A stretch of DNA of 64,000 nt, taken from positions 1 through 64,000 of the forward strand of contig JANWVY010000003.1 in NCBI GenBank assembly GCA_025056455.1, in the 5' to 3' direction. Below, in pieces: positions 1 to 64,000 of the stretch. Numbering within the stretch: the first letter of the stretch is position 1; every line of letters begins with the position of its first letter. The notes under the pieces were generated by a model. That model was not told where the DNA came from. It saw only the letters and a list, made by a program, of their open reading frames with translations, and ran no database searches. This DNA is from Bryobacteraceae bacterium (GTDB taxonomy: Bacteria; Acidobacteriota; Terriglobia; Bryobacterales; Bryobacteraceae). Position numbers and translations under genes: made by a program.

Positions 1-75
1 AATTGGTGCCAGTTGCGTGGTTACGGACGGAGAGAGGCGTTAACGGGCGGGCCGGAATCTTTGCGGGGAAAAGAA

Positions 76-151
<76 letters not shown>

Positions 152-192
152 GTACTGTGTAACTCTCTTAATTAGAACACCGCGAGCGGCTT

Positions 193-1272
193 ATGTCAAC
201 TTGCCCGCAAAGCTCCTTCACCCGGCGTCAGATCCTGCTCAGCGCGCTCGCCATCCCCTGGCCAAGCGCTGCTTTTGAGCCCCTCTATTCTGACCACAAC
301 GACCTGTTCTACTATCTCACCGACAAGGGCGAACGCCGAGCGGTGCGCTCGCGGCGCGACTTCGAAATCCGCCGCCGCCACATCCTCGCCGCTATGCAAG
401 AAGTGATGGGCCCGTTGCCTTCCGCCCCGCCCACCAAGCCCCGTTTGGAGACTCGCGCTCAAAGCGACGAAGGCAGCTACTGGCGGCGTCAGGTTCGCTT
501 TGAAGCCGAACCAGACGATTGGGTCCCTGCCTGGTTGCTTGTGCCGAAGAAACCGAACGGCGCCGCCGTCCTGTGTCTCCATCAGACCACGAAGTTCGGG
601 AAAGATGAGCCAGCTGGTGTTAGCGGAAAGTCCAACCTTCACTACGCCCGAGAACTGGCCGAGCGCGGTTTCATCACCCTCGCCCCCGACTACCCCAACT
701 TCGGTGAGTACCGGTTCGACCCTTACTCCCGGGGCTATGCAAGCGCCACCATGAAGGGAATCGTCAATCACCGCCGCGGCGTTGACGTTCTTCTTAACCT
801 CGGGCCAGTCAAGCCGCGCCGGCTGGGCGTGTGTGGCCACTCGCTCGGCGGTCACAATTCACTGTTTGTCGCTGCCTTTGACACCCGAATTCAAGCTGTT
901 GTCACAAGCTGTGGCTTCACCGCCTTTCCCAAGTACTATGGCGGTGACCTCACCGGATGGAGCCACCGGGGCTACATGCCGCGCATTGCAGAGCGCTACA
1001 GCAAGTCACCTGCGAAGATGCCCTTTGATTTTCCGGAAATTCTCGCCATCATCGCGCCCCGCGCCATCTTCATCAATGCTCCCACGCAGGACTCAAACTT
1101 TGATCGCGATGGCGTTGAGGACTGCGTGCGGGCAGCGCGCCCGGTCTTTGAGCGCCTGTACAACCGCCCAGACGCGTTGGTGGTTGAGCACCCTGAGACC
1201 GGGCATGACTTTCCGCCCGCAGTGCGCGAACGGGCTTATCGCTTCTTGGAGCGATTCCTACTTTCGCGCTAA
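193..1272 (+). CDS. exported alpha/beta hydrolase (dienelactone hydrolase/acetyl-xylan-esterase-like)
   Basis: This 359-residue protein is probably a serine esterase or hydrolase acting outside the cytoplasm. The N-terminus has a twin-arginine-like signal (FTRRQILLSALA, residues 9-20). The nucleophile elbow GHSLGG places the catalytic serine at about residue 217. The catalytic histidine is probably His338 in ETGHDF near the C-terminus, and the acid is probably one of the aspartates at 300-306. Length and layout fit the large dienelactone-hydrolase-like group often called acetyl xylan esterase in Acidobacteriota. It is the first gene of a plus-strand run that continues to 9209, with only 33 bases before the next likely start. 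The substrate cannot be read from the sequence. Confidence 0.85.
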   Translation: MSTCPQSSFTRRQILLSALAIPWPSAAFEPLYSDHNDLFYYLTDKGERRAVRSRRDFEIRRRHILAAMQEVMGPLPSAPPTKPRLETRAQSDEGSYWRRQVRFEAEPDDWVPAWLLVPKKPNGAAVLCLHQTTKFGKDEPAGVSGKSNLHYARELAERGFITLAPDYPNFGEYRFDPYSRGYASATMKGIVNHRRGVDVLLNLGPVKPRRLGVCGHSLGGHNSLFVAAFDTRIQAVVTSCGFTAFPKYYGGDLTGWSHRGYMPRIAERYSKSPAKMPFDFPEILAIIAPRAIFINAPTQDSNFDRDGVEDCVRAARPVFERLYNRPDALVVEHPETGHDFPPAVRERAYRFLERFLLSR

Positions 1273-1305
1273 ACGTTCTAAGCGTTTCCTCCGATGAAGG
1301 AGTGT

Positions 1306-2517
1306 ATGAAGTGGCTGCTCTTCAGCTTTTTTTTGGGTTTGCTGCCTCTGGTATGGGTTCAGGCGCAAACCGGGGGCAACCCGGCCACCACGCCGTCTCC
1401 AGGCAATGGCCCCGCCGCGGGAGGAAAGCGTTCCACCAGCGCTCAGGCGCCTTGGAGCATCTTCACGCTCGCCCATCCTCACGCCCAGCTGCTGCTTGGA
1501 TTGGACTGGCGCCGAGCGCTCGCTTCACCCCTCGGAGGCATTCTGGTCAAACAGGTGCAACTGGGCGGGCATCCGCTGCTTGAATTCCTGGCTTCAATTG
1601 AAAATGTCGATCGAATACTGGTGTCTTCGGAGGGCGTCATCGATGGTTCTCGCTCGTTGCTGGTTGTCGGCGAGGGACGGTTTCACTTGGCCAAGGTCCG
1701 CGCCATGGCCCAAGCCGACGGCGCGATCGGCAAACGCTACAACGACGTCGAAATTCTGGTTGCACCAGGCGCCACCAACGAAGACCTCCACTTTGCTCTG
1801 CTCGACACGCATACGATCGCGTTTGGAGACGGCTACTCGGTCAAGGACGCCATCGACCGCTGGCAGCGCAGACATGATCCAGCATTTCGCAGCGCCGTGG
1901 CGAGCCGGGCGATGGGCCTCATGCAGACCCATGAGATTTGGGCTGTGGCGACAAATCTCTCCGAAACGCTCTCCGTGCTCGGCCTCGCAGCCACGGATCT
2001 CGCCGACCAAATCGAGATGTTCGACATCGGGCTGGCCACAGGCCCTTCCCTTTCAGCGCAAATCACCATTCGCAGCGTGAGCGAGGAGACGGCGCAAACA
2101 CTCTCGACGGGTTTGCCTGCATTGCTGCAACTTGCGGCGCTTCAGTTCTCCGACCAGCCCATTCTGGTGAAGCTTTCGCAACGGCTGAAAGTGGTGACCG
2201 AGAAAAACTACCTCAAAATGGGCGCCAGACTCGAGGCAAAACTGCTCGAGGACAGCCTCCAGGCCTTGCGGGCCGCCGTGATGGCCAGCCGTCGCCGCGC
2301 CCCTACCATGTCCGCCTATATGGCCAATCTCAGCGACTCTGTAGCGTCCGGTGAACTCGCCTCTTCGAGCCCGGTCTCAAGCGACGATCCTTCGACAGCG
2401 TCTGCTCCAAGGCCACAAGCTTCGCCCAAGAGCCAGCGGCGAACCATTTTGGTGATTGGCGAGGAGGGCGTGCGCGAGATTCCATATGAGCCTAAGTCAT
2501 CCACCTCCAAGCCCTAG
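1306..2517 (+). CDS. secreted protein of unknown function
   Basis: I do not recognise a family. The ORF opens at 1294, but the ATG at 1306 is preferred: AAGGAG (1297-1302) lies just before it and the protein then starts directly with a signal peptide (MKWLLFSFFLGLLPLVWVQA, cleaved near AQT). The mature part of about 380 residues has no transmembrane segment. It looks like an alternating alpha/beta domain with hydrophobic strands and ends in a Ser/Pro-rich stretch (about residues 330-385) before a short basic-acidic tail. It could be a periplasmic or surface-associated protein. It sits between an exported hydrolase and a low-complexity membrane protein in the same direction, so it may share their transcript. 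A cytoplasmic role is unlikely given the signal. Confidence 0.7.
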   Translation: MKWLLFSFFLGLLPLVWVQAQTGGNPATTPSPGNGPAAGGKRSTSAQAPWSIFTLAHPHAQLLLGLDWRRALASPLGGILVKQVQLGGHPLLEFLASIENVDRILVSSEGVIDGSRSLLVVGEGRFHLAKVRAMAQADGAIGKRYNDVEILVAPGATNEDLHFALLDTHTIAFGDGYSVKDAIDRWQRRHDPAFRSAVASRAMGLMQTHEIWAVATNLSETLSVLGLAATDLADQIEMFDIGLATGPSLSAQITIRSVSEETAQTLSTGLPALLQLAALQFSDQPILVKLSQRLKVVTEKNYLKMGARLEAKLLEDSLQALRAAVMASRRRAPTMSAYMANLSDSVASGELASSSPVSSDDPSTASAPRPQASPKSQRRTILVIGEEGVREIPYEPKSSTSKP

Positions 2518-2630
2518 GGGTCTTCCCTCCAGTTGATCGAGCCGCCGCAATCGGTCCATCGGGCCGCCAGAATCAGTCCATCGGTCTTGGAGGCGATCGG
2601 TCGCGTGAGAATGCTACAGTAGCGATTGAA

Positions 2631-4172
2631 GTGGACCAGACAAGCCCCCTGACGCGCCTGCTCAGTGCAGCGCGGCGGCGCGAGCTGATGCAACTCGCAG
2701 TGGAGGAGGGAAGCTATGCGGCCGCCGCGACGCTAGCCGCCTTCCTTCTGCTCATTCTCCTTGGGACACAAGTTTTAGATTGGTACTGGCCCTTGTTGCT
2801 CGCCGCGACGGGACTACTGGTGTGTTGGTACCGTATTCGGAAGCGCCTACCAAGCCCCTATGGAATCGCCCAGCGCCTTGATGCACGTCTCGGTCTGTTC
2901 GACGCCCTGTCCACAGCTTTTTATTTCAGCCAAAAAGATCCCCAGTTGATTCCCCGCGCCTCGGCGCTCATCGAAGCCCAGCGTCGGTGGGCGGAAGCGG
3001 CGGCCCGCCGCGTGGACGCAACTGCCGCCCTCCCCTTGCGCTACCCGCGACATGGCTGGATATCCCTCGCGCTTTGTGCATTGTGTGGCCTCTTGCTGGT
3101 AGTTCGCTACGGCGCGCAAGGCTCGCTTGACTTACGCCAGCCGCTCGTTTCCTGGCAATTGGACGCGTTCTTCGGTGTACCAAAGCAAATGGCTCAGGCG
3201 AAGCTGCCAGCCAAAAAGCCGCCCAAAGAAGCCTTCGAGGGCATCTCGGTCACCGCGGAAGGGGAAAAGGAAAGCGGCCAGCAGCGCAAGGGCGCCAGCG
3301 ACGACGAGCTGGTAAGAGTTCACACCGTGGCCGACGAACCTGGAGCCAAAACGACCGACAAGATTCCGCCCCAAACCGATGGTGTCGAGCCCGCTCGTCA
3401 GGGGCGTGGCGAGGAATCAGACCCAGGCCAAGGCGCATCGGATGGTGAAGATCGCTCTCCGTCGCAGAACGGCGGCAGCGCATCGAGTCGAGAGAACGGC
3501 AAGTCGCCTTCACCAGGTGAATCGAGCGCTAATTCTTCCCCGCCCAGTGGAGAAAACTCTTCGCTTTTGGAGAAGATGCGCGATGCGATGGCGAACATGC
3601 TGGCTCGACTCAAAATGTCTCCTCAGCCGGGCGAGGCCAGCCGGAAGAACATGGCAAGCACACAAGGTACGCCTCAGCAAGCAGGTTCCCAAAAGCAAGA
3701 CGGACAAAAAGGCGCGCCGTCGCCCGGCAAAAGCAGCGACGGGCAATCGCCCACGGACCAGCCCGGTGAGCAGCAAGGCGAGGGCGAAAGCCAGATGAAC
3801 ATGCAAGGGAAAACCTCGGACTCTGCAGGGGCAAAACAGCAAACCGAAGGCAAGTCCGGAGCTGGCAAGCAGGAGGGCGACAAGGATATCCGGGCCGCCG
3901 AACAAGCTGCCGCCATGGGAAAGATCACGGAGCTGTTTGGCAAACGGGCAAAGGACGTAACCGGCGAGGTGCTAGTGGAAGTAAGTTCAGGAAAGCAGCG
4001 TTTGAAGACCGACTACGTAACGCGCAACGCTCGGCATCAGGACGCTGGCGGCGAGATCCGGCGCGATGAGGTTCCGCTCGAATACCAGCAGTTTGTGCAA
4101 CAGTATTTCGAGCAGGTGCGTAAGCCGCAATCGGGCCCAAATCCTTTCTCTGGGGAAAGAAAGCAGCCCTAA
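2631..4172 (+). CDS. membrane protein with long Ser/Gly/Gln/Lys-rich low-complexity region, unknown function
   Basis: This 513-residue protein starts at GTG with no clear ribosome-binding site; a TACAGT hexamer lies 10 bases upstream. Three hydrophobic segments are visible, at about residues 29-51, 53-66 and 143-160. A very long polar region follows (about 200-423), rich in Ser, Gly, Gln, Lys, Glu and Pro, with methionine-containing stretches. The C-terminal 90 residues look folded again (GKITELFGKRAKDVTGEVLV...). I do not recognise the family. The layout of membrane anchor, disordered linker and small C-terminal domain resembles acidobacterial proteins near MoxR/BatA-type genes, but none are present here. 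Neighbours are also poorly known exported proteins. The reading frame is long, free of stops and matches its neighbours in base composition, so it is a real gene. Confidence 0.7.
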   Translation: MDQTSPLTRLLSAARRRELMQLAVEEGSYAAAATLAAFLLLILLGTQVLDWYWPLLLAATGLLVCWYRIRKRLPSPYGIAQRLDARLGLFDALSTAFYFSQKDPQLIPRASALIEAQRRWAEAAARRVDATAALPLRYPRHGWISLALCALCGLLLVVRYGAQGSLDLRQPLVSWQLDAFFGVPKQMAQAKLPAKKPPKEAFEGISVTAEGEKESGQQRKGASDDELVRVHTVADEPGAKTTDKIPPQTDGVEPARQGRGEESDPGQGASDGEDRSPSQNGGSASSRENGKSPSPGESSANSSPPSGENSSLLEKMRDAMANMLARLKMSPQPGEASRKNMASTQGTPQQAGSQKQDGQKGAPSPGKSSDGQSPTDQPGEQQGEGESQMNMQGKTSDSAGAKQQTEGKSGAGKQEGDKDIRAAEQAAAMGKITELFGKRAKDVTGEVLVEVSSGKQRLKTDYVTRNARHQDAGGEIRRDEVPLEYQQFVQQYFEQVRKPQSGPNPFSGERKQP

Positions 4173-4255
4173 GCCGGCTACGTTACGCCTGAGAGAATGC
4201 AGGCTCGAAGCCACGTCGCGACCCCGCACCAAGCGTCGTACCATGGAGACAGCAG

Positions 4256-5896
4256 ATGTCCAACCGACTGTTGATCTTCCTGCTCGCCAGCGTCCTGCAA
4301 GCCGCCGATTGGGAGGGATACCGCAGCGGTCCGTTTGAAATCTGGACTGAGGCCTCGGAGAAGGAAGCCCGCCAGTTACTGGTACGTTTAGAACAAGTAC
4401 GCCACCTGCTCGGCGTCTATCTAGGAAAGAATGACCCGGTTTCGGTATGGCCGCTTCGCGTGCTCATTCGCAAGAATCAGCCTGCTGCCGCTTGGATCCT
4501 AGGGCGGGATGCGATGATCAGCGCGCTCACCGCCAACACGCCGCCATCGGCGAGCTGGATGAGACAAACCGTAACCATGCTGCTTGAGGCCAACGCGAGG
4601 CGAATGCCCCCCGACTGGGAAGCTGGGCTGATCTCCTTCCTTTCCACTCTAGAAGCGACTGGGCCTCGGATCAAACTCGGGGCGCCGCCAGCCGATGCGG
4701 CACGCAACCTGGCGTGGGCCCGTGTTCACTGGCTGGCGACTAATCCTGAGTACGGCTCGCGGTTCCGTGTTCTTCTCAACAATTTGCAGCAAGGAGCAGA
4801 CGAGGATGTCGCCTTTCGAAACAGCATCGCAATGACACGCCAGCAGCTGGATCAAGCCGCCGGGGCACACCTGGCGAATCCTGCGATCGAGGCCGTCTGG
4901 ATCTCAGGGCGGCCCTTGGCCGAACGAGATTTCGTCGCCCGTCCCCTCGACACGACAGCGGCGATGGCTGCCATGGCTGATCTCACCGGCAATGTCAAAA
5001 TCTTGCCTGCAGGGACGCGAGAGGCCATGGAAATCGCGGGCTTGGCCGCGGCCCGGGCGGGCAGAAAGGCCGAAGCGCTGGACCTGCTGCGACAAGCGAT
5101 TGCCCAGCAGTCCGCGAGCCCACGTGTACACTTGGAATACGGCAAACTGCTGGACCAGCCAGACGCCAAACGCAACGCATTTGTCGAGGCAGCGAAAAGA
5201 AATGCACAATGGCCAGAGCCCTATCTCGAACTGGCAAAGCTCGAAACGGCCCCCGCCCGTGTGGCGCATTACTTAAAAGAGGCCGCCTTGCGGGCTCCGC
5301 GCCAATGCCAGATCTGGGTTCAATACGCGCAAGCACTCACCGAGGCGGACCAGCTCAGCGAGGCGTCTAAGGCCTGGTTCAGCGCAGAGCTTGCCGCCGC
5401 CGATTCTGCCGAGCGTGAACAAGTGCGACAGGCAAGACTGCGTTTCATTGAGCAGCGAGCTGCACGCGAAGAAGAACTCAAGCGTCTTCAAGCCGAAGAA
5501 CGCCAGCGCGAACTCGACCGGCTCCGCACCGAAGCCATGAATCGCATTCGCGAAGCCGAGGCGAAGGCCAACCGCTCCGCTCCCCCTCGCGATCCCAACC
5601 AAAAAATTGAACCGTGGTGGGAGGACAAACAACCAGCTGTGAAACTGCGCGGCCGGCTCGAGAAGGTGGACTGTCTGCCTCGAGGCCAAGCCCGTCTTTC
5701 GCTCCGGTCGCAAGAAGGCAAATGGATTCCCCTACTGATCGCGGATCCAAGCCAAGTGGTCATTCTCGGTGGTGGGGAAGCCTCGCTGCGTTGTGGAGTA
5801 CAAAAGCCAGCACCAGTTGTCCACGTGGAATACAGGTTGCGAGCCGATCCCAAACTCGCCACGGCGGGAGATGTAGCGAGTCTTGAGTTTCAGTAA
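4256..5896 (+). CDS. secreted TPR-like protein with charged coiled coil, unknown function
   Basis: The 546-residue product has a short signal peptide (MSNRLLIFLLASVLQAA). It is followed by a region like those of acidobacterial proteins that begin GPFEIWTEASEKEARQ, and then helical repeats at about residues 255-380 that look like tetratricopeptide units (AEALDLLRQAIAQ, ASPRVHLEYGKLL, PYLELAKLE). A strongly charged Arg/Glu-rich stretch at about 387-440 is predicted to form a coiled coil, and a small beta-rich C-terminal domain follows. This suggests a periplasmic scaffold or protein-interaction factor rather than an enzyme. The 3' end overlaps the next gene, the MFS transporter, by 14 bases, so the two are probably co-expressed. 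Confidence 0.72.
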   Translation: MSNRLLIFLLASVLQAADWEGYRSGPFEIWTEASEKEARQLLVRLEQVRHLLGVYLGKNDPVSVWPLRVLIRKNQPAAAWILGRDAMISALTANTPPSASWMRQTVTMLLEANARRMPPDWEAGLISFLSTLEATGPRIKLGAPPADAARNLAWARVHWLATNPEYGSRFRVLLNNLQQGADEDVAFRNSIAMTRQQLDQAAGAHLANPAIEAVWISGRPLAERDFVARPLDTTAAMAAMADLTGNVKILPAGTREAMEIAGLAAARAGRKAEALDLLRQAIAQQSASPRVHLEYGKLLDQPDAKRNAFVEAAKRNAQWPEPYLELAKLETAPARVAHYLKEAALRAPRQCQIWVQYAQALTEADQLSEASKAWFSAELAAADSAEREQVRQARLRFIEQRAAREEELKRLQAEERQRELDRLRTEAMNRIREAEAKANRSAPPRDPNQKIEPWWEDKQPAVKLRGRLEKVDCLPRGQARLSLRSQEGKWIPLLIADPSQVVILGGGEASLRCGVQKPAPVVHVEYRLRADPKLATAGDVASLEFQ

Positions 5897-7103
5897 TTCG
5901 AATCTCTCGCGGTGGTGGGCCATCGCCGCCTTCACTTTGTATACGGCGCTCAATTTCTTAGATCGCCAGGCCTTTGCGGCGTTAGCGCCACAAATTCAAT
6001 CCGAATTTCAACTCACCAACGAACAGGTCGGCTGGATTGTGGCTGCCTTCTCGATGACCTATGCCATCTGTTCTCCCGCGGTCGGACTGCTGATCGACCG
6101 CATCGGATTGAGCCGCGGAGCCATGCTGACGATTTGCGTTTGGTCGCTGGCTGGGGTTCTCACGGGTTTTGCTGACGGCCTTGGCGGTTTGCTCGTTTGT
6201 CGCGCCTTACTCGGAGCAGCTGAAGCCGGGGGAATTCCTGCGTTTGCAAAAGCCAGCGCCCTGTATCTCGAGCCCAAAGAACGCGCCTTAGGCACGGGCT
6301 TAAATCAACTCGGCATTAGCGCTGGCAGCATGGCCGCCCCAGTGCTTGCGGCCTGGCTGGGAAGTCAAGCCGGGTGGAGAGCGACGTTTATGGTGGCCGG
6401 CCTGCTTGGGTTTTTCTGGATCCCGCTGTGGAAGGTGGTGGAATCGCGGACGCGGATGCGAGAAGCATCTGCAGTGGATGTGCGCCCGGCGGCTCCTTCC
6501 GAAATCTTGAGGGACCACCGTTTCTGGTCGCTGCTTTTCGCCAACATGCTCATTATGACCGTCTACAGCTTGTGGACTAACTGGACAACAATTTTTTTCG
6601 TTCGGACCTTCGGCTTGAGCCAGCAGGCGGCCAATCAATCTTACGTCTGGATCCCGCCGGTGTTTGCGACCGCCGGCGGATTATTTGGAGGCTGGCTGGT
6701 CATGCGTTGGATGAATCAAGGCAGAAGTGTCTATGAAGCTCGTAGCCGCGCTCTGGTCCTGGGAAGCCTGGGCTTGTTGGTGACAGCTGCCGCCCCCTAT
6801 ATGCCCGCCGCGAGCTGGGCGACGGTCATGATTTCGATCAGCTTCTTTTGCACGCTCATCATGAGTGCAAACGTATATGCCCTGCCACAGGACCTTTTTG
6901 GTGGCCAGCGCGCCGCTTTTGCGGTCGCCTCCATGACTTTTGGATATGGCTTGATGCAGACCTTCTACTCGCCCTTCGTGGGGCGATGGGCGGATCGTTA
7001 CGGTTTTACCCCGGTTTGTGTGGGTAGCGCGGCGCTGCCATTTTTCGGCTGGTTGCTGCTCCGCTGGACCACCTTTCGGCCGCGCTCGGAAGCGGTCAGG
7101 TGA
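5883..7103 (+). CDS. MFS transporter (anion:cation symporter type)
   Basis: This is a 406-residue major facilitator protein with about 12 hydrophobic segments. The first helix carries the LNFLDRQAFAALAPQI pattern common in the ACS family (hexuronate, glucarate and galactonate importers). The loop between helices 2 and 3 has DRIGLSRGAM in place of the usual G-x3-D-R-x-G-R. The start is TTG at 5883 inside the end of the preceding gene; no better start is visible before the first helix. It probably imports a sugar acid by cation symport. This fits with the acid-sugar dehydratase-like enzyme at 9451, although that gene is about 2.3 kb away. The next gene begins 3 bases after the stop. Confidence 0.85.
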   Translation: MSFSNSNLSRWWAIAAFTLYTALNFLDRQAFAALAPQIQSEFQLTNEQVGWIVAAFSMTYAICSPAVGLLIDRIGLSRGAMLTICVWSLAGVLTGFADGLGGLLVCRALLGAAEAGGIPAFAKASALYLEPKERALGTGLNQLGISAGSMAAPVLAAWLGSQAGWRATFMVAGLLGFFWIPLWKVVESRTRMREASAVDVRPAAPSEILRDHRFWSLLFANMLIMTVYSLWTNWTTIFFVRTFGLSQQAANQSYVWIPPVFATAGGLFGGWLVMRWMNQGRSVYEARSRALVLGSLGLLVTAAAPYMPAASWATVMISISFFCTLIMSANVYALPQDLFGGQRAAFAVASMTFGYGLMQTFYSPFVGRWADRYGFTPVCVGSAALPFFGWLLLRWTTFRPRSEAVR

Positions 7104-7106
7104 CGG

Positions 7107-9209
7107 ATGAAACAGTGGCTCAAACGCGTGTGGTTTGGCCTTTTGGGAAAAGACCCGGAGGCCGTCGTGGTGACTTTTGGCACGGGCTCACCAGCTGAGG
7201 TTTTAGCCATGCTTGCGGAAATTCGTAGCTTGTTGCCCGAACGGCGGCACTTTTTGGTCTCCGATGAGGTCTTAGCGCCAGAAGGCGTCACGCAAGTTCG
7301 CCCCGCAGAAGTGCGGCAACAGTTACGCCGCTTCCGGATTGGCATGGCCGCCGTCCTGTTCAATGGCGATCGTGCGCACACCAAACTCCGCCTTACAGCA
7401 TTCTTTTTGGCGCCGACAAAAATTCTGGCCTACAACTCGCAGCTTGAGCGCCACCATCTACGCCTGCGCTCTTGGCTGGCATCGGCGCTGTTTTTAGCGG
7501 GAATCCCGCTAGATCGAATCTGGCTCCGGCCGCGCTGGCTGGCGTTTGCGACCCGTGATCGCACGGTCGTTCCCAACGATCCGCTCATTGTCGAAGGACG
7601 CCCGCCTATCGGCGGACGTCGCCGCGTTGGAATCCTCACGCCCTTTCTTCCCTATCCTTTATCCCACGGGGGCGCTGTGCGCCTGTTTCATCTCATCCGA
7701 GCCCTAGCCCGTCAATACAACGTCTATTTGTTCTCATTTCGCGAAACAGAGACTCGGGCCGAGCTCCAGCCCTTGCTTGAGTTTTGCACCATGGTGGCGA
7801 CGGTGACCAAGCCTCGCTATCGCGAGCCACGCTGGTCCACGCTCCTGCCGCCAGAAGTCTGGGAATACGAATCCCGGCCCATGCGTCAGCTCCTCGCCCG
7901 CCTGCGTGCGGAGAGAAACATCGATTACATGCAAATCGAATTCACGCAGCTGGCCCGGTATCCGGGTGACGTTTTGGTTGAACACGATGTGACGTTTGAT
8001 CTTTACGCTCAACTGTACCGCCGGCGGGCGACACTGGCCTCTTGGTGGGACTGGTGGCGCTGGTGCAGGTTTGAAAAGCGGGCCGTGAAGAAGTTCCGGC
8101 GCGTTGTGGTCATGTCCGAAAAGGACGCGCGATTGCTGTCCGAATCGAACGTTACCGTGATCCCGAATGGCGTGGACGTGCGTCACTACGAGCCGGCGCC
8201 TGAGCCAGCTGCAAGCAACTTGTTGTTCATTGGCTCCTTCCGTCACTTTCCGAACGTCATGGCCTTTCATTTTCTCTGGGAAGAAGTTTGGCCGCTCATA
8301 CGGCGGCAGGCTCCGGAAGCCAAACTCACGGTGGTGGCCGGACCCGATCCAGAGCTCAATTGGAAGCTTTTCAGCCAGCGCGTGTTCCCGGCAAACGCAA
8401 CGCTCGCGGCGCAAGGCGTCGAATTCCTCGGGTTTGTGGCCGACGTGCGCCCGCTTTATCGAAACGCCAACATCGTTCTCGTGCCCACTCTGGTTTCTGC
8501 CGGTACAAACGTGAAGGTTCTTGAGGCTATGGCGATGGAGCGGGCAGTGGTTTCGACTCCCTCCGGCGCCGGCGGCCTTGATCTCGAACACGGGGAAGAA
8601 ATCCTTCTGGCGGAAGGAGCAGAAAATTTTGCTCAGGCCACGTTGCGCCTACTAGAGGATGCTGCTTTGCGGCGGCGGCTGGCTGTTGCGGCCCGTCGCA
8701 AGGCCGAGCGGCTTTATGATTGGAGTAAACTTGGCCAGATGCAGTGTTCCCTCGTGGATGAACTTTCGCGCGATCCGGTGCTCATCCGCAAAGGCGGGCC
8801 GGCAGACTTGGAGGCTGTTCGCGCCATTCAACGCGAGGCGCTGCCCTCTTCCAAGTGGGATGCGGAGCACTATCTCCGCCACGAGTTCTACGTCGCTTTA
8901 TGGAAGGGGGCAGTGGTTGGGTTCATTGCCGCTCGCAACACGGCTCCCGACGAGCGCGAGATTCTGAATGTAGCGGTGGCCGCCTCGCACCGAGGTCGGG
9001 GGCTCGGGAGCCAGCTCATCCGCAGACTTTTGGAAAGCGGCAAGCCAGGAGAAGTCTTCCTGGAGGTCCGCGAGTCGAATGTGCGAGCGCAGGCGCTTTA
9101 CCGCCGCCTAGGCTTTCGCGAGGTGGGACGGCGGCCGAACTATTACGATGACCCGCCGGAAACGGCAGTCATCATGCGAGCAGCGGCGTGCCGCGTGACG
9201 ACTTCTTGA
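7107..9209 (+). CDS. three-part protein: N-terminal domain, GT4-like glycosyltransferase, RimI-like N-acetyltransferase
   Basis: The 700-residue product has three regions. Residues 1-165 form an alpha/beta region of uncertain family that also occurs with glycosyltransferases (KILAYNSQLERHHLRLRSWL). Residues 170-545 form a GT-B glycosyltransferase of the GT4 type: VGILTPFLPYPLSHGGAVR opens the first Rossmann half, LLFIGSFRHFPNV opens the second, and SAGTNVKVLEAMA (about 464-476) is the nucleotide-sugar binding segment. Residues 552-700 form a GNAT domain with the acetyl-CoA loop RGRGLGSQLI and the RimI signature LEVRESN, YRRLGF and RPNYYDDP. RimI normally acetylates the N-terminal alanine of ribosomal protein S18. 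The fusion could acetylate a sugar or lipid intermediate instead, or simply join two functions. It follows the MFS gene by 3 bases. No stop or frameshift separates the domains. Confidence 0.85.
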   Translation: MKQWLKRVWFGLLGKDPEAVVVTFGTGSPAEVLAMLAEIRSLLPERRHFLVSDEVLAPEGVTQVRPAEVRQQLRRFRIGMAAVLFNGDRAHTKLRLTAFFLAPTKILAYNSQLERHHLRLRSWLASALFLAGIPLDRIWLRPRWLAFATRDRTVVPNDPLIVEGRPPIGGRRRVGILTPFLPYPLSHGGAVRLFHLIRALARQYNVYLFSFRETETRAELQPLLEFCTMVATVTKPRYREPRWSTLLPPEVWEYESRPMRQLLARLRAERNIDYMQIEFTQLARYPGDVLVEHDVTFDLYAQLYRRRATLASWWDWWRWCRFEKRAVKKFRRVVVMSEKDARLLSESNVTVIPNGVDVRHYEPAPEPAASNLLFIGSFRHFPNVMAFHFLWEEVWPLIRRQAPEAKLTVVAGPDPELNWKLFSQRVFPANATLAAQGVEFLGFVADVRPLYRNANIVLVPTLVSAGTNVKVLEAMAMERAVVSTPSGAGGLDLEHGEEILLAEGAENFAQATLRLLEDAALRRRLAVAARRKAERLYDWSKLGQMQCSLVDELSRDPVLIRKGGPADLEAVRAIQREALPSSKWDAEHYLRHEFYVALWKGAVVGFIAARNTAPDEREILNVAVAASHRGRGLGSQLIRRLLESGKPGEVFLEVRESNVRAQALYRRLGFREVGRRPNYYDDPPETAVIMRAAACRVTTS

Positions 9210-9450
9210 AAATACGGAGCCGAAGCCCCCGTTTCTCGTTCGCTCTAAGTAACTAGACGGCACTTCGCGAGACTGGACACCCGTTTCGAGAAAGGGCAGG
9301 GGGGAGCTCGACGCTCTCAAGGCCCGCGAACCCGCCCCGAGCCTCGAAACCGTTTTCCCGAGAGAATGCGGGCGTTTTGTTTGAGTGAGGGTTGAACAGC
9401 AGGCCGATTCGCAGTACCATGTCGACTTTCCCCGGCTGTGGAGGTTGCCG

Positions 9451-10728
9451 ATGAAACGCAGACACTTTTTGACGCAGCTCTTGTTGACCGCTCCTGGAAC
9501 GGCCACCTTAGCGGCCCAGACGCAGGGAAAGCCCCGCCAGGAAGGGCTACAGCCTCTGGATGGCGGTCGCATCGGAAATGCGGGGCCGTTGAAGATTACG
9601 GATATCAAAACCTTTCTCGTGGGTGCAGGCGGGCGCAACTGGGTGTATGTGAAGGTGCTCACCGACCAAGGCATCTACGGTCTTGGCGAGGCCTACTCGG
9701 CCGGTCCCGACGAAGCCACCATCAAGGTCATCGAGGATTTTAAACTCTGGCTCGTGGGTCAAGATCCGAGGAATGTGCAGTATCTATTTGACCTGATGTA
9801 CAACACAACGCGTTTTCCCGGTGGGTTAGTCATTAATGCCGCTATCAGCGGGATTGAACACGCTTTGTGGGATCTGGCTGGGAAATCGGCTGGTGTCCCC
9901 GTGTGGGCGTTGCTTGGAGGGAGAGTGCGGAATAAGATCCGCGCCTATCAAAGCATCGGTGGAAGCTCACCTCAGGAGGCGGCAGAAAGCGCGCGGAGAC
10001 TCGTCGAGAAATACGGCTATACCGCCATCAAAATGGGCATTATGGCGCCCGGTGACATGCCTCAAAATCAGGCTTTACGACTCAGCGTGGAACGCGTCCG
10101 GGCGGTACGGGAAGCGCTGGGCCCAGATGTCGATATTGGCGTCGACGTCCACACCAAGTTTGTAGAAGTAGAGCGGGCCATGCGCCTGGCCCACGCCTTG
10201 GAGCCTTATCAGGTGATGTGGCTCGAAGAACCCATCCGGCCCGAAAACTTCGCCGCGATGAAAAAGCTGTCCGAACACGTCCGCATTCCGCTTGCGAGCG
10301 GCGAAGCCAATTACATGATTCACGAATTTCGGCCGCTGATTGAGGCCCAGGCTGTTGACTTCGTTCAGCCGGACATTTGTTGCTGCGGCGGCGTGTGGAC
10401 CATGAAGAAAATTGCCGCCATGGCGGAGGCTCAATATATCCGTGTGGCGCCCCACAACCCCATGAGCCCGCTGGCAACAGCGGTGAACGTGCACTTCGCC
10501 GCCTCTACGCCAAATTTTCATATTCTCGAATATCATGCCCCAGACACCAGCCCCTGGAGCGACGTTTTAAAGGAGCCGCTCATGGTTCAAAAAGATGGCT
10601 ATCTTCCCATCCCCAATAAACCTGGATGGGGCGTGGAGCTGAATGAAGAGGCCTTGAAACGATTTCCTCCGAAGCCCTGGCGGCGGGGAACGAATTTCCG
10701 AGCCGACGGATCCATCTACTTCCAATAA
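9451..10728 (+). CDS. exported enolase-superfamily enzyme (mandelate racemase/galactonate dehydratase-like)
   Basis: The product of 425 residues belongs to the mandelate racemase/muconate lactonizing family, which abstracts a proton alpha to a carboxylate on sugar acids. The start at 9451 is set by GGAGG at 9440-9444; an upstream extension to 9385 is not supported. The N-terminus has a signal of the MKRRHFLTQLLL type, so the enzyme seems to be exported. The barrel keeps the expected residues: TAIKMG strand, metal ligands in IGVDVH, WLEEPI and LASGE, and a histidine in VAPHNP. The DVH and PHNP pattern is closest to galactonate-type dehydratases. It stands alone on the plus strand, 240 bases after the glycosyltransferase fusion. 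The exact substrate is unknown. Confidence 0.85.
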   Translation: MKRRHFLTQLLLTAPGTATLAAQTQGKPRQEGLQPLDGGRIGNAGPLKITDIKTFLVGAGGRNWVYVKVLTDQGIYGLGEAYSAGPDEATIKVIEDFKLWLVGQDPRNVQYLFDLMYNTTRFPGGLVINAAISGIEHALWDLAGKSAGVPVWALLGGRVRNKIRAYQSIGGSSPQEAAESARRLVEKYGYTAIKMGIMAPGDMPQNQALRLSVERVRAVREALGPDVDIGVDVHTKFVEVERAMRLAHALEPYQVMWLEEPIRPENFAAMKKLSEHVRIPLASGEANYMIHEFRPLIEAQAVDFVQPDICCCGGVWTMKKIAAMAEAQYIRVAPHNPMSPLATAVNVHFAASTPNFHILEYHAPDTSPWSDVLKEPLMVQKDGYLPIPNKPGWGVELNEEALKRFPPKPWRRGTNFRADGSIYFQ

Positions 10729-10806
10729 TGCGCTGGAATCTCGCCGACTCCCGGACTATTTCCTGGATCCACCATCGCTTCCAAGCTCTCTAAGGGATTG
10801 CGCAAT

Positions 10807-11895
10807 ATGGCCCGCGTCCAAATGCAAAGCGCGACCCTAAAGTTTCGTTTGCAGCCGCCCTCTCGGCGCGGATGGTTTCACCGGATCTTTGGGGAACCGC
10901 GAAAATCGCTGCAGTTGCTCGAGGCCGCCCATGGTTGTCCGCTGTGCTCCCACAGAGACGCCTACTTGTTAGCCAGTTGCGCGCGAGATGGAGCTCCGCT
11001 GCGGACGGTCCTGTGCCGGGGCTGTGGACTGGCGCGCGTCGATCCCCTACCCGATGCGGAGTCGGTGAGCCAGTACTATCGACAGGGCTACCGCCAGGAA
11101 TACAAAGGGGTGGTTGAACCCAAGCTCCACCACGTCCTGCGATCAGGCCGCATCGCAGTCCGTCGAATGAGAATGTTGCGCCGTTGGATTCAGCCCGGGC
11201 AAACCCTTCTCGATGTGGGATGCGGGGGCGGCGAGCTTGTCTTTGTTCTCTCGCGACAGGGAATTGTGGCCTGCGGTCACGAAGAAGATTCGTGTTACGC
11301 CGAATACGCGCGCCGGGAATTTGGAATTGTTGTCAGCGACGGGACCTGGCAAACGTTTGAGGAATGCCAAAACCGGTTTGACATGATCACGCTCTTTCAT
11401 GTTCTAGAACATCTTCCTCAGCCCGTGGAGGCCCTGGCGCGTTTGCGAAGCTGTTTGGCGCCGGACGGACGGGTGGTGGTTGAAGTACCCAACCTAGAGT
11501 TTGCGTTCACGCTCTCTTTGAACCGCTTCCACCGCGCGCACCTCTATCACTTCAATCCGTTCACGTTGTCTGCGGTGGGGGAACGCGCAGGCTTTCGTGC
11601 CTTGGAGGTTTTTACCTCGGAGGATGGAGGCAATGTGACAGCCGTGTTTGCAGCCGGGCCACGACCGGAGGGAGTAGAAAGGGATCTTGGCGCAAACGTC
11701 GCGCGGGTCCTCTCTCAAGAAAGACGCCGAAGCGCGGCGCGCTACTTTCTCTCTCCGATGGTTTGGAAGCGCACTCTGGTCCGCTTAGCCAGGATGGCGG
11801 AAGAACGCATCCGAGTGCAGAGGTATTCCAGTCCTCGCGCGATCCTTGAATCGCTGCTGGCAGGCGAGGCGGGGTCTGAATTCCGAGGTGGCTAG
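10807..11895 (+). CDS. SAM-dependent methyltransferase with N-terminal zinc-ribbon-like motif
   Basis: This 362-residue class I methyltransferase has motif I LLDVGCGGGE, motif II-like CGHEED and post-motif FHVLEHLPQPVEAL. Before it is a four-cysteine element, CPLC...CRGCGLAR (about residues 40-75), as in sugar and polyketide C- or O-methyltransferases that start with a small zinc-binding domain. The start is ATG 10807, with AGGGA 9 bases upstream; a TTG at 10798 is also possible. The C-terminal 100 residues are basic and may bind a lipid or polysaccharide precursor. The methyl acceptor is unknown. The gene is convergent with the TonB receptor that follows, and a shared hairpin lies between them. 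Confidence 0.85.
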   Translation: MARVQMQSATLKFRLQPPSRRGWFHRIFGEPRKSLQLLEAAHGCPLCSHRDAYLLASCARDGAPLRTVLCRGCGLARVDPLPDAESVSQYYRQGYRQEYKGVVEPKLHHVLRSGRIAVRRMRMLRRWIQPGQTLLDVGCGGGELVFVLSRQGIVACGHEEDSCYAEYARREFGIVVSDGTWQTFEECQNRFDMITLFHVLEHLPQPVEALARLRSCLAPDGRVVVEVPNLEFAFTLSLNRFHRAHLYHFNPFTLSAVGERAGFRALEVFTSEDGGNVTAVFAAGPRPEGVERDLGANVARVLSQERRRSAARYFLSPMVWKRTLVRLARMAEERIRVQRYSSPRAILESLLAGEAGSEFRGG

Positions 11896-11957
11896 CCGTT
11901 TGCAAGACTTCGCTTGCTTCGCCGTCCGGCTTCCCCAAAAAAGTCTAGACGGCGAGA

Positions 11958-11998
11958 GCGCCCGCTTTGCGATGTGGCTGGACACCGGAAGCGGGCGC
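11958..11998. terminator. hairpin between convergent genes (possible bidirectional terminator)
   Basis: GCGCCCGCTT (11958-11967) and AAGCGGGCGC (11989-11998) form a perfect 10-bp stem with a 21-base loop. It lies between the ends of the methyltransferase and the minus-strand TonB receptor. On the minus strand a run of six T follows about 14 bases later (11938-11943 region). The spacing is not ideal for an intrinsic terminator. Confidence 0.45.
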
Positions 11999-12016
11999 CG
12001 ATTGCAAGTCAAATGC

Positions 12017-15000
12017 TTAGAAGCTGTACTTCATGGCCACCTGGATTTGGCGGTTATCCACCCGCGTGCTGCTAATAACGCCATAGGTAGGTGTCCGCAA
12101 CGTCACCCCCGGTTGTCCGAAATTGGGCCGGTTCGGCGCATTGAAGAACTCGCCGCGCAACTCCAAGGTGTGCTGGTCGGAATGGAAGCGGAAGAATTTA
12201 TTGATCGAGGCGTCTACGCTGGCGATTCCAGGCCCGATCACCGTGTTGCGCCCGGCTGTGCCGTAGCGGAAAACAGGCTGCGGGGCGCCCGGGGGAACAC
12301 CCAAACGGTCCACATAGGCTTCGGTATTAAAGAAGCGGTTGAGTGACTTTTCCTTATCCGGGAGATTCGCTTTGACGCCCGGTACGGCATCTGGCTTGCA
12401 ATAGCCGCCACCATTCTGGATATTGCCGGGTCCACAGAATACGGTCGCCGGGAAGCCGTCTTGGAAAGTCACGATACCTCCCAGTTGCCAGCCGCCGAAC
12501 AGGAAGTTCAAGGCGCGGTTTTCAATACCGATCTTGCGCCCGCGGCCAAACGGCAACTCGTAGAGGAACGAGGCCGTAAAGCGCTGCCGGAAATCGAACG
12601 CCGAAAGTCCTCGCTCTCCCCGCAGATTGTAATTATCCGAAGGAGTCAACGGATCGCCATCGGTAGTGCGAATTCCCGATCCGTTGTCGATAGATTTGCC
12701 GTAGGCATAAGAGCCGAGCAGCGTGAACCCGTTGGCGAACCGGTGCTGGAGGCGCATCTGGAGCGCGTGGTAAATCGAATTCGACGGCGCGTTCATATTC
12801 TGGAACGAACCGTTGAACTTCGGGAACGGACGGTTCAAGTTGGGGTTTCCCGGACGCGGCTCAGGATTGTTATAAGAGGTCAATCGCCGCAGCTTGACTC
12901 CGGTTGACCCCATATAGGTAATTTCAAGTGACATGTCCTTGGTCAGCTGGCGCTGGATGGAGGCTTGCCACTGGTTGACGTAAGAAGTCCGCTCGCCATA
13001 CTGGTTGATCAACAAGAAGGAGGGCGAGCCCACGGACGTAAAGAGACGGTTCCAGAAGAGATTGGGTCGAGTCGTGTCGGCCGTTTCCGCTTGGCGGATC
13101 GTGAAAGGGATATTCCGCACAATGTCGAAGACGGCGTTGGCGATGTCACGCACGTAATAGATCCCGAACCCAGATCGCAGCACGGTTTTCTGAGTGAGCT
13201 GATACGCAAGCCCGACGCGAGGCCCAAAATCATTGCGGTCGGGTACGCCAGCGCCGCGACCAAAGCGCCCGTCGCGCACGAGCTGCCAGCCCGGGGGCGC
13301 TGGAAACTGTGGGTTGCCTTGATAAACGTCTCCCTTGCCAGCACGCACAAACACCGGCTCGCGCGAGTTATCCCAGGCGAAGTCGACATTCACAATCGCA
13401 TCGTGTTTGTCCATGAAGGGAGATTCGTATTCCCAACGCAACCCCCAATTCATGGTGAGTTTCCGAGTGATTTTCCAAGTGTCCTGGATATAGAGCGCCA
13501 TGTAGTTCTGGCGGAAATTGGCAATGGGAGCGCCCACCTGACCTTCGGTGGACGACATCAATCCCAGCAGCATATCTGCCATCGGTTCACCCGTGTACTG
13601 GCCATTCCAGGTGAAGCGTCCGCGGGGAACGACGGCCCCAATCTGGTTGTAACGCAAGCGCCGGAACTCCCCTCCAAACTTGAAGGAGTGCTTCCCCACG
13701 GTCCAGGAAAAGTTATCCGTGAACTGGAAGGTAGTGTTCCAATTCACAAAGGGACAATCGTTGCATTCGCCAACGTTGGCAAAGCCACTGATCTGAAAAA
13801 CGGGGATGCCCCAGAAAAGCGGATCTTGCGAGATGCCTTCCAAGCCTAACTCGGCCACCACGTTGCGGCGGAAGGCTCGCTGCTGGATGTTTGCTGAGTT
13901 GAAGTAATTCATCCCAAATTTGAATTCGTTGACTTTGCTCGGTCCGAAAACAGCCGTGTGGCCAAGAACGCCTTGCTGGCCGAGGACGTCCACGTTATTG
14001 CCTTGATCGAAAATCACGGATGGGATGTACTGTGGCTCTTTGGTCTGTGAGAACCGGAAAAAGAAGTTGTGGTTTTGTGAGGCGCTGAAATCGTTACGGA
14101 CGGTAAATTGGTTCCCGTCGGTGCGGCGGCTCTCATTATTGAGATAGTTGTTGGTGATGCCCAGCGGACCACTGCCAGCCTGATTCGGCAAGGGATAGAA
14201 CTCATTCAGCACGCGGCGCGAGATCGGGTGAATACGGCTTTCCGGAATGATAGCGTTTGGAAAAACTTGGCCGGGGTTATCGGGATCTCGAATCGGTCGG
14301 TTTAAAAAGCCAAAGTTGCCCGAACGGAAGCGAGCATCTGGGAGCGTGCTGATGCGCGTCAAGGATCGCCGCTCCCGCAATCCCTCATAGTTGAACATGA
14401 AAAACAGGCGGTTTTTGCCGTTGTACAGTTTTGGCACTAACACTGGTCCGGAGAACGTGCCGCCAAATTGATTCCGCTTAAAGGGTGGAGTCGGATCGGT
14501 GGGGCGGGCAAAAAAGTCTCGCGCGTCGAAAAAGGAGTTGCGCACAAAAGCGAAAGCAACACCATGAAACTGGTTTGACCCTGACTTCGTCGTGACGTTC
14601 ACTTGCGCAATCGCCCGGCCGTATTCCGCCGAAAAGAGCCCCGACTCGACCTTAAACTCTTGCAGAGCATCGATCGATGGCAGGAAAAGATAGGTGTTAA
14701 AGTTCGGATCGGTGTTCTCAATGCCGTCTAGGGCGTAGTGGTTGAAGTGGACACGCTGGCCAGCCACATTGAGCGCAAAGGAATTCCGCGCTCCGCCCAT
14801 GCGCTGTTGGCCTTGCGAAGAGGCAGGCCCGTTGGTTGTGGCTCCCGGAATGAGCGAGGCCAGCTGAAGGTAGTTGCGGCCGTTCAACGGTAGCTCCACG
14901 ATGCGTTTATTCTCAATCACCGTACCCACGGACGTCGTCTCTGTTTCCAGAACGGGAACACCGCCCGTTACTTCGATGACCTCGGCCACGTTGCCCACGG

Positions 15001-15316
15001 CCAGGGTAAAGTCCACAGCCGCTACCTGTCCTACTTGGAGCACGACGTTTGAACGGGTTTGGGTTTGAAAGCCCTGCATTTCTACTTTTACCGTGTAGGC
15101 GCCGGGAATAAGCGCGGGTGCCGTGTAAATACCCTGTTCGTTGGTGCGCAAAATGCGCGAAAAACCAGTGGCCGGATTCGTGATGGTCACAGTAGCACCT
15201 GAGACCACCGCTCCGGAAGAATCCGTCACGGTGCCGGTGATATCAGCGGTCCCTGCCTGTCCGAAGAGCAGAAAGGTGAAAACACAACTTGCGAGACAAA
15301 TCTTGGCAAGAAGCAT
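12017..15316 (-). CDS. TonB-dependent receptor, Oar-like, with carboxypeptidase-regulatory-like N-domain
   Basis: The 1,099-residue outer-membrane protein has a signal peptide, then a beta-sandwich domain (DITGTVTDSSGAVVSGATVT, about residues 23-105). A plug follows with the conserved VELPLNGRNYLQLA, and then a long barrel ending in aromatic Phe (KYSF). This is the Oar-like family that is greatly expanded in Acidobacteriota and is thought to import large or polymeric substrates using TonB energy. The start ATG at 15316 follows AGGGGA; an in-frame extension to 15349 lacks support and would hide the signal peptide. It is divergent from the FecA-like receptor at 15615. The ligand is not evident. 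Confidence 0.9.
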   Translation of the reverse strand: MLLAKICLASCVFTFLLFGQAGTADITGTVTDSSGAVVSGATVTITNPATGFSRILRTNEQGIYTAPALIPGAYTVKVEMQGFQTQTRSNVVLQVGQVAAVDFTLAVGNVAEVIEVTGGVPVLETETTSVGTVIENKRIVELPLNGRNYLQLASLIPGATTNGPASSQGQQRMGGARNSFALNVAGQRVHFNHYALDGIENTDPNFNTYLFLPSIDALQEFKVESGLFSAEYGRAIAQVNVTTKSGSNQFHGVAFAFVRNSFFDARDFFARPTDPTPPFKRNQFGGTFSGPVLVPKLYNGKNRLFFMFNYEGLRERRSLTRISTLPDARFRSGNFGFLNRPIRDPDNPGQVFPNAIIPESRIHPISRRVLNEFYPLPNQAGSGPLGITNNYLNNESRRTDGNQFTVRNDFSASQNHNFFFRFSQTKEPQYIPSVIFDQGNNVDVLGQQGVLGHTAVFGPSKVNEFKFGMNYFNSANIQQRAFRRNVVAELGLEGISQDPLFWGIPVFQISGFANVGECNDCPFVNWNTTFQFTDNFSWTVGKHSFKFGGEFRRLRYNQIGAVVPRGRFTWNGQYTGEPMADMLLGLMSSTEGQVGAPIANFRQNYMALYIQDTWKITRKLTMNWGLRWEYESPFMDKHDAIVNVDFAWDNSREPVFVRAGKGDVYQGNPQFPAPPGWQLVRDGRFGRGAGVPDRNDFGPRVGLAYQLTQKTVLRSGFGIYYVRDIANAVFDIVRNIPFTIRQAETADTTRPNLFWNRLFTSVGSPSFLLINQYGERTSYVNQWQASIQRQLTKDMSLEITYMGSTGVKLRRLTSYNNPEPRPGNPNLNRPFPKFNGSFQNMNAPSNSIYHALQMRLQHRFANGFTLLGSYAYGKSIDNGSGIRTTDGDPLTPSDNYNLRGERGLSAFDFRQRFTASFLYELPFGRGRKIGIENRALNFLFGGWQLGGIVTFQDGFPATVFCGPGNIQNGGGYCKPDAVPGVKANLPDKEKSLNRFFNTEAYVDRLGVPPGAPQPVFRYGTAGRNTVIGPGIASVDASINKFFRFHSDQHTLELRGEFFNAPNRPNFGQPGVTLRTPTYGVISSTRVDNRQIQVAMKYSF

Positions 15317-15570
15317 GTCACGTCCCCTAATCGCGTTTGACGCTATCAAACGTGGCGCCTAGAAGTCAATGGCTGCTTGGTGAATTTCCTGCCCCGGTGG
15401 CGGGCGCCTACGCGGCGGCCAAGGCGAGTGCGCCGGGAGGCCTTTTCCGCAGGGATTTCTTCGTCGGAGAGGCGGGTGAGCCAAAGTGGACTCCAGTGGG
15501 CGGCCTTGCCCGAAGCAGCCCGGGAACGACTAGCTGCAAACCATTTTCGCCAATTCCGCCGCTTTCCCTC

Positions 15571-15598
15571 TTGATCTCCGCTCATCTTCGTATATAAT
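15571..15598 (+). promoter_or_regulatory. sigma-70 promoter of the FecA-like receptor
   Basis: TTGATC (15571-15576), a 16-base spacer, and a perfect TATAAT (15593-15598). Transcription would begin near 15605, only about 10 bases before the ATG at 15615. This rules out the in-frame ATG at 15597, which lies inside the -10 box. Confidence 0.75.
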
Positions 15599-15614
15599 GC
15601 AACTGAATTGCTAT

Positions 15615-18014
15615 ATGAAACGGGCTTTCATGAATTTGTTCTTCCTTCTCGTGGTACTCGCCGCTGGAGGCCTGGCCCTGCGAGCCGAGGCCCGAACCGT
15701 GGAGCTTAGGGGAAAAGTCCTCGACTCCACGGGCGCGGTGATTCCGCTAGCGACTGTGACCGCTCGCAATCTCGTCTCTGCAAGCGAACAGTTTGCAGAG
15801 ACAGGCGGCGATGGAGTGTTTGTCTTTCGAGAGCTTTCTGCTGGCGTGTATGAATTCACGGTCAGCGCGCGCGGCTTCGGCGCCCGACGTTCCACGGTGC
15901 GAGTGAGCGAACAAAACGCAGAGCTGGTCATCCGGCTAGATCCCGCGGACGTCGTGGAGGAGGTGAGAGTCTCCGCAGGGCAGATTGTTGCGGCGCCTGA
16001 AGAGCTAGAGCGGCTGCCCGGTTCGGTCGGTTTCATCTCTGCAAGCACTTTGCAAGAAAGCCGCGTCTTCACGACAGACGAGGCCTTGCGGAAGGTCAGC
16101 GGAGTTCACACCCGTGGGGAAGAAGGCTTCGGACTGCGCCCGAATATTGGCATCCGGGGCCTAAATCCGACGCGCTCCAGCCGCGTTTTGCTGCTCGAGG
16201 ATGGCGTCCCGCTTTCTTACGCTCCGTATGGCGACAACGCCTCGTATTACCACCCGCCGATTGACCGCTTTGAAAGCGTGGAGGTGGTCAAAGGCGCAGG
16301 GCAGATTGTCTATGGACCGATGACCGTGGGAGGCGTGATCAACTACGTGACCCCTCCCGTGCCCGACCGCCGAGGCGGCGCGCTCACCTTGCTGGGTGGC
16401 AATCGCGACTACTTCAACGGTCACCTGCAATACGGTGGAAACCTCGGTAAGACGGGGCTGCTGTTCGATGTCGTGCGCAAGCAAGGCGAGGGAGCAAGAG
16501 AGAACCTCCGCCATGGCTTGAACGACTTTAACGCCAAGTCGATTACCAATTTGAAAACGAATCAAACCTTGGGTGTTCGCTTCAACTATTACAGCGAAGA
16601 TTCCAACGTGGCCTACTCGGGTCTGCGCCAGTCCGAATGGGATGTGAATCCCCGCGGCAATCCGTTTCGCAACGACTACTTCTACATTGACCGCTTTGGC
16701 GCTTCTGTGAATCACACGTGGGCGCCCTCAAGCAACGTGTTTGTCTCGACAAATGCGTATAGCTCAATCTTCAACCGGGACTGGTGGCGGCAGTCAGGCA
16801 ATTCGGCGCAAAGACCGAACGACGCCGATGACCCAGCCTGCGGCGGAATGCAGAATCTGAACACGACCTGCGGCAACGAGGGCCGTCTGCGCCACTACGC
16901 TACCTGGGGTGTGGAGCCAAAAGTGCGCGTCAATCATCGGTGGTTTTCAGTGGCCAGCGAATCGGATTTTGGCGTCCGTTATCACGATGAACTTCAGGAG
17001 CGGCACCAGAAAAACGGTCCTCTGCCGAATTCGCGCGACGGGGTCTTAGTAGAAAACAACGAACGTCACGCGCGGGCGGTTTCTGCTTTCTGGCAGAACC
17101 GCCTCTTGCTCGGAGGCCTCACCATTACGCCCGGCCTGCGGTTCGAGCACGTGCGCTACCGCCGGGTGAATTTTCTGCTCAATCCGCCCGGAGGGGTTCG
17201 GGGGGCGACCCGGCTCACCCAGTGGATCCCTGGCCTTGGTTTGGCTTACTCCAACCGCCGGGTGACCTTCTTCACTGGCTTGCATCGCGGATTCGCACCT
17301 CCCCGCGTTGAAGACGTGATCAATAACAACACCGGCGCAAGCTTGGAACTGGATCCCGAACTGAGTTGGAATTACGAAGGCGGCATGCGTCTGCGCCTCG
17401 CGCGCGACTCGCAGTGGGAAGTCACCTACTTCCGCATGAACTTCTCCAATCAGATTATCCCGGCGAGTGTTGCTGGTGGCATTGGCGCTACGCTGACTAA
17501 CGCCGGCCGGACCTTGCATGAGGGGTTCGAGATTGGCGGACGCCACAGCTTTCGAAACATAGCCTCGAGCCGGCACAGCGTGGTTCTCCGCACGGCTTAC
17601 ACCTTCCTCGGAAACGCCGAATTCCGAGGCCGGCGATTCAGCGCGGTCCCTGGTTTTAGCAATGTTTTGATCACGGGAAACCGGCTGCCCTACGCGCCGA
17701 AGAACCTGCTCACGGCTAGCGTGAGCTACTGGCATTCAAGTGGTCTGAATCTAATGGTGGAAAACGTCTATACCGACCGGCAATTTAGCGATGATTTGAA
17801 TACGCGTGGCGGCACGCCGGATGGTCAGCAAGGTTTAATCCCCGGCAACGCCATCTGGAACGCAACCCTCAACTATCCCGTCGAGCAATGGCGCACCAAC
17901 TTTTTTATTACCACGAAAAACATGCTAGACCGTCTCGTGATTGTGGACCGCACCAGAGGCCTGCTCCCTGGGATTCCAAGACTTGTTCAGTTCGGCATTC
18001 GCATTGGGTTTTAA
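15615..18014 (+). CDS. TonB-dependent siderophore/ferric-citrate-type receptor (FecA-like)
   Basis: This 799-residue outer-membrane receptor has a signal peptide, a carboxypeptidase-regulatory-like domain (VELRGKVLDSTGAVIPLATV, about residues 30-110) and a classic siderophore-receptor plug. The plug motifs include LRPNIGIRGLNPTRSS, LLEDGVPLSYAPYGD and VEVVKGAGQIVYGP. The barrel ends in IRIGF, with a terminal Phe. The layout is that of Fe(III)-dicitrate receptors, and it is shorter than the Oar-like proteins. The start follows from the promoter placement: the -10 box covers the earlier ATG at 15597. It is transcribed away from the Oar-like receptor across about 300 bases. No FecR/FecI pair is adjacent, so regulation by a cell-surface signal is not indicated. 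Confidence 0.9.
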   Translation: MKRAFMNLFFLLVVLAAGGLALRAEARTVELRGKVLDSTGAVIPLATVTARNLVSASEQFAETGGDGVFVFRELSAGVYEFTVSARGFGARRSTVRVSEQNAELVIRLDPADVVEEVRVSAGQIVAAPEELERLPGSVGFISASTLQESRVFTTDEALRKVSGVHTRGEEGFGLRPNIGIRGLNPTRSSRVLLLEDGVPLSYAPYGDNASYYHPPIDRFESVEVVKGAGQIVYGPMTVGGVINYVTPPVPDRRGGALTLLGGNRDYFNGHLQYGGNLGKTGLLFDVVRKQGEGARENLRHGLNDFNAKSITNLKTNQTLGVRFNYYSEDSNVAYSGLRQSEWDVNPRGNPFRNDYFYIDRFGASVNHTWAPSSNVFVSTNAYSSIFNRDWWRQSGNSAQRPNDADDPACGGMQNLNTTCGNEGRLRHYATWGVEPKVRVNHRWFSVASESDFGVRYHDELQERHQKNGPLPNSRDGVLVENNERHARAVSAFWQNRLLLGGLTITPGLRFEHVRYRRVNFLLNPPGGVRGATRLTQWIPGLGLAYSNRRVTFFTGLHRGFAPPRVEDVINNNTGASLELDPELSWNYEGGMRLRLARDSQWEVTYFRMNFSNQIIPASVAGGIGATLTNAGRTLHEGFEIGGRHSFRNIASSRHSVVLRTAYTFLGNAEFRGRRFSAVPGFSNVLITGNRLPYAPKNLLTASVSYWHSSGLNLMVENVYTDRQFSDDLNTRGGTPDGQQGLIPGNAIWNATLNYPVEQWRTNFFITTKNMLDRLVIVDRTRGLLPGIPRLVQFGIRIGF

Positions 18015-18098
18015 AGCAAGCGTGGGCCCAGCTGCCGCTGCTGCCGAGGGAAAAGAGGTGAAAGCGACGAGCCGACGGCGAATCCATACGCTGTTCTG

Positions 18099-18104
18099 TA
18101 GAAT
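18099..18104 (+). promoter_or_regulatory. possible -10 element TAGAAT
   Basis: TAGAAT lies 8 bases before the ATG at 18113, and no Shine-Dalgarno sequence is visible. No convincing -35 is seen. The position would give a leaderless or near-leaderless transcript. Confidence 0.35.
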
Positions 18105-18112
18105 GAAGTTGC

Positions 18113-21100
18113 ATGGTTCGCCCGGTCTCATGGCTATGGTTGTGTCTGGCGGGTGGGGTAGCGCAAGTCACTCCGCTGCAATCCGCCGTCGAATTCAATC
18201 GCGACATCCGGCCACTGCTGTCTGACCGCTGCTTTGCCTGCCACGGGCCTGATGGCGCGAATCGAAAAGCGGGTCTGCGCTTGGACCAGGAGTTAGAAGC
18301 GAAGGCCAAGCTGCGCAACAAGTATCCGATTGTCCCCGGGGATCCTTCGCAAAGCGAAGTCTACCTCCGCATCACCAGTAAAAATCCCGCGCTGCGGATG
18401 CCACCGGCCTACCTCGGTCACGCTGCTCTCAGCCAGAACGAGATCGCGCTGATTCGGCAATGGATCGAGGAAGGTGCGCACTGGCAAAAACACTGGTCCT
18501 TTATCCCGGTTGTGCGTCCTGCCGTGCCGCCGCTCGAGGGCTGGGGAAACAATCCAGTAGACGCCTTTGTTGCAGCCCGGTTGCGCCAGGAGGGTTTGAG
18601 GCCTTCACCGGAAGCGCCCAAACCGGCTCTGCTGCGCCGCGTGACCCTAGATCTGACTGGTTTGCCCCCCACGCCGGAGGAGACCAAGGCTTTTTTAGAA
18701 GACCGCTTGGCTGGTGCCTACGAGCGAGTGGTGGATCGGCTTCTCGCATCTCCCCGCTATGCCGAGCGGATGGCCATTCGCTGGTTAGAGGCGGCGCGGT
18801 ATGCCGACACCAACGGCTACCAAAGTGATGGCATCCGCCAAATGTGGCGCTGGCGCGATTGGGTGATTGATGCCTTCCACCGCAACAAGCCTTTCGATGA
18901 ATTCACGGTCGAGCAGATCGCCGGAGATCTGCTCCCTAACCAAACTCGCGAACAGCGCATCGCCACAGGCTTCCACCGCAACCACCGCACCAACGCCGAA
19001 GGTGGAATTGTCGAAGAGGAGTTCCGAACGGAATATGTCGCCGACCGGGTCGAAACGACGGCTACCGTGTGGCTGGGCCTTACCCTCGGCTGCGCGCGCT
19101 GCCACGACCACAAATACGACCCGCTCACGCAACGCGATTTCTACTCCTTGTTCGCCTTTTTCAACAATGTTCCTGAGCGAGGCCTTGTCTATAACTTTGG
19201 CAACGAGGAGCCTTTCATTCCGGCCCCGCTCCCAGAGCAGGAGCAGCGGCTTGCCGAACTTACTGCCCGGCTGCACCAGGCTGAACGCCAGTGGCGCGCT
19301 TTGAAACCTGTGGTTGAGCGGCAGCAAAGGCGATGGGAAAAACAGTCTCAACCTTTGGCCGACTGGCAGCCTGGTGAAGACTTGGTGTTGCACTTTCCTT
19401 TGGAAGAGGCGACCGCGACAGGTCTCGTTGCTGGGCCGGGCAAGTTGGGCAAAGCAGTCTATTTCGATGGCAAAGCCGCCATCGAAGCAGGCTTCGAAGT
19501 AGCGAAATTCGACTTTAAAGACCCCTTTACGTTTTCTGCTTGGATTAAGCCCGAAGCGCCGAACGGCGCCATCCTATCCCGGGCGGAAGACTTTTGGGAA
19601 GGAGAGGGCTACACCTGGTTTCTCCACGAAGGGAAACTTCGCCTTCACTCCACGCGGCGCTTCACTGACATTAGCCTGCGCATTGAGACCTTAGAACCTT
19701 TAAAGCTCGGCGAGTGGCAGCATGTAGCGATTAGCTACGACGGCTATCGCAAGGGCGCTGGTGTGCGGATGTACGTGAACGGCCAATCCCGCGAACTAAA
19801 GATTCTTTTTGACGAGCTGACCTACCCGTTTGGCCCGAAGCAACCCTTCCGTCTAGGCGCCGGCGCGGGAGAGAAATACCGGTATCGAGGCTGGATGGAC
19901 GAGGTGCGGATTTATCGCCGGGCGCTATCGGCCGAGGAGGTAGCAGCGCTTTCCGTCCCCGAGCCGCTTGGCGAGCTGTTGCGTCTTCCCAAGCGGGTTA
20001 GAAGCCAGTTGCAGGAGCAAAAACTGCGGCTTGCGTTTCTCGATCTCGCGGCACCACAAGCTGTCCGTCAAGCGCTGCGCGCCGTGCAGGCTGCGCGCCG
20101 GGAATGGCGTTCCTTCTATGATTCGATTCCCACCGTAATGGTGATGAAGGAAAGCGCTACACCGCGCGAGACGTTCATCCTCCAGCGCGGCGCCTACGAC
20201 GCGCCGGGCGAACGAGTGTCGCCTGCCGTTCCTGCTGTCCTGGGCGGCTGGAAACAAGAGTGGCCGAAAAATCGCCTCGGCCTGGCCCGGTGGTTGGTGG
20301 ATCGTTCCAATCCGCTCACAGCTCGCGTGCTCGTGAACCGCTTCTGGCAAATGCTATTCGGTACGGGGCTAGTCAAGACGAGTGAGGATTTTGGAGCCCA
20401 AGGCGAATGGCCGATTCACCGAGACTTGCTGGACTGGCTGGCGGCCGAGTTCATGGACTCGGGTTGGAACGTGAAAGCCATTCTCCGGACCATCGTCCTG
20501 AGCGCCACCTACCGCCAGGACTCCAAAGTCACGCCCGAGCTTCTCCAGCGCGACCCCGAAAACCGGCTGCTGGCGCGGGGACCGCGGCTGCGCCTGCCGG
20601 CCGAAATGGTGCGCGATCAGGCGCTGGCTGTCTCGGGCCTACTGGTCGAGCAACTTGGCGGACCATCGGTGAAACCTTACCAACCGCCGGGCCTGTGGCA
20701 AGAGCTTTCTGGTGGCAAGTATGAGGAGGATCAAGGTCCGGGCCTTTACCGGCGCAGCCTTTACACCTTCTGGCGGCGCACCATCGCCCCTCCCTCAATG
20801 ATTAATTTTGATTCGCCGACTCGAGAAGTTTGCACCGTGCGCGAAACGCGCACCAACACTCCCTTGCAAGCTCTCAATCTGATGAACGAAGTGACGTTCG
20901 TGGAAGCAGCTCGCAAGCTGGCCGAGCGAATGCTCAAGCAAGGGGCACAGGACCCGCTCGCCTACGGATTTGAACTCGCGCTGGGTCGTCAGGCCTCGCC
21001 GGAGGAGTTGGCGGTGTTAAAGCGGCTTCTCGAGCGATTTCGCCAGCGTTACCAGCAAGACACGAAGTCCGCCGAGAAATATCTCGCCGTGGGGGCCTCG

Positions 21101-21196
21101 CAGCGGGATCCGTCGCTTGCGCCCGCCGAACTGGCCGCCCATGCCAGCGTCGCCAGCGTGCTTTTAAACCTCGATGAGTTTGTCACCAAGGAGTAG
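18113..21196 (+). CDS. PSD1 cytochrome-DUF1549-LamG-DUF1553 protein
   Basis: The 1,027-residue exported protein begins with a signal peptide, then a planctomycete-type cytochrome c domain with the heme motif CFACH (Cys40, Cys43, His44). A DUF1549 region follows (about 130-340) with a second CARCHDHKYDP motif. A concanavalin/LamG-like insert is at about 422-606 (GKAVYFDGKAAI, FTFSAWIKPEAP), and DUF1553 is at about 700-1015 (NRFWQMLFGTGLVKTSEDFG, TRTNTPLQALNLMN). Such proteins come paired with a DUF1501 protein in Planctomycetota and Acidobacteriota, as here: the next gene starts 6 bases after the stop. Their biochemical role is not established; heme binding and carbohydrate binding by the LamG insert are reasonable expectations. 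Confidence 0.9.
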   Translation: MVRPVSWLWLCLAGGVAQVTPLQSAVEFNRDIRPLLSDRCFACHGPDGANRKAGLRLDQELEAKAKLRNKYPIVPGDPSQSEVYLRITSKNPALRMPPAYLGHAALSQNEIALIRQWIEEGAHWQKHWSFIPVVRPAVPPLEGWGNNPVDAFVAARLRQEGLRPSPEAPKPALLRRVTLDLTGLPPTPEETKAFLEDRLAGAYERVVDRLLASPRYAERMAIRWLEAARYADTNGYQSDGIRQMWRWRDWVIDAFHRNKPFDEFTVEQIAGDLLPNQTREQRIATGFHRNHRTNAEGGIVEEEFRTEYVADRVETTATVWLGLTLGCARCHDHKYDPLTQRDFYSLFAFFNNVPERGLVYNFGNEEPFIPAPLPEQEQRLAELTARLHQAERQWRALKPVVERQQRRWEKQSQPLADWQPGEDLVLHFPLEEATATGLVAGPGKLGKAVYFDGKAAIEAGFEVAKFDFKDPFTFSAWIKPEAPNGAILSRAEDFWEGEGYTWFLHEGKLRLHSTRRFTDISLRIETLEPLKLGEWQHVAISYDGYRKGAGVRMYVNGQSRELKILFDELTYPFGPKQPFRLGAGAGEKYRYRGWMDEVRIYRRALSAEEVAALSVPEPLGELLRLPKRVRSQLQEQKLRLAFLDLAAPQAVRQALRAVQAARREWRSFYDSIPTVMVMKESATPRETFILQRGAYDAPGERVSPAVPAVLGGWKQEWPKNRLGLARWLVDRSNPLTARVLVNRFWQMLFGTGLVKTSEDFGAQGEWPIHRDLLDWLAAEFMDSGWNVKAILRTIVLSATYRQDSKVTPELLQRDPENRLLARGPRLRLPAEMVRDQALAVSGLLVEQLGGPSVKPYQPPGLWQELSGGKYEEDQGPGLYRRSLYTFWRRTIAPPSMINFDSPTREVCTVRETRTNTPLQALNLMNEVTFVEAARKLAERMLKQGAQDPLAYGFELALGRQASPEELAVLKRLLERFRQRYQQDTKSAEKYLAVGASQRDPSLAPAELAAHASVASVLLNLDEFVTKE

Positions 21197-21202
21197 GGCG
21201 CT

Positions 21203-22651
21203 ATGGAGATTTCAACCCTGGAACGTGAGGTCTGGAAGAATCGAACGCGGCGCTATTTTTTCCGCCGCGCGGCGATGGGGTTGGGCATCCCTGCTCTAGC
21301 CTCGCTACTGAACCCCAAAGCCCAGGCGCGGCAGGCAGGACTTCCCGGACTGCCCCATTTCGCGCCCAAGGCGAAGCGGGCCATCTATTTATTCCAATCG
21401 GGCGGCCCTTCTCAAATTGAGCTTTTCGAGCACAAGCCAGCGCTCAAGAAGTACGAAGGCGTGGAGTTGCCGGAATCCGTTCGCATGGGCCAGCGGCTTA
21501 CCGGCATGTCGGCGACGCAATCGAGTTTACCCATTGTGCCCTCCCGCTTTCCGATCTCGCAGCGCGGCGCCAGCGGAGCCTGGGTGAGCGACCTTTTGCC
21601 CTACACCGCAAAGGTGGCCGATGAGCTCTGCTTCATTAAGTCCGTTTATACGGAAGCCATTAACCACGATCCTGCAGTCACCTTTTTCCAGACCGGCTCG
21701 CAGATTGCAGGTCGCCCCAGCATCGGAGCGTGGCTTGCCTATGGATTGGGCGCCGATACCGAGGATCTGCCTGCTTTCGTAGTCATGATTTCTCCAGGGC
21801 AAGGCGGTGGTGGACAGCCTCTTTACGACCGACTGTGGGGCAGTGGATTTCTGCCGACAAAATACCAGGGCGTGAAATTTCGCTCGGTCGGCGATCCCGT
21901 TCTTTACCTCTCCAACCCGGATGGTTTTACTGGCGAGGACCGCCGAGTTTACCTTGACGCACTCGCGGAATTAAACCAAAGGCGGCTGGCTGAAGTGGGA
22001 GACCCCGAAATCGCCACGCGGATTGCGCAATATGAGATGGCTTTCCGCATGCAGACGTCCGTTCCGGAATTGACGGATCTTTCCAAAGAGCCACCCTCGA
22101 CCTTCGAGCTTTACGGTCCCGATGCCCGTAAGCCCGGTACTTTCGCGGCCAACTGTTTGCTGGCGCGGAGACTGGCAGAACGAGGGGTGCGCTTTATTCA
22201 ATTGTTTGATCGCGATTGGGACCATCACGGTAACCTGCCGCAAGGCTTGCCCAAGAAATGCCGCGATACGGATCGAGCGGCTGCCGCTCTCATTACCGAC
22301 CTGAAGCAGCGTGGCATGCTTGAGGAAACCTTGGTGATTTGGGGCGGGGAATTCGGCCGCACGGTTTACTGTCAGGGCCGGCTAACTAAAGACGATTACG
22401 GCCGCGACCACCATCCCCGCTGTTTCACGATGTGGATGGCGGGCGGAGGCGTGAAGCCAGGACTCAGCTACGGCGAGACCGACGACTACAGCTACAACAT
22501 CGTCAGCAATCCGGTGCACGTGCACGACCTGCAGGCAACCATTTTGCACTGTCTCGGCATCGACCACACACGGCTGACCTATCGCTACATGGGTCGCTAC
22601 TTCCGTCTCACGGATGTCCACGGCCAAGTCGTGAAGGACATCTTGACCTGA
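21203..22651 (+). CDS. DUF1501 family protein (alkaline-phosphatase/sulfatase fold)
   Basis: A 482-residue exported protein with a twin-arginine-type signal ([20 protein letters not shown]). The body is typical of DUF1501: [18 protein letters not shown] near the start, RGVRFIQLF in the middle, then WGGEFGRT and [11 protein letters not shown] near the C-terminus. The family has the alkaline-phosphatase-like fold, but its activity is not established. It is the direct partner of the preceding PSD1/DUF1553 gene: 6 bases apart, the same direction and the same family pairing seen in many genomes, so the two almost surely act together. A GC-rich hairpin follows the stop. Confidence 0.9.
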
Positions 22652-22677
22652 GGAATCGCTAAGGGGCGCTCCCGAAT

Positions 22678-22731
22678 GGGTGGATGGGGGCGCGGCGGGG
22701 CGGCTTTTCCACCCTGAGCGCGGCGCCGCGC
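22678..22731. repeat. inverted repeats downstream of the DUF1501 gene
   Basis: GGGTGGA (22678-22684) pairs with TCCACCC (22708-22714) around a 23-base loop. A perfect 14-base palindrome, GCGCGGCGCCGCGC (22718-22731), follows. There is no T-run, so terminator function is only possible. Confidence 0.35.
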
Positions 22732-22794
22732 GGGAAACCGCAACCGAAATCCAGGCATCTACCAAAGTGATATAGTTGCCTCAAGGTGAATTTC

Positions 22795-23952
22795 ATGTCG
22801 CACATCAAAATGCTGAGGTGGGTGGTGGTCGCCGTTGTGGCGATTCTCAGTTGGGCGGCCTTTGGGTGGCTGGCGCAAGCTCAGCAGGGACCCGCGAAGT
22901 CCGGCTCGGAAACCGTCGCCCGTCCGCGGAAAAAGACCTCCAGCCCAGCCGCCAGCGAAGAAACGGAACAGCCCAAAATCCCCTCCAAATTGATGAAAAA
23001 GGATGCAAAAGATCTAGAAGAACTGCCCACATTTCGCTCCGACACGATCACCGTCAGTTTGGACGTCGCGGTGCTCGATAGCAAAGGACGGTTCATCCCC
23101 AAGATTCCTCAAGCGAACTTTCGCATCCTCGAAGATGGCGTGCCGCAAAAAATTGCGACCTTCAGCATGGGCGAGGCCCCGATGACCGTGGCCATGGTGA
23201 TTGAATTTAGCAATCTATTCCAGCAGTACTGGACCGAGGGCTGGTATCAAACACTCACCGCGGCCTACGGGTTTGTAGAAACTCTGCGCCCGGATGATTA
23301 CGTGGCTATCATTGCCTATGATCTGCGTCCGGAAATTCTTTCCGATTTCACCACCGACCGGCGACAGATTCAGGAAGCGCTGCAGCGCATGCGCATCGCC
23401 GCTTACTCAGAATCGAACCTCTATGACGCAATTGTGGATACCGCCGAGCGAATGTCCGAGATCGAGGGACGCAAGGCAATCGTGTTGATTTCTTCTGGCA
23501 TTGATACCTTCAGCAAGCTGACCTTTGATAAAGCCCGCAAGGCTCTGCAAAACGCTGGCGTACCCATTTACTCCATTGGGCTGTTGCAGGCTCTACGGGA
23601 GTGGATGGACGCTCGCGGATGGCTTGGACCGATTGCCCGCCTCGATTTTTTGCAAGCCGACAACCAGCTACGCACCTTTTCCAAAGAAACAGGCGGTCAA
23701 GCCTTTTTCCCAAGATTTTATGGAGAATTTCCAGGAATTTTTCGGGCTATTCACGAAGCCTTGCGGAATCAGTATTTCATTACCTATCAGCCTACGAATC
23801 AGGCCAGGGACGGTAAGTTTCGCCGGGTGAAAGTGGAACTCGTGAACCCTGCCACCAACGAGCCGCTCCGGATCGTGGATGAAAGGGGCAAGCCAATCAA
23901 ATATCAGATCGTGGCCAAGGCAGGCTATACGGCTCCCCGCGAGGTTGAATAG
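22795..23952 (+). CDS. VWA-domain protein (VWFA-related acidobacterial type)
   Basis: The 385-residue exported protein has a signal anchor (residues 4-26), a polar Lys/Pro/Ser-rich linker, then VSLDVAVLDSKGRFI, the usual opening of this acidobacterial family. The VWA fold follows. The MIDAS-type positions are unusual: the first strand reads VAMVIEFSNLF instead of a DxSxS motif, so metal binding may be lost. Later segments match the family: EGRKAIVLISSGIDTFS and PIYSIGLLQA. The start is ATG 22795 with AAGGTG 6 bases upstream; GTG 22786 is the alternative, and TATAGT at 22771-22776 may be the -10. Function in the family is unknown; adhesion or protein interaction at the cell surface is plausible. 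Confidence 0.82.
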   Translation: MSHIKMLRWVVVAVVAILSWAAFGWLAQAQQGPAKSGSETVARPRKKTSSPAASEETEQPKIPSKLMKKDAKDLEELPTFRSDTITVSLDVAVLDSKGRFIPKIPQANFRILEDGVPQKIATFSMGEAPMTVAMVIEFSNLFQQYWTEGWYQTLTAAYGFVETLRPDDYVAIIAYDLRPEILSDFTTDRRQIQEALQRMRIAAYSESNLYDAIVDTAERMSEIEGRKAIVLISSGIDTFSKLTFDKARKALQNAGVPIYSIGLLQALREWMDARGWLGPIARLDFLQADNQLRTFSKETGGQAFFPRFYGEFPGIFRAIHEALRNQYFITYQPTNQARDGKFRRVKVELVNPATNEPLRIVDERGKPIKYQIVAKAGYTAPREVE

Positions 23953-24080
23953 AGTGGCGCGATTGCCAGCCGGCAGTTTGCGCCAGGAGCCGAGCAGTGC
24001 GAGGCAAAACAGGCGCAAACCTGTAGGTGACTGCCCGGAGGCTTGAAACGGCGGCTGACTTGGGCGCATGCTGGAGGCGG

Positions 24081-26186
24081 ATGGCATCTGTCATGATTTC
24101 GAAACTCGCACCCAGAAAGGCCGCGACCTACCGCGAGCTGTCCGCCGAAGACTTGCGCCGGGCCTACCGCTGGATGCTCACTTCGCGGCGGTTGGACGAT
24201 CGCGAGATTCTGCTCAAGCGCCAAAACCGCATCTACTTTCAAATTAGCGGTGCGGGTCATGAAGCCGTGCAGGTGGCCGCAGCCATGGTCCTGCGCCCTG
24301 GCGTCGATTGGGTTTACCCCTACTATCGCGACCGCGCCCTGGTCCTGGCGCTGGGAATCACCCCGCTTGACATGCTCCTCCAAGCCGTCGGCGCCCGAAA
24401 CGATCCGGCTTCGGGGGGCCGGCAGATGCCGTCGCATTGGGGAAATCCCAAACTGAATATCGTTTCCGCCTCCTCACCCACCGGCACTCAGTTTCTGCAA
24501 GCGGCCGGTTGCGCCGAGGCGACGCGCTACCTACCAGCAGCGGACGAGGAGATCACCTTCACGTCGGGGGGCGATGGGGCGACGAGCGAAGGAGAATTTT
24601 GGGAATCACTCAATTTAGCCTGTCTCGAAAGATTGCCCCTGCTGTACTTGATTGAGGACAACGGTTATGCGATCTCCGTCCCGGTTGAAAAGCAGACGGC
24701 CGGAGGGAGCATTTCCGCCCTGGTGGCCGGCTTCCCTAATCTCCACGTGGAAGAGTGCGACGGGTGTGATTTTACGGCCTCCTATGATGCCTTAGCGCGA
24801 GCTGCCGCCTGGTGCCGTGCGCGTCAAGGCCCGGCCCTCGTTCATGCGCATGTGATCCGGCCTTACAGCCACTCACTGTCCGATGACGAGCGCCTCTATC
24901 GAACCGAGGCCGAGCGCCAAGCCGAAGCGACGCGCGATCCAATCTACCGTTTCCCAGAATGGCTGATCGAGCACGGTTACGCGGAACGGAGCACGCTTCA
25001 GTGGATCGGACACGAGGTCGAAGTCGAGATCCAACGCGCTTGTGAGGAAGCTTTAAAAGCGGCTGCGCCAGAGCCCGGTTCCTATTTGCGCCATCTCTAC
25101 TCCGAGCGGACGGACCCAACTTCCAGCGAATTTCTCGCCGAGCCACATCTCGAAGGCGAGCCCCGGACCATGGTGGACGCCATCAACCTCACGCTCGCTG
25201 AAGAGATGCGCCGGGATCCGCGAATTCTTGTCTTCGGAGAAGACGTGGCCGATTGTAGCCGCGAAGAAAATCTGCCCCTTGTGAAAGGTAAGGGAGGAGT
25301 CTTCAAAGCCACGCAGGGTCTTCAGCGGGAATTTGGCAGTCACCGCTGTTTTAACACGCCGCTGGCCGAAGCTGCCATCGTTGGCCGCGCGATCGGCTTG
25401 GCGACGCGGGGCTTAAAGCCCGTTGCTGAAATTCAATTTTTTGACTATATTTGGCCGGCCATGATGCAAATCCGCGATGAACTGGCCACCCTGCGCTGGC
25501 GGTCGCACGGAGCGTTTTCTTGTCCCGTCGTCATCCGCGTTCCGATCGGTGGTTATCTTGGTGGTGGCGCCGTCTACCACAGCCAGTCCGGCGAGGTCAT
25601 CTTCACACATATCCCTGGTCTGCGCGTCGTCATGCCCTCGAATGCGTTGGATGCTTGCGGCCTGCTGCGGACTGCCCTGCGGTGCGATGACCCAGTGCTT
25701 TTTCTCGAACACAAGAAGCTTTACCGCGAACCCTACAATCGATCCCCTCATCCAGGTAAAGACTACACGATCCCGTTTGGACAGGCGCGCGTGGTCAAAC
25801 CGGGCCAGGATCTCACCGTCATCACCTACGGCGCCCTCGTGCAAAAGGCGCTACAAGCGGCGGCGGAAGTCGAGCGCCGGGATCCTGCACGCCGAATTGA
25901 GGTGATTGACCTTCGAAGCCTTGCTCCGTATGACTGGCGGGCCATCGGTGAGAGCGTGAAACGAACCAATCGCGTCCTAATTGCGTACGAGGACAATTTA
26001 AGCTTCGGCTATGGAGCCGAAATTGCTGCCCGGATTGCGGATGAACTGTTTTCCCACTTGGACGCTCCGCTCCGGCGTGTAGCGGCGAAAGACACCTGGA
26101 TTGCCTACAACCCGCAGCTTGAAGATGAAATTTTGCCGCAGACTTCCGATTTGGTCCGCGAGATGGAATGGCTATTGCGCTATTAG
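24081..26186 (+). CDS. fused 2-oxoacid dehydrogenase E1 (alpha-beta), thiamine-diphosphate dependent
   Basis: This 701-residue protein joins both E1 subunits of a branched-chain 2-oxoacid or pyruvate dehydrogenase-type complex in one chain. The alpha half (to about 340) has the thiamine diphosphate motif [17 protein letters not shown]...EDNGYAI and [10 protein letters not shown]. The beta half (from about 358) has [34 protein letters not shown] and the C-terminal transketolase domain [13 protein letters not shown]. It should decarboxylate a 2-oxoacid and pass the acyl group to a lipoyl E2 protein. No E2 or E3 gene is in the window, so the partner is elsewhere. GGAGG at 24073-24077 lies very close to ATG 24081; ATG 24093 is an alternative start, and the GTG at 24027 has no support. 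Confidence 0.88.
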
Positions 26187-26213
26187 CGCTTGCGACCGCC
26201 AAAGAAAAGGCGT

Positions 26214-26855
26214 TTAAGGTAATTCCGTAATCCGGATGTTGCGGAACTCCACCAGCGTTCCGTGGCCCAAAAAGCCGATATGCCCGCTTCTGTTCTTTAA
26301 TCCATAGTGGCGTTTTAACACTGCGGGTTCCTGTACGATCTCGAGATCGGTGTGAAGAATAATGACTCCGTTGAGCTTAACCTGGATTTTGCTTCCCTGG
26401 GCGGTCACCTCCTCTTCGTTCCACTCCCCGGCTGGCTTTTGAAATCCTGTGCGCGCGGGAATGACATCATAGATCGAGCCGGTATATTGTTCCGGGCGGA
26501 GGCGTCCCTTGTATTTTTCGTGACCATCATCGAGGATTTGGATTTCCATGCCGGAATAGGCAGCGTCGCCCTCGAGAGGAGCGCGGATACCGAGCCCGTT
26601 GTTGCCACCCGGCGATAGCCGGTATTCAAACCGCAGGATAAAGTTGGAGTAGCGCTTCTCGGTGTAGAGATTACCTCCCCCTTCAGCCGGACAGACCAGG
26701 ATGCCGTCTTGCACCAGGTAGCCCGGGCCTTTGCCCTTCACCAGAGTCCAGCCTTTCAAACTCTTGCCATCAAAAAGAGAAACAAAACCTTCTTCGGCGA
26801 GTCCCGCAGCCGGAATCATCGTAATCCAAGCAAGCCAAAGCATGGGTTCAGACAT
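26214..26855 (-). CDS. DUF1080 (3-keto-disaccharide hydrolase-like) secreted protein
   Basis: The 213-residue protein has a signal peptide ([17 protein letters not shown]) and one concanavalin-like DUF1080 domain. Diagnostic segments are [14 protein letters not shown] at the start, [23 protein letters not shown] in the middle and [19 protein letters not shown] at the end. The family is common in Planctomycetota, Bacteroidota and Acidobacteriota. Members have been linked to hydrolysis of 3-keto-glycosides, though many are simply carbohydrate-binding. The length is normal for a single-domain member. It is convergent with the E1 gene and divergent from larC. ATG 26843 is an alternative start. 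Confidence 0.88.
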
Positions 26856-27030
26856 ATCTCAGCGTGTGCCAGCGGGTCAAGTCGAGATATCCTAAGAGGG
26901 TTAACGGTCCGTGTCCGGACCATGCCTTGGACGCACTTCTTTCCGGATGACCCCCACTGCCATTCGAACCCCGCCAACACAGAAACAGGGCGTCCGGAAA
27001 GTGGCACACAAGGCAGCAGAAAGGATCGCC

Positions 27031-28188
27031 ATGAAAATTGGATACTGGGACGCCTTCTCTGGGATTTCAGGAGATATGGCGGTCGGCTCTCTGATTGATG
27101 CGGGAGCTCCTTTTGCTGAGGTCGTGGCGGGGCTCGAATCCTTGGGAACGGGCGCACGATTTCGACAGGAGCGGGTCCGCCGTCGGGGCTTTGTGGCAAC
27201 CAAATTCTATGTTGATTTTGAGCCGCAGAAACATCACCGGCACCTTCCCCGCATTGAGAAGATGATTGAGGCGGCCGATTTACCCGAAGCAGTGAAGCAG
27301 CATGCCATTCAAGTGTTCCTCCGGTTGGGCGAAGCGGAGGCCAAAGTGCATGGCGTGCCGCTGGAAGAGGTTCACTTTCACGAAGTCGGCGCTGTCGATT
27401 CCATTTGCGATATTGTTGGCGCTTGTTTGGGCCTGCACTTGTTGGGCATTCGCAGAGCCTACTGCTCGCCGTTGAATCTCGGCTCGGGCTCGGTCCAAAC
27501 GGAGCATGGACGGCTTCCCGTTCCCGCTCCAGCCACGGCAGAACTGCTGGCGGGAAAGCCCGTCTATGCCGACGGTCCAGCATGTGAGCTGACCACCCCT
27601 ACGGGCGCCGCCCTCGCCGTTACTCTTTGCGCTGGCTTTGGCGCCATGCCCCCCATGCGGATTTCAAACACCGGTTACGGAGCCGGCGAAAAGGACTTTG
27701 AGCAACAGGCAAATCTTTTGCGGTTGGTTGTAGGCGAAGACTCGACTTCACAAGAGGCCGCCGTGGTTAGCGTCATTGAGGCCAACATCGACGATGCGTC
27801 ACCGCAAATTCTTGGCTACGCCATGGAAAGGCTGCTTTCTGCGGGCGCCCTCGATGTGTCGTTTAGCCCGCTCTGGATGAAGAAAAACCGCCAGGGTGTT
27901 TTGCTGCGTGTTCTCGCCGCGCCGGAGCTTCAGGAAAAACTTGCAGGTATTGTTTTCTCAGAAACCACCACCCTCGGTTTGCGGATCACACGGGCGGAAC
28001 GGCGGGTCCAACCGCGCAAAACCGTGGAGGTAAAAACGCCCCATGGCGCAGTGCGTATGAAGGTGTCTGCCGACGGCGCATTCGCCCCCGAATACGAAGA
28101 CTGCCGCCGCCTGGCCAGCGAAAACAATGTGCCCCTAAAACAAATCATTCAAGAGGCAAATTACGCTTATTTATCAAAGTTCCAATGA
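27031..28188 (+). CDS. larC: LarC, nickel-pincer cofactor nickel insertase
   Basis: LarC inserts nickel into the pyridinium bis-thiocarboxylate mononucleotide cofactor used by lactate racemase and related isomerases. The 385-residue product starts MKIGYWDAFSGISGDM at 27031, set by AAGGA 5 bases upstream; the ORF is open further upstream, to 26911, but that part is unlike the family. The conserved EVHFHEVGAVDSICDIVG (about 113-130) and the C-terminal VSVIEANIDDASPQILGYA, WMKKNRQG and FSETTTLGLR are present. In some lactobacilli larC is split and needs a frameshift, while here it is one continuous frame. The stop overlaps the metG start by ATGA. No larA, larB or larE is in the window. Confidence 0.92.
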   Translation: MKIGYWDAFSGISGDMAVGSLIDAGAPFAEVVAGLESLGTGARFRQERVRRRGFVATKFYVDFEPQKHHRHLPRIEKMIEAADLPEAVKQHAIQVFLRLGEAEAKVHGVPLEEVHFHEVGAVDSICDIVGACLGLHLLGIRRAYCSPLNLGSGSVQTEHGRLPVPAPATAELLAGKPVYADGPACELTTPTGAALAVTLCAGFGAMPPMRISNTGYGAGEKDFEQQANLLRLVVGEDSTSQEAAVVSVIEANIDDASPQILGYAMERLLSAGALDVSFSPLWMKKNRQGVLLRVLAAPELQEKLAGIVFSETTTLGLRITRAERRVQPRKTVEVKTPHGAVRMKVSADGAFAPEYEDCRRLASENNVPLKQIIQEANYAYLSKFQ

Positions 28189-30164
28189 AATACTATTTAA
28201 CGGTTCCGATTTATTACGTCAACGCCGCGCCGCACATCGGCCATTTTTACACCACCATGGCGGCCGACGTGTTGAAGCGCTTCAAAATCATGCAGGGCTA
28301 CGACGTGGTGTTGACCACGGGAAGCGATGAGCACGGGCAAAACGTCGAGCGCGCCGCGCGCCTTCTTGGAAAGACTCCTGAAGAATACGCCACCCTGATC
28401 AGCCAGGAATTTCGCGAAACCTGGCAGAAGACTGGTCTTTTGGTGGACCGCTTCATGCGCACGTCTGACCCCCAGCACCATGCCAAGGTTCGCTGGCTGT
28501 TTGAACGGTGCCGAGAGAACGGCTACATCGAGAAGGGATCTTATACCGGGCAGTATTGTTTTAACTGCGAGCTGTATGTCAATGAAGCACAAGCCGGGGA
28601 CCCGTGCCCGGATTGTGGTCGCACAACGGAAACGGTCACCGAAGAGAATTACTTTTTCAAGCTTTCTGCTTTCCAGGACCGGCTGCTGCGGCTTTACGAG
28701 GAACAGCCGCAATTTATCCAGCCCGAAATCCGGCGCAATGAAGTCATCTCCTTTGTGCGGCAAGGACTGCGCGATCTTTCGATTACGCGCACTAGCATCA
28801 AATGGGGCATTCCGGTGCCAGTCGAAGGACACCACGTCTTTTATGTGTGGTTCGACGCGCTGATCACCTATATGAGCGCCGTCGAGGGCTCTGATCTGTG
28901 GCCCGCGGATCTACATTTGATCGGCAAAGAAATCGTTCGTTTCCACGCCGTGTACTGGCCGGCTTTTCTGATGGCAGCAGGGTTGCCGTTGCCCAAGCAG
29001 ATCTTTGCGCACGGATGGCTGCTTTTTGATGGCATGAAGATGAGCAAGACGCGGGGCAATATCGTGCGTGCAACTCCAATTCAACAGGCGATGGGAATTG
29101 ATGCGCTGCGGTATTACCTTCTGCGGGAAGTACCGTTTGGAGCGGATGGAAATTTTACCTATGAGGCGCTGGTAAGCCGCTATAACGCCGATCTGGCCAA
29201 CGGGCTCGGCAATCTCGTTTCCCGCACGCTGAGCATGATCCAGCAGTACCGGCAAGGAATAATCCCTGGGGCGGGGCAGGAGCCAAGCTGTGAGCCAGTT
29301 GCTGCGAAGGCGCGCGAGGTGCTGGCCAGTTATCCCGCCAGCATGGAGGCCTTTGAGTTTTCCCGGGCGCTCGAAAGCGTCTGGCAGTTGCTTGCTACAG
29401 CCGACAAGTTCATCGTTACCCAAGCCCCCTGGACCTTAGCGAAGAATCCCGAGGCGAGCTCCAAACTGGAGGCCACGCTCTATACTGCCGCTGAGGTGGT
29501 GCGGCTGGTGACGGCTTTGCTTTACCCCATCCTGCCCCATTCCGCGGCGAAGATCTGGTCCCAGCTCGGCATGACCACCCCCATTGACCAAGTACGGCTC
29601 GGAGATCTGGCTTGGGGAGGCTTGCCGCCGGGTCAGAAAATAGGCAAACCGGAAGGTGTCTTCCCTCGCTTGGATCCGAAGGCGACTGTTGCGCGATTGT
29701 TGGACCTGGAGGAAGCCGAACGCGAACGTCAGGACGCACTGGTGGGAAAGAAGCTGGTTGCCAAAACTCCTGCTGCCGCGCCAGAAGGCGGGGACCGAGG
29801 AGCGGGAATGCGGGAGGGCGTGGCGCCAATTGCTCCCGAGATCACCATTGACGATTTCGCCAAAGTCGATTTGCGGGTCGCGCGGGTCCTCGACGCTCAA
29901 CCGGTCGCAGGTGCTGACAAGCTTTTGCAACTTCAAGTGGATCTAGGCGAAGCGCAACCGCGCACCATCGTTGCTGGTATCGCGCTGGCCTACAAACCCG
30001 AGCAGCTGGTGGGCCGCAAGGTCGTCATTGTGGCCAATTTGGCGCCGCGCAAATTACGAGGTTTGGTTTCCCAAGGCATGATCGTGGCAGCTTCGCTTGA
30101 GGGAGGCCAGCCTGTCCTCGCGGGGTTCTTAGAGGATGTTCCCGTGGGAGCTCGACTCAAGTGA
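28185..30164 (+). CDS. metG: methionyl-tRNA synthetase with C-terminal tRNA-binding domain
   Basis: MetG charges tRNA-Met with methionine. The 659-residue product has the HIGH signature at residues 17-20 (PHIGHFYTT) and KMSKT near residue 284 in the Rossmann catalytic fold. A zinc knuckle is formed by two cysteine pairs (CFNC and CPDC, about 125-145), and an anticodon-binding helical domain follows. The C-terminal 105 residues are a Trbp111-like OB-fold (DFAKVDLRVARVL...APRKLRGLVSQGM), which supports dimerisation and tRNA binding. It starts inside the larC stop codon (ATGA) and its own TGA overlaps the GTG start of tatD, so the three genes are translationally coupled. Confidence 0.97.
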   Translation: MKYYLTVPIYYVNAAPHIGHFYTTMAADVLKRFKIMQGYDVVLTTGSDEHGQNVERAARLLGKTPEEYATLISQEFRETWQKTGLLVDRFMRTSDPQHHAKVRWLFERCRENGYIEKGSYTGQYCFNCELYVNEAQAGDPCPDCGRTTETVTEENYFFKLSAFQDRLLRLYEEQPQFIQPEIRRNEVISFVRQGLRDLSITRTSIKWGIPVPVEGHHVFYVWFDALITYMSAVEGSDLWPADLHLIGKEIVRFHAVYWPAFLMAAGLPLPKQIFAHGWLLFDGMKMSKTRGNIVRATPIQQAMGIDALRYYLLREVPFGADGNFTYEALVSRYNADLANGLGNLVSRTLSMIQQYRQGIIPGAGQEPSCEPVAAKAREVLASYPASMEAFEFSRALESVWQLLATADKFIVTQAPWTLAKNPEASSKLEATLYTAAEVVRLVTALLYPILPHSAAKIWSQLGMTTPIDQVRLGDLAWGGLPPGQKIGKPEGVFPRLDPKATVARLLDLEEAERERQDALVGKKLVAKTPAAAPEGGDRGAGMREGVAPIAPEITIDDFAKVDLRVARVLDAQPVAGADKLLQLQVDLGEAQPRTIVAGIALAYKPEQLVGRKVVIVANLAPRKLRGLVSQGMIVAASLEGGQPVLAGFLEDVPVGARLK

Positions 30165-30979
30165 AATCGCCCGCGCTCATTGACTCTCATTGTCATTTGG
30201 ACGCACCGGAGTTCGACGCCGACCGGCAGGAGGTTATTGAGCGGGCTTTTCACTCAGGTCTCGAGTGTTTGTTGGCAATTGGCACCGGCGACGGACCACC
30301 GGATCTCCAGGCGGCGATCCGGCTGGCCGACTCTTATTCGGGAATCTACGCTACCGTGGGGGTCCATCCTCACCACGCCGCGCAGTGGGGCGCAAGCACG
30401 CTGGCTGAGCTGGAGTCCCTGCTGCAACATCCCAAAGTGGTGGCGCTTGGTGAGATTGGCCTCGACTATCACTATGACTTTGCACCTCGCCCGCAGCAAC
30501 AGCGTGTCTTCGCGGAGCAACTGGCTCTGGCGCGGCGCTGCGGCGTACCCGTGATCATCCACACGCGCGAGGCTTGGGAAGACACTCTTCGGCTGCTGGA
30601 GGAGCACGCGGCCCAGGCGTGTTCCGGCGGCATTATGCACTGCTTCACAGGAGGCGCCAGCGAAGCCCGCCGCTGCCTGGATCTCGGATTTTTCCTCAGC
30701 TTTTCCGGAATCGTTACTTTTCCCAAGGCAACCGCCGTGCACGAGGCAGCGCGGCTAACTCCCTTGGAACGTCTCCTCTTAGAGACCGATTCTCCCTACC
30801 TGGCGCCCCTCCCCCACCGGGGAAAACGCAACGAACCGAGTTTCGTTGTCCACGTCGCGAGACGGTTAGCCGAATTGCGTGGGGAATCCTATGAGCAAGT
30901 GTTGGAAGCGACCTCAGCCAACTTCCGGCGGCTCTGTCTCGCTCGCAAGATTCAAGCTCTCCCTCCGACATCCCCCTAG
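30161..30979 (+). CDS. tatD: TatD-family metal-dependent deoxyribonuclease
   Basis: A 272-residue TIM-barrel amidohydrolase-like DNase. Metal ligands and family motifs are intact: IDSHCHLD at the start, VGVHPHHA, LGEIGLDYHYD, VIIHTREAW, MHCFTGG and LLETDSPYLAP. The start is GTG in the overlap GTGA with the metG stop. The metG-tatD order is widely conserved in bacteria, which supports the call. Its role is probably in DNA fragmentation or repair of 3' ends. The link to tRNA charging is unexplained. Confidence 0.95.
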   Translation: MKSPALIDSHCHLDAPEFDADRQEVIERAFHSGLECLLAIGTGDGPPDLQAAIRLADSYSGIYATVGVHPHHAAQWGASTLAELESLLQHPKVVALGEIGLDYHYDFAPRPQQQRVFAEQLALARRCGVPVIIHTREAWEDTLRLLEEHAAQACSGGIMHCFTGGASEARRCLDLGFFLSFSGIVTFPKATAVHEAARLTPLERLLLETDSPYLAPLPHRGKRNEPSFVVHVARRLAELRGESYEQVLEATSANFRRLCLARKIQALPPTSP

Positions 30980-31064
30980 TTCAGCGATCGCGCCGCGAAG
31001 ACATTACACCAGCAGGCTGCACTCCAGCATCCCAAATCATAGAAGAAACTTTCGGCCGCGACGA

Positions 31065-31094
31065 TTGCCAGCGGGAATAACAAAACGTTAAACT
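31065..31094 (+). promoter_or_regulatory. possible promoter of the polyprenyl synthase gene
   Basis: TTGCCA (31065-31070) and TAAACT (31089-31094) are 18 bases apart. The start codon at 31109 is 14 bases after the -10, so the leader would be about 8 bases long. Confidence 0.45.
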
Positions 31095-31108
31095 GGGTAG
31101 CTTCTTAC

Positions 31109-32125
31109 ATGGGTTTTACCAGCAAGTTAGGGCAGGCGCTCACCACACGAGAAATTGTGGACCTAGTTCGGGACGACTTGAAGCTGGTGGAACGCGAACT
31201 AGAAGTCGAGTCGGTGGGGAGCGTCGAGGCTGTGACCCAAATTGCGCGACACCTTCAGCGGAGTGGGGGAAAACGCCTGCGGCCAATTTTGCTGCTCTTA
31301 TCAGCTCGCGCAAGCCGTACGGGCGGGGACGCGCTTCCGCCCATCGCCATCCGTATGGCGGCAGTCGTTGAGTTGATCCATGGCGCCACGTTGATTCATG
31401 ACGACGTCATCGACGTTGCCCAGACACGGCGCGGCAGGCCCTCCTCAAACGTCATCTGGGGCAATCACGTGTCGGTGCTTTCCGGCGACTGGCTTTACAT
31501 GCAGGCCTTCCAGATTGCCCTGCGCGAGCGGAACTTCCACATCCTGGATATGCTGATTAACCTCACCCAAATGATGGTCGAGGGAGAGCTGTTGCAGCTA
31601 GAGCGCATTGGCAAGATGGACATCTCGGAGGCCGACTACATGCAGTTGATTGACCGTAAAACAGCGTGTCTGTTTTCGGTCTGCGCGAAGCTGGGCGCCC
31701 ATGTAGCGGGCGCCAGCGAATCCTTCGAAACGCGCCTGGGTGAATACGCTTGGAACGTCGGCATCGCCTTCCAGCTGGTGGATGATGTGTTGGACTTCAC
31801 AGCACGCGAAAGCGTTTTGGGTAAACCCGTAGGTTCAGACTTGCGGGAGGGGAAGGTGACTCTTCCGTTGATCTACGCCCTTGAGACGGCGTCCGAGCCG
31901 GAGCGGAGGAAGGTCGCCACTGTGCTGGCCGAAAAAAGCTACCAATCGGTCGCTTTCGACGAAATCCTGGCGATTCTCGAGCGGCATCGCGGCATTGACC
32001 GCGTTCGCGAGCGGGCCCAGCAGTTTACGGAAAAGGCCCGGGCCATCATCGCAGAGTTTCCCGACTCCCCTTATCAGCGCGCCCTGTCAGCAGTCACTGA
32101 CCTGGTAACGGACCGAGACTGCTAG
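31109..32125 (+). CDS. long-chain polyprenyl diphosphate synthase (octaprenyl-type)
   Basis: A 338-residue trans-prenyltransferase that condenses isopentenyl units, probably for the quinone side chain. The motifs are GGKRLRPILLLLSARAS, the first aspartate-rich motif LIHDDVIDVAQTRRGRPS (about residues 92-109) and the second one QLVDDVLDFTA (about 223-233). Small residues before the first DDxxD fit a long-chain product, but the exact chain length cannot be read. It lies 10 bases before the GT-C membrane protein in the same direction. A housekeeping role in respiration is expected. Confidence 0.93.
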   Translation: MGFTSKLGQALTTREIVDLVRDDLKLVERELEVESVGSVEAVTQIARHLQRSGGKRLRPILLLLSARASRTGGDALPPIAIRMAAVVELIHGATLIHDDVIDVAQTRRGRPSSNVIWGNHVSVLSGDWLYMQAFQIALRERNFHILDMLINLTQMMVEGELLQLERIGKMDISEADYMQLIDRKTACLFSVCAKLGAHVAGASESFETRLGEYAWNVGIAFQLVDDVLDFTARESVLGKPVGSDLREGKVTLPLIYALETASEPERRKVATVLAEKSYQSVAFDEILAILERHRGIDRVRERAQQFTEKARAIIAEFPDSPYQRALSAVTDLVTDRDC

Positions 32126-32135
32126 ACTAGCTACC

Positions 32136-33854
32136 GTGCTCGTCCCGTTGTTTCAATGGCTGCGGCGATCTGTGGACGACGGAACGGCTCTCCTATACGG
32201 AGAAATCTTTTGCCTTCTGGCTGCTATTTTGATCGCGCTGCTTGCTCCGCAACTAGGCCAGCGACGATTCGAGCGAATCGAGAGGGCAGCTGAGGGAGTG
32301 GATTTTCGCCTAGCTCTGTGGCTAGCGTTTCTCACACCGGTCGTCTTCCGCATCGCGTCGATTCCTCTTTATCCGCCGCCCCAGCCAAAAATTCACGACG
32401 AGTTCAGCTACTTGTTAATGGCGGACACGCTTCGCCTGGGAAGGATCGCCAACCCAGTTCATCCCATGCGCGAACACTTTGAGACCATCCACGTCATCCA
32501 TGATCCCACCTACGCTTCGAAATATCCGCTGCTGCAAGGTTTTGTGCTCGCCCTTCCGCAATGGTTTGGCTTGCCGGCTTATGTCGGCGTGTGGGTCGCG
32601 AACGGGGCCATGAGCGCGGCGATCTACTGGATGTTGCGGTCCTTTTTGTCCCCTGGATGGGCCCTGCTCAGCGTCTTAGTTGTGTTTCTCCGGGTGGGTA
32701 CTTTCAGTACTTGGATGCACAGCTACTGGGGAGGGGCGGCTTCGGCGGTTGGAGGGGCGCTGGCAGTGGGCGGCTTCATGCGCCTGAGGCAGAAGGCACA
32801 AACCGGGAACGCGATCTGGATGGGTCTTGGGATGGGAATGCTGGCCAACAGCCGGCCCTACGAAGGGGCGGTCTTGTCGGCTGTTTTAGCAGTTTCTTTT
32901 CTCGTTTGGCTTGTTCGCGATCCCACCCTCTCTTGGAATCGAAAAATACGACAGCTGGTGCTCCCACTTGTGGCCACGCTGGGGCTGGGACTTAGTGTGG
33001 TGGCCTACCACAACTATCGCGTCACGGGCTCAATGACCAAGTTGCCCTATATGCGGAACCGGGAACTCTATGGCACTCCACAGACCTTTTACTTCCAGCC
33101 ACCGGTTGCCGCAGTCCCTTCGAAATTTAAAGAAATCAACGACAACTACCACTGGCAGCTTGCCATGCACCAACGAGGGCAACGCTGGGACACGTTGTGG
33201 GTAGCCACGAAAGAAAAGTTCCGGGAGTTCTGGCCTTTTTTCCTCGGTCCCATCGCGTCGCTTCCCTTTACCGTGGCCCTGTTGCTGGTGAGGCGCGCAA
33301 AACTCCGCTTGCCGTGGATAGCAGCAGGCGCGGTGATGTTTGCCTCCGCGCTCTATCCCTTTTTCTACCCCCACTATTTGGGCCCGATTGCTGGTTTGTT
33401 GCTGTTGATCACTGTCCAGGGGTTGTTATGGATCCGAGAATGGAAGCCGCGGTCGAGGCCCGTTGGCCTTGCCCTTTCGCGATGGCTGCTTGTCGCCTTC
33501 CTCGGCGGTTTCAGCTTCAACCTCGCCCTGGACTTAAGCCTTCGCGATGCGGCGCGGCAGTACCGCACGCCGAGGACGCAGGTGCTTGAAGCCCTCGAAA
33601 AACTAGGCGGCTCTCATCTGGTGATTGTTAGATACACCCCTTTTCACGAGTTTCACTGGGAGATTGTCTACAACGCAGCCGATATTGACGCCTCCCCTGT
33701 GGTCTGGGCGCGGGACATGGGCCCGTGGAAAAATCAGGAGCTAATCAACTACTACCGGGGTCGCCGGGTGTGGCTGTTTGAACCCGATTTGCGGCCCCCG
33801 CGTCTTAAACCCTACCATTCTCTTCCAGAGCAGCTTTTACGGCAGGCTCGCTAG
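32136..33854 (+). CDS. GT-C (GT39/ArnT-like) membrane glycosyltransferase
   Basis: The 572-residue protein has about ten hydrophobic segments and starts at GTG 32136, 10 bases after the prenyl synthase. In the first periplasmic loop it has PKIHDEFSYLLMAD, where the Asp-Glu pair is typical of GT-C enzymes that use polyprenyl-phosphate sugars. HSYWGGAASAVGGALAVGGF and the ANSRPYEG loop match a group of acidobacterial GT39-like proteins. It could transfer a sugar from a lipid carrier onto protein, lipid A or another envelope glycan. The adjacent prenyl synthase gives a thematic link to lipid carriers, but this is inference. Acceptor and donor are unknown. Confidence 0.75.
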   Translation: MLVPLFQWLRRSVDDGTALLYGEIFCLLAAILIALLAPQLGQRRFERIERAAEGVDFRLALWLAFLTPVVFRIASIPLYPPPQPKIHDEFSYLLMADTLRLGRIANPVHPMREHFETIHVIHDPTYASKYPLLQGFVLALPQWFGLPAYVGVWVANGAMSAAIYWMLRSFLSPGWALLSVLVVFLRVGTFSTWMHSYWGGAASAVGGALAVGGFMRLRQKAQTGNAIWMGLGMGMLANSRPYEGAVLSAVLAVSFLVWLVRDPTLSWNRKIRQLVLPLVATLGLGLSVVAYHNYRVTGSMTKLPYMRNRELYGTPQTFYFQPPVAAVPSKFKEINDNYHWQLAMHQRGQRWDTLWVATKEKFREFWPFFLGPIASLPFTVALLLVRRAKLRLPWIAAGAVMFASALYPFFYPHYLGPIAGLLLLITVQGLLWIREWKPRSRPVGLALSRWLLVAFLGGFSFNLALDLSLRDAARQYRTPRTQVLEALEKLGGSHLVIVRYTPFHEFHWEIVYNAADIDASPVVWARDMGPWKNQELINYYRGRRVWLFEPDLRPPRLKPYHSLPEQLLRQAR

Positions 33855-34426
33855 CCAGCTGGCAAAAAACTCAGTCCGCTCTCCTAGGACTGGCGCATTT
33901 ACAGTGCATCTGCGGTCCGCGGAATTTTTTCTGGGGGCGTCTTCCCATCCCCGCGGAAAAAATGTCATAATCTTGTCGTGCTGCAACTAGGTTGCGAATA
34001 TTGCCCGTCGCAGGAGCGTTTCGTGACCGGCGCAAGCTGCAGGAGCTCGAGATGGCCACTCTGGTGATGGTACGCACTCAATGCTGCGAGTCTTTCCGCT
34101 GTAGCGGTGTTCGATGCGCAAATTGCCCCCACCGGCCAGAAAATCAAGCGAGCGTGAAATCGTTTTTGCAACAGAGTCGCTCGATGACTCTGGGGCGGAT
34201 GTTGCGCCCCTCCTCGGATAAGAAGGCTCCCGAGCTCCGTTAACGACAAGGATCCTCAGCCAAATCCCTGTCCCGGCGACTGAGATTAGCGTTTTCGCAG
34301 TTGCGACCCGGAGGCGAACATGCCGGACAGCCTCTCGGCTTGGAAGCGCTCCGAGTTTCGTAATGGAACCGTTAATCGTTAGAAACAAGTTAGAAATAGG
34401 CGGTTGCTACGCTAGCAGAGTCCCCT
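33855..34426. other. 572-base stretch without a recognisable gene
   Basis: No frame here has a ribosome-binding site together with recognisable protein features. There is a hairpin with AT-rich base (TTTTTTC near 33925-33931 and GAAAAAA ending at 33962, with GGGG/CCCC inside) and a short inverted repeat, AGAGTC-GCTCGAT-GACTCT (34173-34191). A short frame at 33992-34243 encodes a cysteine-containing peptide but looks like chance. The stretch could hold a regulatory region of the Oar-like receptor at 34427 or a decayed gene. Confidence 0.5.
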
Positions 34427-37400
34427 ATGAGTTCCTTGTTCTCGCTTCGGATGGGTCATTTTTCTTGTTTCTCTCAAATTCCGCGCAGCTGGGCCCTTTT
34501 GCTGGTCCTAGCTTTTGGTTGTTACGCCCAAGCGGACCGCGCCACTCTCACTGGCACGGTCACCGACGCCACTAACTCGGCGATCTCCGACGCTAAGATC
34601 AGCCTGCGCCACACCTCAACAGGATTCGTCCGGCAAACAGTGACGAATCAAGAAGGCATTTACTTGTTCCCGGGTTTGCCCGTGGGCGAATACGAGGTGA
34701 CGGCGGAAAAAGAAGGTTTTAAGTTGATCCGTTCCACGGGAGTGCTGCTCACCGTTGGGCAACGCGCCACCGTCAACCTTCGCATGGAAGTTGGAACCGT
34801 AACCAGCCAAGTCGAAGTCGTAGCCGAGGCCGTCGGCCTGGACAAAATGTCAGCAGAAATTGGCGGGGTGGTTTCCGGTTCGGATTTATCAGGCATCCCT
34901 CTGAATGGCCGCAATTGGGCTAGCTTCATGTTACTAGCGCCGGGAGCCGTGAACACCGGAGAAGGGAATCAAAACACCATTCGGTACTTCGGCCGCTCGC
35001 GGGACGAAAATAACTTCACTTTCGATGGCGTCGATGCAACCGGGGTGAAAGATCCGCGGCAAGAAGCAAACCTGAGACTGAATATCTCGCTCGATTCGAT
35101 AGCCGAATTCCGCGTCAGCTCGGCGCTGTACACAGCGGAAACAGGCGGAGGAGCGGGAGCTCAGGTCAACTTGGTAAGCAAGAGTGGAACCAACGAATTG
35201 CATGGCGGTTTGTTTGAGTTCTTCCGCAACGATAAGCTCGATGCCCGCCGTCCCATCGACGTGGCGCGACCACCTTTCCGCCTCAATCAGTTTGGTGGCA
35301 ATGTGGGGGGGCCCATCCGGAAGGACAAAACCTTCTACTTTGTAAATTTCGAGGGCTTGCGGCAGCGGCTGGCGCAAACTTTCATCGGCTTTGTGCCGAG
35401 CGCTGAATTCCGGGCCCGGGCGGCCGCGGCCTCACCAGCGATTCGCCCCGTGATGGAAGCCTACCGGCCGGGAACCGCCCGCACCGCAGATCCCAACATT
35501 GATCAGCTCACCTCCGTGGGCTCTCAGCCTTGGACCGAGAACAGCGGGTTAGTGAAGGTGGATCACCGCTTCAGCTCGTCCACTTCGATGTTCGTGCGAT
35601 ACAACGTAGATGACGGCGTGATTGATGAAATCCGGAATGCGCTGCTTGAAACCCGCACCAGTAATTTCCGAACCCAAAATGCCACCATTCAGTTCCAGCA
35701 CGTCTTTAGTCCCACTGTGCTGAGCGAGTCAAAGCTCGGCATGAACCGCTCCGCGCTGAACCGCAAGACGAACGGTACGTTTGGGGAAGGTGTCACGATT
35801 CCCGGCTTCATCGATCTCCAAGTGGATCGAAAGGAAGTCGAGATCGGAACGTCATATTCGCTGGTTCAAACGTTAGCTTGGACGCGCGGCCGGCACGCGT
35901 TCAAGTTTGGCGGTGAAATCCGGAAGGTGGATTTGATTTTCTCTGACACTGGTTCGATTCGAACCTCGTTTGCTGACCGGGAGAGCTTTTTACAAAACCG
36001 TGCCAACTCCATCAGCATTGCGGGCGCGAACCCGAGCCGGAAGGTTTTGCGTCCTTATTACTTCGCTTTCGCGCAGGATGAGGTGAAGTTGGCTCCGACC
36101 TTCACCATGAGCCTGGGCGCGCGCTACGAGTATTACTCCGTGGCCAGAGCCGCCGATGGGGCAGGCCGGGTTTTGGATTTGTGGCGTTGCGGCGGATTTT
36201 GTCCACCCGGAACGCCTTGGTATTTCCCGGACCGGAACAACATAGCTCCGCGCGTGGGCTTGGCTTGGGCTCCCGGACGGTTTCAAGGTAGGACCGTTTT
36301 CCGTCTTGGTTATGGAATCTTTTACGGGCCAGGTCAGCTGGACGACGTCAACGCAGCTCTGGACAGCATTCCAGAAACCTTTTCGCTTTCCCAGCGCGAT
36401 CAGCCGGCCTTGTCGTTTCCAGCTGCTGGCTTCGCTGCGCAAGCACGCTCTACGGGAGTCGCTCCTCGGTCTCTCCAACGCGATCGCCGTGACGGCTACA
36501 GCCAGCAATGGACTTTCTCCATTCAGCAACAGCTACCCTACGCCTTCGTCGCACAAGCGGCCTATGTGGGCAACAATGCCCATCACCAGTTCAACCGCAC
36601 CTTCATCAATGTGATTGATCCAGCGACAGGTCGCCGGCCGTTTCCCAATTTCAGTAATATTGGCGAGAAACAAAACCACGGCAATTCGAATTTCAACGGG
36701 CTGCAAGTTTCTCTCAACCGCGCTGCGCGGACCGGCTTTTCCTGGCAGATGCAGTACATGTGGTCCCACACCATCAACGACAACTCCGGCGCCGGTGACG
36801 GTGGGCAGTGGATGATTTCCGATTGTCGCCGCTGTGATCGTGGGGATGCGGACTGGGATGTCCGGCACACTTACACTTCGGCGGCCGTCTACAGTCTGCC
36901 CTTCGGAAAAGGGAAGCGATTTGGACCGGCGTCTGGCGTCGCGGGCGCGCTAATTAGCGGATGGGAGATTAGCGGACTCGGAACTGCGCGCACGGGTCGA
37001 CCTTTTTCGATTACGGTCAACCGCAGTGCGGCTGATCTTCCCAATGGCGTCGCCAGCACGCCGGGCGATAGTGCGCCCGCCCAGCGTCCTGACTATGTGG
37101 GTGGACCTTTGTATCCCGCCACCCGAACTCCAGATCAGTGGCTCAATCTGGCTGCTTTCCGCGTTCCCGCTCGAGGCACCTGGGGCAATCTTTCGCGTAA
37201 CTCAGCGCGCGGGCCCGGATTGTGGCAAGTCGACCTTGCAGCGGGAAAGACAACTCCCCTGGGGGAACGTTTTGGCTTAGAATTTCGGGCGGAGATGTTC
37301 AATTTATTCAATCGGGCGCAATATGGCCTGCCGAATGCAAACATCTCTCAACCAGCTCAGTTTGGCCGAATTACAAGCGTGGTTAATAACACGCCGACCG

Positions 37401-37450
37401 GGGCGGGTGGACCGCGTCAAGTGCAGTTCATGTTGCGGCTGAAGTTTTAA
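34427..37450 (+). CDS. TonB-dependent receptor, Oar-like
   Basis: The 1,007-residue outer-membrane protein has a rather long N-terminal segment before the hydrophobic core WALLLVLAFGCYAQA. A carboxypeptidase-regulatory-like domain (LTGTVTDATNSAISDAKISL) follows, then a plug with SGIPLNGRNWASFMLLAPGA and a barrel ending in LRLKF. It is shorter than the other two Oar-like receptors here. A cysteine-containing loop (RCGGFCPP and DCRRCD, about residues 585 and 800) may form disulfides outside the cell. A start at ATG 34451 (MGHFSCF) is possible. It is preceded by a 572-base non-coding stretch and followed by a convergent J-domain gene. The substrate is unknown. Confidence 0.88.
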   Translation: MSSLFSLRMGHFSCFSQIPRSWALLLVLAFGCYAQADRATLTGTVTDATNSAISDAKISLRHTSTGFVRQTVTNQEGIYLFPGLPVGEYEVTAEKEGFKLIRSTGVLLTVGQRATVNLRMEVGTVTSQVEVVAEAVGLDKMSAEIGGVVSGSDLSGIPLNGRNWASFMLLAPGAVNTGEGNQNTIRYFGRSRDENNFTFDGVDATGVKDPRQEANLRLNISLDSIAEFRVSSALYTAETGGGAGAQVNLVSKSGTNELHGGLFEFFRNDKLDARRPIDVARPPFRLNQFGGNVGGPIRKDKTFYFVNFEGLRQRLAQTFIGFVPSAEFRARAAAASPAIRPVMEAYRPGTARTADPNIDQLTSVGSQPWTENSGLVKVDHRFSSSTSMFVRYNVDDGVIDEIRNALLETRTSNFRTQNATIQFQHVFSPTVLSESKLGMNRSALNRKTNGTFGEGVTIPGFIDLQVDRKEVEIGTSYSLVQTLAWTRGRHAFKFGGEIRKVDLIFSDTGSIRTSFADRESFLQNRANSISIAGANPSRKVLRPYYFAFAQDEVKLAPTFTMSLGARYEYYSVARAADGAGRVLDLWRCGGFCPPGTPWYFPDRNNIAPRVGLAWAPGRFQGRTVFRLGYGIFYGPGQLDDVNAALDSIPETFSLSQRDQPALSFPAAGFAAQARSTGVAPRSLQRDRRDGYSQQWTFSIQQQLPYAFVAQAAYVGNNAHHQFNRTFINVIDPATGRRPFPNFSNIGEKQNHGNSNFNGLQVSLNRAARTGFSWQMQYMWSHTINDNSGAGDGGQWMISDCRRCDRGDADWDVRHTYTSAAVYSLPFGKGKRFGPASGVAGALISGWEISGLGTARTGRPFSITVNRSAADLPNGVASTPGDSAPAQRPDYVGGPLYPATRTPDQWLNLAAFRVPARGTWGNLSRNSARGPGLWQVDLAAGKTTPLGERFGLEFRAEMFNLFNRAQYGLPNANISQPAQFGRITSVVNNTPTGAGGPRQVQFMLRLKF

Positions 37451-37582
37451 CGCCAGAATACCGGGATGAAGTCCTGGGGGAGAGCCAGGGGAGCGGGCGT
37501 TGCGCCTCGCCTACATCCCGTTTACTTGAATCTCCTGGCTCCTAAAGTCCCGGCTGAGAGCACTGAAGCAGGCCGTGGGTGC

Positions 37583-38701
37583 TTAGGGTTCATGGCGTCG
37601 AATCAACGTGGCGGAGCCGGAACCGAGACCAAGCGTCGTGCCAAGTTCAAAGGCGATCCAAGTGATCTCCATGGAGTCTGGAGTTAAGAGGCGGAGCCGG
37701 ACCTCGCCTTTTGCTCCGGAGGGTCCAACCCACGGCAAGCGAGCGGATTCGCCCGTTGCTTGCCCTGTGAAATGGAACACCACCTCCGGCGAGATGGTCC
37801 GGTCCAAGATTCGGTAGCGCGCCCGGTAACGCCCTTTGAGCAGGCCAGCTTCTTCGGAGATGCGGGCTTCGATGTATTCGGGGGGATAGAGGTCATCGCG
37901 CAGAGCCGCTACATCCGAGGAGCGTAAATAGTACCAGTTACCGGCCAGCGAGCGAGTTGCAAGCGGCGGCGTGTTTGGGGCGCTGAGAATCGACTCCTTG
38001 CTCGCCGCAGGAGCGAGTGGCTGTACCTCAGGTCGAAAAGAGCAGGTCGTTTCGGGTGTCCGATTGAGCCGCGCGGTCAGCTCTCCGAGGGTCGATTCCA
38101 AACGGCTAAGATGAACGGCGGCGGCGTCGCGTTCCGCCCTCAGTTTCTCGGCCTGCTTTCGCCAATAATTAAGCTGGAGCTCCAAATTTTCGATGTCGCG
38201 GCTGGCTTTTGCAAGGGGCGTGGCAGAAGCCGGGGCACGAGCCTTGCTGTGCTGCTCGACTTCGAGGAGCCGCTGGCTCCGAGCGGTCACCTCCACGAGC
38301 GATCCCGTACGAAGGGCCCAGAGCAGAATCATAGCGACGGCAGCACCAGCCAGCAGCCAGGCGATGTTCGGGTGGCGGCAGCTGGTCAACCAGCGCAGGA
38401 TCGAAGAAGGGCCTGGTTTCATTCTCGCCGCGCTGTTCGCCGTCTCGGCAACAAGGGGAACAGAGCAACCGAGGGAGGATTCTTGCTGCCCGAGGGAGGC
38501 GTCGTAGGCCCGGCGCTTGTCGGCATGCGTTAAAAGCGCAACGATGGCGTTCAACCGCTTCATCTGAATCTCCGCCAGCCGCCGGGCCGACTCATCGGAA
38601 GTGCGATCGGGGTGAAGGAGCCGAGCTAGCTGACGGTAGGATTCGCGGATCTCCTCGATCGAGGCCTTTGGGGAAACTCCTAGCTCTTCGTAGAAAGTCA
38701 T
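37583..38701 (-). CDS. membrane-anchored J-domain protein with coiled coil
   Basis: The 372-residue protein begins with a compact J-domain (residues 2-70: FYEELGVSPKASIEEIRESY, with the HPD tripeptide at 30-32), which stimulates Hsp70/DnaK. One transmembrane helix follows (about 116-133, AWLLAGAAVAMILLWAL), then a coiled coil (about 165-215) with heptad-like Leu/Glu/Arg. A C-terminal beta-rich domain of about 110 residues begins NWYYLRSSDVAALRDD and is of no family I know. It lacks the Gly/Phe and zinc domains of DnaJ, so it is a class III co-chaperone. The C-terminal domain may face the periplasm and sense or bind something there. It is convergent with the Oar-like receptor. Confidence 0.82.
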   Translation of the reverse strand: MTFYEELGVSPKASIEEIRESYRQLARLLHPDRTSDESARRLAEIQMKRLNAIVALLTHADKRRAYDASLGQQESSLGCSVPLVAETANSAARMKPGPSSILRWLTSCRHPNIAWLLAGAAVAMILLWALRTGSLVEVTARSQRLLEVEQHSKARAPASATPLAKASRDIENLELQLNYWRKQAEKLRAERDAAAVHLSRLESTLGELTARLNRTPETTCSFRPEVQPLAPAASKESILSAPNTPPLATRSLAGNWYYLRSSDVAALRDDLYPPEYIEARISEEAGLLKGRYRARYRILDRTISPEVVFHFTGQATGESARLPWVGPSGAKGEVRLRLLTPDSMEITWIAFELGTTLGLGSGSATLIRRHEP

Positions 38702-38910
38702 TCGCCCTCTCGGAGAAAGTCGCTCGCTATCCTCGATACCCCGGTTCGTCTAGCAGGTCCCCTCCCCCTAGCACTATCGGTTAAACAAGCTTGCGAGAGG
38801 AGTCGCAAACGAAAGATTACTTTCCGAAGACCGCAGTAAGCCTACGGCATGGGCGGCACCGTTGGGCGTCGTTGCCGCGCGGGCGCTCTAGGGCGAATTT
38901 GACACAGCTC

Positions 38911-38939
38911 TTGACCCTTGATTCCCGGACCGATACACT
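38911..38939 (+). promoter_or_regulatory. sigma-70 promoter of the hydroxy-acid oxidase gene
   Basis: TTGACC (38911-38916), a 17-base spacer and TACACT (38934-38939). The start codon at 38949 is 9 bases after the -10, so the transcript would have nearly no leader; no Shine-Dalgarno sequence is present. A second TTGACA lies at 38899-38904. Confidence 0.7.
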
Positions 38940-38948
38940 GGGCAGCCG

Positions 38949-40142
38949 ATGAATCGCCGGGACTCACTAGCCAGCAGGAGGCGCTTTCTTGCGTATCTGG
39001 CAGCCCCCGGGCTCAGGATCACTGCAGGCGAGCCCCCAACCAAGCCGCAAGAGGCCTTGAGTGTGTTTGACTTTGAAGCAGTAGCACAGAAAGTCCTGCC
39101 GCCAGCGCACTTCGGATACTTGGCCACCGGAGTGGATGATGATGCAACTTTGCGCGCCAACCGGGAGGGATTTGGCCGGCTTTACTTGCGGCCGCGCCGC
39201 TTGGTAGATGTTTCCCAAGCCGATCAACGGCAAGAGATCTTCGGCCAGGTCTGGGAGAGCCCGCTCGGTTTGGCTCCGGTGGGGAATCAAAAGGCGTTTC
39301 ATGGGGAGGGTGAAATCGCAGTGGCGCGGGCGGCCAAATCGACCCGCACACTGATGATCCTTTCCACGGCTACCAACACCTCCGTGGAGCAGATTCGCCA
39401 GACCCTTGGCGCCCCGCCGTGGTACCAGCTCTATGCTTCCTCAAGCTGGGAAGTTACCGAACGTTTGGTCAAACGGGTCGAGGCGGCTGGCTGCCCCGTC
39501 TTGGTGCTAACCGTGGATACCCAGGCCGGCCGCCATGCCGAAACCTACGAAAGACTGAGAAGACTCGACCAGCGAGACTGCAAGACTTGCCATCCCCGTA
39601 CACCCGGCAGCTTTTTTCAGAGGAAGCCCATGTTCGAAGGGGTTGACACAACCCAGTTGCGCATCGTGAATCCGAGCCTAAACTGGAAGGACCTCTCCCG
39701 GCTACGATCTTTTTGCCGCATGAAGCTTGTTGTTAAGGGAATTGAGACGGCCGAAGATGCCCGGTTGTGCGTCGAGGCTGGCGTCGACGGTCTTGTGGTC
39801 TCCAATCACGGCGGGCGCGCAGCCGAAAGCGGTCGCGGTACGATTGACTGTTTGCCCGAAGTGATGGAAGCGGTGGGAGGCCAGATCCCCGTGTTCCTCG
39901 ATGGCGGCATCCGGCGCGGCACCGACATCCTGAAGGCGTTAGCTTTGGGAGCGAAAGCGGTCTTCATTGGCCGGCCTTATATTTGGGGACTAGCGGCATT
40001 TGGTCAGGCGGGTGTGGAAGCCGTGATTCAGATGTTACGCCGCGAGCTCGATTTGGTGATGCGGCAGTGCGGGGTGACACAGTTATCCCAAATTTCTCGC
40101 GCTCTGGTAGGCTTCCATTCCTCCGCGCGACATTCCCGCTAG
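38949..40142 (+). CDS. FMN-dependent alpha-hydroxy-acid oxidase/dehydrogenase with internal CxxCH
   Basis: This 397-residue TIM-barrel flavoenzyme oxidises a 2-hydroxy acid such as lactate or glycolate. The active-site base is His287 in VVSNHGGRAAES, and the FMN segments are LGLAPVGNQ, QLYASSSWEVTERL, FLDGGIRRGTD and ALGAKAVFIGRPYIW. Two features are odd. The N-terminus has a twin-arginine-like signal (SRRRFLAYLAAPG), so it may work in the periplasm. In the flexible loop there is a CKTCH sequence (Cys211, Cys214, His215), the c-type heme motif. A covalent heme would let it pass electrons to the respiratory chain instead of oxygen. It is followed after about 80 bases by the LysR gene. Confidence 0.85.
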   Translation: MNRRDSLASRRRFLAYLAAPGLRITAGEPPTKPQEALSVFDFEAVAQKVLPPAHFGYLATGVDDDATLRANREGFGRLYLRPRRLVDVSQADQRQEIFGQVWESPLGLAPVGNQKAFHGEGEIAVARAAKSTRTLMILSTATNTSVEQIRQTLGAPPWYQLYASSSWEVTERLVKRVEAAGCPVLVLTVDTQAGRHAETYERLRRLDQRDCKTCHPRTPGSFFQRKPMFEGVDTTQLRIVNPSLNWKDLSRLRSFCRMKLVVKGIETAEDARLCVEAGVDGLVVSNHGGRAAESGRGTIDCLPEVMEAVGGQIPVFLDGGIRRGTDILKALALGAKAVFIGRPYIWGLAAFGQAGVEAVIQMLRRELDLVMRQCGVTQLSQISRALVGFHSSARHSR

Positions 40143-40181
40143 CACAGCCTGAAATCATCAGTTCGTCTGCAATGAGGTCAA

Positions 40182-40211
40182 TTGCGAAATAAGTCACGCT
40201 TATGGTATTCT
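40182..40211 (+). promoter_or_regulatory. possible promoter of the LysR gene
   Basis: TTGCGA (40182-40187) and TATTCT (40206-40211) with an 18-base spacer, ending 10 bases before the GTG start at 40222. The region between the oxidase and this gene may also hold LysR binding sites, which I could not define. Confidence 0.45.
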
Positions 40212-40221
40212 CGCCCCCAGC

Positions 40222-41142
40222 GTGAGCTCAACACTTTTTCATTACCGCTTATTTCGGGACATCGCTGTCACTGGAAGCATCAGCAAAGCGGCAACCCTGC
40301 ACCAGATTTCTCAGTCCGCAGCCAGTCAACACATTCAGGAACTCGAGCGGCAGTTTGGCGTGCAGCTCGTGGACCGCTCCCGGCGGCCGCTGCTACTCAC
40401 CGAGGCCGGACAACTGTATGCGGAGCTCTGTCGGGATTTGATCCGGCGCTGGGAGGATTTTCACGCCGCCGTGGAGCAGCTCAAATCCGAGGTCGTGGGT
40501 ACGGTTCGTGTAGCGGCGATTTTTTCGGTCGGCCTCTCGGAGATGTCCGGCCTTCAGAGCGAGTTCAGTCGGCGCTTTCCGCAGGCGGAGCTCGCCGTAG
40601 AATACTTACGTCCGGAACGGGTCTACCATGCCGTTCGTTCAGGGCAAGCCGATCTTGGCTTAGTCAGTTATCCCCACCCCACCAAAGAAATTGCGGTCAT
40701 TCCCTGGCGTTGCGAAGAAATGTGCGTGGCGGTAGCGCCGTCGCACCCGCTCGCCAGCCGGGAGACCGTCTCGCCGAAAGATCTCGAAGGTCAAGAGTTC
40801 ATTGGCTTTGATCCCGATCTTCCCATTCGCAAAGATGTGGACCGTTTTCTTCGCGATCAGGGTGTTTCGGTGAATGTGATCATGCACTTTGATTCCATCC
40901 CCATGGTGAAAGAGGCGCTGGCTTTGGGATCGTGTGTGAGCATCCTACCGTCCCGCATGTTGAGAAGTGAAATCGAGCAGGGCCGCCTAGTGGCGGTGCC
41001 GCTCCGAGAGCCGGGTTTGGTGCGACCGCTCGGCATTATTCATCTCAAGCGAAAGTCATTCAATCGAGCGACCGATTGTTTCCTCCAGCTCTTGCAAGAA
41101 AGCCACGGGCAAGCGATACCCAAAGCCGTGGCTTCGATCTAA
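40222..41142 (+). CDS. LysR-family transcriptional regulator
   Basis: A 306-residue regulator with an N-terminal winged helix-turn-helix (SISKAATLHQISQSAASQHIQELERQFG, quoted in part: KAATLHQISQSAASQHIQEL) and a periplasmic-binding-like effector domain from about residue 90. It starts at GTG 40222. The HTH is close to the CysL/CbbR group. The effector domain, with PTKEIAVIPWRCEEMCVAVA, would bind a small organic anion. It lies 80 bases after the hydroxy-acid oxidase in the same direction, so it might control that gene or genes further on, but LysR regulators usually act on divergent neighbours and none is here. Confidence 0.93.
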   Translation: MSSTLFHYRLFRDIAVTGSISKAATLHQISQSAASQHIQELERQFGVQLVDRSRRPLLLTEAGQLYAELCRDLIRRWEDFHAAVEQLKSEVVGTVRVAAIFSVGLSEMSGLQSEFSRRFPQAELAVEYLRPERVYHAVRSGQADLGLVSYPHPTKEIAVIPWRCEEMCVAVAPSHPLASRETVSPKDLEGQEFIGFDPDLPIRKDVDRFLRDQGVSVNVIMHFDSIPMVKEALALGSCVSILPSRMLRSEIEQGRLVAVPLREPGLVRPLGIIHLKRKSFNRATDCFLQLLQESHGQAIPKAVASI

Positions 41143-41288
41143 ACCAGCCCTGCGATTCCGCCGAATGCTCTAGTGTGCGTCGCATCGGCAGCAACAAAGC
41201 GGCTAGCAACTTGTGACCCGCCAGCGAATTCACTCCAGTGTTGAAGAGAGTGTTTGGATGAGTCAAGCGGCGGTAAGGGAGGCACGGC

Positions 41289-42499
41289 TTGCACATAACA
41301 CGCCTTTTGGTGCGGGGTGTGGGACCTTTCGAGCATCTGGACCTCAACTTTTCGTCTGCCGACGGACTTCCGGATTTAGGCCCGCATCTTCTGGTGGGGG
41401 CAAGTGGCTCAGGAAAGACAGCGGCGGTGCGCGCCCTTGCCTGGGTACTCGCTGGCACGGAAGGATACGGGTTTCCCCTGAGCGAGTTCCGGTCCACTTT
41501 GGCTGGCCACCGCACTTCGACGGCGGCCGTAATCCTCAGTAACCGCAACGGAGTCCAAGAGATTCAGCTGGCGGGGCGAGGCGCGGAGGACATCGCAGGC
41601 CACGCGTTATGGCTCAACAACGCCTTGGGACAATTGCGGATGCCTTACCAGGCTGCGGTGCGCGGTTACTTGCACGCCGGAGAGGCTTTTCTGTGGGCCA
41701 GCTCTCGCGAAGTGGTCAACGTGCGCTACCCAGTACGCGGCGCCGCCAGCCGCCCCTTCGCAGCAGCCTACGCGGCCCGTCCAACCCTAAAATATCTCCA
41801 CGATCCTCGCTCCGCTGCGGAGCAAGAAACCCTGAATACAGCCCTCTCCTTTGAGGCGACAGTCGCCAACGCAGCGGTACAGTCCTGGCTGGTGAGTATT
41901 TTTACTTGAGCCGCACTAGCGGTCAAACAGGGTCTTCCTGGTTTCAACTACGAGAAGACCCTGCAACGACTCGAACAGGCCTTGAGCTTCGTTCTCAGCG
42001 AGGAGCTTTCTTTCGGCGTGGATTATGAGGATCGCATGCAACCTCTGATCTGCTGGCGGGGGCGGCGCCTGCATGTAGGCCAGCTTCCCGATGGCTTACG
42101 AATGTTGCTAGGCTTGTTTGCGGATTTCATGATGCGTTTCGAAAGCGCGGAGACTGACTCTGGCGTCTTAATTGTGGATGGACTCGACTCCCATTGCCAT
42201 CCCCAGTGGCAGGCCCGCATCCTGCCCGCTCTGCGTTTGGTGTTTCCAACCATTCAGATCATCGCCACTGCCTACTCGCCGCATCTGCTGAACTCGTGCC
42301 CGGAGGTGAAGTTTACTTGCTCGAAGCGGGTTTAGACGGCCGCTCTCGTGTGCTGGCGCCCCACGAAGGTTACGGATCTGTCTTACTAGCCAACCTTCAC
42401 CAGGCGTTACTTCGCGGCGATCCCAGCATGCAACTGCTGGAAGATGAAGACTGGAACAAGCCGTACGAGGAGCTCTCGCTGTGTCGTCGCACGGTTTAG
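41289..42499 (+). pseudogene. broken AAA ATPase (COG3950/PtuA-like)
   Basis: The frame begins at TTG 41289, 6 bases after GGGAGG, and encodes an ABC/SMC-type AAA ATPase with Walker A GASGSGKT (residues 37-44). An in-frame TGA at 41907-41909 stops it, but the same frame continues without a further stop through the signature LPDGLRMLLGLFADFMMRF and Walker B GVLIVDGLDSHCHPQWQ. At about 42292/42293 one base seems to be missing: the last part, GGEVYLLEAGLDGRSRVL to the stop at 42497-42499, is in another frame. Walker B has DG instead of the catalytic DE, and the switch segment reads ATAYSPHLL instead of TTHSP. The gene therefore looks decayed. Related ATPases occur in defence systems, but no nuclease partner is adjacent. 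Confidence 0.75.
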
Positions 42500-43863
42500 A
42501 CGCTCTCTGGCAGAACGTACGGTTCCCGATATTTTCGGCCTAGCAAAGCGTTCGCTTCCGCATCGCCGGGAAAAGTTTCCGTGGCTGGGTCGAAGATGAG
42601 TTTTCGGCCGGTACGAAACGCGATATTCGCTAGATGGCACAGCGTGGTGGAAAGGTGTCCCTCCAGAACCTCACAGCTGAGCTCTTCCCGTTTGCGCGAG
42701 CGGACACACTGAATAAAGTTCTCAAAATGACTTGTGCCCGGACCATCTCCTCCTGGAATTTCTGGACCTGGTTTGTAATCAATTTTCGGGAAGCTTCGAT
42801 TGACGGCGCGGAGAGAAATTCCCGACGGCGGATCCGGGGTCGTGAGAGGGGTAAATTCTCCAACAACGGTGGACCAGTTCCGCGCAGAAGTGATATACCC
42901 TCTCGGCGTGTAAAAAAACTCGCCGAGATGCACGCCGCCGAAGCTCGGGCTCGGTAGTGTGGTTGCTTCGCACTCAACCAGCGTTCCATCGGCATATTCA
43001 AAGACTGCGATTTGTACGTTTGGCGTCTCTTGATCAGTATCCTCGTCGGCGAATCTTCCTCCAACGCAATGCACTTTCACCGGATGAACGTCTTTGGCCA
43101 GGGCCCAACGCACAATGTCGAGCGCGTGTACGCCGTTGTTGCCGACCTCGGTGGTTGAGGTGTCCCAGAAATTGTGCCAGCCATAATGAAAGCGATTCAG
43201 CGTGAAGGGCCGGTAAGGCGCCGGTCCAAGGTACAAATCCCAGTGCACTCCTTGAGGAATCGAGGACTCCTGCACCCGGCCAATGCTGGTGCGGCCGCGG
43301 TAAACCACGGCCTTCGCGCGGTAGGTCTTGCCGAAGGAACTCTCTTGTACGAACTTCACGCCCGCACGGTTGCGCGGCTCGCTGCGGCGGTTGAGACCGG
43401 TTTGAACGATGCGGTTGTATTTCCGGGCAGCCTCCACCATTTTCCGGCCCTCCCGAATGTTGTGGCTGAGCGGTTTTTCCACATACACATCTTTGCCCGC
43501 CTGGCAGGCCCAGATCGTTTGCAGAGCATGCCAGTGATCCGGCGTCGCGATGGAAATCGCATCGAGATCCTTGCGCTCGAGCATCTTCCGAAGATCGACG
43601 AAGGTCTCCGGGCGGTAGCCGGCAATTTGCTCCAGCTCGGCGACAGCATCGGGAAACAAGCGCTCATCGACGTCGCACAGAAAAGCGACCTTCACGCCCG
43701 CAATTTTGGCGAAAGCGCGGTAGTGATCCCGGCCTCGGCCTCGGAATCCCACCACGCCAAGCCGCACCTCCTGACTCGGGCTGCTCTGGCCCCAAGCTGG
43801 GTAGACAGCAGGTGCCGCTGCCGTGGAAGTGAGGAAATTTCGTCTCGTAGTCTCTTGCTCCAT
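42496..43863 (-). CDS. Gfo/Idh/MocA-family oxidoreductase, exported
   Basis: A 455-residue NAD(P)-dependent sugar oxidoreductase. The N-terminus has a twin-arginine signal (TTRRNFLTSTAAAPAV), and the Rossmann fold then starts with LGVVGFRGRGRDHY. The catalytic-lysine motif is intact (DVYVEKPLSHN), and the C-terminal alpha/beta domain contains HYGWHNFWDTSTTEVGNNG, with the histidine/aspartate residues usual in Acidobacteriota and Bacteroidota members. It should oxidise or epimerise a sugar or sugar acid, possibly with a tightly bound NAD in the periplasm. The start follows GAGG 8 bases upstream. It is the last gene of the minus-strand set MGMT, propeller lipoprotein, MFS, Gfo. Its end overlaps the decayed ATPase by 4 bases. 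Confidence 0.92.
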   Translation of the reverse strand: MEQETTRRNFLTSTAAAPAVYPAWGQSSPSQEVRLGVVGFRGRGRDHYRAFAKIAGVKVAFLCDVDERLFPDAVAELEQIAGYRPETFVDLRKMLERKDLDAISIATPDHWHALQTIWACQAGKDVYVEKPLSHNIREGRKMVEAARKYNRIVQTGLNRRSEPRNRAGVKFVQESSFGKTYRAKAVVYRGRTSIGRVQESSIPQGVHWDLYLGPAPYRPFTLNRFHYGWHNFWDTSTTEVGNNGVHALDIVRWALAKDVHPVKVHCVGGRFADEDTDQETPNVQIAVFEYADGTLVECEATTLPSPSFGGVHLGEFFYTPRGYITSARNWSTVVGEFTPLTTPDPPSGISLRAVNRSFPKIDYKPGPEIPGGDGPGTSHFENFIQCVRSRKREELSCEVLEGHLSTTLCHLANIAFRTGRKLIFDPATETFPGDAEANALLGRKYREPYVLPESV

Positions 43864-43909
43864 GATGGTTACCTCGAAAGAAACTTTATTTCAGATGTCC
43901 CAGCTCGAA

Positions 43910-45154
43910 TTAGGTGGGTGCGGGAGCGTCGGCCGGCTTGATCAACAGAACCAATACGACAGAGAACAATGCGATGCTCGCAAACAATCCAAAAATTGCC
44001 GCTAGAGGTACTGCAAGGTCTCTCAGAACGCCGAAAAACCAATCTGCTAGGCCGCCGCAGCTTATGCTGACCATGTTCATCATGCCGTAGCCAGTCGCAC
44101 GCAGCTGCGGGCGTGCAATTTGGCACAAAATTGGCATATTGTTGCAATCGAAAAATCCCCATCCGATGCCGAAAAGAATGAGGAAGAAAATAGCGATGCT
44201 CAAGTTGCCAGTCTGTGGCGAGTAACCGACGCCCAGCATGGCGATCGTGATGAGCACCATGCCGATGGCGCTGGTATAAATCCGCCCGCGAGGCGTACGG
44301 CGCATCCAAACATCCGCCAGCCAGCCGCCCCCGAAGGCTGCCACCACAGCGGCCACCATCCAGTAGAGAGTTGCCGAAACGCCGGCTTTCCCTTGTCCGA
44401 TCCCAAACTCTGCCTTTAAGATGGCCGGCATCCAGTCCCGGACAATCCAGCCCGCCATCGCCGGGAGGGTGAAATACAACACGAGAAGGAGAAAAGATCG
44501 ATTGCGCAATAACTCCTGGAGAGCAAGCCTTGGGGAGAGCTTTGCTGGTTGAGCTTCCGGTCCTAGGGGGGCGTTGCGGATCCAAACAAAGAGGGGAAAG
44601 GCGTAGAGAACGCCCACCACCCCGCACAGCTCAAACATCCAGCGCCAACCCAAAGCTGGATGATCTGCGGCATAGCCGCTGAAGCCGCCGATGATCACGC
44701 CTGCATAGATCCCCATCTGGTGCACGCCAACGGCGCGCGACCGAGTTGGACCCCGGTGATAGTCAGCAATCAGAGCCAGTGCCGCAGGCATATAGAGTGC
44801 TTCGCTAATTCCCATCAAGGCCCGTGCGGCGAGCAGCTGGCCGTATGAGCTCACCTGGCCGGTGGCCCAAGTCACGGCCGACCACGCGAGCAAACTTCCG
44901 GCAATCACATGTTTCCGGCTATAGCGATCCGCGAAATAACCGCCCACGGGACTTAGAAAAGCATAGGTCCATTTAAACAACGCAAGAATTTTTCCCCAGT
45001 TGGCCTCTGAACCAATTTCCGCCACTTCTTGCATGACCGAAAACTTCATTGCCGCCAACATCTGCCGGTCGAGATAATTCAGCAGGGCGACAGGCGCTAG
45101 CAGCAACACAACGAGCCAGGCGCGATCAAGTCGTGGTTTGCGCAGGTTGGTCAT
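43910..45154 (-). CDS. MFS transporter, hexuronate-transporter-like
   Basis: The 414-residue transporter has 12 hydrophobic segments and the ACS-family pattern LLNYLDRQMLAAMKF in the first helix. Further family features are YRPGP-like RGPTRSRAVGVHQMGIYAG after helix 4 and DVWMRRTPRGRIYTS between helices 8 and 9. It resembles importers of glucuronate, galacturonate and related acids. It lies 46 bases before the Gfo/Idh/MocA gene and about 80 bases inside a catabolic set, so import of the product of the nearby heparinase-like lyase is a good guess. No strong ribosome-binding site precedes ATG 45154. Confidence 0.9.
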   Translation of the reverse strand: MTNLRKPRLDRAWLVVLLLAPVALLNYLDRQMLAAMKFSVMQEVAEIGSEANWGKILALFKWTYAFLSPVGGYFADRYSRKHVIAGSLLAWSAVTWATGQVSSYGQLLAARALMGISEALYMPAALALIADYHRGPTRSRAVGVHQMGIYAGVIIGGFSGYAADHPALGWRWMFELCGVVGVLYAFPLFVWIRNAPLGPEAQPAKLSPRLALQELLRNRSFLLLVLYFTLPAMAGWIVRDWMPAILKAEFGIGQGKAGVSATLYWMVAAVVAAFGGGWLADVWMRRTPRGRIYTSAIGMVLITIAMLGVGYSPQTGNLSIAIFFLILFGIGWGFFDCNNMPILCQIARPQLRATGYGMMNMVSISCGGLADWFFGVLRDLAVPLAAIFGLFASIALFSVVLVLLIKPADAPAPT

Positions 45155-45261
45155 AACAGAAAGTGGCGGTTGTCGGCGTGGTGGCGTTCCCAGCGTTTCT
45201 GCATCATGCCGATGCTCAGTCTAAAACAAAAACGGACCGCGTCGGGGCCGGGCGCCCCGAA

Positions 45262-46380
45262 TCAAACTGCTTGGACGACGGCGCTGACGGGCTTAGATCC
45301 AACTGGGACCATGGTGAGCAGGGCTGCGGGCGCTCGAGTGCGTTTCGCTGTTGGAGTAATGTAGATGACGGCCAAATCGCCCGATTGCCGGTTCACAACC
45401 AGAGCGAATTGGTTATCCGGTGTTACAACGATTTGGTGCGGCTCGGATCCTACCTGGGTGGCGCCCACCATTTTCCGGGTGTCGATGTTGAGGATGGTCA
45501 CTTGGCCCGCTCGTGGGTTGGCGACAAACAGAAATTCGGGCTCGCGGCTTGAAACCGCCATCGCTCCCGGAGCGTTGCCCGCGACGACGGTTTCCGCCAC
45601 TTCCGTAGAGTAGGGAAATACGATCACCACTGCGTCCATGCCTTCTCCCGTTACGAAGAGTTGACCGCCGTCGGCCTTAAAGCAGAGGTGGTGAGGGCGG
45701 ACAGCAAGTGGCAACCGCACGACGAGGCGGCTAGAAGCCGTGTCAAAAATGGACAGCAGGCGCCGGTCCTGATGCGCCGCGATCCACTGCCGCCCGTCTT
45801 TGCGAAACCGGGCTTGGGAGACGGCAGAACCGCAATCCACCCTCCGGATAGCGCCGGTTTCCAGATCCACTAGGGCGACTTGGCCGGTCTGGGGAAAAGG
45901 AACCAGCGCCTTCTGACCCTGGGGCGAGAGATCGAAGTCTCCGCAGTCTTCCGGTAGCTCGATACGCCTCCGGGGAGTGAAGCCTTCTAGCTCCACCTCG
46001 ATGAGCTGGCGCGGCTTGCGGGAGAGCACCCACAGCGATTCCCCGCCAGGACGCGCTTTCATCCCGCTGGCTTGCATGCAGATGGTATTCCACCGTACGC
46101 GCTCCAGCGTCCGTGAGGAAATCTCATACACGATACCCTTTTCTGCAGTCAGTGCATAAACCGATTTGCGCCTTGCTTCACTCAGCAGGGAGATTGGAGC
46201 GGCGTCCAAGCGAATATGCCGGACCAGCGTCAGAGCATTCAGATCCACAGCGGCTACGGCGCGGTCCTCCTCGTTCGCAACGAAGGCATAACCGCTGTAG
46301 CCTGGTTTCGGTTTTCTTGAGCAAGCAGCCAGCCAGCCGGCCGAAGCGAGAAAGGCGCGCCGCGAAAGAACTTGAAACAT
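45262..46380 (-). CDS. YncE-like beta-propeller lipoprotein
   Basis: This 372-residue protein has a signal with a lipobox (WLAACSRK, lipid-modified Cys20), so it should be anchored in a membrane. The body is made of repeated blades of the YncE/surface-antigen type: AVAAVDLNALTLVRHIRL, GQVALVDLETGAIRRV, GQVTILNIDTRKMVGATQVG and QSGDLAVIYITP. Such propellers bind ligands or partner proteins rather than catalyse. It lies 16 bases after the MGMT gene and upstream of the hexuronate transporter on the same strand. A role as a periplasmic binding or scaffold protein is plausible but unproven. Confidence 0.85.
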   Translation of the reverse strand: MFQVLSRRAFLASAGWLAACSRKPKPGYSGYAFVANEEDRAVAAVDLNALTLVRHIRLDAAPISLLSEARRKSVYALTAEKGIVYEISSRTLERVRWNTICMQASGMKARPGGESLWVLSRKPRQLIEVELEGFTPRRRIELPEDCGDFDLSPQGQKALVPFPQTGQVALVDLETGAIRRVDCGSAVSQARFRKDGRQWIAAHQDRRLLSIFDTASSRLVVRLPLAVRPHHLCFKADGGQLFVTGEGMDAVVIVFPYSTEVAETVVAGNAPGAMAVSSREPEFLFVANPRAGQVTILNIDTRKMVGATQVGSEPHQIVVTPDNQFALVVNRQSGDLAVIYITPTAKRTRAPAALLTMVPVGSKPVSAVVQAV

Positions 46381-46396
46381 GCGCTCCGCACCCTCT

Positions 46397-46885
46397 TTAT
46401 TCTAGTCGCCGCAGACAAGAATCACGTTCCAGCGCAAGTAAGCGGCTTTTGATGTCGAGGCCCGCGGAAAAGCCGGTGAGTCTGCCGCTGGCTCCAATCA
46501 CCCGGTGACAAGGAATGAGAATCAGGAGGGGGTTTCTGCGGTTGGCCTGGCCCACAGCACGCGCAGCAGCCGGGTTCCCGAATCGCCGGGCGAGTTCTCC
46601 ATAGGAAACCGTTTCGGCATAAGGAATGGTGCGCAGCAGCTCCCAAACTCTCTGTTGAAAGGGCGGGCCCGACGGTGCAAGTTCCACGTCGAAGGCGCGC
46701 CGCTTTCCAGCAAAATATTCCTCAAGCTGCGTAATGACATCGCCAAAGGCCGAATCGTCTCGTACCCAAGAGGCTTCGACCTTAAGCGGGCGCTGAGAGC
46801 AAGAGAATTGCAACCACCGCAGCCCCTTGGAATCGCCTGCCAAAAAAAGCTGCCCAAAAGGACTTGCCATCCAGCGATAACGCAT
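46397..46885 (-). CDS. ogt: methylated-DNA-protein-cysteine methyltransferase (MGMT)
   Basis: This 162-residue suicide enzyme removes O6-alkyl groups from guanine. The acceptor cysteine is Cys126 in the intact motif LIPCHRVIG; the helix-turn-helix segment is VSYGELARRFGNPAAARAVGQ with the arginine finger, and the end is GFSAGLDIKSRLLALE. The ORF stays open to 47347, but that upstream part lies over the heparinase-like gene and is not family-like, so ATG 46885 is chosen. The size fits the Ogt group without an AdaA domain. It is divergent from the lyase gene with 78 bases between. DNA repair seems out of place in a sugar locus; it may simply lead the transcript. Confidence 0.92.
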   Translation of the reverse strand: MRYRWMASPFGQLFLAGDSKGLRWLQFSCSQRPLKVEASWVRDDSAFGDVITQLEEYFAGKRRAFDVELAPSGPPFQQRVWELLRTIPYAETVSYGELARRFGNPAAARAVGQANRRNPLLILIPCHRVIGASGRLTGFSAGLDIKSRLLALERDSCLRRLE

Positions 46886-46951
46886 CGCTTCAAGGTAGCA
46901 GACTGCGCGGTCGATCTCGCGAGGCCATTTCCCTAGGAACGTCTTTTCGCT

Positions 46952-46957
46952 TATGGT
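46952..46957 (+). promoter_or_regulatory. possible -10 element TATGGT for the lyase gene
   Basis: TATGGT ends 6 bases before ATG 46964, with no Shine-Dalgarno sequence in between. Transcription would begin at or next to the start codon. No good -35 is visible. Confidence 0.4.
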
Positions 46958-46963
46958 AGATCT

Positions 46964-49327
46964 ATGTCGCCATTCCTCGAGACGGTTTTCTGGCTCGTGA
47001 CTGTCTGCGCGGCCGTGGACATCCCGCAACCGGATCGAAGGCCCCTGGCCGATGAGTGGGGGTACCGGCCTTCGGATGGAGCTGTGGTTGCGCTCAACCC
47101 ACCTTCGCTCAGCTGGGTTCATGAAAAGGGTGCGGCATCCTATACGGTTGAATGGGCGCAAACGGCGGATTTTCGAAATGCTGTGTCGATTCGAAATCTC
47201 CGCTGGAGTGTTTACACGCATCATGAGACGCTGCCTCCAGGTGAGTACTGCTGGCGCTATCGCATCCACACGGTGTCTGGCGCCGTGTCTCCATGGAGCC
47301 GCGTGCGGCGGTTCCGGATTCCAGCAGAGGCGGTTGCGTTCCCGCAACCCACTTTAGCGGAGTTAAAAAGGCGGATCGGAAACGATCATCCTCGGCTGTT
47401 TTTGAGCCGGAGCGACCTTCCCCGGCTGCGGGATTACGCCACGGGCGCGGGGCGTGAGGAGTTTGCGCGTCTGCGCGCCAAAGCCGATGCTCTTCTCAAG
47501 GCAGAGCCGACACCCGAGCCCACCATCATTGGCGATCCCGACGACCCCCAAACACGCCAACATTGGTGGTCGAACCGTACGCAGGCCATTCAGGCGCTTC
47601 ACGAGGGAGAAGTGCTGAGCTTTACTTGGTTACTGACTCAAGATCCGAAGTACGTTGAAGCAGCGCGCCGCTTTGCGCTTCAACTAGCTGCTTGGAAGTT
47701 AGATGGGCCCACGAATTTCGCTGCAAACTGCGAAGCGGCCAAACCCATGCTCCACCGCTTGGCGCGCATCTACGATTGGGTCTATCCACTGTTGAGCGAA
47801 TCCGAGCGGCAAATGTTTCGCCAGGTGCTTTTGCGCCGCGCCCAGGATGCCTGGCTCAGCGGAGAAGTCCGCCAAGGTGTGGGGCATCTCAATCAACCCT
47901 ATGGAAGTCACGCCAATCGCACCTGGCACAAGCTAGCCGAAAACGCGGTGGCGACACTTGGTGAGACCCCGGAATCCGACTTGTTTCTCGAATATGCCGT
48001 GACGAAGTTCTTCGCCGCTTATCCGGTTTGGTCCGATGAAGACGGAGGATGGCACGAAGGCCTCGCTTATTTTGCGGGTTATATGACCAAGGCCACCTGG
48101 TGGATGCATCTGGCTCACCAAGCGCTGGGCATCGACGGTTTTCGCAAGCCCTTTTTCCGGCACTTTGGCGACTACGCGCTGTATTCTTCTCCACCCGGAT
48201 CGCCCGATCTCGGTTATGGCGACAATTCATACCGCTCTGTCTCGCCCGAGTGGGCCTTTCTCCACTATTTCATCCGACAAACCAAAAACCCCTATTGGGC
48301 TTGGTGGGCGAAGGAGTGGAAATTGCCAGAGAATCTCGATGAGCCCGTGTTGTCTTTTCTCTGGAGCTCGCTGGGTGAGGTGAAACCAGAGAGGCCGGCA
48401 CAGTTTCCCCCTTCCAAAGTCTTTCGAGGCACGGGCATCGCCATCCTGAATACGACGATTGAAAATGCGGCCGAGAACGTGCAAATACGCTTTAAGTCCA
48501 GCCCCATGGGACGGTGGAGTCACGGCCATGAGCCGCACAATTCGTTTACGCTCACCGCCTACGGCGAATCCCTTCTGGTGAACAATACCTATCGGGATCT
48601 TTACGGCAGTCCTTTTCACAGGGGCTGGGTGTGGAGCACACAAGCGCATAATGCGGTCCTCGTGAACCGGCAAGGACAGAAGCCGCATACAGCGGATTTT
48701 GGGGGGCAGATTCAACAGTTTGACTTGCGCGAGGGGTTGGATTACGTGGTGGGCGACGCAAGCGCTTCTTATGAAACGAAACTCCTTGGCGCCCTCCGCC
48801 ACATCGTGTTCGTGAAGCCGGATGTTGTGTTCGTGGTTGACGAGCTGGCCACGCCACAACCATCCACCTTTCAGTTCCTGCTTCACGCGCAAGTCCCCTT
48901 TACAGTTGACAGCAACCGCCAGCGGCTCAGCGTCGAGCGGGAAAAGGGAGGCGTTGTCGTCGATTACTGGTCTCGGAAGCCATTCCAATTCCGCCAGTGG
49001 ACGGGCTACGAGCCACCTCCCGACAAGCAGTATTTGCTCTCTGTCAACCGTCCGATGATTCCTGAGCAATGGCATGTGGAAGCTTCAACGCAGGAGGCTT
49101 CTGCGAACAATCTGACGGTTACCGTTTTGCGGCCGTACCGAAAAGGAAGCCGCCCGGATTCACCTCTCCAGGTCAGCAGTGGAGACAAGCGGATCGATCT
49201 GATAGTGACCAGCGCGGGCGGTGCGCCTGTCCGGGTGGTATTTCGTGATCAGGCTCTTGAGGTCCAGAAACGGAATCACTTCTGGCGGATCGTTCGCCAG
49301 CCCAAGCAGGAGTTAGGCCCTCGGTAA
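46964..49327 (+). CDS. heparinase II/III-like polysaccharide lyase with DUF4962 domain, secreted
   Basis: The 787-residue enzyme probably cleaves a uronic-acid polysaccharide by beta-elimination. It has a weak signal sequence (LETVFWLVTVCAAVDIP) and an N-terminal fibronectin-like DUF4962 part (to about 125). An alpha/alpha toroid follows (HPRLFLSRSDLPRLRDYA, then LHRLARIYDWVYPLLSE, HLNQPYGSHANRTW, DGGWHEGLAYFAGY). The heparinase II/III beta-sandwich contains MGRWSHGHEPHNSFTLTAYG, WSTQAHNAVLVN and HIVFVKPDVVFVVDEL. The Tyr, His and Asn/Arg residues expected for catalysis seem present. It is divergent from the MGMT-to-Gfo operon and convergent with a PIG-L gene. Heparan, chondroitin, alginate-like or bacterial capsule substrates are all possible. 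Confidence 0.88.
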   Translation: MSPFLETVFWLVTVCAAVDIPQPDRRPLADEWGYRPSDGAVVALNPPSLSWVHEKGAASYTVEWAQTADFRNAVSIRNLRWSVYTHHETLPPGEYCWRYRIHTVSGAVSPWSRVRRFRIPAEAVAFPQPTLAELKRRIGNDHPRLFLSRSDLPRLRDYATGAGREEFARLRAKADALLKAEPTPEPTIIGDPDDPQTRQHWWSNRTQAIQALHEGEVLSFTWLLTQDPKYVEAARRFALQLAAWKLDGPTNFAANCEAAKPMLHRLARIYDWVYPLLSESERQMFRQVLLRRAQDAWLSGEVRQGVGHLNQPYGSHANRTWHKLAENAVATLGETPESDLFLEYAVTKFFAAYPVWSDEDGGWHEGLAYFAGYMTKATWWMHLAHQALGIDGFRKPFFRHFGDYALYSSPPGSPDLGYGDNSYRSVSPEWAFLHYFIRQTKNPYWAWWAKEWKLPENLDEPVLSFLWSSLGEVKPERPAQFPPSKVFRGTGIAILNTTIENAAENVQIRFKSSPMGRWSHGHEPHNSFTLTAYGESLLVNNTYRDLYGSPFHRGWVWSTQAHNAVLVNRQGQKPHTADFGGQIQQFDLREGLDYVVGDASASYETKLLGALRHIVFVKPDVVFVVDELATPQPSTFQFLLHAQVPFTVDSNRQRLSVEREKGGVVVDYWSRKPFQFRQWTGYEPPPDKQYLLSVNRPMIPEQWHVEASTQEASANNLTVTVLRPYRKGSRPDSPLQVSSGDKRIDLIVTSAGGAPVRVVFRDQALEVQKRNHFWRIVRQPKQELGPR

Positions 49328-49387
49328 GGTGACGACGGCAGTGAGGAGGCCAAGGGTAGTTGGTGAGCGCGGCCGGCAGCAGTGAGT

Positions 49388-50287
49388 TTATGGCTTAGCG
49401 ATGGGCTTTGCCCGCTCTCGTACATGCGGTGGAATACGGTCCCCCGCGCCATGGTAGTTGAACTCTTCGCCGTAGCGAAAGCCATGCTTGACCCCGATGG
49501 TTTCGGCCAGCTCCTCAACCAGGGCGCGGATTAAAGCGCGGATCGAGGCGCGGTCCAAGACGGTAAGCAAGGGCGAGGATTTGCCCGCTGCCTCGAGCCG
49601 TTGTTTCACCTCGTGAGCGTAACGGCGATTGGCGGTTTCCAGCTGTTGAAGTGCGGCCACCTTCAAATGAATGTATTTAGTGATGTCGACCGGCCGAAAT
49701 TTCGCTGCCTGGTGACCGCCTTCACCCGGCCGATAGGGACGGTAAGGCGCGTAATAATAAGTTTCGGCAACGCTCACTGGCGGTAAGCCGAGTTTTGTGA
49801 ACTCCTCTCCCACGTACCGCCCGCTCCCATAAGAAAGCTCCTCGGCTGCACGCGCAGTAAAGAAGTGATCCCAGTCGGGTTCGTAGTGAATCCACGGGTC
49901 GGGGTGAAAGACGATTTGTGGTTTGTAGTGCCGCACAAACCCAAAAATCTGGTTTCGAATCTCATTGCTCGATACCTGGCCAAGTTCCCCGCTTTTGTGG
50001 TTTAGCAGATACACTTCGCGGATGCCGAGCAACCGCGCCGCCTGTTCTCCTTCCCGGTTGTTTGCAAGGCGTGTGTCGGCTGGACTCAGGCCGAGCGAGT
50101 TTTTTTCATCGTTGCCAACTTGGAGGACGTGAACCGCATAGCCTTGCTCGATGAGTGAGGCGAGGGTTCCGCCCGCCGCCATTAAATAATCGCCGGGCGT
50201 AGATGTAATCACCAAGACACTTTTGGGAGGTTGTCCGGCGGCCGGCTGCACCGGCACAAGCAGAATGGGCCAGAGCCAGCGAATCAT
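49388..50287 (-). CDS. PIG-L-family protein lacking metal ligands (pseudo-deacetylase A), secreted
   Basis: A 299-residue secreted paralogue of PIG-L/LmbE N-acetylglucosamine deacetylases. The signal peptide (WLWPILLVPVQPAAGQP) is followed by the Rossmann-like fold. At the place of the zinc motif PHxDD or HPDD it has TPGDYLMAAGG (residues 30-40), so the histidine and at least one aspartate are missing. The distal motif EPDWDHFFTARA keeps one DH pair. The rest of the fold is well kept (VLVITS, GNDEKNSLGL, EYLLNH-like VYLLNHKSGELG, HPDPWIHYE). It probably no longer deacetylates but may bind a sugar or partner. It is divergent from the intact paralogue at 50343, with TAGACT 12 bases before the ATG. 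Confidence 0.85.
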   Translation of the reverse strand: MIRWLWPILLVPVQPAAGQPPKSVLVITSTPGDYLMAAGGTLASLIEQGYAVHVLQVGNDEKNSLGLSPADTRLANNREGEQAARLLGIREVYLLNHKSGELGQVSSNEIRNQIFGFVRHYKPQIVFHPDPWIHYEPDWDHFFTARAAEELSYGSGRYVGEEFTKLGLPPVSVAETYYYAPYRPYRPGEGGHQAAKFRPVDITKYIHLKVAALQQLETANRRYAHEVKQRLEAAGKSSPLLTVLDRASIRALIRALVEELAETIGVKHGFRYGEEFNYHGAGDRIPPHVRERAKPIAKP

Positions 50288-50342
50288 GACGGAAGCGTTA
50301 GTCTATCAAGTCGCCAGCGTGATATTCTAGGGAGCACTTTTC

Positions 50343-51296
50343 GTGAAAATGGGCTTCCGTCGCACTTTCGGCAGCGGGATGTGGGCCGCTGTCTTGCTGT
50401 GCCTTGGAACGCCGTCGCAGGCGCAGGAACAACTGCCCTTGCGACCGCTACCGCCGGGTAAAACGGTTTTTGTTCTCCAGCCCCATCACGATGACCACAC
50501 TACGGACCACGGCATGGGCGGCTTAATCGCTCGCTTTGTGGACGAAGGCTACGATGTGTATTATCTTCGCGCCTCAAATGACGAAAAGGATGGCACCGCC
50601 TTGCCGGCTGAAAATGACAAGATCAACTTGCGGGAAGCGCTTGCTGCGGCCAAGGTCTTGGGAATAAAAGAAGTGATTAACCTTAACTGGCGCAACGACT
50701 ACACGGCACCTATTCCTCTCAACGAGCTGCGCGCTCAGATCATTTTTCTGATTCGCAAGTACAAACCGGATATCGTTGTGGGGCACAATCCCTGGGAACA
50801 CTATCAGAAGAATCCAGACCACCGGAACGTAGGCCGGGCCATGGCCGAGGCGTATTGGATGGCGGGCTTAGAAAACGTGCACCCCGAGCATTTTTTGCTC
50901 GGGGTTCAGCCCCATGCTGCTTCGTATTTAATTGGCAAGGCCCGTCTTGATTGGGGGCTGGGGCACCGCCCCAACGTCTTTTTTGAACTCAACGCCGAAC
51001 AGGTGCGCCGCAAACAAATCGCCTATCACACGCACCGCAACGTGTATGCGAATCCCGCCACGGCGCGAGCCATGCGCGCCGAGCTGGCCCGGCTCGGTCT
51101 GTATCTTCCCGAATGGGAGGCTTTGGATGATCAGGAGGCAGCTGTCCTGATGGAGGCCTGGCACATGGAGTGGATTTCGCGTCAGCGTGGCCGCCAAGCG
51201 GGAGTCGAATTTGCCGAAGACTACTACTTCATGGATGAATTCGATCACTTGCCGGGCCTGAAGGCGTATCTCCAGCAACACGTACGCACACCATGA
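50343..51296 (+). CDS. PIG-L-family deacetylase with intact metal motif, secreted
   Basis: This 317-residue protein is the only one of three paralogues here with a complete active site: PHHDDHTTDHGMGG (residues 47-60) and the distal NPDHRNVGRA. It should remove an acetyl group from an N-acetyl amino sugar or a similar conjugate, using zinc. A signal peptide (to about residue 28) places it outside the cytoplasm. GTG 50343, with GGGAG 8 bases upstream, is a good start; ATG 50349 is possible. It resembles PIG-L enzymes of Planctomycetota and Acidobacteriota. Its stop overlaps the start of a degenerate paralogue by ATGA, so the two are made together. Confidence 0.9.
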   Translation: MKMGFRRTFGSGMWAAVLLCLGTPSQAQEQLPLRPLPPGKTVFVLQPHHDDHTTDHGMGGLIARFVDEGYDVYYLRASNDEKDGTALPAENDKINLREALAAAKVLGIKEVINLNWRNDYTAPIPLNELRAQIIFLIRKYKPDIVVGHNPWEHYQKNPDHRNVGRAMAEAYWMAGLENVHPEHFLLGVQPHAASYLIGKARLDWGLGHRPNVFFELNAEQVRRKQIAYHTHRNVYANPATARAMRAELARLGLYLPEWEALDDQEAAVLMEAWHMEWISRQRGRQAGVEFAEDYYFMDEFDHLPGLKAYLQQHVRTP

Positions 51297-52180
51297 GCCG
51301 CAGCACCCTTCGTTTCTTCGCCTTCTGGCTGTTCGGTGGTTTGCTGGCGGCGCAGCAAAAGGTTCTGGTGATTTCCGCCGATAGCGCAAACCTGGTCCTT
51401 TCGGCCGGAGGCCTGCTGGCTGGGATGGCACGCGCGGGAGCCGACGTGTGGTGGGTACGTGTCACTAATGACGAGAAGGACTCCTGGAAGCTCGCGCCCG
51501 AGGAGACAGCGCTGCGCAGCCGCCGAGAGAGCGAAGCTGCGGCCAAGCTGCTGGGTTTCCGGCAGGTCATCCACTTAGGCTACCGCGCGGGCGAACTGGC
51601 AGAGACGCCGTTCACCACGCTGCGGGATCGTCTTGTGATTTTCATCCGGCATTATCGGCCTAACGTGCTCTTCATCCCCAATCCATACACCGAGTATGAC
51701 CGGGTTCTGGACCGTTTCTATACCGGCCGGGCCGCAGAAGATGCCTGGCGCGCGGCGGCCATCGAAAACTTCGTACCGCCCTTCACGCACCTGGGCCTGG
51801 CGCCTCACCGCGCCGGCGAGATTTATTATTACGCCCAGCCGCTAGATCCGCAGCGCCGTCAAGCCGAGAGCACATCGACGTTTGTGCCGCAACCGAAGGT
51901 GGTCGATATCACCCCGATGCTCGAAACCAAGATCCGTGCGGCTCAGGCGCTGACCACCAGCAACGAAGCCATGGCTCAAGCTCTAAAAGCCCGCCTGGAA
52001 ACTACAGGACGCCGCTTACCCCTGTTAGACACGTTAGCTCCTGCCTCCATTCAGAAGCTCGTTGAGGAAAACGTGCGCGGTCTAGCCAAGCTCTGCGCCC
52101 AGGGCACGTCTTACTCGGCGGCCGAGGAGTTCCACTATGCAGGAGTTGAGTTTCGTATTCCTCGCAAATACCGTGAGTAA
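51293..52180 (+). CDS. PIG-L-family protein lacking metal ligands (pseudo-deacetylase B), secreted
   Basis: The 295-residue paralogue starts in the stop codon of the intact deacetylase (ATGA). After a signal peptide (RFFAFWLFGGLLAAQQ), the first strand leads into SADSANLVLSAGG (residues 28-40), where the family zinc motif HPDD should stand; all of its ligands are gone. The distal motif is EYDRVLDRFYTGRAAE, again without the PDH triad. Otherwise it is close to the pseudo-deacetylase at 49388 (VTNDEKDSWKLAPEET, VVDITPMLETKIRAAQAL), so these two are probably sisters. The coupling suggests a complex with the active subunit. A formamidase-family gene follows after 67 bases. Confidence 0.87.
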   Translation: MSRSTLRFFAFWLFGGLLAAQQKVLVISADSANLVLSAGGLLAGMARAGADVWWVRVTNDEKDSWKLAPEETALRSRRESEAAAKLLGFRQVIHLGYRAGELAETPFTTLRDRLVIFIRHYRPNVLFIPNPYTEYDRVLDRFYTGRAAEDAWRAAAIENFVPPFTHLGLAPHRAGEIYYYAQPLDPQRRQAESTSTFVPQPKVVDITPMLETKIRAAQALTTSNEAMAQALKARLETTGRRLPLLDTLAPASIQKLVEENVRGLAKLCAQGTSYSAAEEFHYAGVEFRIPRKYRE

Positions 52181-52247
52181 ATCCTTTCCGACATCTCCGG
52201 TGCACGATGTCTGGCGCAGTCGCGCCGCGTGGAGAGAGAATGGACGG

Positions 52248-53255
52248 ATGCGCCGATTGGTCGTCCTTGGCTTTGCGACAGCGATAGGCCTCATCGCAGC
52301 AGATCACCGTGTGGTGAATGAAGTCAACTATCACACGTTTTCTACCGAACATCCCATTCAAGCGAGGCTCCGGTCCGGGGACCGCGTGATTACGAAAACT
52401 GTCGATTCGGCCGGATTTGACCTCCATGGTGTGCGCCACACCAAGACTCATGGCAACCCGCTGACCGGTCCTTTTTTCATCGAAGGGGCCGAGCCTGGCG
52501 ATGCGATTGCCGTCCATCTCGAACGCGTCCGGTTGAACCGCACCACGGGTTACACTGCCTTTCAAGTGGGTGCCCTCACGCCAGGCGCCAAAACGAAATA
52601 TGCGCCGCCGCCCTATGAAGAGGGGGCGGTTCTACCCGGACGCACCGATTTGATTCCCTTTGTTCTGGATGTCAAAACCGGAAGCGCACGCCCGAAACGG
52701 CCCTTGAGCAAACGCTTGGATCTGCAGTTTCGCGCTGTTCCCATGCTGGGCTGTATTGGAGTAGCTCCGGGCATGGAGCCAGCGCCCACCTCGGGCCCAG
52801 CGGGCTCTTATGGAGGCAACCTTGACTACAAGGAAGTCCGCGAGGGCACGACCGTGCTGCTTCCCGTGTTCGTACCAGGCGCCTTTCTCTTTGTTGGCGA
52901 TGGGCATGCGCTTCAAGGCGATGGCGAGGCAGTGGGCTCGGGAATTGAGACTTCGCTTGACGTCCAGTTCACGGTTACGCTGCGCAAAAACGCCCGCCTC
53001 ACCAATCCGCGCCTTGAAAACTCAGAGTTCCTCATCAGCCTCGCGGCGCGGACCTCAAGCCAGCCCGCTTGGAATGAACTGTTCGCGCTTGCCAACAGCG
53101 ACATGCTGCGCTGGCTGGTCGAAGAATATGACGTCGAGCCGGTCGCAGCACATTTATTGATCGGTCATGAGGCCAAGTATGACGTGGCGGCTTTGAGCGG
53201 AGTTTTGGCCGTGCGGATTCCTAAACGCGCCCTCTCGCGCAAAGCGCAGCCCTAG
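52248..53255 (+). CDS. acetamidase/formamidase family protein, exported
   Basis: The 335-residue FmdA/AmdA-type protein hydrolyses a short amide such as formamide or acetamide in characterised members. Family segments are VDSAGFDLHGVR, NPLTGPFFIEGAEPGDAIAVHL, PMLGCIGVAP, GPAGSYGGNLD and GDGHALQGDGE, all in the normal order. ATG 52248 is chosen because it gives a signal-like N-terminus (MRRLVVLGFATAIGLIAA); the upstream extension to 52137 overlaps the previous gene and is not family-like. It follows the two PIG-L genes closely. Together they could process N-acyl groups, with the amide released being cleaved here, but this is inference. Confidence 0.9.
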   Translation: MRRLVVLGFATAIGLIAADHRVVNEVNYHTFSTEHPIQARLRSGDRVITKTVDSAGFDLHGVRHTKTHGNPLTGPFFIEGAEPGDAIAVHLERVRLNRTTGYTAFQVGALTPGAKTKYAPPPYEEGAVLPGRTDLIPFVLDVKTGSARPKRPLSKRLDLQFRAVPMLGCIGVAPGMEPAPTSGPAGSYGGNLDYKEVREGTTVLLPVFVPGAFLFVGDGHALQGDGEAVGSGIETSLDVQFTVTLRKNARLTNPRLENSEFLISLAARTSSQPAWNELFALANSDMLRWLVEEYDVEPVAAHLLIGHEAKYDVAALSGVLAVRIPKRALSRKAQP

Positions 53256-54073
53256 AAGGTGCGTGTCCCAGATACCAGCGTCGGAAGGTGATACACCGAG
53301 TGACCAGCGGTGACATACAGGCCGCGAAATCCTTCTCCCCAGCAACAATTGCTGCTTGGTTCGGGCGTGAGAATACGGCCCAAATACTCTCCGCGAGAGG
53401 AATAGATTTCCACCCCTTGCCGCGTCGCCATCCAGACATTTCCCGCTTCGTCTGTTTTGAGCCCATCGGCAAGCGCTGGGGCGAAGTCGCGAGCCCGGGA
53501 AAGCCGGCCGTCCGCCAGGACCTCACAGACTCGCACCAATTCGCTTTTCTGATCTGCGATGTAAAGTTGCTGCTGTGTTGGTGAAAGCGCGACGCCGCTA
53601 GGCGAAGCAACTTCAGCAACGAGGCGGACTTCGCCTCTCGGCGGAGCGCCACCAACACCGCTGCGAGCAGGCGTAATTTGAAAGACGGCCGAGCTTGGTG
53701 GATCAGAAAAATAAATGCTGCCGTCAATGGCGTAGACAAGATCCGCAGGGCCCTTGACGTTTTCCCCAGCCAGAACGGTAATGGCGCCACTTTTCTCAGT
53801 GCGGGTTACACGGCCCCCGCCTTCGGCCACCAGCAAGCGGCCCTGATGGTCAAAGCTCAACCCCCGGGCACGATTGGTGAAGTTGCGAAACACACTAGCT
53901 GTGCCGCGCTCCCACTTCAGAATGCGCTGATTCGCAACGTCGCAAAAGAGCAGATAGCCGAGACGGCTAAAAACCGGCCCGGCAGTGAACCCGTAGCCGA
54001 CCGCGACTTGCCGCAGCTGAGCCGACTTGTCGATGAATTTCCAGAGCTGATCGGATTTGGCTTCCACCATCAT
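53252..54073 (-). CDS. SMP-30/gluconolactonase-like beta-propeller lacking metal ligands
   Basis: This 273-residue six-bladed propeller resembles SMP-30/gluconolactonases, which open sugar lactones with one divalent metal. The expected first ligand, Glu in EGPVW, is Ala here (TAGPVF, residues 30-35). The expected Asn in PNGLAFSP is Ser (PSGVALSP). Only the third position, in ADGLKTDEAGNVW, still has Asp. It has no signal peptide, unlike its neighbours, unless the start is further upstream. It probably binds but does not hydrolyse, or has another activity. It overlaps the 3' end of the formamidase gene by 4 bases, convergently, and follows the Gfo-like gene by 9 bases on the minus strand. Confidence 0.8.
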   Translation of the reverse strand: MMVEAKSDQLWKFIDKSAQLRQVAVGYGFTAGPVFSRLGYLLFCDVANQRILKWERGTASVFRNFTNRARGLSFDHQGRLLVAEGGGRVTRTEKSGAITVLAGENVKGPADLVYAIDGSIYFSDPPSSAVFQITPARSGVGGAPPRGEVRLVAEVASPSGVALSPTQQQLYIADQKSELVRVCEVLADGRLSRARDFAPALADGLKTDEAGNVWMATRQGVEIYSSRGEYLGRILTPEPSSNCCWGEGFRGLYVTAGHSVYHLPTLVSGTRTF

Positions 54074-54082
54074 GGCGCCTGC

Positions 54083-55282
54083 TTAGGATCCGCGACCCGG
54101 CGCATACCAACTGCGGGCGGGTGCCGAATACGCGATGTTGAGCTCGGGCGTCTCAATCCGTTTGCCGTTTTCGTATCCCGAATCCATCAAAGCCGCGAGG
54201 GCGCCGGTTACCAGCAGCGTGCGCTCGGCAGGAATCACGGCCTTACCAGTTTCAACCATGCGGCGGATGCCATGCACCAGCATCGAAAAATTGTTGGAAT
54301 TCTCACGGGGAATGTAGCACAGCGTCGCCGCCGCCGGCTTTCCTTTCGGCTGAAGGGCGACAAGATACTCGGAAACTTCACTTAGCGCCAGAACAGCTCC
54401 TCGAAAGCCATCGCGGTAATCAATTAGGCCAAGCACAGCGCGCATCTGCTCTGGCGGTATTTGGGGTTTCGCTGTCTCGCTGCATGCCAGCGCTCGATCG
54501 AGCAAAGCGCGGTTCCAAAGGCCTTCCGAGGCCGCTTGCCAGACGCGTTCTCCCTTCAGCAGCTGCACGGCTTGAATGCCCGTTTCGCCACCCTTGCGGC
54601 GCTCGACGAAAGCCTGCAAGGTTTCAAGGATATGAAAAATGCCGCCATCGGCCACCCAGCCGCCTCCCACGGAAAGGGCGCCTTCGAGTTCCACGCCTCG
54701 GGGTGGGTCATATTCTGGGCGGCGGAAGGTTACTGGAACGCTCGATCCGGCCATCAAAGGAAAGCGCAACTCGCGCGACCAGTTAAACATCTGTTTGGCC
54801 TTTTGCCAGTCATAAGACAGATGCTTGTCAACAAAAACAGGACAGCCAGCTTTGCTTGCGCGAAACACTTTCACCACTTCTTGAAAGAATTCAAAACGCG
54901 GGTAGAGCTGCTGTTGTTTTTCATTGTGTGGATAATCGCCGTGTTCGCACACTAATAACACGCCATCCACTGCCAGCTTACCTGTGCCAAGCGTAAGCGC
55001 TTCCTCAATCGAATGGCAAAGCCGCACGTTGTACGCCTGGCACAACCGCCGGCCAATGTCGGCGGGATGTAACTGGTGCATCCAAAGCGAAGCCACTTCG
55101 AAAGGAGGCGGAAAATAGTCGTCGTTGATCCAGTAGCCTTCGAGAAATCGCGTGATGAAATTATCTGAGTGCGAGCGCACATGATAGGTGGATGACAGGC
55201 AGGCCAGCCGCTTTCTTCTACCTTGGCCGTTCAGCGTAAACGGCCAGCTGGCGACGACTGCCGGAAAATCACGCCGTCGCAT
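54083..55282 (-). CDS. exported Gfo/Idh/MocA-like protein of unknown function
   Basis: A 399-residue protein with a twin-arginine-like N-terminus (MRRRDFPAVVASW). The middle looks like a Gfo/Idh/MocA protein: DGVLLVCEHGDYP, CPVFVDKHLSYDWQKAKQM (where the canonical EKP is DKH) and FPLMAGSSVPVTFRRPE, followed by a beta-rich half with GGGWVADGGIFHILETLQAF. The usual GxGxxG nucleotide loop is absent near the start. Such proteins are found in Acidobacteriota and Planctomycetota as conserved hypotheticals. It may be a binding protein derived from a sugar oxidoreductase. It lies next to the SMP-30-like gene and 2 bases from the dipeptidase, on one minus-strand transcript. Confidence 0.72.
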   Translation of the reverse strand: MRRRDFPAVVASWPFTLNGQGRRKRLACLSSTYHVRSHSDNFITRFLEGYWINDDYFPPPFEVASLWMHQLHPADIGRRLCQAYNVRLCHSIEEALTLGTGKLAVDGVLLVCEHGDYPHNEKQQQLYPRFEFFQEVVKVFRASKAGCPVFVDKHLSYDWQKAKQMFNWSRELRFPLMAGSSVPVTFRRPEYDPPRGVELEGALSVGGGWVADGGIFHILETLQAFVERRKGGETGIQAVQLLKGERVWQAASEGLWNRALLDRALACSETAKPQIPPEQMRAVLGLIDYRDGFRGAVLALSEVSEYLVALQPKGKPAAATLCYIPRENSNNFSMLVHGIRRMVETGKAVIPAERTLLVTGALAALMDSGYENGKRIETPELNIAYSAPARSWYAPGRGS

Positions 55283-55284
55283 GC

Positions 55285-56457
55285 TTACCTCTGCGCGAGT
55301 TGTTCGCTGGTGCGGAGGACTCGCAAAAGATTCAAGCCCATCATCTTGCGGATGTCGTCATCTGAATAGCCCAGACGAATCAAGCCCTTGACCAGTAGAG
55401 GGTATTTGGAGACATCTTCCATCCCCGCCGGGGTCATGCCCGAGATGCCGTCATAATCGGAGCCAAGGGCCACATGATCCACGCCAACTAGCTTCGCCAC
55501 GTAATCAATATGCTGGAGTAATTTTTCAGAGCTCACCTTCGGCATTTGCGCGAAATAACGCCGTTGAATCCCGCGCACAAGCTCCCACCGACGCGGATCG
55601 CTCGCGTGGAGCGCCAGTACGTCTTTGATCTCTTGATCGCGAGCAGGACGGTTGCGGATGTAGACGTCATACGCCGCCGCGTCAAGATAACCGGCATGAA
55701 AATTGATGCAAATCACGCCTCCTTTGCGGGCGATCGCTTTGATGACCTCATCGGGCATGTTTCGGACGATGGGGGCAATGGCCTTAACCGAAGAGTGCGA
55801 GGCGATGACGGGCGCCCGGCTTTCTTCCACCGCAGCCAGCACAGCCTTATCGGATATGTGAGAGACATCCACCATCATGCCCATGCGGTTCATTTCTCGA
55901 ATGAGTTCCCGGCCCGGTTTCGAAAGCCCACCATGAACCTCGACATCTGTCATCGAGTCAGCGAAATTATTGGTGCGGAAATGGGCCAGTGTGAGGTAGC
56001 GGACGCCGAGTTTATAGAACATGCGCAGCACCGCCACGCTATCGGAAATCAGGTGCCCGCCCTCGAGACTCGCCAGGGCTGCAAGCTTGCCGGATTTGTG
56101 GATGCGCTCGACATCCGCTGCCGTGTAGGCAAACTCCATGTCCTGGCTGTTGGCGGCCACCTCTCGGTGTAAGGCGTCGAGGCACTCCAGCGCGCGCGGC
56201 AGCCACAGCTGAGGCGCATAATCCTGAGGCTGGGCATAGATGCCAAACAGCACAGCCCCCAGCTTTCCCTCTCGCATGCGCGGGATATCCAGCTCGTAGT
56301 AGGTGTGACGCTCACCGAGACGATAGCCTTCGTCGACGATATAGCGCGGCGTATCAATGTGGGCGTCGAAGATCAAAATGTCCCGCATGAGGCGGTCGAA
56401 GCGATCTTCCCCGTACAACACCCCGCCCACAAGCCATAATGCGAGCTGGACGATCAT
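55285..56457 (-). CDS. M19 membrane dipeptidase (renal dipeptidase family), exported
   Basis: The 390-residue enzyme has a signal peptide (MIVQLALWLVGGVLYGED) and the M19 TIM barrel with all zinc ligands: FDAHIDTP, ASLEGGHLI, MVDVSHISDKAV, VIASHSSVKAI and ALGSDYDGISG. It should cleave dipeptides or, as some bacterial members do, other small amides such as N-acyl-D-amino acids. ATG 56457 is chosen because a TATACT box lies 7 bases before it and the extension to 56487 overlaps the divergent promoter. It leads the minus-strand transcript that goes on to the Gfo-like and SMP-30-like genes, and it is divergent from the Oar-like receptor at 56528. Confidence 0.93.
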   Translation of the reverse strand: MIVQLALWLVGGVLYGEDRFDRLMRDILIFDAHIDTPRYIVDEGYRLGERHTYYELDIPRMREGKLGAVLFGIYAQPQDYAPQLWLPRALECLDALHREVAANSQDMEFAYTAADVERIHKSGKLAALASLEGGHLISDSVAVLRMFYKLGVRYLTLAHFRTNNFADSMTDVEVHGGLSKPGRELIREMNRMGMMVDVSHISDKAVLAAVEESRAPVIASHSSVKAIAPIVRNMPDEVIKAIARKGGVICINFHAGYLDAAAYDVYIRNRPARDQEIKDVLALHASDPRRWELVRGIQRRYFAQMPKVSSEKLLQHIDYVAKLVGVDHVALGSDYDGISGMTPAGMEDVSKYPLLVKGLIRLGYSDDDIRKMMGLNLLRVLRTSEQLAQR

Positions 56458-56464
56458 CGGTTGC

Positions 56465-56492
56465 AGTATACACCGCCAAGGACGCATATAAT
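56465..56492. promoter_or_regulatory. divergent -10 elements between dipeptidase and TonB receptor
   Basis: On the minus strand TATACT (56470-56465) lies 7 bases before the dipeptidase ATG. On the plus strand a perfect TATAAT (56487-56492) lies 35 bases before the receptor ATG and gives a leader of about 29 bases. The -35 elements are weak on both strands. Confidence 0.6.
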
Positions 56493-56527
56493 GGGGAACA
56501 TTCTCTCAACCAGTGAGGAGGCCCAAG

Positions 56528-59500
56528 ATGCGGCTTGTGATCTTGGCATGGTTTTCGGCCGCACTTGCGTGGACGCAGACAGCGTCGACGCAGATTCTCG
56601 GCTTGGTCACGGATTCAACCGGCGCCATCATACCGGGTGCAACGGTTACAGCAAAGCGGCTCGCTACAGGCGACCTGCGAACCACGACCACCAATGAAAC
56701 CGGCAACTACATCTTTCCACTTGTTGAATCGGGCGAATATGAGGTCAGCTGCGTGGCTGCCGGCTTTAAGACGGAAGTGCGCAAAAACATTCAGCTGGAA
56801 CTAAACCAGAAGGCGCGGATCGACTTTCAGTTGCAGGTGGGACAGCAAGCCGAGCGAATTGAGGTCAGCTCGAGCCCGCCGCTGCTCAAAACCGAAGACG
56901 CGACGCTTGGATCCGTCGTGGACAGCAGGAAAATGCTCGAACTGCCGCTTAACGGCCGGAATTTCGCCCAGGCTGCAACGCTGATGCCCGGAGTTGTCTT
57001 CGGCACCGCGCGCATGGGCATTGATGGCAATCAAACCATTGGAACGCGCGCCATGCCCGGCCAGATTGTCGGCATTTCAGCCAATGGCCAGCGCGACGCT
57101 AATCAAAACATTACCCTCGATGGCGTCTCAGCGACCGACGGATTCAAATCCTCGATGTTATTCGTGCCCTCCCTGGAAGCCGTCGAGGAGTTCAAGATCC
57201 AAAGCGCGGTGTATTCGGCCGAGTACGGCATGAACTCTGGTGCTCAGGCCAACGTTTCCATCAAAAGCGGCACCAACCAGTGGCATGGGACCGCTTTTGA
57301 ATTTGTCCGCAACGACACGTTTGATGCCCGGGGCTTTTTCTTGCCCCCCGGCCAGCGCAAGAACAAACTGCGGCGAAATCAATTCGGAGGAGTGTTTTCC
57401 GGACCTATCCGCAGAGACCGGACATTCTTCCTGGTGAACTATGAAGGGCGGCGTGAGCGGCGAGGCACGCCCGCGCGGGCGACTGTGCCGACCGTTGCCA
57501 TGCGAAACGGCGATCTATCCGAAATTCTTCAGCCAGGAAATCGCTGGTATCCGCGCGATCCGAACCCTGGGGCCACACGCGCCATCCGTCCGGTTGGCTC
57601 CAACACGCCATTCCCCGGCAATCTCATCCCGCGCAGTCTATTGAATCCTGTGTCGCTCAACATTCTGACAGCGAAAAAAGGTTCGCCCTTTCCCGAAGGC
57701 GGCTTCATGCCCTTGCCGAATTTCGACGAGCAGGCGCGTGCTGCGGGCTCGGTCTTAAACCTCACCGGCACCAACGACCAGCATCTGGATTCGGACCAAT
57801 ATCTAGGACGCGTGGATCACCGCTTCAACGACAACCACCGTCTTTTTGGCCGTTACGTCATTGTGCCTTCGCGCTGGTTAAATTCCCCCTTGCTCCGGGT
57901 CAACCAGTTCACAACCAAGTTCCGGGCACAGAATCTGGGTGTCGGTCACGCTTGGGTGATTAGTCCGCGGATGCTCAACGATCTCCGCGTCGGCTACAAC
58001 CGGATTCGAGCCAATCAAGTGTCGCTGCACACCAACACCGATTTCTCGCATCGCGATCTCGGGCTCGATATGCGGGTCACCGGAGACGGTAACCGCCGGC
58101 TCACGCCCCGCGAAGAGGGTCTGCCCAATATCAATATCACTGCCTTTTCCACCATTGGCTCCGGCAATGTCACCTTTAATACCAATGAGACGGCCGAAGT
58201 GGCTGATTCTGTCTCCATCAGCCGCGGCCGGCACAACTTCAAATTTGGCGGGCAGTGGCGGCACAGCCCCGTGGTGAATGAGGCCTCCAATCTACCGCGC
58301 GGGCAAATTACCTTTTCTCCTGATATTGTGGGCATTCCCGATGCCTTTGCGGCATTCCTGCTCGGCGTTCCTCTTAACGCAAACTCCGCCGAAGGTGTTC
58401 CCACCAATGACATGCACCAGCAGAAGGTCGGCTTGTACTGGTTGGACGACTGGAAAGCGACTCCCAAGCTCACCATCAATTACGGTGTGCGTTGGGATTG
58501 GTACGGAGCAGTGACGGATGCCAACGGGAGAATTCGCAATCTTTCCTTCGCCGGGCGCGACGTGCGGACGATCGGCGGCGTCACCTACCCCATGCTCGTG
58601 CCCGATCCGCTCGTCGGCGGCGCCCTTTACGACATTAACTGGAAGCAAATCATGCCGCGGTTAGGCATCGTCTACCGCCTCGGTGAGCGGATGGTCATTC
58701 GCATGGGTTCGGGTTTGTTTTATTCTCCTCAACAGACCAACAACTTCAACATCCTCGGCCTGAATCCTCCCTTTTCCGGCTCTACAGTTTTTCAGAATGA
58801 CCGTAATAACCCGATTGCGACGATTCAAAACCCCTTTGCTGGTTTGCCGGTTGGCGCAGGTCCGGCGGCGATTGTCATGCTGGGGTGGACCAAGGCCGAA
58901 CGCGATAACCGCTCCATGTATCTCAACAACAAGATCTGGCAATGGACCACAGAGATCGAGCGCAGCTTTGGACAGAGCTTCGTGACCGGGATTGCCTATG
59001 TCGGCAGCGCTGGCTCACATCTCGACATGCCAGTGATGAACTGGAACAATCCCGATCCTGGCGTCGGACCTGTGCAGGCCAGGCGCCCAGTGCCGTTCTA
59101 TGTCGATTCGCGCGAGCCGAGCGTGTTGCTTCCGCTGGGCACGGTGCGGCGCCTAGAGTCCTGGACGAATTCCAACTACCACTCCTTGCAGGCCAGGGCC
59201 GAAAAGCGCTACTCCCAGGGTCTTACGTTTAACGCGGCGTTCAATTTTCAAAAGGCCATGTATATCGGCTATGGCGTTAATGAAGGTGGTCCTTTCGGCA
59301 CCAACTTCACCCAAGACCCTCGCAACCGCCGGGGTGATTATGGCCGTTCGCAAATTGACCAGCGTTTCCGCTTCGTCTTCTCGCACATCTGGGAAATTCC
59401 TTGGATGCGCAAGGCCAAAGGACCGAAAGGATGGATCCTGGGCGGATGGGCCATTAACGGCATCGTTCAGTTCACCTCAGGTTTGCCGGTGACCATATCC

Positions 59501-59929
59501 CAGAACGGCGATTCCCACAACACGGGCCCCGCGTCCTTCCAGCGACCCCACGTTGTGCCAGGACGGCCGGTGCCGAGGGTGTGGCAAAACCGCAGCATTG
59601 ACCGCTGGTTTGACACTTTGGCTTTCGTTCGGTCGAAGTGTGAGGGATGCCCTGGCGAAGGCGTGTATCTCGGACCAAAAGGCTATGGCAACGCAGGCAC
59701 CTCCTTGTTCGACGCTCCAGCACAGAAGACGTGGGACTTCGCCTGCTTTAAAGAATTCAGACCGAAGGAAGGACACCGCATCCAGTTCCGCTATGAAGCG
59801 TTTAATTTTCTCAACACGCCGCAATTTGGGGCGCCTTCGCGTGTGTTAGGGGCGGCCGATTTTGGCCGCATTAACTCCACGGTCGTGAATAACCGGGAGA
59901 TGCAGCTGGCGTTGAAGTACTTGTTCTAG
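56528..59929 (+). CDS. TonB-dependent receptor, Oar-like
   Basis: A 1,133-residue outer-membrane receptor. The ATG at 56528 follows GAGGAGG by 6 bases, which excludes the GTG at 56513. The signal peptide is MRLVILAWFSAALAWTQT, the N-terminal carboxypeptidase-regulatory-like domain is ILGLVTDSTGAIIPGATVTA, the plug has LELPLNGRNFAQAATLMPG and VYSAEYGMNSGAQANV, and the barrel ends in LKYLF. It is the largest of the four receptors and, by position, is the best candidate to import the fragments made by the lyase and deacetylase locus. A cysteine pair near the end (RSKCEGCPGEG) may form a disulfide in a loop. A clear intrinsic terminator follows. Confidence 0.93.
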   Translation: MRLVILAWFSAALAWTQTASTQILGLVTDSTGAIIPGATVTAKRLATGDLRTTTTNETGNYIFPLVESGEYEVSCVAAGFKTEVRKNIQLELNQKARIDFQLQVGQQAERIEVSSSPPLLKTEDATLGSVVDSRKMLELPLNGRNFAQAATLMPGVVFGTARMGIDGNQTIGTRAMPGQIVGISANGQRDANQNITLDGVSATDGFKSSMLFVPSLEAVEEFKIQSAVYSAEYGMNSGAQANVSIKSGTNQWHGTAFEFVRNDTFDARGFFLPPGQRKNKLRRNQFGGVFSGPIRRDRTFFLVNYEGRRERRGTPARATVPTVAMRNGDLSEILQPGNRWYPRDPNPGATRAIRPVGSNTPFPGNLIPRSLLNPVSLNILTAKKGSPFPEGGFMPLPNFDEQARAAGSVLNLTGTNDQHLDSDQYLGRVDHRFNDNHRLFGRYVIVPSRWLNSPLLRVNQFTTKFRAQNLGVGHAWVISPRMLNDLRVGYNRIRANQVSLHTNTDFSHRDLGLDMRVTGDGNRRLTPREEGLPNINITAFSTIGSGNVTFNTNETAEVADSVSISRGRHNFKFGGQWRHSPVVNEASNLPRGQITFSPDIVGIPDAFAAFLLGVPLNANSAEGVPTNDMHQQKVGLYWLDDWKATPKLTINYGVRWDWYGAVTDANGRIRNLSFAGRDVRTIGGVTYPMLVPDPLVGGALYDINWKQIMPRLGIVYRLGERMVIRMGSGLFYSPQQTNNFNILGLNPPFSGSTVFQNDRNNPIATIQNPFAGLPVGAGPAAIVMLGWTKAERDNRSMYLNNKIWQWTTEIERSFGQSFVTGIAYVGSAGSHLDMPVMNWNNPDPGVGPVQARRPVPFYVDSREPSVLLPLGTVRRLESWTNSNYHSLQARAEKRYSQGLTFNAAFNFQKAMYIGYGVNEGGPFGTNFTQDPRNRRGDYGRSQIDQRFRFVFSHIWEIPWMRKAKGPKGWILGGWAINGIVQFTSGLPVTISQNGDSHNTGPASFQRPHVVPGRPVPRVWQNRSIDRWFDTLAFVRSKCEGCPGEGVYLGPKGYGNAGTSLFDAPAQKTWDFACFKEFRPKEGHRIQFRYEAFNFLNTPQFGAPSRVLGAADFGRINSTVVNNREMQLALKYLF

Positions 59930-59958
59930 CCGGGGAGCTTCAGACTGAGACGGCCTGA

Positions 59959-59979
59959 GGGGCCAGCCGGTCCCTTTTT
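59959..59979 (+). terminator. intrinsic terminator of the Oar-like receptor gene
   Basis: GGGGCC (59959-59964), loop AGCC and GGTCCC (59969-59974) form a 6-bp stem with one G-T pair, followed directly by TTTTT (59975-59979). It is 30 bases after the stop codon at 59929. Confidence 0.75.
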
Positions 59980-60044
59980 GCAACACAGGAGGCTCTTTGC
60001 CCGCAGCGTGCCCTCGCTGTGCCGATCCGCACTGCGAGCTCAGC

Positions 60045-61226
60045 TTACCAAACCTTCAAATACCGCTTCCCAGGCAGCTGGCGGACCAAACCGGCCATCT
60101 CAAGTTCGAACAAGGCAGCAATGGTTTCCGAAGAGGAAAGTGGCAGGCCAGAATCGAGCAAGGCGTCAAGATGGAGCGGCTCATCCAGGGGAATCAGTTT
60201 CAACAGCTGCCGTGCCGCGGGGGAAACCATCGCCTGGGCCGCTGGCGCCTGAAGCTCCAGCTGTCCCTGCTCGAAACCGCTTGGCGCAAGAGGTTTTTTT
60301 AACCGCCGCTGGTCTTCCTCGGAGAGCGTAGTGAGAATGTCCTCGACACTCTGCACGAGCGTCGCTCCCTGCTTGATCAGCAGGTTGGGTCCCCAACTCA
60401 GCTTGCTGGTGATATTGCCCGGGACAGCGTAAAGTTCGCGCCCTTGTTCAATGGCGAGGCGGGCAGTAATCATCGAACCGCTGTGTCTTGCGCCTTCCAC
60501 GACCACCACGCCCGCGCTGAGGCCAGAAACCAAACGGTTACGAATGGGAAAGTTCTGTGGATAGGCCGGCGTGGACATGGGAAACTCAGAGATCAATAAA
60601 CCCTTGGTGGCGATTTCATCGGCCAATTTCCGGTTTTCTGCTGGGTAAACCACATCCACGCCACAGCCCAGTACGGCGGCCGTATTGCCTCCAATCTGCA
60701 ACGCTCCGCGATGCGCAGCCGTGTCAATGCCCCGCGCCATGCCACTGGTGACGGTGACGCCGTGCTCGGCCAGCTGGCGCGCGAGTTGCTCGCTCGCCGA
60801 GATTCCGTAAGCCGTTGGCCTTCGCGTACCGACAATTGCGATCATCAGGCTCTGGAGTAGATCCACGCGGCCCCGTAGAAACAGTAGCGGTGGTGGCTCA
60901 AAGATGGAGCGCAGCGCGCGCGGGTAGTGGGCGTCTGCAAAGGTCACCACGTTGACTCCAAGGGCGAGCGCTTTTTCTTGCTGCGAAACCGCCTCGTCAA
61001 AGGTGGAGCCGCTGGTAATGGCGTGCGCTGCCCCAAGCGGCGCACCAGCAGCTTCCAACTCCGACGCTGTGGCGCGGAAGATCGCCGCAGGCGTCTGGAA
61101 TCGTTCTAGCAGGGATAACACCCGCCGCGGCCCAAGGCCCGGTATCAGTTGGAGAGCCAACCAGTAAAGTTGTTCCTCCCGGCCAATTGGCGAAGGGAGA
61201 GAAGCTGGGGCGGGAGACGCGGGCAT
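60045..61226 (-). CDS. dprA: DNA-processing protein DprA
   Basis: DprA loads RecA on incoming single-stranded DNA in natural transformation. The 393-residue product has a helix-hairpin-helix start (LIPGLGPRRVLSLLERF) and the Rossmann core with MIAIVGTRRPTAYG, TVTSGMARGIDTAAHRGAL, AVLGCGVDVVYP, SEFPMSTPAYPQNFPIRNR, VVEGARHSGSMITARLA and YAVPGN. The C-terminal winged-helix domain (about 320-393: LKLIPLDEPLHLDALLDSGL) is present, so this is a full-length three-part protein. It separates the catabolic island from the sulfatase gene. Competence is suggested, but no other com genes are in the window. Confidence 0.96.
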   Translation of the reverse strand: MPASPAPASLPSPIGREEQLYWLALQLIPGLGPRRVLSLLERFQTPAAIFRATASELEAAGAPLGAAHAITSGSTFDEAVSQQEKALALGVNVVTFADAHYPRALRSIFEPPPLLFLRGRVDLLQSLMIAIVGTRRPTAYGISASEQLARQLAEHGVTVTSGMARGIDTAAHRGALQIGGNTAAVLGCGVDVVYPAENRKLADEIATKGLLISEFPMSTPAYPQNFPIRNRLVSGLSAGVVVVEGARHSGSMITARLAIEQGRELYAVPGNITSKLSWGPNLLIKQGATLVQSVEDILTTLSEEDQRRLKKPLAPSGFEQGQLELQAPAAQAMVSPAARQLLKLIPLDEPLHLDALLDSGLPLSSSETIAALFELEMAGLVRQLPGKRYLKVW

Positions 61227-61330
61227 TGGTCAATGAGTGAGTGCCGCGAAGACCGAAGAAATCTCAACTGCGCTCTGCTGCGGCCGGTCGTCAACACCCG
61301 CGCACAGACCAGGCCAAAGCCCGCGCCTTT

Positions 61331-62866
61331 CTAGCGCAGATGTTCAGGCGGGACCTTCAGCTCGCGGCGCAGCCGTTCGAGTTCTCCAACCAACTGCCTC
61401 TGCACTGCCGCGTATTCGGGTTTGCCCCACACGCTGCGCATCTGATGCGGGTCCGTTTGCCGGTCAAACAGCTCCCATTCGTTGGTCTTATAAAAGTGTG
61501 CGAGAGTGTACCGGTTCGTTCGTACGCCGTCGTGGGGCGCTACGTTATGCACCTTCTCTTCGTAGTAGTGATAATAGAAAACCGTCCGCCAGTCCCCCGG
61601 GATCTGGCCGCGCAAAATGGGCAGCATGCTACGGCCTTGCATATCTGGGGGTACGGCTAACCCTGCGGCGTCTAAAAACGTTTCCGCGAAGTCGAGATTC
61701 GACACCAATGCTTTGCTGACGCTACCTGGCTGGATCACGCCTGGCCAGCGAATTAGTAGCGGCGTACGAATGGATTCTTCGTAAATCCAGCGCTTGTCAA
61801 ACCACCCATGCTCGCCCAGATAAAATCCTTGGTCGGAGCTATAAACGACAAGCGTGTTCGAGGCCAAATCCTCGGCATCGAGATACCGTAATAATCGCCC
61901 TACGCTATCATCGACCGAGGCGACGCAGCGCAAGTAATCCTTCATGTAGGCTTGATACTTCCAGCGCACAAGATCCTTTCCGGCGGGCTTACGAGCCTGA
62001 AATTCCTGGAGGCGTTTTTTGTACACCGCATCCCAAATGCGCCGCTGAGCTTCGCTCATGCGCTTGTACTCATTGAGAAAGCCTCCAGCCGCTTTGTCTC
62101 CCTCTGGCGGCGGATAAAGCTTGAGGTCGCTCGACAGGCTCATGTGACGGTCAATTTGCATCTCACTGTTGTGAGCCGGGCTGGCGCGGTGCTCGTAATC
62201 ATCGAAGAGGTTGGGCGGCTCGGGGAAGGTGACGTCTTCAAACCGCGTCAAGTGGTCCGGGCCGGGCATCCAGTTGCGGTGCGGCGCCTTGTGCTGGCAC
62301 ATCAGCAGAAAAGGTCTTGAGGGGTCGCGTCCCTTTGACAGCCACTCGAGGGACAAATCCGTTACCACGTCCGTGCAGTAGCCGTTGCGCCGCTTGTTGC
62401 CCTGCGGCGTGATGAAATCCGGGTTGTAGTAACTGCCTTGACCGGGAAGCACCTCCCAGGCGTCAAATCCCGTCGGTTTTGACCTGAGATGCCATTTTCC
62501 AAATAGCGCGGTCTGATAGCCCGCCTGCTGGAAAAGCTTGGGAAAGGTTTGCTGCGTTCCGTCGAATTCCACTTGATTATCGATCACGCCATTCAAATGG
62601 CTATATTTTCCCGTCAAGATCGTGGCCCGGCTAGGGGCACAAATGGAGTTGGTCACACAGCAGTTGTCAAACCGCATCCCTTCCTGTGCGATTCGGTCAA
62701 TGTGGGGCGTGTGGATAAAACGTTTGTCGTAACAGCTAATGGCTTGGTAGGCGTGATCGTCGCTGAAAATGAAAAGGATGTTGGGTGGCCGCTGCCGTTG
62801 TGCGAAAAGAGAACTCGGAAGGCCAGCTCCGAGCAGCGATTGAAGGAAGTGCCGTCGTTCAAACAT
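61331..62866 (-). CDS. exported sulfatase
   Basis: This 511-residue arylsulfatase-type enzyme hydrolyses sulfate esters. The signal is [20 protein letters not shown], twin-arginine-like. The metal-binding start is [14 protein letters not shown], and the formylglycine motif [11 protein letters not shown] is intact, so the cysteine should be converted by a maturation enzyme. Later segments include [34 protein letters not shown] and [10 protein letters not shown]. The closest pattern is the N-sulfoglucosamine/iduronate-type sulfatases that act on glycosaminoglycans. Its location 2 kb from the receptor and lyase island supports a sulfated polysaccharide as substrate, but dprA lies between. TACAAT lies 11 bases before the ATG. 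Confidence 0.93.
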
Positions 62867-62986
62867 GATCGGCCCTTATTGTAGTCGATCTTCATCTACG
62901 CCCGGAGGGGCCCAGCGGGCTTGTCGCCGGAGAAGAGAAGACCGCTCGAACGACGCCCTCAAGCTCGCGTGGAAACTTTCCGCCGC

Positions 62987-63142
62987 TTAAATCTTCGCTT
63001 CTTTGTACGGAACGCGCTTACGCGCAATCGGATCGTATTTCACTAACGTGAGTTTTTCCGTGGTTTTCTTCGGATTCTTTGACGAGGTGTAGAAATGGCC
63101 CGTGCCTGCCGTAGATACCAGCTTAATCAAAATCCGAGGCAT
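62987..63142 (-). CDS. rpmG: 50S ribosomal protein L33
   Basis: A 51-residue protein found by translating the minus strand: it begins [20 protein letters not shown] and ends VPYKEAKI, typical of L33. It has no zinc-binding cysteine pairs, so it is a cysteine-free (C-minus) type. Its ATG shares one base with the TAA stop of the L28 gene (TAATG), which means translational coupling. The order L28-L33 is conserved in many bacteria. Confidence 0.95.
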
Positions 63143-63378
63143 TAGACCTTCACCCCTTTCTTTCTGAGCTGCGCAATCACTGCGTCAATACCCAGCTTGT
63201 CGATGGTGCGCATGGCGCGAGCCGTCACCTTCAAGCGCACAAACCGCTTTTCACTTGGAACCCAAAAGCGTTTCTCTTGGAGATTGGGCTCAAAACGGCG
63301 GTGCGCACGGTTATTGGCATGCGACACACGGTTGCCGTACTGCGGCTTTTTGCCAGTCACGAGACATACTTTCGCCAT
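63142..63378 (-). CDS. rpmB: 50S ribosomal protein L28
   Basis: The 78-residue product begins [20 protein letters not shown] and contains [20 protein letters not shown], standard for L28. The ATG at 63378 is fixed by GGAGG, about 9 bases upstream; the frame is open further upstream, to 63489, but that part is unrelated to L28. There are no zinc-binding cysteines except a single Cys5, so it is a C-minus type like the L33 neighbour. It is followed without gap by rpmG. Confidence 0.97.
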
Positions 63379-63412
63379 TCGAGCAAACCTCCGGAGAGAA
63401 AAGTACCCTCTC

Positions 63413-63418
63413 AGTATA
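63413..63418 (-). promoter_or_regulatory. -10 element of rpmB-rpmG
   Basis: On the minus strand TATACT lies 34 bases before the rpmB start, leaving a leader of about 28 bases with a GGAGG ribosome-binding site. The -35 region is weak. Confidence 0.5.
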
Positions 63419-63511
63419 ACAGAGGGAAGGCAGCGAAGGTGATGCCCGGGGCAACGAACGAGAGGCGATGACGGGCTGCGCACCAGCAAGCTACAACGCT
63501 ATGCTTTCGGC

Positions 63512-64000
63512 ATGTATTCCTTATCGATCCTTCTCGGCGCAGGGCTCTGGTTGACAAGCGTTTCTCTGGGACAAAGGCTGGGCGTGAATCCCCAGACGCC
63601 AATTCCAACGGCTCCAGCCCAACCCGACACACCCACAGTGCGCAAGCAGGAATTGAAGCTCGGCAATCGCCTGCTGCGATACACAACGACCACCGGTTTC
63701 CTTCCCATTAAGAACGAATCGGGCGAGACGGAGGCGAGCGTCTTCTACATTGCCTATACCCTGGATTCCACTTCCGGCACTGCGAAACGCCCTTTAATGT
63801 TTTCTTTTAACGGGGGACCAGGCTCTTCTTCGGTGTGGTTGCATCTGGGCGCTTTGGGCCCCTACCGGGCCAAGCTTCTGCCCGATGGAGGGCTGCCGCC
63901 TCCTCCCTATGAACTAGCTCCCAACGAACACACTTGGCTTGACATGACGGACCTGGTGTTTATCGATCCCGTGGGCACTGGATACAGCCGGGCCACGAAG
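63512..64000 (+). CDS. S10 serine carboxypeptidase family protein (5' part)
   Basis: The window ends inside this gene; 163 codons are present. It starts with a signal peptide (MYSLSILLGAGLWLTSVSLG), then a proline-rich linker and the S10 peptidase start. The diagnostic segment PLMFSFNGGPGSSSVWLHLG is followed by GALGPYRAKLLPDG and by FIDPVGTGYSRA, which includes the region before the catalytic serine loop. The catalytic Ser, Asp and His are beyond the window. The Acidobacteriota have many such secreted S10 enzymes. A TATGCT hexamer ends 6 bases before ATG 63512, and there is no ribosome-binding site. Confidence 0.9.
   Translation, partial: MYSLSILLGAGLWLTSVSLGQRLGVNPQTPIPTAPAQPDTPTVRKQELKLGNRLLRYTTTTGFLPIKNESGETEASVFYIAYTLDSTSGTAKRPLMFSFNGGPGSSSVWLHLGALGPYRAKLLPDGGLPPPPYELAPNEHTWLDMTDLVFIDPVGTGYSRATK

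Follow-up and report, generated by a model that had tools for sequence, protein, structure and literature searches.

An intact PIG-L deacetylase gene recurs with two degenerate paralogues in Acidobacteria: a candidate enzyme-pseudoenzyme set

Proteins of the PIG-L/LmbE-like superfamily, such as BshB, MshB and TT1542, share a fold and a set of metal-binding and catalytic residues made up of an HxDD motif and a downstream His (PMC4101496). For the three protein families described here, the best profile match among solved structures is a CE14 member of this kind, the diacetylchitobiose deacetylase Dac of Pyrococcus (PDB 8bgn, 8bgo, 3wl4 and 3we7). Dac is a single protein that forms a homohexamer, and its C-terminal tail reaches the neighbouring subunit (PMC9779004). 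In other protein families an active enzyme is accompanied by a related inactive subunit, as in the myotubularins with inactive MTMR12 and the heteromeric pantothenate kinase of apicomplexans (PMC3688503, PMC8366970). These systems differ from ours in fold and chemistry, and association of the subunits is reported there, whereas here we infer it. The words 'inactive' and 'lack' are absent from the accessible text of the LmbE review (PMC4101496), and among the matches listed in searches of the open-access literature we found no description of a set of active and inactive PIG-L/LmbE paralogues, in keeping with an earlier sequence-only reading of the locus, which had suspected that such a set was undescribed.

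The locus lies in a 64,000-nucleotide stretch of a Bryobacteraceae genome (contig JANWVY010000003.1, positions 1 to 64,000; hereafter the window). All three open reading frames proposed to encode PIG-L paralogues are present, and their products score above the Pfam PIG-L gathering cut-off of 28.2 bits (A, 60.7; B, 72.1; C, 50.1). Gene A (49388-50287, minus strand, 299 aa) encodes a degenerate paralogue from a family of 49 unique domains, gene B (50343-51296, plus strand, 317 aa; GTG start at 50343, with an ATG at 50349 also possible) an enzyme intact by motif, and gene C (51293-52180, plus strand, 295 aa) a second degenerate paralogue. The stop codon of B and the start codon of C overlap in an ATGA (51293-51296, plus strand), as the sequence-only reading had noted. 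Since A lies on the minus strand and is divergent from B, A, B and C do not make up a single operon; the 55 bases between A and B (50288-50342) are presumably a shared promoter region. A hydrophobic, signal-like N-terminal stretch can be read in A, B and C, so that export of all three is probable. A and C are closer to each other (169 bits, 40 percent identity) than either is to B (85 bits and 33 percent identity for A against B, 87-88 bits for B against C). The window's genome holds seven other PIG-L genes, and a motif regular expression run on six of these gave two matches. Identity of B with the bacillithiol enzyme BshB was rejected, given NCBIfam scores of 59.0 bits for BshB1 (cut-off 182.5) and 33.5 for BshB2 (cut-off 195.25), and A and C score below B on both models.

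Active-site residues were mapped by profile alignments of each family to Pyrococcus Dac (PDB). His40, the catalytic Asp42, Asp43 and His151 of Dac correspond to H46, D48, D49 and H158 of B, to T30, G32, D33 and H141 of A, and to D30, A32, N33 and R141 of C. In B, H46-H-D48-D49 (50484-50495, plus strand) is the HxDD motif, which contains two zinc ligands and the catalytic Asp, and N-P-D157-H158 (50811-50822, plus strand) provides the third ligand. B thereby shares the HxDD and His residues of Dac, although its HHDDH motif carries a two-residue insertion, whereas A and C have lost catalytic residues. In A, T30-P-G32-D33 (50189-50200, minus strand) stands at the place of HxDD, with the Asp ligand kept and the His ligand and catalytic Asp gone, and D140-H141 (49865-49870, minus strand) retains the His at the place of PDH. 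In C, where D30-S-A32-N33 (51380-51391, plus strand) and D140-R141 (51710-51715, plus strand) occupy these positions, every zinc ligand is replaced, as is the catalytic Asp. By the residues that define PIG-L/LmbE-like and CE14 enzymes, HxDD with a downstream His, B qualifies and A and C do not; the latter are PIG-L homologues by fold and sequence, but not catalytic members by motif. The motifs quoted in the sequence-only reading are all present, and the alignment to Dac bears out its claim of an intact middle gene. Its statement that the two outer genes have lost the zinc site is right for C, and also for the A family taken as a whole, but was slightly overstated for the A of the window, which keeps D33 and D140-H141.

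To place these three genes among their relatives, profiles were searched against 150 genomes in the window's family, with the best 15-16 candidates per genome scored, so that a weak member may be missed. A and C were both found in one group of 19 genomes, 18 of which also have B. Scores were at least about 220 bits for the best A (next group, 155), at least about 277 for C (next group, 138) and at least 378 for B in its 18 genomes (next group, 212). In the one genome that appears to be without B (G135, locus L140) the contig begins inside the cluster; this contig edge apart, no degenerate member occurred without B in the genomes examined, a point that the sequence-only reading had proposed to check. 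A non-exhaustive scan of a collection of named genomes, which used the C alignment and two short peptide patterns and may omit records near the window's genome, yielded at least 35 loci. The records of all 35 bear in their titles the name Acidobacteria or that of a group within it, and the named relatives with the cluster comprise Bryobacterales, Bryobacteraceae and similar metagenome-assembled genomes (MAGs). Across 396 genomes phylum-wide, with three family members among the genomes listed, the C profile matched the window's genome alone.

Among the 36 distinct C loci (the window and 35 others), B is directly upstream of C in 32, joined with it in a single open reading frame in three (L132, L142 and L143, of which L132 and L143 come from one MAG, with just the final part of B in L132), and cannot be seen in one, which starts at a contig edge. 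At each of the 32 loci where B and C are separate genes, the two overlap by exactly four bases; a script showed this for 31, and reading of the sequence for L141. The main layouts are A/BC and A1A2/B1B2C, and gene number varies from A/BC through AA/BBC to AA/BBBC, with six PIG-L paralogues, three of them B genes, in L112 (2230-6111 with 181-2216). A is divergently transcribed in most loci, and in four B, C and A follow one another on one strand. In L124, L127, L128, L129 and L136, A1 and A2 form one open reading frame of about 550 aa or more. A is present at 29 of the 36 loci, and for the remaining seven, among them L119 of genome G033 and L134 of genome G026, the genome holds A elsewhere; in the search made for those other than L119 and L134, A was present in 7 of 7 genomes. 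In G026, the A pair sits midway along a contig of 898 kb, unlinked to B1B2C. We also observed a separate type of PIG-L cluster, consisting of a single-domain protein and a tandem two-domain protein (L072, 177-2515; L076, 9300-11725; L098, 8020-10358; L099, 3448-5795); in L098 all three domains keep HxDD and the downstream DH.

Residue counts over unique domains pooled from the loci (A, 49; B, 57; C, 36) revealed that the degeneracy is itself conserved. The His, Asp, Asp and His of B are intact in 56/57 domains; the remaining one, from L132, is truncated and could not be scored. In five of the 56, Gly replaces the Asp beside the last His, giving an HDDGH pattern (L117, 4153-6184; L118, 5973-8001; L121, 3-1067). 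In the A family the first His is gone in 47/49 and the catalytic Asp in 49/49, the last His is gone in 43 and retained in six, and Asp persists at the Asp43 position in 48/49 and as D140 in 49/49. In the C family the first His is gone in 35/36, with Asp in its place in 33; the catalytic Asp is gone in 36/36 (five of these being a gap at that column); the second-ligand position is Asp or Asn in 31/36; and the last His is gone in 34/36, with Arg there in 31, beside a D140 present in 36/36. In three C sequences the second ligand appears to be replaced by Arg and the third by Ser, an assignment that is uncertain because of a one-residue gap, but that would fit a moved charge. From these alignments, the Asp at the first-ligand position of C and the Arg at the third could form a pair in place of zinc. 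The retained carboxylates also bear on the idea that A and C kept or gained another catalysis, either metal-free or with a metal held by D30, D33 or N33, and D140 in C and by D33, D138 and D140 in A. This idea draws on the same Asp and Asn counts and on L143, whose A and C have a complete metal triad and Glu instead of the catalytic Asp. The Arg that most C domains have in place of the third ligand disfavours a cation there, and the family alignments of A and C contain no conserved His or Cys cluster that would replace the lost site. We regard another catalysis as improbable.

To examine how the three families are related, a quick IQ-TREE search was run on 124 domains (36 A, 34 B and 24 C, dereplicated at 78 percent identity, and 30 other PIG-L), using an alignment that included the active-site columns. 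A, B and C each fell on one side of a branch, with SH-aLRT values of 100, 100 and 98, and A and C grouped together with 96; descent of A and C from a shared ancestor is part of the overall explanation that we favour below, and is held with the same moderate confidence. The A, B and C domains of L142 and L143 are all early branches of their families. The metal triad retained by both proteins of L143 is His, Asp, His; in L142, A keeps the triad with Gly for the catalytic Asp, and C has Tyr, Glu, Asp and Arg. These intermediate states suggest that loss of the catalytic Asp preceded loss of the ligands, with A and C losing theirs separately.

We subsequently estimated dN/dS for 15 locus pairs by the Nei-Gojobori method with our own script, taking medians from comparisons with pS below 0.7. 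The medians were 0.107 for A, 0.116 for B and 0.140 for C, and the highest single values were 0.26, 0.25 and 0.39, that of C arising at low divergence (L078/L131). A, B and C are all under purifying selection, rather than relaxed, which supports the view that the degenerate proteins are maintained. If A and C were duplicates in decay, kept through their linkage to B, this would account for their lost catalytic residues, for the A copy of L092 that ends early (1681-2475) and for the odd start of A2 in L090. However, dN/dS is around 0.1, the remaining aligned A and C members are near full-length open frames, and A is co-retained without linkage, so that we consider decay highly improbable. Like substitutions at the same positions in many genera exclude chance; on the strength of these and of a dN/dS of about 0.1, sequencing error and pseudogene decay were rejected. 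Distances between families were correlated across 28 loci (A-C, 0.49; A-B, 0.52; B-C, 0.75), but shared descent alone can yield such correlations, which are thus no evidence of contact.

Gene neighbourhoods were also compared. No neighbour family exceeded 9 of 37 loci, apart from out-of-frame or antisense open reading frames overlapping the cluster. Excluding the window, a sulfatase is near 7/36 cluster loci versus 2/18 control PIG-L loci, a TonB-receptor-like gene near 9/36 versus 4/18, and an acetamidase-like gene near 3/36 versus 0/18; with neighbours this variable and no clear enrichment over the 18 controls, a functional link to a conserved neighbour was rejected. In the window, a DUF4962 protein with a heparinase II/III-like C-terminal part (46964-49327) is convergent with A and has no match near the cluster in the 36 other loci, and an acetamidase/formamidase-family open reading frame (52137-53255, from its first possible start) overlaps the end of C in another frame, with relatives near the cluster in L069, L137 and L139 (3/36 other loci). 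In L117 and L118 a sulfatase-family open reading frame ends four bases before the first B frame begins, and that of L117 matches the Pfam families Sulfatase and N-sulphoglucosamine sulphohydrolase C-terminal. The flanking genes, though not clearly enriched over control loci, hint at amino-sugar polysaccharides. Two further features of the region were noted. A 399 aa protein with no Pfam or NCBIfam match is encoded at 54083-55282, and similar open reading frames lie near the cluster in L078, L092 and L131. The window also contains three large open reading frames (12020-15358, 34400-37447 and 56492-59926) resembling a TonB-receptor-like protein of L073, all within 64 kb.

These neighbours, some of them sulfatase or heparinase-like although unenriched over controls, would also suit A and C as free exported sugar-binding or regulatory proteins, whose former active-site pocket would bind B's substrate or product in the manner of a lectin. 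Such a role is compatible with the conserved loops specific to each family (RPYRxGEGG in A and DPRRxExxxxFxPQP in C), with an Asp that never varies in the third-ligand motif of either family and with the ability of A to be unlinked from B and C, but single B+C frames at 3/36 loci and four-base coupling at the 32 others favour a fixed ratio. Free binding proteins accordingly seem unlikely, if less so than another catalysis.

An AlphaFold2 model of C (pLDDT 91.0, pTM 0.88) predicts a full PIG-L fold that is that of a Dac subunit, the hexameric Pyrococcus enzyme also being the closest by fold. For the naturally fused B+C protein, a one-chain model built from an alignment with three rows over the C half reached a pTM of 0.60 and a mean pLDDT of 76.6 and gave no definite packing. 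C has a conserved C-terminal tail, EEFxxAG...P (52124-52162, plus strand), that corresponds to the Dac tail, and A has a conserved tail, EEFN...P (49430-49468, minus strand). Relative to the trans-acting His259 of Pch-Dac, a His occurs at a plausible tail position in 19/27 B sequences, one residue off and in a weak tail alignment, and neither the A nor the C family has a conserved His there. Given these tails, the idea that a dead subunit donates a catalytic His to B is not supported.

Based on the data presented above, we favour, with moderate confidence, the explanation that the products of the locus are an exported set for the N-deacetylation of amino sugars, in which B is a zinc-dependent, CE14-like PIG-L enzyme and A and C are dedicated pseudoenzyme paralogues derived from a common ancestor. 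Conserved degeneracy, intermediate stages of loss, co-occurrence, coupling of B and C, B+C and A1+A2 reading frames and purifying selection are documented at the sequence level, and conserved coupling, fusion, co-retention and constraint make dead partners dedicated to B the economical explanation. A and C are probably subunits of the active enzyme. B alone would catalyse, and by analogy with the dimer-of-trimers hexamer of Pyrococcus Dac, the three proteins may assemble as a mixed oligomer; known here from genes, this would combine one intact and two dead paralogues where Dac uses a single protein. Through their conserved tails and the loops particular to each family, A and C would contribute to structure, bind substrate or act as gates, an Asp-Arg pair would probably take the place of zinc in C, and the substrate would probably be a GlcNAc-type oligosaccharide derived from a polysaccharide. 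Against this explanation stand the variable gene number, the divergent orientation of A in most loci and the pTM of the fusion model. The interpretation given in the sequence-only reading is thereby partly supported: the pseudoenzymes are maintained beside an intact partner, whereas a single complex in which they would bind substrate or control activity keeps the standing of a proposal. A more specific version, which we put forward tentatively, is that of an obligate hetero-oligomeric deacetylase, in which a CE14 homohexamer gave way to one catalytic and two (elsewhere three) dead subunits, the catalytic Asp being lost before the metal ligands, an Asp-Arg salt bridge replacing the zinc of C, and the dead subunits holding or feeding a longer substrate chain.

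Within the reach of our literature searches, a complex of A, B and C, if it exists, would be the first described assembly of enzyme and pseudoenzyme in the PIG-L/LmbE family, and both the transition from a homo-oligomer to a hetero-oligomer with dead subunits and the purpose of such subunits would become directly testable, with early-branching relatives that preserve intermediate states of active-site loss. For annotation, the motifs carry a warning, in that most PIG-L genes in clusters of this kind are unlikely to encode deacetylases.
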